Shown here in pieces: positions 1-33,872 of a stretch of DNA of 33,872 nucleotides (positions are counted from its first letter, which is position 1; the number at the start of each line of letters is the position of its first letter). The DNA lies in assembly GCA_903923175.1 (NCBI GenBank), contig CAIXWQ010000683.1, positions 1 through 33,872 on the forward strand. Reading direction: 5' to 3'. A program made the position numbers and the translations under genes. The notes below the pieces were generated by a model that ran no database searches, had not been told where the DNA came from, and was given only the letters and a program-made list of their open reading frames with translations. Origin of the DNA: an uncultured delta proteobacterium. Its GTDB lineage: Bacteria; Myxococcota_A; Polyangia; Polyangiales; JADJMO01.

Positions 1-542
1 CTGCGCCTGCAGCCGCGCCCGCCGCAACTCCCGCGGCGCAGGCCTTCGACATCGCCAAGTTCGCCGGCATCTTCGCCGCCATCGGCATCGCCATCGGCAT
101 GGTCGGCTCGGCCGTCGCGGCGATCGCCACGGGGTTCCTGAACCTCAAGTGGTGGCAGATGCCCCTCGTCGTCATCGGGGTCATGCTGCTCGTCTCCGGG
201 CCGTCGATGATCCTGGCCTGGCTGAAGCTCCGGCAGCGCAACCTCGGGCCGATCCTCGACGCCAACGGCTGGGCCGTGAACGGCGTCGCGAAGATGAACA
301 TCCCGTTCGGGGGCTCGCTGACGTCGCTCGCCGTCCTCCCGGCGAACTCCGAGCGCTCGCTCGACGACCCGTTCGCCGAGAAGAAGCGCCCGTGGGCGGT
401 GTACCTCGTGCTCCTCGCGCTGCTCGCGGGCCTCGGCTGGTACGCCTGGACGCGCGGCTACGTGAAGGCGGCGCTCGGCCTCGACAGGTCGCCTCCGGCC
501 GCGACCTCGGCAGCACCGCCGGCGCCGAGCGCGTCCAAGTAG
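1..542 (+). CDS. Membrane protein of unknown function, 3' end only (5' end outside window)
   Basis: The frame is open from base 3 with no stop before the TAG at 540-542, so the true start lies upstream; the ATG at 99 falls inside a hydrophobic segment and is unlikely to be the start. The visible part begins with an Ala/Pro-rich linker. Two hydrophobic segments follow, roughly bases 55-135 and 160-225, then a soluble middle part (about 225-390) containing the stretch LGPILDANGWAVNG, then a third membrane segment (about 395-450) and an Ala/Pro/Ser-rich tail. I do not recognise the family. A two-helix hairpin, a central soluble domain and one more helix would fit an inner-membrane protein. The gene ends 58 bp before the helicase start, which has its own promoter-like element, so they need not share a transcript. 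Confidence 0.75.
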   Translation, partial: APAAAPAATPAAQAFDIAKFAGIFAAIGIAIGMVGSAVAAIATGFLNLKWWQMPLVVIGVMLLVSGPSMILAWLKLRQRNLGPILDANGWAVNGVAKMNIPFGGSLTSLAVLPANSERSLDDPFAEKKRPWAVYLVLLALLAGLGWYAWTRGYVKAALGLDRSPPAATSAAPPAPSASK

Positions 543-586
543 CCCCTCGCGCCGCTCACCGCCAAGTCAACCCGCGCGACTCGTGC

Positions 587-592
587 TAGAGC
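587..592 (+). promoter_or_regulatory. Candidate -10 element (TAGAGC, preceded by TGC) for the helicase gene
   Basis: TGCTAGAGC has the extended -10 form TGn-TAnAnT and ends 8 nt before the ATG at 601. Transcription would then start at or next to the start codon, giving a leaderless mRNA. No good TTGACA-like -35 is seen 17 nt upstream. The same element recurs before 2860 and 15483 at almost the same distance. Confidence 0.5.
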
Positions 593-600
593 GCGCGGCC

Positions 601-2775
601 ATGACGAGCACCGGCACCGACCTCTCGCAACTCGTCGGCCCGGCCATCGCGGCGACGCTCGCGGCGAAGGGCTACGACACGCTCACGCCGGTGCAGGAGG
701 CGGTGCTCGACGAGGCCCTGAACGGCCGCGATCTGCGCATCACCTCCCAGACCGGCTCCGGCAAGACGATCGCGGTCGGGCTGGTCGTCCGCGACGTCCT
801 CGACGACCTGACGAACGAGTTCGGCGGCCCCGCGCGCCCCCGAGTGCTCGTGCTCACGCCGACGCGCGAGCTCGCCAAGCAGGTCGCCGACGAGCTCGGC
901 TGGCTCTTCGCCGGCCTACGCGTGCGCGTGAGCGCCGTCACCGGCGGCTCCAGCTACGTCGATCAGCGTCGCGCGCTCTCGTCGAACCCCGCCGTCGTGG
1001 TGGCGACGCCCGGGCGCCTGCGCGACTCGCTCGAGCGCGGGAAGATCGACGCGAAGTCCCTCGCGGCCGTCGTGCTCGACGAGGCCGACCAGATGCTGGA
1101 TCTCGGCTTCCGCGAGGACCTCGAGGCCATCCTGGCCTGCCTGCCCGCCGAGCGCCGCACGCACCTGGTGTCGGCCACGTTCTCGCGCGACGTCGTGGCG
1201 CTCGCCGACAAGTGCCAGAAGGATCCGGTCCACGTCCAGGGGACGCGCCTCGGCGAGGCCAACCTCGACATCGAGCACGTCGTTCACCTCGTGGTCCCCG
1301 ATCAGCGCATCGACGCGCTCATCAACCTGATGCTCGAGGATCCCGACGCGCGCTCGCTCGTCTTCGCGCGCACCCGCGCCGACGTCTCGCGCATCGCCGG
1401 CGAGCTCGCCGAGGCCGGGTTCGTGGTGCGCTCGCTCTCCGGCGAGATGGATCAGCCGGAGCGTGAGCGCGCGCTCGCCGCGTTCCGCTCGGGCGGCGTG
1501 CAGGCGCTGGTGGCGACCGACGTCGCCGCGCGCGGCATCGACGTCGCGGGGATCGCGCGGGTCATCCAGGTCGAGCCGCCGACCAACGTCGAGACGTACA
1601 CGCACCGCAGCGGGCGCACGGGCCGCGCGGGCAAGCAGGGGATGAGCCTGCTCTTCGTGAGCCCGCAGCACTACCAGGGGATCGCGCGTGGGCTCGCCCG
1701 CGGCAAGATCGCCCACAAGGTCGAGCCGCTCCCGGGCAAGGACGCCATCTACCGCGCGCGCGAGGCGCGGATGCTCGAGTGGCTCGCGCGCGGCGGCGAC
1801 GGCACCACGCTCGACACGCACACGCTCGCGATCGCCGAGCGCGTCGTGAAGGGGGAGGGGGCCGTCGAGGCGGTCGCGCGCTTGCTCGAGAAGGCCGGCC
1901 TGCACGGCCCGACGCACGTGCGCGAGGTGCGCAACATCACGCCGATGTCGCCGCGCGACGAGCGACCGCTGCGCGCCACCCGAGATGCTCGCGACGGGCG
2001 CGAATCGCGGGACGCGCGCGAGCCGCGCGAGGGTCGCCAGGAGAAGCCGGCGAACCAGGAATTCGTGCCGTTCCACGTGAGCTGGGGCGGCAAGCACGGC
2101 GCCGACACGCGCCGCCTGCTCGGCATGGTGTGCCGACGCGGTGGCATCGAGGGGCGTTCGGTCGGCGCCATCAAGGTCGACGCGATCTTCTCGATCGTCG
2201 AGGTCGCGAGGGACGTCGCGGACGCGTTCGAGGCCTCGGCGAGCAAGCCGGATCCGCGCGATCCGAAGGTGCGCATCCGCCGCTGGTCGGAGACGACCGA
2301 CCGCGAGCGTGAGCGGCCGGTGCGCCTCGCCCAGGGGGCGGTGCGAGAGGCGCGCGAGGCGCACGTCGAGCGCCCCGAGCCTGGCGAGCGCCAGGAGTAC
2401 GTGCCTCGCGGAATGCGCGCGGCGCAGACGCAGCCGCCGCCGCCCCAGCCGCCCCAGCCGCCCGTGCAGTCGGAGCAGGTCGAGCGCGTCGAGCCGGCCG
2501 CGCGTCCAGCCTCCGCGGAGCGTCCGGCGCGCCGCGAGGTGCCCGTGTACGAGCGCCCGATCCGTCGCGAGGGCGCGAGCGATCGAGCGGAACGTCCGGT
2601 GCGCGCCGCGGCGCCGGAGCGCGCGGATCGCGCCGAGCGACCTGCGCGGGCGGGCTACGGCGATCGCACCGAGCGCCCGACCCGTCGCGAGCCGCCGCCC
2701 CGCGCGGCTGCGACCCCGCCGCCGCGCACGGGCGGCATCACGCCGCCGAAGCGGAAGATCGTCAAAGAGCGCTGA
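601..2775 (+). CDS. DEAD-box ATP-dependent RNA helicase with DbpA-type RNA-binding domain and long charged tail
   Basis: A 724-residue RNA helicase, probably acting in ribosome assembly or RNA remodelling. Helicase motifs appear in order: Q motif (TPVQEAVL), Walker A SQTGSGKT at about 49-56, PTRELA, TPGRL, DEAD at 160-163, SAT, and HRSGRTGR from His335. Residues about 485-560 (beginning EFVPFHVSWGGKHGAD) match the DbpA/CsdA RNA-binding fold, which in E. coli DbpA recognises 23S rRNA helix 92. The last ~150 residues are a disordered tail rich in Arg, Glu and Pro with repeated ERPxR/RPxRRE units. ATG 601 was chosen over the in-frame GTG at 583 because the -10-like element overlaps 583-592 and the homologous region starts after 601. 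DbpA, CsdA and RhlE-type names are all possible, so no symbol is given. Confidence 0.95.
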   Translation: MTSTGTDLSQLVGPAIAATLAAKGYDTLTPVQEAVLDEALNGRDLRITSQTGSGKTIAVGLVVRDVLDDLTNEFGGPARPRVLVLTPTRELAKQVADELGWLFAGLRVRVSAVTGGSSYVDQRRALSSNPAVVVATPGRLRDSLERGKIDAKSLAAVVLDEADQMLDLGFREDLEAILACLPAERRTHLVSATFSRDVVALADKCQKDPVHVQGTRLGEANLDIEHVVHLVVPDQRIDALINLMLEDPDARSLVFARTRADVSRIAGELAEAGFVVRSLSGEMDQPERERALAAFRSGGVQALVATDVAARGIDVAGIARVIQVEPPTNVETYTHRSGRTGRAGKQGMSLLFVSPQHYQGIARGLARGKIAHKVEPLPGKDAIYRAREARMLEWLARGGDGTTLDTHTLAIAERVVKGEGAVEAVARLLEKAGLHGPTHVREVRNITPMSPRDERPLRATRDARDGRESRDAREPREGRQEKPANQEFVPFHVSWGGKHGADTRRLLGMVCRRGGIEGRSVGAIKVDAIFSIVEVARDVADAFEASASKPDPRDPKVRIRRWSETTDRERERPVRLAQGAVREAREAHVERPEPGERQEYVPRGMRAAQTQPPPPQPPQPPVQSEQVERVEPAARPASAERPARREVPVYERPIRREGASDRAERPVRAAAPERADRAERPARAGYGDRTERPTRREPPPRAAATPPPRTGGITPPKRKIVKER

Positions 2776-2846
2776 ACCGATCGCGCGCGCCGGAGGAATC
2801 GGCGGCGATGCTGGTACGGCCGAGCCACGGAGGCTTCGAGACGTGC

Positions 2847-2852
2847 TAGAGC
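2847..2852 (+). promoter_or_regulatory. Candidate -10 element (TAGAGC, preceded by TGC) for the ABC-F gene
   Basis: TGCTAGAGC again lies immediately before a start codon: 7 nt separate the hexamer from the GTG at 2860. This predicts a leaderless mRNA and no ribosome binding site is visible. The element and spacing are nearly the same as before the helicase gene. Confidence 0.5.
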
Positions 2853-2859
2853 GCCGCGC

Positions 2860-4479
2860 GTGATTCGGCTCGACTCCATCGCAAAGCAGCACGGCAGGCA
2901 GATCCTCTTCGCGGACGCGTCCTTCGCCATCTTCAAGGGCGAGAAGGCGGGGCTCGTGGGGCCCAACGGCGCGGGCAAGTCGACCATCTTCCGGATGATC
3001 GTCCGCGAAGAAGAGCCGGACGCGGGGCAGGTCGCGATCGAGCGCGGCACCACCGTCGGCTACTTCAGCCAGGACGTCGGCGAGATGTCGGGCAACAGCG
3101 TCGTCGAGGCGACGCTCGCGGGCGCCGGCCAGGTGAGCGAGGTCGGCCACCGCCTGCACGAGCTCGAGCACGCGCTCGGCGATCCCGATGTCGACGACTA
3201 CGACAAGGTCCTCGAAGAGTTCGGCGAGGTGCAGGCGCGCTTCGAAGAGCTCGGCGGCTACGCGCTCGAGTCGAAGGCGCGCGAGATCCTCGCCGGCCTC
3301 GGCTTCGGGCAGGACGTGATGGACGGCGACGTCGGCAACCTCTCCGGCGGCTGGAAGATGCGCGTCGCGCTCGCGCGCATCCTGCTCATGCGCCCCGATG
3401 CGCTGCTCCTCGACGAGCCGACCAACCACCTCGATCTCGAGTCGATCCTCTGGCTGGAGCAGTTCCTCAAGGGGTACGAGGGCGCGCTGATCATGACCTC
3501 GCACGATCGCGAGTTCATGAACCGCATCGTCTCGCGCATCGTCGAGATCGACGCGGGCGAGCTCACCGTCTACTCGGGGAACTACGACTTCTACCTGAAG
3601 GAGCGCGCCATCCGCGAGGCGAACGCGGCGAGCGAGTTCGATCGGCAGCAGTCGATGCTCGCCAAGGAAGAGGCCTTCATCGCCCGCTTCAAGGCGCGCG
3701 CGAGCCACGCCGCGCAGGTGCAGTCGCGCGTGAAGAAGCTCGAGAAGATCGAGCGCGTCGAGCCGCCGAAGACGCGCAAGCAGCTCCACTTCGACTTCCA
3801 GCAGGGGCCGCGCTCCGGCGAGGACGTCGCGAAGCTCGACGGCGTGTTCAAGGGCTACGGCGAGAAGATCATCTACGAGGACTTCAGTCTGCTGGTGCGC
3901 CGCCGCGAGCGCATGTGCGTGATGGGCGTGAACGGCGCCGGCAAGTCGACGCTCCTCAAGCTGATCGCCGGGGTGACCACGCCCGACAAGGGGAAGGTCA
4001 CCGTGGGCGGCTCGGTGAAGATGGCCTACTTCGCCCAGCACGCGATGGAGCTCTTGAAGCCCACCAACTCGGTGTGGGACGAGATCGTCGCGATGTTCCC
4101 GCGCGCGTCGGTCGGCTCGCTGCGCACGCTCGCGGGCGTGTTCGGCTTCTCCGGCGACGACATCGAGAAGCCCTGCCGCATCCTCTCGGGCGGCGAGAAG
4201 GCGCGGCTCGTGCTCGCCACGATGCTCTACGATCCGCCGAACTTCCTCGTGCTCGACGAGCCGACGAACCACCTCGACCTCGGCACCAAGGAGATGCTCG
4301 TCGAGGCGCTCTCGGGCTTCGAGGGGACGATGCTCTTCGTCTCGCACGACCGTCACTTCCTTCGCGCGCTCAGCAACCGCGTGCTCGAGCTCACGCCGCA
4401 GGGGCCGCACCTCTACGGCGGCGGCTACGGCGAGTACGTGGCCGAAAGCGGGCACGAGGCGCCCGGGATGAGGACCTAA
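2860..4479 (+). CDS. ABC-F family ATPase (ribosome-associated, two ABC domains)
   Basis: A 539-residue soluble protein with two ABC ATPase domains and no membrane segments, the layout of ABC-F translation factors that bind the ribosomal E site. Domain 1 has Walker A GPNGAGKST at about 34-42, signature LSGGW at about 161, and Walker B LLLDEPTNHLDLES. Domain 2 has GVNGAGKST at about 356, LSGGEKARL at about 442, and LVLDEPTNHLDLGT. Between them, about 235-310, is the charged helical linker that in this family reaches toward the P-site tRNA. The signature LSGGWKMR resembles YbiT/YheS/Uup-type members more than EttA. The start is GTG 2860, placed by the -10-like element 7 nt upstream and by the protein opening at IRLDSIAKQHG, as expected for the first ABC strand. 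Nothing separates a housekeeping role from antibiotic resistance. Confidence 0.95.
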   Translation: MIRLDSIAKQHGRQILFADASFAIFKGEKAGLVGPNGAGKSTIFRMIVREEEPDAGQVAIERGTTVGYFSQDVGEMSGNSVVEATLAGAGQVSEVGHRLHELEHALGDPDVDDYDKVLEEFGEVQARFEELGGYALESKAREILAGLGFGQDVMDGDVGNLSGGWKMRVALARILLMRPDALLLDEPTNHLDLESILWLEQFLKGYEGALIMTSHDREFMNRIVSRIVEIDAGELTVYSGNYDFYLKERAIREANAASEFDRQQSMLAKEEAFIARFKARASHAAQVQSRVKKLEKIERVEPPKTRKQLHFDFQQGPRSGEDVAKLDGVFKGYGEKIIYEDFSLLVRRRERMCVMGVNGAGKSTLLKLIAGVTTPDKGKVTVGGSVKMAYFAQHAMELLKPTNSVWDEIVAMFPRASVGSLRTLAGVFGFSGDDIEKPCRILSGGEKARLVLATMLYDPPNFLVLDEPTNHLDLGTKEMLVEALSGFEGTMLFVSHDRHFLRALSNRVLELTPQGPHLYGGGYGEYVAESGHEAPGMRT

Positions 4480-4526
4480 GCGCGCCCGCGCGCATTTCGC
4501 CGAGTTCCGCCGCGAACCGCGAGCGC

Positions 4527-4543
4527 GAGCGAGCGGGGATTCC
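4527..4543 (+). repeat. 17-bp dispersed repeat, copy 1
   Basis: GAGCGAGCGGGGATTCC occurs here between the ABC-F gene and the TetR gene, and again at 8226-8242. Surrounding bases share a looser CGCGAGCG-rich context. This suggests a dispersed intergenic element rather than a gene-specific site. Confidence 0.55.
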
Positions 4544-4605
4544 CGTAAGCGTCCGCCGCGCCCGCCCCGCCATGCCCGCTCCGCCGAGCGGTCGACCTCG
4601 ACCCC

Positions 4606-4634
4606 TTGCGTCACGGCTTACCACTTGGTAAGTA
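4606..4634 (+). promoter_or_regulatory. Candidate promoter of the TetR/beta-oxidation operon
   Basis: TTGCGT (4606-4611), a 17-nt spacer, then TAAGTA (4629-4634) form a plausible -35/-10 pair. The -10 overlaps the right arm of the palindrome at 4617-4632, as expected for a repressed promoter. With this -10, transcription would start near 4641-4642, which is inside the ORF if ATG 4635 is the start. Either ATG 4647 is the true start or the promoter lies elsewhere. Confidence 0.4.
4617..4632 (+). promoter_or_regulatory. Palindromic operator, probable TetR autoregulation site
   Basis: CTTACCA-CT-TGGTAAG is a perfect inverted repeat with 7-bp arms and a 2-bp centre, ending 2 bp before the ATG of a TetR-family gene. 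TetR-type dimers commonly bind such sites and repress their own operon. I found no second copy upstream of the other genes here. Confidence 0.7.
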
Positions 4635-5408
4635 ATGACCAACCCGATGGTCGTCCGCGCCGCCGACAGCGACATGCCCGCGCAGATCGTCGCCGAGGCG
4701 ACGCGGCTCTTCGCGGCGCAGGGCTTCGACGGCACGGCGCTGCAGCAGATCGCCGACGCCGTCGGCGTCACCAAGCCGGCGGTCCTCCACCACTTCCCCT
4801 CGAAGGAGCACGTGCGGCTCGCGGTGCTCGACGCGATCGTCGCGCACTGGAACGACGCGCTGCCGCGGCTGCTGCTGGCCTCGCACAGCGCGCACGATCG
4901 CTTCGAGGCCGTGTTCGGCGAGCTGCTCGCGTTCTTCGGCGAGCACCCCGACCGCGCCCGCGTCGTGCTGCGCGAGGTGCTCGATCGCCCCGCCGACATC
5001 CAGAAGATCCTGCGCGGCGCCATCCGGCCCTGGCTCGAGGCGCTCGCCGAAGGGATCCGCGCGGGCCAGCGCGAGCGCCGCTACCGCGACGACGTCGACG
5101 CCGAGGCGTACGTCGCCCACATGATCCAGCTCGTGATCGCCGCCAGCGCCGCCGCCTCGGTGGGCGCGTCGGCCATCCCGCGTGACGGCGAGGGGGACGG
5201 CGAGCGCCGCTACCACCGCGAGCTCGCCCGCGTCGCGCGCGCGAGCCTGCTCACCGATGCGTACTCCGACGTGATGAACGGGCGCGCGGGCGCCGACACG
5301 CGCGCCCGCAAAGGAGCCAAGGGGACATGGCCAGCTTCTTCTCCGACAACGAAGACCTCCTCTTCCACTTCGACGAAGCGGTCGACTGGGCCTCGCTCGC
5401 CGAGGTGA
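4635..5408 (+). CDS. TetR/AcrR-family transcriptional regulator of the fatty-acid degradation operon
   Basis: A 257-residue regulator. The N-terminal helix-turn-helix is clear at about residues 13-60, with a conserved core of ATRLFAAQGFDGTALQQIA, VGVTKPAVLHHF and SKEH. The helical C-terminal part is where TetR proteins bind a ligand, and given the neighbours an acyl-CoA is a reasonable guess. The palindrome just upstream is its likely operator. The start could be ATG 4635, 4647 or 4674; all keep the HTH. The last ~27 residues are a Ser/Thr/Arg-rich tail encoded out of frame over the first 82 bp of the acyl-CoA dehydrogenase gene, an unusually long overlap. Either the tail is a genuine extension or a single-base error has removed an earlier stop. 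Confidence 0.9.
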   Translation: MTNPMVVRAADSDMPAQIVAEATRLFAAQGFDGTALQQIADAVGVTKPAVLHHFPSKEHVRLAVLDAIVAHWNDALPRLLLASHSAHDRFEAVFGELLAFFGEHPDRARVVLREVLDRPADIQKILRGAIRPWLEALAEGIRAGQRERRYRDDVDAEAYVAHMIQLVIAASAAASVGASAIPRDGEGDGERRYHRELARVARASLLTDAYSDVMNGRAGADTRARKGAKGTWPASSPTTKTSSSTSTKRSTGPRSPR

Positions 5409-7255
5409 CCGAGTACGGCTGGCGCACGGCGGAGGGGTTCAAGACCGCCGCCGAGGCGAAGACGTTCTACCGCGAGGTCGCCGAGCTGATGGGCGAGCTC
5501 GTGGCCGAGAAGCTCGCGCCGTTCTCGGCGAAAATCGACCACGAAGGGACGCACCTGGCGGACGGCGAGGCGGTCGAGGCCCCCGCGATGCGCGGCTTCT
5601 TCGACGCGCTGAAGGCGGCCGAGCTGCACAAGCTGTGCATCCCGCGTGAGCTCGGCGGGCTCAACGCGCCGCTGCTCCTGTACTTCCTCTGCGGCGAGAT
5701 GATCGGGCGCGCCGACGTCTCCTCGATGACGCACTTCTCGTTCCACGGCGGCATGGCGATGGCCGCGCTCGTCTACTCCATCCACGAGGGGACCACGCAC
5801 TTCGACGTGGCCCACGCGAAGATCGCGAGCACGCGGTTCCCCGAGATGATCGACGAGCTCGCGCGCGGCGAGGCGTGGGGCTGCATGGACATCACCGAGC
5901 CGAACGCCGGCTCGGACATGGCCGCGCTCCGCACGACGGCGGAGCAGGACGAGACCGGCGAGTGGTTCGTCACCGGGCAGAAGATCTTCATCACGTCGGG
6001 CCACGGCAAGTGGCACTTCGTGATCGCGCGCACCGAGGAGCGGGCCGCCGGCGAGGACGCCTTCGCGGGGCTCAAGGGGCTCTCGATGTTCCTCGTGAAG
6101 GCGTACGAGGATCGCCCGGACGGCACGCGCAAGCGCCTCGTCACGCTGGAGCGCGTCGAGGAGAAGATCGGTCACCACGGCTCGGTGACCGCGGCGCTCT
6201 CGTTCGACCGCGCGCCGGCGGAGCTGATCGGCAAGCGCGGCGAGGGCTTCAAGTACATGCTCGTGCTCATGAACAACGCCCGCGTGGGCGTCGGGTTCGA
6301 GAGCATCGGGCTCGCCGAGGCCGCGTATCGCCAGGCGAAGGCCTACGCCGACGAGCGCTGGTCGATGGGCAAGCCGATCGCGAAGCACGAGCTGGTCGCC
6401 GACCTGCTCGACGAGATGCGCACCGACGTGCAGGCGCTCCGCACGCTGGCGGTCGCCTCGGCGTACCACGAGGAGATGTCGCAGAAGCTCGCGCTGTTCG
6501 AGCGCTTCCAGACCGCGGCGAACGACGAGGAGCGCCAGCGCATCGCGCGCGAGCTGCCGTATCACCGTGCGCGGTCGCGGCGGTACACGCCGCTGCTCAA
6601 GTACCTCGCGGCCGAGAAGGCGGTCGAGATCGCGCGGCGCAACATGCAGATCCACGGCGGCGTGGGCTACACGCAGGAGTACGGCGCGGAGAAGCTGCTG
6701 CGCGACGCGCTGGTGCTCCCCGTCTACGAGGGCACCAGCCAGATCCAGTCGCTGATGGCGATGAAGGACACGCTCCTCGGCATCCTGAAGAAGCCGCAGG
6801 CGTTCGTGACCAAGATCGGCCAGGCGAAGTGGCGCGCGGTGTCGGCGCGCGACGAGCTCGAGCGCCGCGTCGCGCGCGTGCAGAGCCTGTCGCTCTCTGC
6901 GCAGCAGTTCCTGCTGACGCGCACGGCGGCCGGGAAGTTCAAGGCGCTCGCCGACGTGCCGGTGGCGGAGTGGAAGGCCGCGCTCACGACCGGCTGGGAT
7001 CCGAAGCGCGACTTCGCGCTGGCGATGCTCCACGCCGAGCGCCTCACGCGCATCCTCGCCGACGAGGCGATCTGCGAGCTGCTGCTCGCACAGGCCAAGG
7101 CGCACCCGAAGCGGCGAGAGCTACTCGAGCGCTGGCTCGATCGCGCGGAGCTGCGCTGCAAGGCGCTGCACGAGGAGATCACGACCACCGGCGCGCGCGT
7201 GCTCGCGTCGCTGCAGCCGGCCCCGCCCGACGTCGCGGGCGCCACCGAGAAGTGA
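5327..7255 (+). CDS. Acyl-CoA dehydrogenase, FadE5-like
   Basis: A 642-residue FAD-dependent acyl-CoA dehydrogenase for the first step of beta-oxidation (acyl-CoA to trans-2-enoyl-CoA). It is longer than classic ~380-residue enzymes and matches the long FadE5-like class. Visible motifs are ITEPNAGSDMAAL, FVTGQKIFITSG, and IHGGVGYTQEYGAEKLLRDA followed by YEGTSQIQ, where Glu468 is the expected catalytic base. A further ~150-residue helical region follows the catalytic core. ATG 5327 is supported by AAGGAG at 5311-5316 and AAGGGG just before the start. The start lies inside the regulator's reading frame, so the two are cotranscribed. The MaoC gene follows after 16 bp. The enzyme set downstream matches the mycobacterial fadE5 locus. 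Confidence 0.93.
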   Translation: MASFFSDNEDLLFHFDEAVDWASLAEVTEYGWRTAEGFKTAAEAKTFYREVAELMGELVAEKLAPFSAKIDHEGTHLADGEAVEAPAMRGFFDALKAAELHKLCIPRELGGLNAPLLLYFLCGEMIGRADVSSMTHFSFHGGMAMAALVYSIHEGTTHFDVAHAKIASTRFPEMIDELARGEAWGCMDITEPNAGSDMAALRTTAEQDETGEWFVTGQKIFITSGHGKWHFVIARTEERAAGEDAFAGLKGLSMFLVKAYEDRPDGTRKRLVTLERVEEKIGHHGSVTAALSFDRAPAELIGKRGEGFKYMLVLMNNARVGVGFESIGLAEAAYRQAKAYADERWSMGKPIAKHELVADLLDEMRTDVQALRTLAVASAYHEEMSQKLALFERFQTAANDEERQRIARELPYHRARSRRYTPLLKYLAAEKAVEIARRNMQIHGGVGYTQEYGAEKLLRDALVLPVYEGTSQIQSLMAMKDTLLGILKKPQAFVTKIGQAKWRAVSARDELERRVARVQSLSLSAQQFLLTRTAAGKFKALADVPVAEWKAALTTGWDPKRDFALAMLHAERLTRILADEAICELLLAQAKAHPKRRELLERWLDRAELRCKALHEEITTTGARVLASLQPAPPDVAGATEK

Positions 7256-7271
7256 GCCGAGGAGCACGCCT

Positions 7272-8153
7272 ATGTCGATCCCGCTCCACCACGTGCTCTC
7301 GCAAGGCCCGGTGCTCGGCGCGCTCGGGCGCGTCGCGCTCGCCACGCTCCGGCCCGCGCCGAAGGGGGCCGCGCCGATCACCCCAGGCCCCTGGTTCGAA
7401 GCCGAGCTGCCGCCGCGGTCGGCCGATCTGGTCCGCGACTACGTTCGCCACGTCGGCGGCGATCCGGGCTGGTACCGCGGCCAGCTCCCCGCGAGCCTGT
7501 TCCCGCAGTGGGGCTTCCCGCTCGCCGCGCGGACGCTCGAGGGGCTGCCGTATCCGATGGCGCGCGTCATGAACGCGGGGTGCCGGCTCGAGCAACGCGC
7601 GCCGATTCCCGCCGGCGAGCGGCTGCTCGTGAAGGCGCGACTCGAGTCGATCGACGACGACGGCGCGCGCGCCATCCTCGTGCAGCGCGTGGTGACCGGC
7701 ACGCGCAGCGAGCCCGAGGCGATGACCGGCGAGATCCGCGCCTTCGTGCCGCTCGCGAGGCCCGCGGAGCCGCGCGCGAGGCGGCCTCGATCCGGCGTGC
7801 CGCTCGACGCGACCGAGCTCGCGTTCCTGCGCCTCGCGAAGGACGCCGGGCTCGACTTCGCCAAGCTCACCGGCGACTTCAACCCGATCCACTGGCTCGC
7901 GCCCTACGCGCGCATGTCGGGGTTTCGCGCGCCGATCCTCCACGGGTTCGCGACCTTCGCGCGGGCGATCGAGGCGCTGAACCGCGCTCGTTTCGCCGGC
8001 GATCCGTCGCGCCTCGCGGCGATCGAGGCCCGCTTCTCGCGCCCGCTCGTGCTCCCAGCGCGCGTCGGCGTCTACGTGAAGGACGGCTCGATCTGGGTCG
8101 GCGACGCCCCCGGCGGCGGCGCCTACCTCGAAGGCACGTTCACCACGCGCTGA
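7272..8153 (+). CDS. MaoC-like (R)-specific enoyl-CoA/acyl thioester hydratase, HtdX-like
   Basis: A 293-residue double-hotdog protein. The C-terminal half carries the hydratase-2 motif GDFNPIHW with catalytic Asp202 and His207, followed by the family's SGFRAPILHGF. The N-terminal half is a degenerate hotdog without the motif, as in HtdX and other two-domain MaoC hydratases (about 280 residues). The reaction is hydration of trans-2-enoyl-CoA, or the reverse dehydration of (R)-3-hydroxyacyl thioesters. GAGGAG lies 7-8 nt before ATG 7272, and the gene starts 16 bp after the dehydrogenase stop. The (R) stereochemistry of this family pairs with the FabG-type reductase encoded next rather than with a classical L-3-hydroxyacyl-CoA dehydrogenase. 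Confidence 0.88.
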   Translation: MSIPLHHVLSQGPVLGALGRVALATLRPAPKGAAPITPGPWFEAELPPRSADLVRDYVRHVGGDPGWYRGQLPASLFPQWGFPLAARTLEGLPYPMARVMNAGCRLEQRAPIPAGERLLVKARLESIDDDGARAILVQRVVTGTRSEPEAMTGEIRAFVPLARPAEPRARRPRSGVPLDATELAFLRLAKDAGLDFAKLTGDFNPIHWLAPYARMSGFRAPILHGFATFARAIEALNRARFAGDPSRLAAIEARFSRPLVLPARVGVYVKDGSIWVGDAPGGGAYLEGTFTTR

Positions 8154-8225
8154 CCCCCGCGTGGCGCACCCGGACCACGAGCCGCGAGCGAACGCGAGCC
8201 GTCATTCCATGCGAGCCGCGCGCGT

Positions 8226-8242
8226 GAGCGAGCGGGGATTCC
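8226..8242 (+). repeat. 17-bp dispersed repeat, copy 2
   Basis: An exact second copy of GAGCGAGCGGGGATTCC (copy 1 at 4527-4543), in the 103-bp gap between the MaoC and FabG genes, 2 bp before the FabG ribosome binding site. Confidence 0.55.
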
Positions 8243-8256
8243 TCAGGAGACTCACC

Positions 8257-9696
8257 ATGTCCGACTTCCTCGTCGACCTCGGCGCCAACCCGACCGCCCG
8301 CAAGCTGATCAAGTCCCTCGGCCTGCCGCTCCCGCTGCCGCAGCCGCTGAAGCGTGAGCGCGGCGCCTGGAAGGCGCGACCGCTGATGGACGCGAAGGTC
8401 GCCGTCGGCGCGACCCCCGGCGCCGAGCTCTCGGCGGCGATCGCCGACGCGCTCTCTGCCGCGGGCGCCGATCCCTACGTGCTCGAGGCGCTCCGCCCCG
8501 CCTTCCGAGAGGCGGGCGAGACGCACGGGCGCCCCGCCAAGCCGCTCGAGGCGCTCGGCGAGACCGCCAAGCTCGCAGCGGTCGTCTTCGACGCGACGGG
8601 CATCGCGGACGTGGCCGGGCTCCACGCCGTGTACGAGTTCTTCCACCCGCTCGTGGGGCGGCTCGCGCCGTGCGCGCGGGTGCTCGTGATCGGCCGCGCA
8701 GAGTCCGCCGTCTCCGTCGGGAGCGCGAGCGCGGAGGCCACGGCCGCGCAGTCCGCGCTCGAGGGGTTCGTGCGCAGCGTCGCCAAGGAGATCGGGCGAA
8801 ACGGCTCGACCGCGAACCTGATCTCGGTCGCGCGCGGCGCCGAGGATCACCTCGCCCCGGTGATCCGGTTCGTCGCGTCGCCGATGTCGGCGTTCGTGAC
8901 CGCGCAGCCGATCCGCCTGCACGATGCGGCCAAGAGGCAGGGGGCCGCGCGCCTCACTCGCTCGCTCGAGGGGAAGCTCGCGCTCGTCACCGGCGCCGCG
9001 CGCGGCATCGGTGAGGCGACGGCGCGCACGCTCGCGCGCGAAGGGGCGCGCGTGATTTGCCTCGACCGGCCGGGCGACGAGGCCGCGATCAGCCAGCTCG
9101 CCCGCGAGCTCGCGGGCGTGCCGCTGCTCGTCGATCTCGGCGCCCCGGACGCCCCGGCCACGATCGCGGAGGCCGTGCGCGCCGCTTCCTCGGGCGCCGG
9201 CCTCGACGTCGTCGTGCACAACGCCGGCATCACGCGCGACAAGACGCTCGCGCGGATGAAGCCCGAGCAGTGGGACTCCGTGCTCGACGTGAACCTCGCT
9301 GCAGTCGTGCGCGTCACCGCCGCGCTCGAGCCGCTGCTCCGCGAGGGCGGGCGCGTGATCTGCCTCTCCTCGATCGCCGGCCTCGCCGGGAACGTCGGCC
9401 AGTCGGCCTACGCCGCCTCCAAGGCGGGGATCGTCGGCTGGGTGCGCGCGACCTCGGCCCGGCTCGCGCCCCGCGGGATCACCGTCAACGCCATCGCGCC
9501 CGGATTCATCGAGACGCGCCTCACCGCCGCGATCCCGATGGCGATCCGCGAGGTCGCGCGCCGCCTCGCCGCGCTCGGCCAGGGGGGCCAGCCCGAGGAC
9601 GTCGCGCAGGCCATCACCTTCCTCGCCACGCCCGGCGCCCAAGGGCTCACCGGCAGCACGCTGCGAGTCTGCGGCGGCGCCTTCGTCGGCGCGTAG
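8257..9696 (+). CDS. High-molecular-weight 3-oxoacyl reductase (FabG4-like SDR)
   Basis: A 479-residue protein with two Rossmann-like halves, the arrangement of high-molecular-weight FabG such as mycobacterial FabG4 (about 454 residues). Residues ~1-230 form a flavodoxin-like N-terminal domain without a clear cofactor motif. The C-terminal SDR domain has TGAARGIG (T245 onward), NAG, catalytic Ser372, and Tyr385-x3-Lys389 (YAASK). It would reduce 3-oxoacyl-CoA/ACP or, in degradation, oxidise (R)-3-hydroxyacyl-CoA. ATG 8257 is supported by AGGAGA at 8245-8250; an in-frame upstream ATG at 8161 would add a non-conserved segment with no ribosome binding site. Its pairing with a MaoC hydratase suggests the operon runs through (R)-3-hydroxyacyl intermediates. 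Confidence 0.92.
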   Translation: MSDFLVDLGANPTARKLIKSLGLPLPLPQPLKRERGAWKARPLMDAKVAVGATPGAELSAAIADALSAAGADPYVLEALRPAFREAGETHGRPAKPLEALGETAKLAAVVFDATGIADVAGLHAVYEFFHPLVGRLAPCARVLVIGRAESAVSVGSASAEATAAQSALEGFVRSVAKEIGRNGSTANLISVARGAEDHLAPVIRFVASPMSAFVTAQPIRLHDAAKRQGAARLTRSLEGKLALVTGAARGIGEATARTLAREGARVICLDRPGDEAAISQLARELAGVPLLVDLGAPDAPATIAEAVRAASSGAGLDVVVHNAGITRDKTLARMKPEQWDSVLDVNLAAVVRVTAALEPLLREGGRVICLSSIAGLAGNVGQSAYAASKAGIVGWVRATSARLAPRGITVNAIAPGFIETRLTAAIPMAIREVARRLAALGQGGQPEDVAQAITFLATPGAQGLTGSTLRVCGGAFVGA

Positions 9697-9764
9697 GCCT
9701 CGCGCCTCATCGAGCCTCGTCGAGTCCGTCGGGACGCGCGGGCGCGAGTCACCACACGGTCCCA

Positions 9765-9798
9765 CTGGGGGCTCTGCGAGGCGCCGCCCCAGACCCCC
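9765..9798. repeat. REP-like G/C hairpin in the FabG-thiolase gap
   Basis: CTGGGG (9765-9770) pairs with CCCCAG (9787-9792), and ACCCCC follows. The form GGGGGCTCTGC...CCCCAGACCCCC resembles short palindromic elements scattered between genes in high-GC bacteria. It fills part of a 133-bp gap inside an otherwise compact operon and could act as an mRNA stem-loop. There is no T-run, so it is not a simple terminator. Confidence 0.35.
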
Positions 9799-9829
9799 GC
9801 GAGAGACGGCGTCAACACCGGAGCACCCC

Positions 9830-11140
9830 ATGGCGAAAGCATCCAGAGAGCCCCAGACCCGCCGCGCCGTCATCGTCGCCGGCGCCCGCACGCCGTTCAT
9901 GAAGGCGTTCGGTGACTTCGTGAAGCTCGACACGATCGCGCTCGGCGGCGCGGCGGTGCGCGGCCTCTTGCAGAAGACCGGCCTGCGCTTCGACGAGGTC
10001 GAGTCGATCGTCTGGGGCGGCGTGATCCTGCCGAGCGCCTCGCCGAACGTCGCGCGCGAGATCGCGCTCGACCTCGGGCTCGACGCGGGGTGCGAGGGGA
10101 TGACCGTGACGCGCGCCTGCGCCTCCGGGTTGCAGGCCATCACCCTCGCGGCCGCGGCGATCGAGCGCGGCGAGTACGACGTCGCGATCGCCGGCGGCAG
10201 CGATTCCACGAGCAACGCGGAGATCAAGCTCCCGCAGAAGGTCGTGCACGCGCTCGCGCCGCTGGCGCTCGGCAAGCCGACGCCGGCCGACTACCTCGGC
10301 GTGCTCTCGCAGCTGATGCCGCTCTCGGAGATCCTGCCGCAGCGGCCGAGGATCGCCGAGCGCACCACCGGCGAGGTCATGGGCGCGGCGGCCGAGCGCA
10401 TGGCGCGCCGCAACGAGATCTCGCGCGAAGCCCAGGACGAGCTCGCCGCGCGCTCGCACCACCGCGCCGCGGCCGCGATCGCGGCGGGGCGCTTCGAGGC
10501 CGAGATCGTCCCGGTGCAGACCCCCAGCGGCAAGTGGGTCCACGCCGACGGGCTCGTGCGCGCCGACACCAGCGTCGAGAAGCTCGCCAAGCTGAAGCCC
10601 GTGTTCTCTCGAGATGGCACGCTCACCGCGGGCAACTCGAGCGCGCTCACCGACGGCGCGGGCGCGGTGCTGCTCATGAGCGAGGAGAAGGCGCGCGCGC
10701 TCGGCTACAAGCCGCTCGCGACGATCCGGTCGTGGTCGTACGTGGGCGTCGACCCTGCCGATCAGCTCCTGATCGGCCCCGCGCTCGCGATGCCCCGCGC
10801 GCTCGAGCGCGCCGGCCTGCGCCTCGCCGACGTGGACCTGATCGACATGCACGAGGCGTTCGCCGCGCAGGTGCTCAGCGTCGTCAAGGTGCTCGGCAGC
10901 AAGGCCTGGTCACGCGCGAGGCTCGGTCGCGACGAGGCGGTCGGCGACGTCGATCCCGAGAAGCTCAACGTGCACGGCGGCTCGCTCGCCCTCGGGCACC
11001 CGTTCGGCGGCACGGGCGCGCGCATGGTCACCACGATGGCGAACGAGCTCTCGCGGACGGGCAAGCGCATCGCGCTCCTCGGCATCTGCGCGGCCGGCGG
11101 GCTCGGCGCGGCGGCCGTGCTCGAACGCGTGGAGGGGTGA
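9830..11140 (+). CDS. Acetyl-CoA acyltransferase / thiolase (FadI/FadA2-like)
   Basis: A 436-residue thiolase that cleaves 3-oxoacyl-CoA with CoA, the last beta-oxidation step. All active-site elements are present: nucleophile Cys97 in TRACASG, His341 in HEAFAAQ, His390 in GHPFGGTGAR, and Cys420 in GICAAGG. The length equals E. coli FadI (436) and is close to mycobacterial FadA2 (about 440). A CCGGAGCACCCC stretch precedes ATG 9830 but gives only a weak ribosome binding site. The coding end overlaps the ribosome binding site of the next gene. With the dehydrogenase, hydratase and reductase upstream it completes a full degradation cycle in one operon. Confidence 0.95.
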   Translation: MAKASREPQTRRAVIVAGARTPFMKAFGDFVKLDTIALGGAAVRGLLQKTGLRFDEVESIVWGGVILPSASPNVAREIALDLGLDAGCEGMTVTRACASGLQAITLAAAAIERGEYDVAIAGGSDSTSNAEIKLPQKVVHALAPLALGKPTPADYLGVLSQLMPLSEILPQRPRIAERTTGEVMGAAAERMARRNEISREAQDELAARSHHRAAAAIAAGRFEAEIVPVQTPSGKWVHADGLVRADTSVEKLAKLKPVFSRDGTLTAGNSSALTDGAGAVLLMSEEKARALGYKPLATIRSWSYVGVDPADQLLIGPALAMPRALERAGLRLADVDLIDMHEAFAAQVLSVVKVLGSKAWSRARLGRDEAVGDVDPEKLNVHGGSLALGHPFGGTGARMVTTMANELSRTGKRIALLGICAAGGLGAAAVLERVEG

Positions 11141-11142
11141 GC

Positions 11143-11682
11143 GTGCCCGCGAGCTCCACGGTGGACGCGATGGTCGGCGCGCTGGACGTGAAGGCGACGC
11201 GCGCGTTCGTCGCGTTGATGATGGCGTTCATGGGGCGCGCGCTGGTCGCGGTGTCCTCCACGGACGACGAGGTTCGCGCCGAAATCGAGGGGTTTCCGGA
11301 GGGGTTCAACTTCGAGATGAAGGTCCTGCCGGCGGGCCCCCGCTTCCGGCTGCGCAAGCTCGCCGGGCGATTCGTGCCCGACGCCGCGGCGACGCGCCCG
11401 ACGCTCGCCATCCAGTTCAAGCACCTGCGGCACGCGGCGCGGGTGCTCTCGTTCGTGGAGTGCACGCCGGCTGCGTTCGCCAACGACCGGCTCGTCGTCG
11501 ACGGCGACGTCGCGTTCGCCATGCGCATGCAGCGGATCCTCGATCGCATGCAGTCGATCCTGCTGCCACACGCCATCGCCGCGCGTGCGCTCAAGCGGGC
11601 GCCCGCGCTGCCGTTGGCCGGACACGCCGTCGCGGCCGCGAAGCTCTACGCACGGATCGCGCGGGGGGCGTTCGCGGACTGA
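11143..11682 (+). CDS. Small protein of uncertain family, possibly SCP2-like lipid binding
   Basis: A 179-residue protein. GTG 11143 is chosen because GGAGGGG (11131-11137) lies 5 nt upstream; GTG 11137, overlapping the thiolase stop, would place the ribosome binding site too close. The central part has alternating hydrophobic strands with FNFEMKVLP and PTLAIQFKHLRHAARVLS, then LVVDGDVAFAMRMQRIL. This resembles the beta-sheet and 'GD' region of SCP2 sterol/acyl-CoA-binding domains, but the match is by eye and weak. No signal peptide or metal motif is seen. Its tight coupling to the thiolase suggests a role in the same lipid pathway, perhaps as an acyl-CoA carrier. The product call is tentative. 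Confidence 0.75.
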   Translation: MPASSTVDAMVGALDVKATRAFVALMMAFMGRALVAVSSTDDEVRAEIEGFPEGFNFEMKVLPAGPRFRLRKLAGRFVPDAAATRPTLAIQFKHLRHAARVLSFVECTPAAFANDRLVVDGDVAFAMRMQRILDRMQSILLPHAIAARALKRAPALPLAGHAVAAAKLYARIARGAFAD

Positions 11683-11689
11683 GAGACTC

Positions 11690-11762
11690 GAGCCCGAGCC
11701 CGAGCCCGAGCGCGGCCACGAGCCCGGTCACGGACACCGATACGGACACGGACACGGACACG
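11690..11762 (+). repeat. Hexanucleotide tandem repeats (GAGCCC and GGACAC units)
   Basis: Two microsatellite-like tracts lie between the 11143 gene and the dehydrogenase gene: about 3.5 units of GAGCCC (11690-11711) and, from about 11731, several GGACAC units with one variant CGATAC. They sit 36-108 bp before ATG 11798. Read in frame with the dehydrogenase they would encode Glu-Pro and Gly-His dipeptides, so length changes in 6-bp steps would keep the frame. Confidence 0.7.
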
Positions 11763-11797
11763 AGCTTGCGAACGAACACGACGACGGGAGAGGCACG

Positions 11798-12994
11798 ATG
11801 AACCGCGTGTATTTCGAGTTCTTTTGCCCCGTGAAGATCCTCGCCGGCACCTCCGCGTTGGAGCACGTGCCGTTCGAGCTGCGGCGACTCGGCTCGTCGC
11901 GGCCGATGCTGGTGACCGACGCGGGCGTCCGCCGTGCGGGGCTGCTCGCGCCGCTCGAGCGCGCGCTCGCGGAGGGGGACATGGCCTTCGGCGCGGTGTT
12001 CGAGGACGTCCCCGCCGACTCGTCGACCCACGTCGTGGCCGCCTGCGCGCGCCTCTATCGCGAGCGCTCGTGCGACGCGATCGTGGCCGTGGGAGGCGGC
12101 TCGGTCATCGACACGAGCAAGGGGGCGAACATCCTCGTGTCCGAAGGGGGCGAGTCGCTCGAGCCCTATGCCGGCGCCGGCGCGCTGACCCGCCCGCTCA
12201 AGCCCTTCTTCGTGGTTCCGACCACCTCGGGCACCGGCTCCGAGGTCACGCTCGCTGCCGTCATCGCCGACCCCGACAAGGGGGTGAAGCTCCCCTTCAC
12301 CTCGCCGTTCCTGCTGCCGAACGCGGCGGTGCTCGATCCGCGCATGACGGTGACGCTGCCGCCGTTCCTGACCGCGGCCACCGCGATGGACGCGCTCACG
12401 CACGCGGTCGAGGCCTACACCTGCATGGCGAAGAACGCGGTGAGCGACGCCTACGCGGTCGCCGCGGTGAAGAAGGTCGCCGAGCACCTGCCGATCGTGA
12501 TGGCTTCGCCCGGGGATCTCGCGGCGCGCTTCGAGCTCGCGCTGGCCGCGACGCTGGCGGGGATCGCCTTCTCGAACTCGATGACGGGGCTGGTCCACGC
12601 GCTCGGCCACGCGATCGGCGCCCTCTGCCACGTCCACCACGGCGCCTGCATGGGGCTGCTGCTCCCGTACGTGCTCGAGCACAACGCGCACGGCGACGAG
12701 CGCTGCCGTGACGCGATCGGCGAGCTCCTGCTGCCGCTCGATGGGGCGGACGTCTACGCGCGCACCGCGCGAGGCGCGCGCCCGGGCGCAGCGATCGCGT
12801 CCATCCGCGCCCTGCGCGATCGGCTGCACGCCCAGTGCGGGCTGGCGCGCACGCTCGCCGAGACCGGCAAGGTCGGCCGCGCTCAGCTCCCGACGCTCGC
12901 GCGCATGGCGCTCGACGAAGGCGCTCTCGCGTACAATCCGGTCGCCATCGGATACGCCGACGCCCTCGCCGTGCTCGAACGCGCCTGGGCGTGA
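11798..12994 (+). CDS. Iron-containing (group III) alcohol dehydrogenase
   Basis: A 398-residue NAD(P)-dependent dehydrogenase of the Fe-ADH family. The nucleotide site shows VGGGSVIDTSKG and TTSGTGSEVT. Metal ligands appear in the expected spacing: Asp198 and His202 in MDALTHAVEAY, His267 in GLVHALGHAIG, and His281 in HVHHG (14 residues apart, as in FucO). The substrate cannot be read from sequence; short-chain alcohols, hydroxyacids and lactaldehyde are all possible. ATG 11798 is supported by GGGAGAGG a few bases upstream; an open frame continues upstream through the hexamer repeats but lacks a convincing start. It may be the last gene of the fatty-acid operon or separately transcribed after the repeats. 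Confidence 0.92.
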   Translation: MNRVYFEFFCPVKILAGTSALEHVPFELRRLGSSRPMLVTDAGVRRAGLLAPLERALAEGDMAFGAVFEDVPADSSTHVVAACARLYRERSCDAIVAVGGGSVIDTSKGANILVSEGGESLEPYAGAGALTRPLKPFFVVPTTSGTGSEVTLAAVIADPDKGVKLPFTSPFLLPNAAVLDPRMTVTLPPFLTAATAMDALTHAVEAYTCMAKNAVSDAYAVAAVKKVAEHLPIVMASPGDLAARFELALAATLAGIAFSNSMTGLVHALGHAIGALCHVHHGACMGLLLPYVLEHNAHGDERCRDAIGELLLPLDGADVYARTARGARPGAAIASIRALRDRLHAQCGLARTLAETGKVGRAQLPTLARMALDEGALAYNPVAIGYADALAVLERAWA

Positions 12995-13376
12995 CCCGCG
13001 GCTCCGCCGAGGCGGTGCGAAATCGCGTACGCAGTCGGCGACTGCCGCTCTCTTCGCGGTGAGGTGATCTCGCCACACTGCGGGGTTCACGCGCGCCTGC
13101 GTCGGGTGCCGACGCTCCGACAGGCGGCTGCCGATCCGCCGACGAACTCGGCTTCCCGTGGTCGCGTGAAGATTGCGCCAACGGCAAACGGAGTGGTGAC
13201 GCATGGGCACCCACGCCCGCGCACGCCTCATGCACTCAGGGCCACAGCGTCTCCTTCGGGGAACTCGGCCCCGGGCGCAGAGTCGTCGTGGCCCTCCGAC
13301 CGGTCGGGAGGCCGCGACGACCCCTTGAAGGTCGTTTGACCTACCGCGATTCCCGGAATAACCGAGCCCGCCCGTC
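12995..13376 (+). promoter_or_regulatory. 382-bp intergenic region with a long hairpin, a short palindrome and a promoter
   Basis: No convincing gene is seen here. At 13282-13321 lies a 19-bp hairpin: arms 13282-13300 and 13303-13321 pair with two G-U wobbles, one mismatch and a 2-nt centre; there is no T-run after it. At 13329-13342 is the palindrome AGGTC-GTTT-GACCT. It overlaps a -35 candidate TTGACC (13336-13341), which is 17 nt before TAACCG (13359-13364). That promoter would start transcription about 5 nt before ATG 13377. The palindrome may be an operator for the downstream operon. Confidence 0.45.
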
Positions 13377-14462
13377 ATGCCCAAACCCCTCCGCGGAGCC
13401 ATCGTCGGCTACGGATTCATCTCCGAAAACGGGCACATCCCTGCGTACCTGGCCCGCGCGAAGGCGTCGGGGGACGTCCACGTCGTCGCGATCGCGGACG
13501 TCTGTCCCGAGCGTCGCGAGAAGGCGCGCGCGAGCCTGCCGCCCGAGGTCCGGATCTACGAGTCGCACCAGGCTCTGCTGGCCGCCGAGGCGAAGAACCT
13601 CGACTTCGTGGACGTGTCCGCGCCGCCGTACGTGCACGCGGAGATCGCGCACGCCGCCTTCGACGCCGGGCTGCACGTGCTGTGCGAGAAGCCCATCGCG
13701 CCGACCACGGTCGAGGCCCGCGGGCTGCTCGAGCATGCGCGCCGCGCGGGCCGCGTCTTCTTCCCCTGCCACAACTACAAGCACGCGCCGGTCATCAAGG
13801 CCGTGCGCCGCGTGATCGACTCCGGGCGCATCGGCCAGGTGCGGCTCGTCACGCTCAACACGTTCCGCAACACGCACGCCAAGGGCGTGGCCGAGTGGAA
13901 CCGCGACTGGCGCCGCGAGAAGAGGATCTCGGGCGGCGGCATCGCGATGGACCACGGCTCGCACACGTTCTACCTCGCGTTCGACTGGCTCGCGTCGCAC
14001 CCGACCGCCGTCACGGCGAAGATGTCGACGCTCGGCGCCTACGACACCGAGGACAACTTCACCTGCACGCTCACGTTCCCGAACGGCGTCGCGCAGGCCA
14101 TCCTCACGTGGACCTCGGGCGTCCGGAAGGTCATCTACACCATCCACGGCGAGCATGGCGCGATCACGGTCGAGGACGACGACATCCAGGTCGCGCTCAT
14201 GCAGCCGACCAACGGCCCCGACGTGGCGCAGGGCGCCGTGAAGTGGAGCGTCGAGCGCCAGGCCATCGAGTCGAACTGGATGGATGCCAGCCACGTCGGC
14301 TGGTTCAACTCGCTGTTCGATCAGTTCAAGAAGGCCATCGAGACGGGTGACTTCGTGGGCCACGAGGCGCGCGAGGCCTTCCTCTGCATCCAGCTCATCG
14401 ACAACGCGTACGCCTCGGCGTCGCAGGGCTCGAGGGAGCTGCCGCTAGCCACGGAGGTCTGA
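13377..14462 (+). CDS. Gfo/Idh/MocA family NAD(P)-dependent oxidoreductase
   Basis: A 361-residue protein with an N-terminal Rossmann domain (GAIVGYGFISENGHIP) and the family's catalytic E104-K105-P106 (CEKPIAPT). The C-terminal alpha/beta domain holds the substrate motif GGGIAMDHGSH with Asp192/His193/His196. Family members oxidise or reduce a hydroxyl on sugars, inositols or related polyols; the substrate is not evident here. It is the first gene of an operon, with the CDP-alcohol phosphatidyltransferase starting 6 bp after its stop. The pairing suggests it prepares or modifies the polyol that becomes a lipid head group, which is inference. The start is ATG 13377, near-leaderless if the promoter described upstream is right. 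Confidence 0.92.
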   Translation: MPKPLRGAIVGYGFISENGHIPAYLARAKASGDVHVVAIADVCPERREKARASLPPEVRIYESHQALLAAEAKNLDFVDVSAPPYVHAEIAHAAFDAGLHVLCEKPIAPTTVEARGLLEHARRAGRVFFPCHNYKHAPVIKAVRRVIDSGRIGQVRLVTLNTFRNTHAKGVAEWNRDWRREKRISGGGIAMDHGSHTFYLAFDWLASHPTAVTAKMSTLGAYDTEDNFTCTLTFPNGVAQAILTWTSGVRKVIYTIHGEHGAITVEDDDIQVALMQPTNGPDVAQGAVKWSVERQAIESNWMDASHVGWFNSLFDQFKKAIETGDFVGHEAREAFLCIQLIDNAYASASQGSRELPLATEV

Positions 14463-14468
14463 GGCGCG

Positions 14469-15350
14469 ATGTTGGACCGTTCGTTCGCTTGGGCGATCTT
14501 GGTTTGGGCCGCGACGGTCCTGACGCTCTTCTCGTTCCGCCTGCTCACCAAGGGGCGCGCCCGCTTCGATCGGATCGACAAGATCGGCGGCTCGGTGCTC
14601 CTGTCGCAGCGCGTGATGGAGGCGTTCTACTGGACGTTCGGGCCTATCGTCCGCCTCTGCGTCGCGCTCGGCATCACGGCGAACATGATCACGTGGGGCT
14701 CGCTCGTGAGCGGCATCGCGGCCGGCTTCGCGCTGGCGCTCGGCCACTTCGGCATCGGCGGCTTCCTCGGGCTGATGGGCATGCTGCTCGACACGTTCGA
14801 CGGCATGGTCGCGCGCGCGACCCAGAAGTCGTCGGACAGCGGCGAGGTGCTCGACGCCGCGGCGGACCGCTACACCGAGTTCTTCTTCATCGGCGGGCTC
14901 GCCTTCTATTACCGGCAGGACGCCTGGTTCTGCGCGACGGCGATGTTCGCGCTGCTCGCGGCGCTGATGATCAGCTACTCGAGCGCCAAGGCCGAGGCGA
15001 TGCACGTGCCGACGCCTCGCGGCACGATGCGCCGCCACGAGCGGGGGACGTACCTCGTCGCCGGCGCCGTGATCTCCGCGTTCACCGACGGCTGGGAGCT
15101 CGGCCGGTTCGACCACCCTGTCGGCGTGCCGATGCTCACCGGGCTCGCCCTCATCGCGCTCGTCGGAAATGCGTCCGCGGTGCGCCGCTTCATGGCGGTG
15201 GCCCGTTCGGTGCGCGCCAAGGAGCTCGCGGCCCGCGCGGCGGGAGCGGCCGCGCCGACCTCGCAGCCGCCGGTCAGCGAGGACGAGGACGACGAGGTCG
15301 AGGCGCCCGTGCTCCACGCGGCCAGCGTCGACGGCGTGCACGCTCCCTGA
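14469..15350 (+). CDS. CDP-alcohol phosphatidyltransferase family membrane enzyme
   Basis: A 293-residue multi-pass membrane protein that would transfer a phosphatidyl group from CDP-diacylglycerol (or a CDP-alcohol) to a hydroxyl acceptor. The full family signature is present: D108-x2-D111-G112-x2-A115-R116-x8-G125-x3-D129-x3-D133. A first hydrophobic segment (about 8-25) precedes the usual helices. After the last helix comes an Ala-rich stretch and an acidic tail with EDEDDEVE, which is unusual and may be cytoplasmic. The acceptor cannot be deduced; glycerol-3-phosphate, inositol phosphate and others are used in this family. It is translationally close to the Gfo/Idh gene (6-bp gap) and followed by a radical SAM gene. 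Confidence 0.92.
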   Translation: MLDRSFAWAILVWAATVLTLFSFRLLTKGRARFDRIDKIGGSVLLSQRVMEAFYWTFGPIVRLCVALGITANMITWGSLVSGIAAGFALALGHFGIGGFLGLMGMLLDTFDGMVARATQKSSDSGEVLDAAADRYTEFFFIGGLAFYYRQDAWFCATAMFALLAALMISYSSAKAEAMHVPTPRGTMRRHERGTYLVAGAVISAFTDGWELGRFDHPVGVPMLTGLALIALVGNASAVRRFMAVARSVRAKELAARAAGAAAPTSQPPVSEDEDDEVEAPVLHAASVDGVHAP

Positions 15351-15469
15351 GCGCCCTGGGGGCACCTCCCCACGGTTCTGCTGCTTCCCACCGCGAACGC
15401 GGCGCGGCAACGTCGGCGACGAATGCTTTTTTTCGTTCGCTTGGCGCGGGCGAGCTCGGCGCTGCCTGC

Positions 15470-15475
15470 TAGAGT
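15470..15475 (+). promoter_or_regulatory. Candidate -10 element (TAGAGT, preceded by TGC) for the radical SAM gene
   Basis: TGCTAGAGT ends exactly 7 nt before ATG 15483, the same arrangement as at 2847-2852. It predicts a separate, leaderless transcript for the radical SAM gene despite the genes just upstream on the same strand. Confidence 0.5.
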
Positions 15476-15482
15476 CGGCGCG

Positions 15483-16577
15483 ATGAGCGGAGCCAACGAT
15501 CCCGTCAGCCTCGGCACGATCGCGAAGAACCTCCCACGCGCGATCGATGCGAAGCCGATCTGGGCGCAGCTGAACATCACGTGGAAGTGCAACCTCGATT
15601 GCGGCTACTGCTCCGAGTACGACAACTCGAAGGGGCACGTCGAGACCGCCGAGGCGATCCGTCGCATCGACAAGTGCAAGGATCTCGGCTGCGTCCACAC
15701 CGATCTGATCGGCGGCGAGCCGCTGCTGCACCCCGACATCCTCGTGCTGCTCCGGCACGTGGTCTCGCGCGGCATGACCACCGGCATGACGACCAACGCC
15801 TTCCTGCTCAACGAGGAGCGGCTCAAGGAGCTGATCGACTCCGGCATCGGGCGCATCCAGATCTCCGTCGACGCGGTGACGCCGACCAAGGCGACGCCGA
15901 AGTCGCTGAAGACGCTCGCCAAGAAGATCGAGATGGTCGCGAAGACCGACATCTGGTTCCGCGTGAACACGGTCATCTGCGACGAGACCATCGACGACGT
16001 CGAGGAGGTCGCGCGCTTCTGCTTCGACCTCGGCGTCGGCGTGAACTTCTCGGTCGCGCACGATCGCGGCCGCCTCGTGCGCGGGCCGAACGACGCGCGG
16101 ATCCTCGAGAAGGTCCGCTGGCTGCTCGACCGCAAGCACGAGGGGCGCGCGGTCCACACGCCGTACTACCTGATCCGCTACTACGAAGAGGCGCTCCAGG
16201 GGCGGCCGATGGACTGGACCTGCTTCGGCGGCCAGAAGGCGTTCTACGTCTCGCCCGAGGGGCAGTTCCACTGGTGCTACCACACGCCGGGGCAGGGGCT
16301 CTTCCACGACGTCACGCGCGAGCAGATCGCGCGCAACGACGGCAAGAAGGGGTGCGAGACGAACTGCGGCGTGGACTGCGTGATCCACACGTCGCTCCCC
16401 TACTCGAACCTGGCCGACGTCGCGCGCATCGAGGCGGGCGAGCGCCTCATCGAGCTCGGCACGGCGATCAGCGGGCGGCGCAACTCGGCGATCGCGCCGA
16501 CGGCGACCGCGCCGGCTACGTCGACGACGAAGCGACGGCTTCCGACGGTCGACTCCGGAAGACGTACGCTCGATTGA
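15483..16577 (+). CDS. Radical SAM protein with C-terminal SPASM-like cysteine cluster, function unknown
   Basis: A 364-residue radical SAM enzyme. C36-x3-C40-x2-C43 (CNLDCGYC) binds the SAM-cleaving 4Fe-4S cluster, and GGEPLLHPD is the SAM-contacting glycine motif. The C-terminal part has C247, C265, C291, C295 and C299 around SPEGQFHWCYH and GCETNCGVDC, resembling an auxiliary-cluster (SPASM/twitch-like) domain. Such proteins modify peptides, sugars or lipids by radical chemistry; the substrate is unknown. No small precursor peptide gene is evident nearby, so a ribosomal peptide role is not supported, and the context points to lipid or sugar chemistry. ATG 15483 is chosen for the -10-like element 7 nt upstream. 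The last ~20 residues are low-complexity and overlap the convergent GtrA gene by 62 bp. Confidence 0.9.
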   Translation: MSGANDPVSLGTIAKNLPRAIDAKPIWAQLNITWKCNLDCGYCSEYDNSKGHVETAEAIRRIDKCKDLGCVHTDLIGGEPLLHPDILVLLRHVVSRGMTTGMTTNAFLLNEERLKELIDSGIGRIQISVDAVTPTKATPKSLKTLAKKIEMVAKTDIWFRVNTVICDETIDDVEEVARFCFDLGVGVNFSVAHDRGRLVRGPNDARILEKVRWLLDRKHEGRAVHTPYYLIRYYEEALQGRPMDWTCFGGQKAFYVSPEGQFHWCYHTPGQGLFHDVTREQIARNDGKKGCETNCGVDCVIHTSLPYSNLADVARIEAGERLIELGTAISGRRNSAIAPTATAPATSTTKRRLPTVDSGRRTLD

Positions 16578-17049
16578 GCGGGTAGTTCCAGGCGAGGTAG
16601 ACGAGCGCCGCGACGATCGTCTTCGACGCCACGTAGGGGAGCCCGCCGAAGCGCGTGAAGCCCCACACGCCGCCGGTGTGCAGGGCCGAGGAGCCGAGCT
16701 GCACCAGCAGGAAGCGTCCGAACTGGGCGCCCATGGGGCTGTGCTTGGCGTCGAAGGCCCAGTGCTTGTTGATCGTGAAGTTCGAGAGCGAGCCGACTAC
16801 GGTGCCCGCCCACGTCGCTGCGACGTAGCTGACGCCGGCCAGCTCGGTGAGGCCGACGAGCGCCAGGAAGTCGAGCGCCGTCGTGAAGAGCGACGTGACC
16901 GTGCTGCGCGAGAAGACGAGCAGGTGCGAGCTCGCGCGCGCCGCCTCGGGCCGCCCCTCGGTCGGGTGGCGCGTGGGCGCGCCGAGCGTGTCGAGCGTGT
17001 CGAGCGCCTCGCGGGCGTCGTCGGCGGTCGTGGCGGGGGCGTCGTTCAT
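16516..17049 (-). CDS. GtrA-like four-helix membrane protein
   Basis: A 177-residue protein. After a ~40-residue polar N-terminus come four hydrophobic segments with the GtrA/DPMS-type hallmarks LGSLSNF-like VGSLSNFTINKHWAF and YLAWNYPLNRAYVF. Known relatives help move undecaprenyl-phosphate-linked sugars across the membrane or act in wall or O-antigen glycosylation. ATG (complement of 17047-17049) is chosen because the membrane part follows directly; no strong ribosome binding site is seen. Its 3' end overlaps the radical SAM gene on the other strand by 62 bp. It shares a 252-bp divergent region with the aminotransferase. TATGCT on the minus strand (17082-17087) is a possible -10. Confidence 0.9.
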   Translation of the reverse strand: MNDAPATTADDAREALDTLDTLGAPTRHPTEGRPEAARASSHLLVFSRSTVTSLFTTALDFLALVGLTELAGVSYVAATWAGTVVGSLSNFTINKHWAFDAKHSPMGAQFGRFLLVQLGSSALHTGGVWGFTRFGGLPYVASKTIVAALVYLAWNYPLNRAYVFRSRPSEAVASSST

Positions 17050-17260
17050 GTCGTGGAAACCGCTGGGGGAGGGCGCGGCCGAGCATAGCCGAGCGTGCGG
17101 GGCGCGCCCGTTTCGGCGCAAACCGAGCGGCGCGGGGCCGTCGACCGTGTCCAAGGCTGGGCTACCCGAGGTCCGCCCGCCCATTTCGGCCCGAATCGTC
17201 GCGCGGCGAGGCGCGCCCGGCAGTCCGAACGGCAGAGGCCCGGTACGACGCGACACACGA

Positions 17261-17289
17261 TCGCCATCGCGCGCGAGTTGTCCTACAAA
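17261..17289 (+). promoter_or_regulatory. Candidate promoter for the aminotransferase gene
   Basis: TCGCCA (17261-17266), a 17-nt spacer and TACAAA (17284-17289) give a moderate -35/-10 match within the divergent GtrA-aminotransferase gap. Transcription would start near 17296, just before ATG 17302. Confidence 0.35.
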
Positions 17290-17301
17290 GGGCGCCCCGC
17301 G

Positions 17302-18666
17302 ATGAACGACTCCCAGCCCAAGGCGCAGCGTCCCGAACTGAAGACGGAGATCCCCGGCCCCAAGAGCCGCGCCCTCCGCGCGCGCGAGGACGCCCACATG
17401 GCGCCCGGGCTGCAGGGGTTCGCGCTGATGGCCGGCATCGTCGTCGACGAGGCGCGCGGCAGCACGGTCACCGACGTCGACGGCAACTCGTTCCTCGACT
17501 TCATCGGCGGCATCGGCGTCAACGGCCTCGGCCACTCGCACCCGAAGTACGTCGAGGCGGTGCAGCGCCAGGTGGCGAAGGCGTCGGTCGGCTCGTTCAC
17601 CAGCGAGTCGCGCGTGGAGCTGCTCGAGCGCCTCGCCGCGCACGCGCCCGCCAAGAAGCTGCGTCGGCTGCAGATGTACTCGGGGGGCACCGAGGCGGTC
17701 GAGAGCGCCATGCGCCTCGCCAAGTGTCACACCGGCAAGCACGAGTTCGTGAGCTTCTGGGGCGGCTTCCACGGCAAGACGATGGGCACGCTCTCGCTCA
17801 ACGGCACCACGCTGAAGGAGCACCTCGGCCCGATGCTGCCGGGGCACCACCAGATCCCCTACGCGGACTGCTACCGCTGTCCGCTCAAGCTCGAGTCGCC
17901 GAGCTGCGGCGTCGCGTGCGTCGAGTTCGGCCGCCGGCACCTCAAGGCGCAGAGCGCGGGCTCGATCGCGGCGATCGTCGTCGAGCCGATGCAGGGCACC
18001 GCGGGCAACCTGGTGCCGCCGCGCGAATTCCTGCCGGCCGTGGCGTCGCTCGCGAAGGACCTCGGCGCGCTGCTGATCGCCGACGAGATGATCACCGGCT
18101 TCGGGCGCACCGGCACCTTCTGGGGGATCGATCACTCGGGCGTCGAGCCCGACATCGTCACGATCGGCAAGATGTTCGGCGGCGGATTCCCCGTGAGCGG
18201 CCTGCTCACGACCGACGAGATCTCGAGCGCGAAGCCGTGGTCGAACCCGTCTGGCTCGTCGTCGAGCTACGGCGGCAACCCGCTCGCCTCGGCGGCCGCG
18301 GCGGCCGCGCTGCGCATCATCGACGAGGAGCAGCTCGTCGAGAACTCGCGCGTGGTCGGCGAGACGCTGCTCGCGGCCCTGCGACCGTTCGTGGATCGCT
18401 ACCCGTTCGTCGGCGAGGTGCGCGGCGCGGGGCTCTTCCTCTCGATCGAGCTGGTGCGCGACAAGCGGACCAAGGAGCCGCTCTCGAAGGCCGCGACCAC
18501 GCGGATCTTCCACGAGTGCCTGCGCCGCGGCCTGCTGACGATGGCGTACGCGGCGAGCTTCCGCCTGCAGCCGGCGCTCACGCTCGACGAGGCCACCGCG
18601 CTCGCGGGCGTGGAGATCCTCCGCGAGGTCTTCGACCTCGTGGAGAAGGAGCGCCTCTGGGCGTGA
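17302..18666 (+). CDS. PLP-dependent class III aminotransferase
   Basis: A 454-residue class III (ornithine/4-aminobutyrate type) aminotransferase. Visible features are the N-terminal DVDGNSFLDFIGGIGVNGLGHSHP, MYSGGTEAVESA for phosphate binding, FHGKTMGTLS, VVEPMQGTAG, ADEMITGFGRTG with the PLP-contacting Asp, and Lys290 in TIGKMFGGGFP as the Schiff-base lysine. A cysteine-containing insertion (YADCYRCPLKLESPSCGVAC) sits in the middle, as in some GabT-like proteins. The substrate is not certain: 4-aminobutyrate, another omega-amino acid, or an amino-sugar/polyol ketone given the neighbours. AAAGGG lies 9 nt before ATG 17302; an open frame extends upstream to 17095 but without conserved sequence. 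Confidence 0.93.
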   Translation: MNDSQPKAQRPELKTEIPGPKSRALRAREDAHMAPGLQGFALMAGIVVDEARGSTVTDVDGNSFLDFIGGIGVNGLGHSHPKYVEAVQRQVAKASVGSFTSESRVELLERLAAHAPAKKLRRLQMYSGGTEAVESAMRLAKCHTGKHEFVSFWGGFHGKTMGTLSLNGTTLKEHLGPMLPGHHQIPYADCYRCPLKLESPSCGVACVEFGRRHLKAQSAGSIAAIVVEPMQGTAGNLVPPREFLPAVASLAKDLGALLIADEMITGFGRTGTFWGIDHSGVEPDIVTIGKMFGGGFPVSGLLTTDEISSAKPWSNPSGSSSSYGGNPLASAAAAAALRIIDEEQLVENSRVVGETLLAALRPFVDRYPFVGEVRGAGLFLSIELVRDKRTKEPLSKAATTRIFHECLRRGLLTMAYAASFRLQPALTLDEATALAGVEILREVFDLVEKERLWA

Positions 18667-18731
18667 GTCGGGCGCAGGGGGCCGCGGGCGCAGCCTGCCG
18701 CGGGCGCTGGGCCGTGTGGTATTCGTAGGGG

Positions 18732-19412
18732 ATGGCCCGCCGCGCCCTCGCGCTCCTGCTCGCTGCCACGTCCTTCTCCGCGCTGACCGGTTGCGGCGGC
18801 GTGAACGCGCAGAGCCCGCGCTCGGTGCTCCGCGCGTACGGCGAGTCGCTCTCCGCGGGCCGCGCCGAGGAGGCCTATGGCCTGCTCTCGAAGGACGCGC
18901 GCCAGGGGGTGACGGTCGAGACCTACAAGGTCACGGTCGGGCGCAACAAGGAGGAGTCGGCCGAGCTCGGAAAGCTGCTGCTGCGGCCGACCGACGACCC
19001 CTACGTGACCGCGACGGTGCCGCTCGCCTCGGGCGAGACGGTGACGCTCGTGCTCGAGGACGGCCGTTGGAAGGTCGACGGCGCCGCGCTCGATTTCTAC
19101 TCGCAAGCGACGCCGCGTCAGGCGATCGTCGGCTTCCTGCGCGCGTTCTCGCGCCGCCGCTGGGACGTGCTGATCAAGTACACCCCCGACGCGCACCACG
19201 AGGGGCTGACCGAGCAGCGCCTGAAGGACGCCTGGGGCGAGGGGAAGCCCGAGGGGACGCGCATCGCGGAGCTCGTCGAGGCGATCCGGCAGGCGCTGCC
19301 GACGGCGACGATCGAAGAGACCGGCGACCGCGCGACCATGACCTACGGCTCGGCGGGCGCGGTCGACTTCGTGCGTGAGCACGGGGCATGGAAGATCGAA
19401 GACCTGCGCTAG
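18732..19412 (+). CDS. Lipoprotein of unknown function
   Basis: A 226-residue protein with a lipoprotein signal peptide: basic MARR, a hydrophobic core, and the lipobox LTGC with lipidated Cys21. The mature part contains two similar segments, each with an 'AYGLL/ DVLIKYTPD' helical start followed by a beta-strand ending in 'DGRWKVDG' or 'HGAWKIEDL'. This is typical of NTF2-like or DUF4878-type lipoproteins, so two tandem NTF2-like folds are plausible. No enzymatic residues are recognisable. TATTCG at 18720-18725, 6 nt before the ATG, could be a -10 of the leaderless kind seen elsewhere in the window. The gene is convergent with the LOG-family gene, 12 bp away. Confidence 0.88.
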   Translation: MARRALALLLAATSFSALTGCGGVNAQSPRSVLRAYGESLSAGRAEEAYGLLSKDARQGVTVETYKVTVGRNKEESAELGKLLLRPTDDPYVTATVPLASGETVTLVLEDGRWKVDGAALDFYSQATPRQAIVGFLRAFSRRRWDVLIKYTPDAHHEGLTEQRLKDAWGEGKPEGTRIAELVEAIRQALPTATIEETGDRATMTYGSAGAVDFVREHGAWKIEDLR

Positions 19413-19424
19413 TGGCGCGCGGGC

Positions 19425-20036
19425 TCAGGTTTCGTCGAGCGTGAGCCCGCGCCCCTTCGCGCGCATCGCGTGCGCGCGCGTCAGGCGATCGATCAGCGTG
19501 ACCGGCTCGTGCTCGATCACCAGCGCGTCGAGCTGCGCGCGATCGACGAAGCCCTCCGCCGCGCCGTGCTCGAGCGCCGCGCGCAGCGGCGCGTAGTAGC
19601 CGCCGACGTCGAGCAGGCCGATCGGCTTCTGGTGGATGCCGAGCATCTGCCAGGTGATGACCTCGAACAGCTCTTCGAAGGTGCCGAGCCCGCCCGGCAT
19701 CGCCACGAACGCGTCGGAGAGCTCGGCCATCTTCGCCTTGCGGGCGTGCATGGTGTCGACCACGTGCAGCTCGGAGAGGCCGGCGTGGGCGATCTCGCGA
19801 TCGACGAGCGCCTGCGGGAGCACGCCGATCACTTCGCCGCCCCGCGCGAGCGCCTCGTCGGCGAGCGCGCCCATGAGCCCGACGCTGGCGCCGCCGTACA
19901 CCACGCCGAGGCCTCGCTCGACGAGCAGCGCGCCCAGCGCGCGGGCGAACTCCAGGTACACGGGGCGCGCCCCGTCGCGGGCGCCGCAGAAGACGCAGAC
20001 GCGGCGAACGGGGCGTGGAGCGGTGGACTTGGGCAC
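19425..20036 (-). CDS. LOG-family cytokinin riboside 5'-monophosphate phosphoribohydrolase-like protein
   Basis: A 203-residue Rossmann-like protein of the 'lysine decarboxylase-like' LOG family, which hydrolyses nucleoside 5'-monophosphates to the base and ribose 5-phosphate. The signature PGGLGTFEE is at 114-122, and MHARK at 96-100 supplies the conserved Arg/Lys. The N-terminus shows [10 protein letters not shown] and [16 protein letters not shown]. The only suitable start is GTG (complement of 20034-20036). It is not a decarboxylase despite older database names. Likely roles are purine salvage or housekeeping; nothing ties it to the neighbours. Confidence 0.93.
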
Positions 20037-20351
20037 GCGGGTGCTCTCGCGCGGCGCGGGGCGCGCGTCACGTCTCGTCGCCGTGGCCGATCTCGAGGCG
20101 ATCGGGTGCGTGCGCGGGCGCGCGGGCGCACGGGCGCGCGGGCCGACGCGCGCGCCGTGAGCCGCCGTGAGCTCCCGAAGATCCGACCGCGCTCGAAGCG
20201 ACCCCAGTCTTCCCCGACGGTCACGCGCGGCTCGCGCGATCGCGTCGCCGCAGCAAAACCGGCCTCGGCTCAGGCTCCGATCCCGACGCGGTCGAACGCC
20301 GCGTCGGATCGGAGCGCGATCCGGCGGGAACGGGAGCCTGCCGCCTCGTGA
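20037..20351. other. Intergenic region between two minus-strand genes, no gene seen
   Basis: About 315 bp. It holds a low-complexity GCGCGGGC-rich stretch near 20113-20145 and the hairpin annotated at 20255-20314. No ORF with recognisable protein features and no RNA gene were found. Confidence 0.6.
20255..20314 (-). terminator. Putative intrinsic terminator for the large surface-protein gene
   Basis: Arms 20275-20291 and 20299-20314 pair over about 16 bp with one bulged base and a 7-nt loop. On the minus strand a GGTTTTGC stretch (complement of 20255-20258) follows about 16 nt later. The stem is strong, but the T-run is short and distant. It lies 38 bp downstream of the stop at 20352. Confidence 0.45.
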
Positions 20352-23300
20352 CTACGCCATGCGCTTGCGCGCGTAGACCGCCAGCGCGAGCAGGCCGAAG
20401 ACCGCGAGCCGCGCCCCGAGCGGGGAGTCCTCGCCGCGCGCACCCGGCGTGCCGACGCTGCAACTGTTGCTCTGCGCCGCGTCGGGCGGGGACACGCAGG
20501 TGCTCGATGCGACGTCGCACAGCTTGCCGGGCGCGCACTCGCTCGTGGCGCTGCACGACGTGAGGCACGCGCCGAACGCGGGCTCGCACGCGTAGTTCGC
20601 GCAGTCGAACTCGACCGCGTCGTCGGTCGGGCACTGGGCGCCGTGGGCCCGGCAGTACGCGGCGCCGAGGCCGGTCGAGGGGCCCGTGCAGTGGTTGCGC
20701 GCGCACTCGGTGCCCGTGCCGGCCCCGATGCACTGGCCGTTGCCGCCGCAGGTGCCGAGGCACGAGAGGCCCGGACCGCACTCGTTCTTGAGATCGACGC
20801 CGATCGGCTCGAGCGTGCACACGCCCGGGTTCGAGAGGAGCGCGCACGAGTAGCACTGATCTTCGCACGCGGTGTTGCAGCACACTCCCTCGACGCAGAA
20901 GCCGCTCGCGCACTCGCCGTGCTTCGTGCAGCGCTGAAAGCCCGACACCGACGGGACGACGGGCAGCGTCGGCGCGCCGACCTCGGCGATGATCAGGCCG
21001 TCGGCGACATCGACCGACGCATCGGGCGCGGCCTCCGTCGACGCGTCCACCACGTCGGCCTGCGCGTCGGCGTCGGGCGGGGCGTCGGGCGCCGCCTCCG
21101 AGGGCGCGTCGACACCTGCATCGACCGGAGCGGCGATGCAGGTCTTCGTCGTCGGGTCGCACACGCCGCTCGTGCAGTCGCCGTCGCCGAGGCACGAGGA
21201 CTTGCACGCGCTCGCGGAGGCGCAGGCGAGGTTGTTCGCGCAGGGCGTTCCGACCGGCGCGGGGCACGTCGCGGAGGCGCCGTCGCACTGCGCCTGCGAG
21301 AGCACGCCCGAGGCGCAGGTCTTCGTGGCGCAGCTCGAGCCCGCGGCCCGCACCTGGCACGTCCCCTTGGAGCAGACGTCGGCGCATTCGCCGATCGGGC
21401 AGCGCCCGTTCGGATCGGCCATGGCGTCGACCGCCGTGCATTTGCCCGTAGTCCCCGTCAGGTTGCACGCCTGGCACGCGCCGTTGCACGCGACGTCACA
21501 GCAGACGCCGTCGGCGCACGAGCCGCTCGCGCACTCGCCTGCGAGCGCGCAGGAGGCGCCGTTGGCCTTCTTGAGCACGCACGCGCCGCTCGCGATGTCG
21601 CAGGTGCCGACGGCGCAGTCGGCGTCGGCGGCGCACGACGCCTTGCAGAGACCGGAGGCCCCGCACCCGAGGCTGCCGGGGCAGGGGGTCGGCACCGACG
21701 CCGGGCACGACGGGCTCGCGCCGTCGCAGACCGACACCGAGAGCTTGTTCGCCGTGCACGTCGCGGTGCCGCACGCCGTCCCCGAGGGACGCACCGCGCA
21801 GGCGCCCGCGCGGCACATGTCGCTGCACGGCCCCGTCGCGCAGAGGCCGTGCGGATCGGGCGCGCCGTCGACGGGCGCGCACGTCCCGAGCGAGCTCGGG
21901 AGGTTGCACGCCTGGCACGCGCCGCCGCACGCGGTGTGGCAGCACACGCCGTCGGTGCAGACGCCGCTCGTGCACTCGCCGCTCGTCGAGCAGCTCGCGC
22001 CGTCGCTCTTGTGCACGCCACACGTGTGGGTCGCGACGTTGCAGATGCCGCTCATGCAGTCGGCGTCGACCAGACAGCTGGTGTTGCACGTGAGCGCGGA
22101 CGCGCACGCGAGGTGGCCCGGGCACGGCGACGGCGCCGCGGAAGGGCAGGTCGCGCTCGCGCCGTCGCAGGTCGCGGTCGTGAGGACGCCCGCCGAGCAC
22201 GCCGCCGTTCCGCACGACGTGCCGGTGGCCTTGAAGCCGCACGCGCCCGCCTTGCACGTGCTGCCGCACGGGCCGGTCGCGCACACGCCGTGCGGATCGG
22301 TAGCACCATCGACCGCCGTGCAGGTGCCGATCGAGCCCGTGAGGTTGCACGCCTGGCACGCGCCGCCGCAGCCGCTGTTGCAGCAGACCCCGTCGGCGCA
22401 CGTGTTGCTCGCGCACTCGGTGCCGAGCGCGCACGACGCGCCGTTCGCCTTGCGCACGACGCAGTGGCCCGCGGAGCAGCCGTAGCCGCTCGCGCAGTCA
22501 CCGTCGGCCGAACAGGTCGAGTTGCACGCGCCCGCCGTGCAGGTCGCGTAGGGCGCGCAGGTGCGGGCGCCGTGCGGCGCGCCGGTCGCGACGTTCGAAC
22601 AGGTGCCCATCGAGCCGGCGACGTTGCACGCCTGACAGGCCGCGCCGCACCCGGAGTTGCAGCACACGTTGTCGATGCAGAAGCCGCTCTGGCACTGTGC
22701 GTTGCGCAGGCAGGAGGTGCCGATTCCGAGCGCCGTCGTGCAGGCGCCGGCGACGCAGTAGCGGTGCGTGGCGCAGTCTGTGTCGGCGCCGCACGAGCCC
22801 GTCACGCACTGACCGGCCGAGCACGCGTAGCTGCCGCAGGAGCCGTGCGTGCCCTGCGGATCGCCGCTCGCCACGTCGGTGCACGTCCCGACCGAGCCCG
22901 GGACGTTGCACGCCTGACAGACCTTGCTGTTGCAAAGGGAGTTGCAGCAATAGCCGTCGACGCAGGCGCCGCTCGTGCACTCGCCGTTGCGCGAGCACCC
23001 CTGCGCCTGCGCCTTGAGCGGCACGCACTGCGAGCTCAGCGCGTCGCAGTAGTCGCCCGCGACGCACCCCGCGTCGCTGCCGCATTTCGTCGCGCACACG
23101 CCGACGCCCGACGCGTTGGCGCCGCCGCACAGGAACGGCGCGCACGACGGGCCGTGGCCCGCGGGTTGCGCGCCGACGACGGGGGTGCAGACGCCGAGCG
23201 TGCCCGGCAGGTTGCACGCCTCGCAGGGCCCCGCGCAGGCGCGGTCGCAGCAGTAGCCATCGGCCATGATGCCGGTGCTGCAGCTGCCGGGATCGGTGAC

Positions 23301-25178
23301 CGCATCGGGGATGTACATCTCGAGCTTGCCGCTCCCGCCGCTCCCGTTCTGCAGCCCGCCGTACATCAGGACGCGCCCGCCCGGGAGCAGCGCCGCGGCG
23401 TGCTGGATGTGCGTGTAGGCCATCGTCGGGCCGACCGAGAACGTGAGCGTCGTCGGATCGAAGTACTCGGTCTCGCCCGTCGCGAACGCCGACGCGCTGC
23501 TCCCCTTGGCCGTCTCGAACGCGGATCCGCCCGCGATGAGCCAGCGACCGTCGACCAGCTGGGTCATCGTGAAGTTGTTGAGGTAGCGACCGTAGGTGAG
23601 CTTCGACGAGAGCGTCGTCAGCGTGTCCTTCGACGGATCGGCGCCGGGGACGTAGAGGTCGGCGGTACCGCCGGTGTACAGGTAGTCGCAGTACGAGGGG
23701 CCGTAGCACTCGCCGCCGACCAGCAGCACGTTGCCGTTCGCGAGCTTGCGCGCGAGGTGATTGTAGCGCGGGTAGGTGACGGTACCGGCGCTCGCCATGC
23801 TGCTCAGCGCGCTGGGATCGAAGACGACGGGATTGAGGGGGGCGGCGGAGTACGGCTTCGCGCCCGAGATGAGCAGCTTGCCGTTGTCGAGCGCGGTCAT
23901 CTGCTGATAGGCGATCGAGCTCGCGAAGGGCGTCTGGGCGACGAGCGTCCACGACTGGGTGCTGACGTTGAACAGCTCGAGGTTCGGGACGGTGCTGCCG
24001 GTGCCGATGGCGGAGCCGAGGATGGCCACGCGCCCGTCGAGGAGCCGCGCCGTCACGCCGTAGTCGTGGGGCTGGTTCATGTTGCCGACCTTCGTCGACG
24101 TGCCCGCGACGGGGTCGTAGATGAAGGCGCCGGACGCCGACTGCGTGTAGAGGATCGTGCCGTCGGCGAGCTGAATGGGGTTGCCACCCCAGGTCGGCGC
24201 GGGCTTCGCGGTGAACGGATCGAGGGGCGCCGTCGTGTAGGGGTCGTAGAGCGTCGGCGTGCCGCCGGAGCCGACGAACAGCCAATTCTGCGAGCCCGCG
24301 TACGGAAACGCGTAGGCGGGGTAGGGGTCGGTCGCGGCGCTGGAGCTGACCGGGGAGAACGTCGGATCGACGGTCACGGGGAACTTCGCGCCGCGCGTCG
24401 GGACCCGCGTCTCGAGGATCCAGTCGCGCCCGTCCTCGATCACGCGCACCGACGTCGCGAGCTCCTTGCCCGTCGCGTCCCAGGCGACGATCGAATCGCT
24501 CTCGAGCACCGCCTTCCCTTGCTCGTCGACCGCCTCGACGTCCTGATTGGCGCGCATACGGAAGGCGTGGAGGCCTTGCCCGACGTGGAGGCGGTGGCGG
24601 ACGACGACCTCGTCGGTCGGAGCGTGCACGACGCGGAGCTCCTCGACGCGCCCCGGCTCGAGGACGTGAACGACGTCGGTGTGCGGAAGGACGCCGCGGA
24701 AGGTGACCGCCGCGTGATCGATGACCCCCTCGACGGCGGGCGCGCTGCGCACGTCCTCCGAGGCGATCTCGAACCACGCGCTCTCTTCACCGTTCGCGCC
24801 GCGCACACCGACGTGCACGACGCCCGAGGAGCGCTCCGGCACGCTCGCCACGAGCCGGTCGCGGTCGACGCGCTGAAACCGCCCGCCGACGCGGGCGCCG
24901 CTCGGGACGTTCCCCGACAGCATGTACCCCGAGCCGACGCGCGAAAGCCCTGCCTCCGGATCGAGGCGACGGCGTACCGCGGCGAGGCTCCGCAGGTGGA
25001 CGAGCGGCGGCGTTTCGTCGATGAGCGCCTCGGCGCGCGCGCCGCCGAGGGGGGGCGCGCCGCTCGAGGCGTCGACGGACGCGTCGGTCGCCGCGAGACC
25101 GTCGGACCCCGCGGTCGTGCCGCAGGACGCCGTGAACCAGAGGACGAAGAGAACGCCGAGCGTCCGCGTGCGCCGCAT
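20352..25178 (-). CDS. Large secreted surface protein: Kelch-like repeats, Cys-rich repeats, MYXO-CTERM-like anchor
   Basis: 1608 residues. ATG (complement of 25176-25178) has GAGG 7 nt upstream and opens a signal peptide whose region ends at Cys19 (FTASC, an imperfect lipobox). Residues ~30-290 form a beta-rich region ending in VTVDPTF. Residues ~290-625 hold Kelch/galactose-oxidase-like repeats (NVLLVGGE, RWLIAGGS, RVLMYGG). From ~635 to ~1560 come seven Cys-rich units of the pattern DGxCC-x6-CxACN-x5-GxCT, the first at residue 643. Between units 6 and 7 is an Asp/Ala/Pro linker (about 1350-1396). The end, SCSVGTPGARG then a membrane helix and ARKRMA, is MYXO-CTERM-like, which suggests cleavage and outer-surface attachment. 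The role is unknown; adhesion or scaffold is a guess. Confidence 0.9.
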   Translation of the reverse strand: MRRTRTLGVLFVLWFTASCGTTAGSDGLAATDASVDASSGAPPLGGARAEALIDETPPLVHLRSLAAVRRRLDPEAGLSRVGSGYMLSGNVPSGARVGGRFQRVDRDRLVASVPERSSGVVHVGVRGANGEESAWFEIASEDVRSAPAVEGVIDHAAVTFRGVLPHTDVVHVLEPGRVEELRVVHAPTDEVVVRHRLHVGQGLHAFRMRANQDVEAVDEQGKAVLESDSIVAWDATGKELATSVRVIEDGRDWILETRVPTRGAKFPVTVDPTFSPVSSSAATDPYPAYAFPYAGSQNWLFVGSGGTPTLYDPYTTAPLDPFTAKPAPTWGGNPIQLADGTILYTQSASGAFIYDPVAGTSTKVGNMNQPHDYGVTARLLDGRVAILGSAIGTGSTVPNLELFNVSTQSWTLVAQTPFASSIAYQQMTALDNGKLLISGAKPYSAAPLNPVVFDPSALSSMASAGTVTYPRYNHLARKLANGNVLLVGGECYGPSYCDYLYTGGTADLYVPGADPSKDTLTTLSSKLTYGRYLNNFTMTQLVDGRWLIAGGSAFETAKGSSASAFATGETEYFDPTTLTFSVGPTMAYTHIQHAAALLPGGRVLMYGGLQNGSGGSGKLEMYIPDAVTDPGSCSTGIMADGYCCDRACAGPCEACNLPGTLGVCTPVVGAQPAGHGPSCAPFLCGGANASGVGVCATKCGSDAGCVAGDYCDALSSQCVPLKAQAQGCSRNGECTSGACVDGYCCNSLCNSKVCQACNVPGSVGTCTDVASGDPQGTHGSCGSYACSAGQCVTGSCGADTDCATHRYCVAGACTTALGIGTSCLRNAQCQSGFCIDNVCCNSGCGAACQACNVAGSMGTCSNVATGAPHGARTCAPYATCTAGACNSTCSADGDCASGYGCSAGHCVVRKANGASCALGTECASNTCADGVCCNSGCGGACQACNLTGSIGTCTAVDGATDPHGVCATGPCGSTCKAGACGFKATGTSCGTAACSAGVLTTATCDGASATCPSAAPSPCPGHLACASALTCNTSCLVDADCMSGICNVATHTCGVHKSDGASCSTSGECTSGVCTDGVCCHTACGGACQACNLPSSLGTCAPVDGAPDPHGLCATGPCSDMCRAGACAVRPSGTACGTATCTANKLSVSVCDGASPSCPASVPTPCPGSLGCGASGLCKASCAADADCAVGTCDIASGACVLKKANGASCALAGECASGSCADGVCCDVACNGACQACNLTGTTGKCTAVDAMADPNGRCPIGECADVCSKGTCQVRAAGSSCATKTCASGVLSQAQCDGASATCPAPVGTPCANNLACASASACKSSCLGDGDCTSGVCDPTTKTCIAAPVDAGVDAPSEAAPDAPPDADAQADVVDASTEAAPDASVDVADGLIIAEVGAPTLPVVPSVSGFQRCTKHGECASGFCVEGVCCNTACEDQCYSCALLSNPGVCTLEPIGVDLKNECGPGLSCLGTCGGNGQCIGAGTGTECARNHCTGPSTGLGAAYCRAHGAQCPTDDAVEFDCANYACEPAFGACLTSCSATSECAPGKLCDVASSTCVSPPDAAQSNSCSVGTPGARGEDSPLGARLAVFGLLALAVYARKRMA
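20830..23260 (-). repeat. Seven tandem Cys-rich coding repeats
   Basis: Within the surface-protein gene the block encoding CCN-x3-CxxxCQACNxxGSxGTC recurs near 23250-23180, 22955-22885, 22670-22600, 22390-22320, 21950-21880, 21510-21440 and 20890-20820. The two units near 22350 and 21900 are spaced by about 440 bp and include an extra CDGASATCP-type segment; others are spaced by about 280-300 bp. Copies differ in sequence, so the expansion is not very recent. Confidence 0.75.
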
Positions 25179-25503
25179 GATCAACCTCACTAGTGGGACC
25201 GCCGGCGAGCAGACCTCGCGCCTGTCCGCTCCGATGGTCGGGCGGCGCGACGAGCCGTTTCGAGATCCCTTCGACATTCGCACGAAGCAGCGCGAGCTCG
25301 CGCGTCCGGGGAACGGCGGCCTAGGGGGCCGAACGCTGGAAGAGGCGCCGCGGGGCCGAAGAGCCCGTGCGTCCGGCGAGGTCCCCGCGCAAGTCCTGCA
25401 CGTGGCGGTGACGCTTCCCCGCGCGACGGGAGCCGAGAGACGCGGTCGGGCTCCCCGCGCCACGCACGGCAATCATCGCAGCACGCGCACGTGGGCGCGC
25501 CTT
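25179..25503. other. Intergenic region upstream of the surface-protein gene
   Basis: 325 bp between two minus-strand genes with no recognisable gene or RNA. On the minus strand, TAGTGA (about 25188-25193) is a possible -10 lying just before the ribosome binding site GAGG of the surface-protein gene. I see no clear terminator for the esterase gene. Confidence 0.5.
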
Positions 25504-27156
25504 TCAGGGCCCGAGCTGCTCGAGGGCGTCGCAGCGGGCGCGCGCGAGGGCGCTCCCCGCCGCGATCGTCTCGTCGAGGACGAGGTGCGCGTCGCCGACG
25601 GGATCGTACGCGGGCCACGGGACCGCGCCGTCGCCGTTCGGATCGCCGCTGCGCGCGAAGCGGGTCCAGTACCCGATGGCGTCGTCGCTCAGACGCAGCT
25701 CCGACGCCGTGAATTCGCGCAGCGGCCAGTCGGCGATCCCGAACACGTACCAGAGCTCGGCGGCGTGATACGCGCCGTAGTTCCCCTCCTGTGCATAGTG
25801 CGACACGTGCTCGAAGTGGTAGAGGTGCGTCGGCGCGCGTCGCGAGGCTGCGCGCGCCGTCTCGCGCGTCGGGCACACGAAGAGCACCTCGCCGAGCAGC
25901 GCGTCGTACGCCGCCTTGGGGGACGCGAACGCCGACGCAGGCCAGATCGCGAGCAGCTGCGCGCCGCGCACGGGCTCGAGCGCCATCACCTTCGCTTGGT
26001 AGTCGGCGACGGTGTGGATCGGCGTCGTCAGGCTGAAGACCGTCCCCTCGTCGGCGTTGGTGCCCAGCAGCAGCGGCACCTCGTTCGCGGGGCCGTCGAG
26101 CAGCGCGCGGCGGGGATCGACCGGGATCACCACGCCGTCCACGTTCGGAGCCATGCCGATCTCGTGCGTTCCGACGGTGCCGCCCGAGGTCCTGGCGATG
26201 AGCTCCGAGGGGCTCTTCGCGCGCAGGCAGCCGAGCACGTCGTCGCCGTCGCAGCCGACGTCGCGGGCGAGGCGCTCCCCGCGCTCCTCCGCGCTGTCCT
26301 CGATCGACGGCGTCGCCGGATCGTGCAGCGGCGTCGTGACGAGCTGGCAGGTGCCGCTCTCCTGGATCGCGCGGTGGAAGAGCCCGCGCGTGCGCGGCGA
26401 GACGACGTGCAGGCCGACCGAGATGGCGCCGGCCGACTCGCCCATCAGCGTGACGTTCGCGGGGTCGCCGCCGAACGTGGCGACGTTCGCCTGCACCCAG
26501 CGCAGCGCGGCCTCCTGATCGCGCAGGCCGTAGTTCCCCGAGACGCGCTCCGGGCTCTCGGCCGAGAGCGCGGGGTGCGCGAGGAAGCCGAGCGCGCCGA
26601 GCCGGTAGTTGATCGTCACGACGACCACGCCGCGCTTCGCGATCGCGGTGCCGTCGTAGAGGGGCACGTTCCCCGCGCCGTTCACGAAGCTGCCGCCGTG
26701 CACGAAGACGATCACCGGCGCGCGCGCCGAGGGGTCGACGCTCGGCGAGAAGACGTCGAGCGCGAGGCAGTCCTCGCCTTGATCCGGCGTCGAGGCCGTC
26801 AGCGGATCGAAGGGTTGCGGGCAGGCGAGGCCGGGCGTGGTCGCGTCGCGGACGGCGCTCCGCGTCGGCGCCGGCGCGGGTGGGCGAAAGCGCAGCGCGC
26901 CGACGGGCGGGGCCGCGTACGGCACGTCGTAGAAGATCCGGATCCCGTCGCGGGTCGCGCCGCGCACCGGGCCCTCGCGCGTGGCGACGACGGGCGAATC
27001 GCCGGCGTCGCCGTCCGCCTGGCGCGGCGCGTCCGGCGCGCCAACGCCTGCGTCGCCTGGAGCGCGCGTCGTTGCGCTGCGGCCGTCGCAGGCGAGCAGC
27101 GCCGACGCGATCGCGAGCGCGCCGCCTCTCTGCCGCCACTCGAAGCGCGTTGCCAT
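25504..27156 (-). CDS. Type-B carboxylesterase, predicted lipoprotein
   Basis: A 550-residue alpha/beta-hydrolase of the carboxylesterase type-B family. ATG (complement of 27154-27156) gives MATRFEWRQRGG, a hydrophobic core and lipobox LLAC, so the enzyme is probably lipid-anchored outside the cytoplasm. An Asp/Ala/Pro-rich linker follows. The oxyanion hole HGGSF, nucleophile Ser241 in GESAG, Glu370 in NADEG and His464 in YHAAELWYVFG form a complete catalytic triad. EDCLALDVFSP is the usual family motif. Substrates are unknown carboxylic esters. An upstream in-frame start at 27285 would add 43 residues before the signal peptide and is rejected for that reason. The ribosome binding site is weak. 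Confidence 0.92.
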   Translation of the reverse strand: MATRFEWRQRGGALAIASALLACDGRSATTRAPGDAGVGAPDAPRQADGDAGDSPVVATREGPVRGATRDGIRIFYDVPYAAPPVGALRFRPPAPAPTRSAVRDATTPGLACPQPFDPLTASTPDQGEDCLALDVFSPSVDPSARAPVIVFVHGGSFVNGAGNVPLYDGTAIAKRGVVVVTINYRLGALGFLAHPALSAESPERVSGNYGLRDQEAALRWVQANVATFGGDPANVTLMGESAGAISVGLHVVSPRTRGLFHRAIQESGTCQLVTTPLHDPATPSIEDSAEERGERLARDVGCDGDDVLGCLRAKSPSELIARTSGGTVGTHEIGMAPNVDGVVIPVDPRRALLDGPANEVPLLLGTNADEGTVFSLTTPIHTVADYQAKVMALEPVRGAQLLAIWPASAFASPKAAYDALLGEVLFVCPTRETARAASRRAPTHLYHFEHVSHYAQEGNYGAYHAAELWYVFGIADWPLREFTASELRLSDDAIGYWTRFARSGDPNGDGAVPWPAYDPVGDAHLVLDETIAAGSALARARCDALEQLGP

Positions 27157-27294
27157 CCTACCCGCCAGCTTGCCCCCGATCGCGCGCGACGAGAACTCAG
27201 CCTGCGTCTCGCGCAAGCGCGGTAGCGGCTCCTCGCTGCTCGACGGGCTGCGCGGCGTGACGTTCCGCCGAAGGCGGCGTCGCATCCGCTCTGC

Positions 27295-27774
27295 TCAAGG
27301 CGCGCTGCCGGCCGCCCCGCGCGGCAGCTGCAGCACGATCTCGCTCTTGCGGATCAGCCCGTACTCGGTGCGCGCCACGTGCTCGATGGTGCCGATGTCG
27401 TCCTTGAGCTGCTTCACCTGCGTGCGAAGCCGGCCGATCTCGCGCTCGAGGGCGCGGTTCTCCGCCTCGACCTGCTCGACGTCGCGCTCGAGCGACCGCA
27501 GCCGCGGGAGCCCTTGCGGCTCGAAGACGAGCACGGGCACGCCGATGATGGCGACGCCGAGGATGAGGAGCGGGAGCGAGTCGCGGCCGGCCGACACGAG
27601 CCGGGCGAAGAGGATCGAGGGCGCGAGCCGTGCCCTGGGCGAGCCAGAGGGGGTCGGCGCAGGCGCGCCGCGGGAGTCTCGGGCGTCATGCGCGTCGCGA
27701 GAGCCGCGGGCGCGCTGCGCCTCGTAGTCCTTCGGTGCGACGCGCGGCATCGGCCGCAGATTCCCACGAGCCAT
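27295..27774 (-). CDS. FtsB/DivIC-like septum formation protein
   Basis: A 159-residue bitopic protein of the division-site FtsB/DivIC family, which bridges FtsL and FtsQ and helps activate septal wall synthesis. After a ~60-residue Arg/Ala/Pro-rich cytoplasmic part comes one membrane helix (about 66-86). A coiled coil follows (about 90-130, LERDVEQVEAENRALEREI), then the family end motif ARTEYGLIRKSEIVLQL. The N-terminal extension is longer than in typical FtsB (about 100 residues). The start is uncertain between ATG 27774 and the in-frame ATG 24 bp downstream; neither has a clear ribosome binding site. The gene is isolated from known division genes here. Confidence 0.88.
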   Translation of the reverse strand: MARGNLRPMPRVAPKDYEAQRARGSRDAHDARDSRGAPAPTPSGSPRARLAPSILFARLVSAGRDSLPLLILGVAIIGVPVLVFEPQGLPRLRSLERDVEQVEAENRALEREIGRLRTQVKQLKDDIGTIEHVARTEYGLIRKSEIVLQLPRGAAGSAP

Positions 27775-27800
27775 CGCGCAGAGCCAAGTTTTCAGGGCAA

Positions 27801-27967
27801 TTCAATGCGCGCGGAGCACGTCCGACTCGTCGGACGTGTCCGTGCTCTTCGATCTCCGTGGACTTCGTCCACTCCGGTTCAATGCGCGCGGAGCACGTCC
27901 GACTCGTCGGACGTGTCCGTGCTCTTCGACCTCCGTGGACTTCGTCCACTCCGGTTCAATGCGCGCG
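27801..27967 (-). repeat. 77-bp tandem direct repeat with internal hairpins, downstream of pxpBC
   Basis: Two full copies, 27801-27877 and 27878-27954, differ at one base (T at 27853 vs C at 27930). A 13-bp partial third copy (27955-27967) includes the last codons and stop of the pxpB-pxpC gene. Each unit contains ACGTCCGA-CTCG-TCGGACGT (perfect 8-bp arms) inside a larger GAGCACG...CGTGCTC pairing, and GTGGAC-TTC-GTCCAC. It therefore looks as if the 3' end of the gene plus its flanking hairpins was tandemly duplicated. Confidence 0.9.
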
Positions 27968-29542
27968 CAGCGTCACCGTGGCGCCGGGAGGGGTGCGGGC
28001 GAGGCGGGCGAGCGCGCTCGATCCGAGGACGCCCAGCAGCGGGTAGCCGCCGACCGTCGGGCCGTCCGGGCCGATGATCAGGGGCCGGCCGTCGGGCGGC
28101 AGCTGGATCGCGCCGGGGACCAGCGGCCGCGAGCGGGCGAGCGCGACGCCGCCCGGGAGCGGCTCGCCGTCGAGGCGGATGCCGACCCGGTCCGAGCGGG
28201 CGTCGACCCGGAAGCTCGCCCGCGAGAGGGCGGCCAGCGCCTCCATGGGTGCGTCGGGGTGGGGGGCGAGCTCCAGGACGCCCCCGAGCTGCAAGGGCTC
28301 GGCGTGCTCGCGGCGCGGAGCGGGGCGCGCGTCGGCGTCTCCGAGAGGGATGACGTCGCCGCGGACGAGAGGACGCCCGTGAAACCCGCCGAGCCCGGCG
28401 AGCACCAGCGTCGCGCGCGACCCGAGCACGCGCGCGACGTCGACGCCGCCGGCGAGCGCGAGGTAGCGCACGGCTGCCTGCGCGCGCGCGACCTCGATCG
28501 GCTCGCCGTCGCGCGCTAGGCGCGCGGGCTCTCCGTCGACCGAGTACGTGACGTCGCCGATGGCGCGAAACAGCGCGCCGAGTCGCGGCAGCTCGATCGC
28601 GGCCTCGTCCGCTCGGCCGCCGACGGCCGCGAGCGCGCGCGCGAACGCCTCGCGATCGAGCGGCCCGGAAGCGGGGACCGCCGCGCTGGCGAGGCCGGGG
28701 CGCCCCGCGTCCTGCACTGTCGCGAGCGGCCCGATGCGCTCGACGACGAGGCCGCGGCCGACGCCGGGGCGCGCGTCGGTGGCGTGGGGCGTGACCGCGG
28801 CGGGGGCGCGCGGCGCGGGCTCGAGGGCGCGGTCGGGCGCGATCTCCGCGATCTCGAACCGCACGCGATCGCCCGCGCGGAGCAGCGCGGCGGGCGTGCG
28901 TGCCGGGTCGAAGAGCGCGGGACCGTCGACGCGGCCGAGGAGGCTCCAGCCGCCCGGGCTCGCGAGGGGGTAGATGGCCGAGCGCCGTCCGGCGATGGCG
29001 ATCGCGTTCGCCGGGACGCGCGGCCGCGGCGTCGCGCGGCGGGGCGTCTCCAGCCGCGGATCGAGCCCTCCGAGGTAGGCGAAGCCGGGGAGGAACCCGA
29101 CGATCTCCGCCTCGTAGGTGGCGCCCGCGTGCAGCGTCACGAGCTCGTCGATCGACAGGCCGCGCGCCTCCGCGACGCTCCGCAGGTCCGGGCCGTCGTA
29201 GATCGCCGCGAAGACGTGCGTGCGGGGCGCGTCGAAGCCCGCGTCGCCTGGGCTCGTCGCGACGCAGAGGCGCGCGCGGATCGCCTCGCGCGTGGCGTCG
29301 CTCGCGCCACCGGGCGTCATGGCGACGGTCACGCCGTAGCCGGCGACCACCTCCGAGACGCCGGGCAATCCGTCGAGCGCCGCGGCGACGCATCGCGCCC
29401 AGGTTGCGGCCGCCGCGTCGTCGAGCTCCTCCTCGAGCGCGATCTCGATCGCCCGCTCGCCCAACGGCTGCACCCGCGCGCGGCGCGATACGCCTGCTTC
29501 GCTCTTCGCGCTCTTCGCGCTCTTCGCGTTCACCGTGCTCAC
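27956..29542 (-). CDS. 5-oxoprolinase subunits B and C fused (PxpB-PxpC)
   Basis: 528 residues combining two proteins usually encoded separately. Residues ~16-230 match PxpB/KipI (PF02682 type: LGERAIEIALEEELD, GFLPGFAYLGGLD). Residues ~240-528 match PxpC/KipA, the biotin-carboxyltransferase-like fold (VERIGPLATVQDAGRPG, RPLIIGPDGPTVGGYP). With PxpA they hydrolyse 5-oxoproline to glutamate using ATP, removing a toxic metabolite. GTG at 29542 overlaps the pxpA stop by 4 bp (GTGA), indicating translational coupling; a second GTG 9 bp downstream is possible. The N-terminus has a 9-bp repeat encoding AKSAKSAKS. The C-terminus ends in the 77-bp repeat region. Confidence 0.9.
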   Translation of the reverse strand: MSTVNAKSAKSAKSEAGVSRRARVQPLGERAIEIALEEELDDAAAATWARCVAAALDGLPGVSEVVAGYGVTVAMTPGGASDATREAIRARLCVATSPGDAGFDAPRTHVFAAIYDGPDLRSVAEARGLSIDELVTLHAGATYEAEIVGFLPGFAYLGGLDPRLETPRRATPRPRVPANAIAIAGRRSAIYPLASPGGWSLLGRVDGPALFDPARTPAALLRAGDRVRFEIAEIAPDRALEPAPRAPAAVTPHATDARPGVGRGLVVERIGPLATVQDAGRPGLASAAVPASGPLDREAFARALAAVGGRADEAAIELPRLGALFRAIGDVTYSVDGEPARLARDGEPIEVARAQAAVRYLALAGGVDVARVLGSRATLVLAGLGGFHGRPLVRGDVIPLGDADARPAPRREHAEPLQLGGVLELAPHPDAPMEALAALSRASFRVDARSDRVGIRLDGEPLPGGVALARSRPLVPGAIQLPPDGRPLIIGPDGPTVGGYPLLGVLGSSALARLARTPPGATVTLRAH

Positions 29543-30273
29543 CGCGCCTTCGGAGCCCGAATGAGCGCGTCCTCCGCGAGGAGCGCGGCGCGCACCGCCT
29601 CCGCGATCGCCACGGCGTGCGGCCCGTCTCCGTGGACGCAGAGCGTGTCGAAGCGCCCCGAGCGCGCGAGCGCGAGCGCCTGGGCCGCGGCCTCGGCCGG
29701 CGCCGAGAGCAGCGCGCCCGGCGCGCCGCGGGGGAGTAGCGAGCCGTCCGCCGCGTACGCGCGGTCGGCGAACCCCTCGCGGACGATCCGGTGCCCGCGG
29801 AGCCTCGCGAGCTCGGCGAGGGCGGCCGCGTCGTCCGGCACGACCAGCGAAAGCGGGCGCGCCGGGAGCGCGTCCTCCGCGCCGTCGAGGACCGCGGCCG
29901 CGCGCGCGGGCTCGCGCGCGTCGTCGTGGTAGAGCGCGCCGTGCGGCTTCAACGTCGCGATCTCGAGGCCCAGGCCGCGCGCGGCCGCGGCGAGCGCGCG
30001 GCACTGCGCCGCGATCGAGGCGCGGAGCGCCGGGAGGTCGAGCTCGTCGAGGGGGAGCGAGCGCCGCCCGAAGCCCGCGCGATCGGGGTAGCCCGGGTGC
30101 GCCGCGAGCACGCAGCCATGCGCCGCGGCGAGCGCGCAGGCGCGCAGCATAGAGGCCTCGTCGCCCGCGTGGCCGCCGCACGCGACGTTCGCCACCGTCG
30201 CCAGCGCGTAGAGCGCCTCGGGCTCGTCCGCGAGCTCGCCGAGGTCGACGTTGAGGGTAACGCGCGGAGGCAA
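29539..30273 (-). CDS. pxpA: 5-oxoprolinase subunit A (LamB/YcsF family)
   Basis: 244 residues, the usual family length (about 245-255). The N-terminal VTLNVDLGELADEPEALY corresponds to the LNxDxGE motif. NVACGGHAGDEASM matches the NIACGFHAGD motif with Gly in place of Phe, and LKPHGALYHD is also conserved. It works with PxpB-PxpC as an ATP-dependent 5-oxoprolinase in the cytoplasm. The gene is first in a two-gene minus-strand operon. It is divergent from the small basic protein gene, with about 80 bp between them, so the promoters face away from a shared region. Confidence 0.92.
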   Translation of the reverse strand: MPPRVTLNVDLGELADEPEALYALATVANVACGGHAGDEASMLRACALAAAHGCVLAAHPGYPDRAGFGRRSLPLDELDLPALRASIAAQCRALAAAARGLGLEIATLKPHGALYHDDAREPARAAAVLDGAEDALPARPLSLVVPDDAAALAELARLRGHRIVREGFADRAYAADGSLLPRGAPGALLSAPAEAAAQALALARSGRFDTLCVHGDGPHAVAIAEAVRAALLAEDALIRAPKAR

Positions 30274-30299
30274 CTCAGCAGCCCCACGTCCGGAGGGTG

Positions 30300-30328
30300 T
30301 TGCGCGAACGCGAACCCCGCGCTAGAAG
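30300..30328 (+). promoter_or_regulatory. Candidate promoter of the small basic protein gene
   Basis: TTGCGC (30300-30305), a 17-nt spacer and TAGAAG (30323-30328) give a reasonable -35/-10 pair. Transcription would begin near 30335, about 20 nt before the start codon, so this mRNA has a leader, unlike the leaderless genes elsewhere. Confidence 0.5.
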
Positions 30329-30356
30329 GCGCAACCCTTTTTTCGGCAGGATGGCC

Positions 30357-30470
30357 ATGTACATCGTTCTCTCCAAGAAGCCGCGCAAGACCAACCGTAG
30401 CCGCACGAACCGCCTCCGCGCGAAGTTCAAGGCGAAGCAGGCCAAGCGCGTCGCCCGCATGGTGACGTGA
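30357..30470 (+). CDS. Very small, extremely basic protein (37 residues)
   Basis: The frame runs ATG 30357 to TGA 30470; ATG 30351, two codons earlier, is the alternative. AGG at 30348-30350 lies 6 nt before 30357, which favours the second ATG. The protein begins MYIVLSKKPRKTNRSR and continues as a Lys/Arg-rich helix-like stretch (RLRAKFKAKQAKRVAR). About 14 of 37 residues are Lys or Arg and none is acidic. This composition is that of a ribosomal or RNA/DNA-binding peptide such as a small ribosomal-subunit protein, but I do not recognise a named family. Its own promoter and a strong terminator bound it, which supports a real, separately expressed gene. It is divergent from pxpA and upstream of guaB. 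Confidence 0.75.
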   Translation: MYIVLSKKPRKTNRSRTNRLRAKFKAKQAKRVARMVT

Positions 30471-30540
30471 AATGACTCGAGCCCGCGGCGCCGAAAATTC
30501 GCGCGCGCGGGCGGCATCGCGCCTCGGCGCCTGTCCCGAT

Positions 30541-30581
30541 GCGGTCGTTCCTCCCGAGGAGCGGCCGCGTCGTGCTTTTTT
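30541..30581 (+). terminator. Strong intrinsic terminator after the small basic protein gene
   Basis: Arms GCGGTCGTTCCTC (30541-30553) and GAGGAGCGGCCGC (30556-30568) pair over 13 positions with two G-U wobbles. A TTTTTT run ends at 30581. This is the clearest terminator in the window. It should isolate the small gene from guaB. Confidence 0.85.
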
Positions 30582-30583
30582 GA

Positions 30584-32086
<1,503 letters not shown>

Positions 32087-32213
32087 GCGGCGCCGGCGCG
32101 CCCGGGCGACAGATCGTCCGGCGGCTCGGGACGTAGCAAGTGGGTCGGGCGCCGTCCGCGCGTCCGGCCCGCGTTCATTTTGGCGTACGCTCGCCGCCTC
32201 GGGGGTCCTCCGC

Positions 32214-33872
32214 ATGCAGCTTCGATCCTGGTTTCTGGGCGCCGCGCTCGCCGTCGCGGCGACGTCGGCCACGCGCGCCGACGCGTTCTGCGGGTTCTAC
32301 GTCGCGCCGTCGGACGGCCCGCTCTACAACGACGCGACGCAGGTGGCGTTGATGCGCGACGGCACGCGCACCGTCATCAGCATGTCGAACAACTACCGGG
32401 GGCCGCTCGCCGACTTCGCGATGGTCGTGCCGGTGCCGGTGGTGCTGCAGAAGGAGAACGTGAAGACGCTCCCGCGCGGCGCGTTCGAGAAGCTCGAGTC
32501 GCTGAGCGCGCCGCGGCTCGTCGAGTACTGGGAGCAGGACCCGTGCTTCGAGCCGAAGTACGACGAGCGCTCGGACAAGGCGGCCGCGTCGCCGATGGCC
32601 GCGGCCGCGCCGGGCGGCGGTGGCGGCGGCGGGTACGGCGTCAAGATCGAGGCGCAGTTCACGGTCGGCGAGTACGAGATCGTGATCCTCAGCGCCAAGG
32701 ACTCGGACGGCCTCGAGCGCTGGCTCGGCGACAACAAGTACAAGATCCCGAAGGGCTCCGCCGAGGCGCTCGCGCCGTACGTGAAGGAGCAGATGAAGTT
32801 CTTCGTGGCGAAGGTCGACGCGACCAAGGTCACCAGGGACGAGTCGGGCGCGGTCGTGCTCTCGCCGCTCCGCTTCAACTACGAGGAGACGACCTTCAAG
32901 CTCCCCGTGCGCCTCGGCCTGCTCAACGCGCCGGCTGCGGGGAGCGGCGCGGCGAAGCAGGACCTCATCGTCTACGTGCTCGCCGAGAACAAGCGCTACG
33001 AGGTCGCGAACTACCCGAACGCGTTCATCCCCACGAACATCGACGTCACCAACGAGACGCGCAAGGCGTTCGGGTCGTTCTACGCGACGCTCTTCGACGC
33101 CACGATCGCGAAGGCGGGCGGGCGGGCGGTGGTCACCGAGTACTCTTGGCAGTCGAGCTCGTGCGATCCGTGCCCGACGCCGCCGCTCGAGGACGCCGAC
33201 ATCGCCACGCTCGGCGGAGACGTGCTGTTCGGCATGGGCGCGCCGCCGCCGCCGCCAGGTGCGAGTGACGCGGGCGTCGCGCCGCTGCCGGGCGCGCTTC
33301 CCGGGGTGCCCGGGGGAGGCCGTATGGGCGGCGGCATGGGCGGCTACTACGGCGGAAGCGCGCACCCGGTCGTGCTCACGCGGCTGCACACGCGCTACGA
33401 CGCGAGCACGCTGACCGAGGACCTCGTCTTCAAGGCGGCCGATCCCGTGGTGGGCGGTCGCGAGTTCGTGGTCGACGACAAGGGGAGCCTCGAGAAGGGG
33501 GCGAAGTCGTCGCCCGGCGGCAACAACTTCCAGGCGCGCTACGCGATCCGTCACGCCTGGGAGGGCCCGGTGCTGTGCGCGAAGCCGCGGCGCGGGATCT
33601 GGGGCGGACCGCCGGCCGGCGTGCCGGGCACGACCTCGCCCGCGCCGGCCAAGGGGCTCGCCGCCGCGCCGCGCGGGGGCGTCGCGCTCGCGAGCTACGT
33701 GAGCCGCGGCCTCGACGACGTGGGCGAGTACGACAAGGCGCTCGGCATCAAGCCGCCGGCGCCGAAGCCCGAGACGGCCGCGGCGGCCGCGAAATCGAAG
33801 GCGAAGGCAGAGGACGTCCCGCCGCCCAAGGGGAAGTGCGGTTGCTCGACCCCGGGCGCGGACGGCGGGCTC
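32214..33872 (+). CDS. Secreted DUF2330-type protein with MYXO-CTERM start (3' end outside window)
   Basis: 553 residues visible with no stop before the window end. ATG 32214 opens a signal peptide (MQLRSWFLGAALAVAATSATRADA) followed directly by FCGFYVAPSD, the usual mature start of DUF2330 proteins. YRGPLADFAMVVPVP and the IVYVLAENKRYEVANYPNAFIP region are also typical. Gly- and Pro-rich inserts (GGGGGGG near residue 140; PPPPP and MGGGMGG near 345-380) look disordered. The last visible residues are a Lys/Pro linker, then CGCSTPGADGG with Cys542 and Cys544. That is how MYXO-CTERM anchors begin, so a membrane helix and basic tail are expected just beyond the window. The biochemical function of DUF2330 is not known to me. 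Confidence 0.9.
   Translation, partial: MQLRSWFLGAALAVAATSATRADAFCGFYVAPSDGPLYNDATQVALMRDGTRTVISMSNNYRGPLADFAMVVPVPVVLQKENVKTLPRGAFEKLESLSAPRLVEYWEQDPCFEPKYDERSDKAAASPMAAAAPGGGGGGGYGVKIEAQFTVGEYEIVILSAKDSDGLERWLGDNKYKIPKGSAEALAPYVKEQMKFFVAKVDATKVTRDESGAVVLSPLRFNYEETTFKLPVRLGLLNAPAAGSGAAKQDLIVYVLAENKRYEVANYPNAFIPTNIDVTNETRKAFGSFYATLFDATIAKAGGRAVVTEYSWQSSSCDPCPTPPLEDADIATLGGDVLFGMGAPPPPPGASDAGVAPLPGALPGVPGGGRMGGGMGGYYGGSAHPVVLTRLHTRYDASTLTEDLVFKAADPVVGGREFVVDDKGSLEKGAKSSPGGNNFQARYAIRHAWEGPVLCAKPRRGIWGGPPAGVPGTTSPAPAKGLAAAPRGGVALASYVSRGLDDVGEYDKALGIKPPAPKPETAAAAAKSKAKAEDVPPPKGKCGCSTPGADGGL

What the first reader, a model, noticed from the sequence alone, without database searches (positions are those of the whole stretch)
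13377..18666. Candidate undescribed head-group pathway: Gfo/Idh, CDP-alcohol transferase, radical SAM, GtrA, class III aminotransferase
A polyol oxidoreductase sits 6 bp from a phosphatidyltransferase. These are followed by a radical SAM enzyme with an auxiliary cysteine cluster, a GtrA-type lipid-linked sugar transporter and a PLP aminotransferase. Together they could oxidise, aminate and radically rearrange a polyol or sugar head group, attach it to a phospholipid and move it across the membrane. No known pathway with this exact set comes to mind. The link is by proximity only.
Basis: inference. Interest (0 to 1): 0.6.

Follow-up and report, generated by a model that had tools for sequence, protein, structure and literature searches.

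The report
Candidate amino-inositol membrane lipid genes
These five genes belong to a conserved bacterial gene block for making inositol-headed membrane lipids, and two of the added genes look able to replace one inositol hydroxyl with an amino group, which would give a membrane lipid head group I could not find described.

Summary
All five genes are present at the stated place, and both the domain calls and the 6-bp gap are right. One correction: GtrA is on the minus strand (17049-16516) and overlaps the radical SAM 3' end, so this is not one operon. The grouping is not chance. In 144 genomes of the class, Gfo/Idh and the aminotransferase (AT3) occur together (19 of 21 each, Fisher p about 2e-19), usually within 4 kb of the CDP-alcohol transferase, while the window's flanking genes are almost never conserved there. 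One other genome holds all five within 6 kb. The substrate can be narrowed: the transferase is a phosphatidylinositol-phosphate-synthase relative that keeps its inositol-phosphate arginines. In relatives the block adjoins inositol-phosphate synthase, a PgpA-type phosphatase, an inositol-phosphoceramide synthase and an MMPL exporter, the set known from Bacteroides BT_1522-1526. The Gfo/Idh-AT3 pair also occurs in a second, CDP-inositol-type cluster in other phyla. Best reading: an inositol-lipid locus in which Gfo/Idh oxidises and AT3 aminates the cyclitol, giving an inosamine-headed phospholipid. The locus assignment is strong; the amine product is inferred; the radical SAM step is open.

The parts
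13377..14462 (+). Gfo/Idh/MocA NAD(P)-dependent oxidoreductase; proposed inositol(-phosphate) dehydrogenase
   Evidence: Pfam PF01408/PF22725/PF02894; intact EKP (K105) and D192/H196 motifs, invariant in 16 orthologues
14469..15350 (+). CDP-alcohol phosphatidyltransferase of the phosphatidylinositol-phosphate synthase type
   Evidence: Pfam PF01066; best NCBIfam models are archaetidylinositol-P and phosphatidylinositol-P synthases; the six strong PDB hits are inositol-phosphate transferases plus AF2299; invariant D108-D111-G112-A115-R116...G125-D129-D133 and R134/R189/R192, S169 kept
15483..16577 (+). Radical SAM protein with a twitch/SPASM-like auxiliary cluster domain; reaction unknown
   Evidence: Pfam PF04055; cysteine pattern invariant in orthologues; 56-65% orthologues beside GtrA in 11 genomes
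16516..17049 (-). GtrA/DPMS-type membrane protein, antisense to its neighbours; counterpart by family and neighbourhood of BT_1524
   Evidence: Pfam PF04138 E 2.6e-18; orthologue convergent with the radical SAM gene in 11 genomes
17302..18666 (+). Class III PLP aminotransferase (AT3); proposed inosose(-phosphate) aminotransferase
   Evidence: Pfam PF00202 E 8.5e-97; PLP lysine in TxGK (K290) and DEM...GFGRTG kept; EPxQGT signature with T233 invariant in 18 orthologues

Best explanation
The block is part of an inositol-lipid pathway with a head-group modification. Proposed order: MIPS (elsewhere in this genome) makes L-myo-inositol-1-phosphate from glucose-6-phosphate; Gfo/Idh oxidises one ring hydroxyl to a ketone; AT3 transfers an amino group, giving an inosamine (phosphate); the CDP-AP joins it to CDP-diacylglycerol; a PgpA-type phosphatase removes the extra phosphate, and a PI-ceramide synthase homologue can pass the head group to ceramide; GtrA and an MMPL pump help place the lipid. 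The radical SAM enzyme makes a further change, most plausibly a second ring oxidation like BtrN or another head-group step. SHOWN here: gene content, synteny, motif conservation, co-occurrence. INFERRED: that the CDP-AP takes an inositol-type phosphate (strong), that Gfo/Idh and AT3 act in sequence on the cyclitol (moderate), whether they act before or after attachment (unknown), the radical SAM role (weak).
For: (1) Co-occurrence in 144 class genomes: Gfo with AT3 19/21, p 1.8e-19; every Gfo genome has the CDP-AP; AT3 within 3.5 kb of the CDP-AP in 24 of 34 genomes; Gfo near AT3 or CDP-AP in 17 of 21. (2) The CDP-AP is PIP-synthase-like and keeps R94, S132, R152 and R155 equivalents (R134, S169, R189, R192) (residue roles from PMC4634129 and PMC6506517). 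(3) Synteny with MIPS, PI-dihydroceramide synthase, PgpA and MMPL; L136 carries MIPS-Gfo-CDPAP-GtrA-AT3-PIDHCsyn-PgpA-MMPL on one strand, and L114, L129, L130 and L124 are similar. (4) Plain versions without Gfo and AT3 exist (L063 MIPS-CDPAP-GtrA-MMPL; L068 CDPAP-GtrA-PIDHCsyn-PgpA-MMPL), so Gfo+AT3 look like an added module. (5) The same AT3-Gfo pair (AT3 50-56%, Gfo about 34%) sits in another inositol cluster (HAD, nucleotidyltransferase, CDP-AP of DIPP-synthase type, MIPS) in Nitrospirae, Elusimicrobia, Acidobacteria and others. (6) Own genome has MIPS (C56), two PI-ceramide-synthase homologues, and a 55% MMPL with PgpA beside it. (7) Precedent: IolG (inositol dehydrogenase) plus aminotransferase MosB give scyllo-inosamine (PMC6668481).
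Against: No enzyme or lipid assay exists. MIPS is not in this window, and MIPS is common in the class (103/144), so its mere presence says little. AT3 is class III, whereas the characterised inosose aminotransferases I know of are in the DegT family. Some relatives have CDPAP-AT3 without a Gfo/Idh orthologue (for example L066, L090, L092, L095), so there the ketone must come from another enzyme. The Gfo/Idh matches no equivalog model over its cut-off. The K135 equivalent of PIP synthase is S172 here. Most of the radical SAM orthologues lie away from Gfo/AT3.
Confidence: 0.6

Rival explanations
1. Plain inositol-lipid locus: the CDP-AP and GtrA make ordinary PI or PI-ceramide, and Gfo/Idh, AT3 and the radical SAM protein decorate something else (for example a sugar added onto PI, giving a glucosamine- or kanosamine-PI type glycolipid).
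For: CDP-AP, GtrA, MIPS, PgpA and PAP2 genes match BT_1522-1526, which gives plain PI lipids. Gfo/Idh plus aminotransferase pairs that make amino sugars are known (GnnA/GnnB, NtdC/NtdA; own knowledge). GtrA proteins are tied to lipid-linked sugars.
Against: No glycosyltransferase recurs in the block in the loci clustered. AT3 overlaps or abuts the CDP-AP gene in many genomes, and Gfo/AT3 are absent from the plain loci that keep CDP-AP and GtrA.
Confidence: 0.22
2. Gfo/Idh and AT3 act upstream of MIPS: glucose-6-phosphate to 3-oxo-glucose-6-phosphate to kanosamine-6-phosphate (as NtdC/NtdA), which is then cyclised to an amino-inositol phosphate. The lipid product is similar, the order differs.
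For: Glucose-6-phosphate is the MIPS substrate, and the Gfo-type NtdC and aminotransferase NtdA of Bacillus work on it (own knowledge). The AT3-Gfo pair adjoins MIPS in several loci.
Against: MIPS is not known to accept an amino-glucose phosphate; many blocks lack an adjacent MIPS.
Confidence: 0.1
3. Chance or loose neighbourhood: five unrelated metabolic genes.
For: The genes are on both strands here, and the aminotransferase and Gfo/Idh families are large.
Against: Co-occurrence and synteny across families and phyla, with the window's flanking genes not conserved.
Confidence: 0.05
4. Hopanoid side-chain pathway (HpnH radical SAM, HpnO class III aminotransferase, HpnN exporter).
For: The neighbouring MMPL protein is HpnN-like, AT3 is class III like HpnO, and a radical SAM gene is present.
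Against: MMPL scores far below the HpnN cut-off (189 vs 752 bits). The radical SAM protein's 25 best NCBIfam models do not include HpnH. CDP-AP and MIPS have no place in that pathway.
Confidence: 0.03

Closest known systems
Bacteroides thetaiotaomicron inositol-lipid locus BT_1522-BT_1526 (PMC9246714)
   Same: PIP-synthase-type CDP-AP, GtrA, and in relatives PgpA-type phosphatase, PI-dihydroceramide synthase and MIPS in one block
   Different: Adds Gfo/Idh, a class III aminotransferase, an MMPL exporter and in some lineages a radical SAM enzyme; a text search of that paper for 'aminotransferase' gave no hit
Alternative Bacteroides/Prevotella cluster (NTP transferase, HAD hydrolase, phosphatidyltransferase; PMC9246714)
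   Same: Same enzyme classes as the second cluster type found here in Nitrospirae, Elusimicrobia and others
   Different: That second type here also has AT3, Gfo/Idh and a putative ATP-grasp protein
Rhizopine / streptidine inosamine pathways (IolG or StrI plus MosB or StsC)
   Same: Gfo/Idh inositol dehydrogenase followed by a PLP aminotransferase to make an inosamine
   Different: Products are soluble metabolites; as far as I know the aminotransferases are DegT-type, not class III; no CDP-AP
BtrN, radical SAM dehydrogenase of 2-deoxystreptamine (PDB 4M7S/4M7T)
   Same: Radical SAM with one auxiliary [4Fe-4S]; acts on an aminocyclitol; the OTHER radical SAM subfamily beside AT3 in relatives hits BtrN at 2.6e-8
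   Different: The window radical SAM itself gives no BtrN hit; its best PDB match is PqqE
Mycobacterial PIP synthase PgsA1
   Same: Catalytic motif and most inositol-phosphate-binding residues
   Different: N- and C-terminal extensions; K135 equivalent is Ser; no aminating partners

Membership tests
Phosphatidylinositol-phosphate synthase (CDP-AP) | DX2DGX2AR...GX3DX3D motif | tested here: met
   D108, D111, G112, A115, R116, G125, D129, D133 invariant in 21 sequences
Phosphatidylinositol-phosphate synthase (CDP-AP) | Inositol-phosphate-binding R94, S132, R155 (MtPgsA1 numbering) | tested here: met
   R134 (next to D133), S169 and R192 by the pairwise alignment; R134 and R192 invariant, S169 nearly so; residue roles
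Phosphatidylinositol-phosphate synthase (CDP-AP) | R195 of MtPgsA1 | tested here: inconclusive
   R240 is invariant in about the right place, but lies outside the aligned stretch
Phosphatidylinositol-phosphate synthase (CDP-AP) | NCBIfam NF045883 score over cut-off | tested here: not met
   85.8 bits against 170: a relative, not a curated member
BT_1522-1526 type inositol-lipid locus | MIPS, PIPS, PgpA phosphatase, PI-DHC synthase and GtrA together | tested here: inconclusive
   Window holds PIPS-like and GtrA only; MIPS, PgpA and PI-DHC synthase homologues lie on other contigs of the genome; all together in relatives L136 and L113/L114
Inosamine pathway (inositol dehydrogenase + aminotransferase) | Gfo/Idh enzyme with catalytic Lys and Asp/His | tested here: met
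   K105 (CEKP) and D192-H193..H196 invariant
Inosamine pathway (inositol dehydrogenase + aminotransferase) | Inositol-specific Gfo/Idh by curated model | tested here: not met
   TIGR04380 57.6 bits against cut-off 355; NF052679 39 against 540
Inosamine pathway (inositol dehydrogenase + aminotransferase) | DegT-family aminotransferase | tested here: not met
   AT3 is Aminotran_3, PF00202
Inosamine pathway (inositol dehydrogenase + aminotransferase) | Activity on inositol/inosose | not testable with these tools
   needs enzyme assay
BtrN-like radical SAM dehydrogenase | CX3CX2C plus twitch CX9-15GX4C and further Cys | tested here: met
   C36/C40/C43; C247-X12-G260-X4-C265; C291/C295/C299; the pattern is shared by many SPASM/twitch families
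BtrN-like radical SAM dehydrogenase | Sequence similarity to BtrN | tested here: not met
   no BtrN hit at E 0.1 for the window protein
Hopanoid side-chain pathway | HpnH-type radical SAM and HpnN | tested here: not met
   HpnH not among the 25 best models of the radical SAM protein; MMPL of relatives under the HpnN cut-off

The most novel reading that the evidence does not exclude
A new class of bacterial membrane lipid, phosphatidyl- and ceramide-phospho-inosamine (amino-inositol head group), made by an added oxidase-aminase pair (Gfo/Idh + class III aminotransferase) that has joined two different inositol-lipid assembly lines, with a radical SAM enzyme adding a further head-group change in some Myxococcota.
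Probability: 0.5. Interest if true: 0.75.

Novelty: new variant of a known kind. Interest (0 to 1): 0.62.

Why it matters
Bacterial inositol lipids are considered rare and their described head groups carry no ring nitrogen. If the reading holds, these bacteria convert an acidic lipid head group into a zwitterionic or basic one, a change expected to affect surface charge, and the same two-gene module recurs across several phyla. It gives four testable genes and a mass signature (head group 0.984 Da lighter than inositol phosphate).

Tried and rejected
Single operon of five: rejected, GtrA is antisense. Hopanoid pathway: considered because of the HpnN-like MMPL, radical SAM and class III aminotransferase; rejected on scores and gene content. 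Window radical SAM as a BtrN orthologue: no hit, though the other radical SAM subfamily beside AT3 does hit BtrN and BlsE. MIPS presence alone as evidence: weak, 103 of 144 genomes have it (20/21 of Gfo genomes, p 0.005). Promoter/terminator scan: nothing above shuffles. CDP-AP paralogue in the own genome (C1227): no partner genes beside it. Literature: five searches of the held open-access library found no inosamine, aminocyclitol or amino-inositol phospholipid or matching gene set; subscription papers and preprints are not covered. The M. xanthus lipidome paper (PMC4242454) was not held.
Full report
WHAT IS THERE. The window reads five intact genes between 13377 and 18666: Gfo/Idh (13377-14462 +), CDP-alcohol phosphatidyltransferase (14469-15350 +, 6 bp downstream), radical SAM (15483-16577 +), GtrA (17049-16516, minus strand) and class III aminotransferase, AT3 (17302-18666 +). 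Pfam confirms each domain. GtrA is antisense to its neighbours: it overlaps the radical SAM stop by 62 bp and is divergent from AT3. At most the first three genes can be one transcript here. The host genome is a 10.7-Mb, 1422-contig assembly with the window as contig C683.

IS IT MORE THAN CHANCE. In 144 genomes of the same class, Gfo/Idh (E <= 1e-60) is in 21 and close AT3 (E <= 1e-180) in 21, with 19 shared (Fisher p 1.8e-19); two of the apparent exceptions (G138, G074) are genes cut by contig ends (L053, L107). All 21 Gfo genomes have the CDP-AP. AT3 lies within 3.5 kb of the CDP-AP in 24 of 34 genomes, although most assemblies are fragmented; Gfo lies near AT3 or the CDP-AP in 17 of 21. 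These p-values ignore shared ancestry, so the synteny matters more. In 101 relative loci the five genes are hit 15 to 58 times, the window's other tested genes at most twice. Those loci were chosen because they hold one of the five, so the contrast with the flanking genes is the informative part.

THE SECOND GENOME WITH ALL FIVE. G021 (L059) has MMPL and radical SAM on one strand and GtrA, AT3, CDP-AP and Gfo/Idh on the other, within about 8 kb. In other genomes of family f9 the radical SAM gene sits against a convergent GtrA (11 genomes) and in seven of these beside the MMPL gene, on a different contig from Gfo-AT3. So the radical SAM link is real but looser.

WHAT THE SUBSTRATE IS. The CDP-AP scores best against archaetidylinositol-phosphate and phosphatidylinositol-phosphate synthases, under their cut-offs. 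Its strong PDB matches are the IPCT-DIPPS enzyme, mycobacterial and Renibacterium PIP synthases, and AF2299. The residues that bind inositol phosphate in MtPgsA1 (R94, S132, R152, R155; PMC6506517, PMC4634129) align with R134, S169, R189 and R192, which are invariant or nearly so in 21 homologues. K135 is replaced by Ser; R137 is Lys, a change reported as wild-type-like. R195 probably corresponds to the invariant R240, but that stretch was not aligned.

NEIGHBOURS IN RELATIVES. Clustering of called genes around the block found recurring partners outside the five: an MMPL/RND protein (22 loci), myo-inositol-phosphate synthase, a PAP2 protein matching the phosphoinositol dihydroceramide synthase model (under cut-off), and a PgpA-family phosphatase. 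These are the classes that make inositol lipids in Bacteroides: BT_1522 PI-DHC synthase, BT_1523 PIP synthase, BT_1524 GtrA (deletion gave no lipid phenotype), BT_1525 PgpA-type PIP phosphatase, BT_1526 MIPS (PMC9246714). A scan of named genomes with the Gfo/Idh alignment gave 22 loci at 51-69% identity from Myxococcota, Bdellovibrionota and 'Deltaproteobacteria' MAGs. L136 carries MIPS, Gfo/Idh, CDP-AP, GtrA, AT3, PI-DHC synthase, PgpA and MMPL in a row on one strand; L114, L129, L130, L124 and L133 are variants. Loci with the inositol set but without Gfo and AT3 also exist (L063, L068). The own genome has MIPS on C56, two PI-DHC-synthase homologues on C437 and C30, and MMPL beside PgpA on C1322.

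A SECOND CLUSTER TYPE. Gfo/Idh hits at about 34% (L147-L157: Nitrospirae, Elusimicrobia, Acidobacteria, Rokubacteria, Syntrophobacteraceae, Desulfarculales, Gemmatimonadetes) nearly all have AT3 (47-56%) next door, and in many a HAD hydrolase, a nucleotidyltransferase, a CDP-AP nearest to di-inositol-phosphate synthase, and MIPS. This resembles the 'alternative' inositol-lipid cluster of Bacteroides vulgatus in the same paper. The AT3-Gfo pair is thus tied to two inositol assembly lines, which is the best argument that it acts on the cyclitol. An extra protein in that type gives a weak match to an ATP-grasp glutamate ligase (E 4e-4), which would fit an amine on the head group; this is only a hint.

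MECHANISM. Gfo/Idh keeps its catalytic lysine and Asp/His; AT3 keeps its PLP lysine, and the Glu of the EPxQGE motif in its PDB relative is an invariant Thr in 18 orthologues. From family knowledge that Glu is the gateway switch of ornithine and GABA aminotransferases, so its loss argues against an omega-amino-acid substrate (inference). Oxidation of inositol by a Gfo/Idh enzyme followed by transamination to scyllo-inosamine has been shown with IolG and MosB (PMC6668481). The proposed product is therefore an inosamine phospholipid and, with the PI-DHC synthase, an inosamine phosphoceramide. Whether the pair acts on free inositol, inositol phosphate, its precursor or the finished lipid is unknown.

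THE RADICAL SAM. The window protein has the twitch-type cysteine pattern but no similarity to BtrN. In some relatives that have CDP-AP and AT3, a different radical SAM/SPASM protein follows AT3, and this one does match BtrN and BlsE; it could supply the ketone there. Homologues of the window type (37-38%) also occur in L080, beside a CDP-AP, an inositol-phosphate cytidylyltransferase-like protein (E 1.1e-37), MIPS and MMPL, and in L079 near a DIPP-synthase-like CDP-AP, both without Gfo/AT3. So it belongs with inositol lipids in general. A second ring oxidation is my guess; other changes are open.

LIMITS. The literature check covers only the open-access library, and five searches found nothing matching. 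Gene calls in relatives came from a simple composition-based caller, backed by tblastn for the named genes.

Noticed in passing
L147:4188-5024 (+) and homologues in L144, L146, L148-L152, L154, L156: A ~280-aa protein with no Pfam hit, weakly matching an ATP-grasp glutamate ligase (E 4e-4), upstream of AT3-Gfo in the second cluster type; might aminoacylate the head group.
   Followed up: partly
L080:1485-12946: An inositol-type cluster with MIPS, MMPL, a glycosyltransferase, two CDP-APs, an inositol-phosphate cytidylyltransferase-like protein and two radical SAM genes, with no Gfo/AT3 detected.
   Followed up: partly
L066, L090, L091, L092, L095 (beside AT3): A different radical SAM/SPASM subfamily, similar to BtrN and BlsE, follows AT3 in genomes where no Gfo/Idh orthologue was seen beside AT3.
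   Followed up: partly
G000:C1227:10979-11818 (L049): A 64% identical paralogue of the CDP-AP in the same genome, without partner genes.
   Followed up: partly
window 20352-25472 (-): A 1706-aa cysteine-rich repeat protein whose C-terminus looks like a MYXO-CTERM-type sorting tail (Cys, then hydrophobic segment and basic end).
   Followed up: no
window 11795-12994 (+): Iron-containing alcohol dehydrogenase, best model ErcA (under cut-off), upstream of the block on the same strand but not conserved with it.
   Followed up: partly
window 5327-11140 (+): Acyl-CoA dehydrogenase, probable MaoC-like hydratase, 3-oxoacyl-ACP reductase (PRK08261 over cut-off) and FadI-like thiolase in a row: a fatty-acid oxidation or 3-hydroxyacyl cluster.
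   Followed up: no

Follow-up and report, generated by a model that had tools for sequence, protein, structure and literature searches.

Tandem copies of a putative mobile element downstream of pxpC

The window (the whole stretch of 33,872 nucleotides analysed) contains a tandem pair of 77-bp units in which a small mobile element of about 77-80 bp, encoding no protein, very probably occurs twice in head-to-tail orientation; insertion would take place 3' of a TGA, with a further TGA supplied by the element. The features pointing to this are evident in the sequences compared, namely the dispersal of the unit with constant boundaries, an empty counterpart at two sites, covarying pairs in hairpin 2, and a second tandem array. 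Judged from these data, the pair is real and recent and belongs to a new family of small mobile elements, which is ordinary in kind (a non-autonomous repeat). The family is unusual in its stop-codon address and in a hairpin cap shared across the order. A literature search, partial in coverage, found no title describing such an element.

The two units occupy positions 27801-27877 (copy B) and 27878-27954 (copy A, adjoining pxpC) and differ at a single base (T at 27853 and C at 27930). The array lies between a fused pxpB-pxpC gene (CT_C_D and CT_A_B; 27956-29536) and an ftsB/DivIC-type septum gene (27295-27774), all on the minus strand, on which the unit reads CCGGAGTGGACGAAGTCCACGGAGRTCGAAGAGCACGGACACGTCCGACGAGTCGGACGTGCTCCGCGCGCATTGAA. 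The pair scored 328 in Tandem Repeats Finder (the runner-up array of the window scored 81), and copies A and B scored 104.8 and 100.2 bits, respectively, with the covariance model described below. A further 13-bp match to the 3' end of the unit (27955-27967, minus strand) includes the TGA stop codon of pxpC (27956-27958), which is the insertion target. Beyond the shared TGA, the end of pxpC also matches the unit end (GCGCGCAT), and an empty site in a second genome has GCGTTCGC there; by construction, gene and element have no more than the stop-codon TGA in common. The first-pass annotation had described two full copies differing at one base, a 13-bp partial copy over the last codons and stop of pxpC, two strong hairpins per unit, and a recent tandem duplication, and all four observations were borne out.

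Dispersal, boundaries and empty sites

The genome of the window (G000) is a 10.7-Mb draft of 1422 contigs, and G001 was the sole other genome of the genus searched. A DNA search of G000 with the 77-mer, a check proposed in the first-pass annotation, found the unit at further places with 77-90% identity. A covariance model built from ten copies (alignment A1) identified nine loci in G000 at E ≤ 1e-4 (contigs C683, C634, C1407, C787, C181 (twice), C321, C740, and C268), two of which are tandem arrays, together with two weaker loci (C533 and C944, the latter cut by the contig end) and three loci in G001. The second tandem array, on C634, comprises approximately two units and runs off the contig start; by eye, ORFs resembling IS66-type accessory genes are present near this array (L063, 2043-2680). 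One older copy is common by position to G001 (C493) and G000 (C732) and has decayed in the latter (model E 0.066). An exact-pattern scan of named species genomes yielded one locus, in Myxococcales bacterium BP4.bin47, which is identical to the G001 C493 locus over the stretch compared. Compared with mobile repeats in general, the number of copies is small. No match was found among the plasmids, phages, and viral contigs searched, and plasmid or phage cargo was ruled out on this basis. As judged from these matches, the unit is non-coding, dispersed, and delimited by boundaries of its own.

Intact copies read TGA^ACCG...(A)TTGA, where the caret marks the 5' boundary; the exceptions are a 3' end of AGTGA in one copy and of ATGGA in another, and the base following ACC varies. 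Terminal inverted repeats are absent from the two ends (5' ACCG.. and 3' ..ATTGA; alignment A1). Between iscS and iscU, the occupied site of G001 reads ...GCTCACTGA^ACCGCAGTGG...GCGCATTGA^TGCCG... and the empty site of G000 reads ...GCGCACTGA^CACCG..., the distance to the iscU ATG being 25 nt in both genomes. Between pxpC and ftsB, the window reads ...GACGCTGCGCGCGCATTGA^two units^ATTGCCCTGAAAACTTGG, and the empty site of G001 reads ...GACGCTGCGCGTTCGCTGA^AATGGCCTTCAAATTTGG before ftsB. These two empty sites therefore indicate that the net insert consists of whole units placed 3' of a TGA. The two empty sites show TGA to be the fixed target motif. A TGA is present on both sides of the insert, and these sites are compatible both with duplication of the target and with a TGA that belongs to the element.

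The pxpC-ftsB gene pair is also present without the element in G002, G003, and G004. A search of G001 for pxpC gave no match, although the stop region before ftsB is kept; on contig C751 (L096, about 2150-2250), pxpC-like last codons seem to be left before ftsB, as if the pxp operon had been lost up to its stop codon. It had been proposed earlier that the array is a duplicated gene end with its 3' structures. This interpretation was rejected on the evidence of the dispersed copies and empty sites: the unit occurs at many unrelated genes, and the pxpC-ftsB junctions of relatives lack it.

Stop-codon address and gene context

Nine copies have an intact 5' end, and in four of them the first bases coincide precisely with the stop codon of the gene upstream, as called by a simple gene finder (trained on six ORFs of the window, one without a family check). 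The upstream genes are pxpC, a gene on C1407, a membrane-fusion gene located before its RND pump gene, and iscS in G001. Not counted were L053, L054, L057, and L064, whose 5' ends have decayed, L063, whose 5' end falls outside the contig, and L067, which lacks its 5' half. In the 104.7 kb examined, stop codons account for 60 of the 1812 TGAs, or 60 of the 449 outside coding sequence, and the chance of the observed starts was 0.0001 (4/9) or 0.014 (4/8), depending on the null used, in a test that was post hoc and made after the data were seen.

Copies reside inside operons, between iscS and iscU and between the membrane-fusion (MFP) and RND pump genes. One copy, oppositely oriented, occupies the leader preceding the L28 gene, and a truncated copy is in frame within the linker of an E2 acyltransferase. 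The names iscS, iscU, L28, pump, and E2 were read from the protein sequences and not from a family search. On C1407, the downstream gene now starts at a GTG formed by the element end, pointing to an insertion where stop and start codons overlapped as ATGA. ARAGORN detected no tRNA in 13 of the 14 loci holding G000 or G001 copies; the exception is the 14th (L067 in G001; C696, 1983-2140), where a partial copy consisting of hairpin 2 alone follows tRNA-Gln and a T-rich terminator in the same orientation.

The element would insert directly 3' of a TGA and carry its own TGA, leaving the stop codon of the target intact and operons unbroken. If this is true, the stop codon serves as a near-harmless address that is duplicated by the mobile repeat, and insertion between operon genes is tolerable and adds hairpins between cistrons, as in the iscS-iscU and pump operons.

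Predicted secondary structure

Each unit is predicted to form two hairpins on either strand and folds better than shuffled sequences (RNA z-scores of -4.0 to -4.7). Hairpin 2 (minus strand, 27886-27922 in copy A and 27809-27845 in copy B) has a variable, covarying stem, in which six pairs are changed on both sides among the ten copies. For the whole structure, 90% of cells are paired in these copies, compared with 26-39% after sliding the partner. Hairpin 1 hardly varies (ACC-GNA-GTGGAC-GNA-GTCCAC-GGA-GGT), and its cap motif, CGGAGTGGACGAAGTCCACGGAG, was located by motif search at 27931-27953 in copy A and 27854-27876 in copy B (minus strand). Alignment A1 contains only losses and zero compensatory changes in this hairpin, where row L002 is misaligned. 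Both C-GNA-G loops and internal loops of the GGA/GGA type are known for their high stability when DNA is single-stranded. We take the tandem junction, ATTGAACCGG, to resemble the complement of the tRNA T-loop (GGTTCAA).

Rfam 15 at gathering cut-offs gave no matches in the window. A known RNA family was ruled out, the only models matched in relatives being those of tRNA (10 loci) and of tRNA and tmRNA (12 loci at E ≤ 0.5). A CRISPR-type array was ruled out by the lack of spacers, and an integron attC site was ruled out by comparison with the consensus only, the ends being direct and not inverted repeats.

A shared cap and tRNA-end relatives across the order

Weak covariance model matches in other families share hairpin 1. 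Chance folding was rejected as an explanation for all weak matches outside the genus, and some of them (e.g. L028, L030, and L044) are chance or unclear. The cap motif CGGAGYGGACN{2,4}GTCCRYGGAG was present in 16 of 183 genomes of the order, with counts including 27 in G031, 10 in G052, 8 each in G053 and G011, and 4 in G000; the reversed motif, used as a control, matched once. All four exact cap copies in G000 belong to the window element family, and the exact cap sequence of the window is also found in G052 and G070. In the relatives, the stem beneath the cap is longer and varies in sequence, and a further hairpin comes after it, whereas the outer stem of the window family is ACC/GGT only. 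Among the 40 cap stretches of alignment A5 (selected from the 52 motif stretches outside G000, i.e. 56 less the 4 of G000, with near-duplicates left out), 86% of cells pair, compared with 29-38% when slid, and the covariation score is 0.379, compared with at most 0.126; several rows that fold poorly (L122, L130, L131, L172, and L185) were kept.

ARAGORN identified a tRNA or tmRNA in 11 of the 56 cap-relative loci; Rfam matched only tRNA in 10 loci and, at E ≤ 0.5, only tRNA/tmRNA models in 12, none of the families covering the cap elements. In 10 of the 11 loci, the cap element lies directly past the tRNA or tmRNA 3' end on the opposite strand, a count that leaves out L176 (an unusual, doubtful 86-nt tRNA-Gly on the same strand). 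The tRNA 3' end is copied beyond the cap in seven of these ten, with scores clearly above every control, and the copy starts 19-21 nt from the end, in the T-loop (CGAGTCC...). The copy in L128 is marginal (10 bp), and none is seen in L132 (tmRNA) or L133. Three such insertions are present in G016, each in a different tRNA. The tRNA-Asp site is occupied in G016 and G008, whereas G056, G066, and G036 have a single tRNA end there, their downstream sequences being too dissimilar for alignment by eye.

Caps in head-to-tail order were likewise found at spacings of 149 bp (G006) and 123 bp (G011); the two 123-bp elements of G011 (L052, 1300-1660; C104) are located within short repeats of the (GGAACG)/(GGCTACG) type. 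Several other arrangements were observed. Cap-like elements are situated among the tRNAs of a dense tRNA array in L047 and L026 (G012 C469), and in L159 (G031 C78) two unlike hairpin elements are in tandem behind tRNA-Asn, each followed by a tRNA 3' end copy. The cap element of G031 is approximately 190 bp long and present in 20 or more copies, and many contigs break inside it (C1, C15, C16, C38, C52, C57, C67, C82, C95, C102, C111, and others).

The sequences fit either descent of the window family from the cap class or mere sharing of the cap. Integrases using tRNA T-loops exist. A broader reading, which we offer tentatively and regard as possible rather than probable, is that the window element represents the short-stem, stop-codon branch of an unrecognised, order-wide, protein-free class of mobile elements with a common cap (a GGA/GGA internal loop under a C-GNA-G hairpin), a covarying stem, and a second hairpin. 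In the relatives, the T-loops of many different tRNAs, and that of tmRNA, would serve as insertion sites, with the tRNA 3' end being copied in the process; an enzyme not of the Y1 type would read the folded cap, and re-insertion at the regenerated target would build tandem arrays such as that of the window. If the mobile-element interpretation is right, the cap shared across families of the order would provide a starting point for finding the enzyme responsible, and the relatives at tRNA ends would allow tests in genomes that are more complete.

Mode of movement and origin of the pair

The window element is too short for a transposase. Because its ends are not inverted repeats, it may be mobilised in trans, the enzyme being one of the host or of another mobile element and recognising the single strand in its folded form (hairpin 1 with its conserved cap, and hairpin 2). 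The second copy could have arisen either by renewed insertion, using the TGA that the first element retains at its end, or by slippage between the 13-bp direct repeats flanking one unit, and both routes fit.

A more specific proposal is that of a REP/REPIN- or PATE-like element whose folded single strand is mobilised by a Y1 (HUH) transposase, either IS200/IS605- or RAYT-like, which we consider conceivable but rather doubtful. The anatomy of PATEs fits (no inverted ends, palindromes near both ends, a fixed short target, head-to-tail tandems, and non-coding sequence; PMC3119063), REPs likewise supply stop codons (PMC3733652), and REPINs also form tandem clusters (PMC3116915), as far as the excerpts of these reports describe them. 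Y1_Tnp genes exist in the genus, with one match in G000 and three in G001 among the 14 in G001-G004 (one match being under the cut-off). However, the element was absent from all 15 Y1_Tnp loci examined in G000-G004: scores ranged from 15.0 to 18.5, approximately the shuffle maxima, and exceeded the best of 20 shuffles at three loci by at most 1.5, compared with 29.5-73 for real copies. The sole Y1 gene found in G000 (L009) and that of L109 are flanked by other repeats and not by the unit. In addition, no Y1_Tnp match was detected in four of eight cap-bearing genomes (G052, G053, G016, and G008), two of which are estimated to be 100% complete. Loss or non-assembly of an IS200/IS605-type partner is possible.

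Other repeats and hairpins were seen at these transposase genes. L009 (G000 C1363, 1300-2100) and L109 (G001 C451) contain Y1/RAYT-like genes with repeats (such as AAGCCCGCTGAAGCGGGCTCCT near L009) that are a separate REP-like family of the genus, and L104 (G001 C402, 1423-1887) encodes an IS200-like tnpA of 154 aa adjoining GC-rich hairpins.

It is unlikely that the pair arose solely as a local replication-slippage duplication of a vertically inherited unit, i.e. a fixed structured RNA or gene-end element. The 13-bp direct repeats would suffice for slippage, one old orthologous copy is common to G000 and G001, and the covariation of hairpin 2 would suit a structured RNA, but the two clean presence/absence sites between G000 and G001 and the unrelated flanking genes argue against this explanation. 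A terminator array ending the pxp operon, as the first-pass annotation had considered, is more improbable still. Strong hairpins do directly follow the stop codon, but no terminator-like sites were found at the array, no T-tract follows the stem, and copies occur within operons (iscS-iscU and membrane-fusion gene-pump gene), in the opposite orientation in the L28 leader, and in frame in the E2 gene. The same annotation's alternative of an expanding repeat holds in the sense of a mobile element, with a second array on C634. An assembly artefact in which a copy was collapsed or invented is very improbable: the assembly is a draft of 1422 contigs, and contig ends do fall within an array (start of C634) and within a copy (end of C944), but the copies of the window differ at one base, the longest exact repeat within the array is 52 bp, which an assembler using a longer word could resolve, and arrays occur elsewhere too.

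Comparison with known systems

The putative mobile element of the window resembles the PATEs of Haloquadratum, which, in the excerpted account, have no inverted ends, contain palindromes near both ends, are non-coding and short (52-bp terminal-only versions), and use a short target motif (PMC3119063). According to the same excerpts, PATE palindromes match IS605-type elements of the same genome (PMC3119063), whereas none of the 15 Y1_Tnp loci matched the window element (best score 18.5). The window element also differs in its host phylum, GC-rich sequence, stop-codon target, and conserved GGA/GGA cap.

REPs and REPINs, as portrayed in excerpts of two reports (PMC3116915, PMC3733652), are likewise dispersed extragenic palindromes with tandem clusters and ends that supply stop codons. 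The copy number of REPs is usually over 100, according to the part of the source considered (PMC2817692), compared with nine loci at E ≤ 1e-4 in G000. The window element has about ten copies rather than hundreds and two unlike hairpins, and neither a GTAG/CGTC tag was noticed nor a linked RAYT found.

RUP, NEMIS/Correia, and YPAL are, in the excerpted description, also short, non-autonomous, dispersed hairpin repeats, and YPAL additionally has no TA ends and possesses internal repeats (PMC2229807). The window element differs from such MITE-like repeats in having no terminal inverted repeats and in inserting 3' of a TGA.

Known integrative elements use tRNA and tmRNA 3' ends. The cap relatives differ from these in their size (about 150-260 bp start to start), in having no integrase gene inside, and in occupying several tRNAs per genome, and resemble them in lying at tRNA/tmRNA 3' ends and, in most cases, duplicating the tRNA 3' end.
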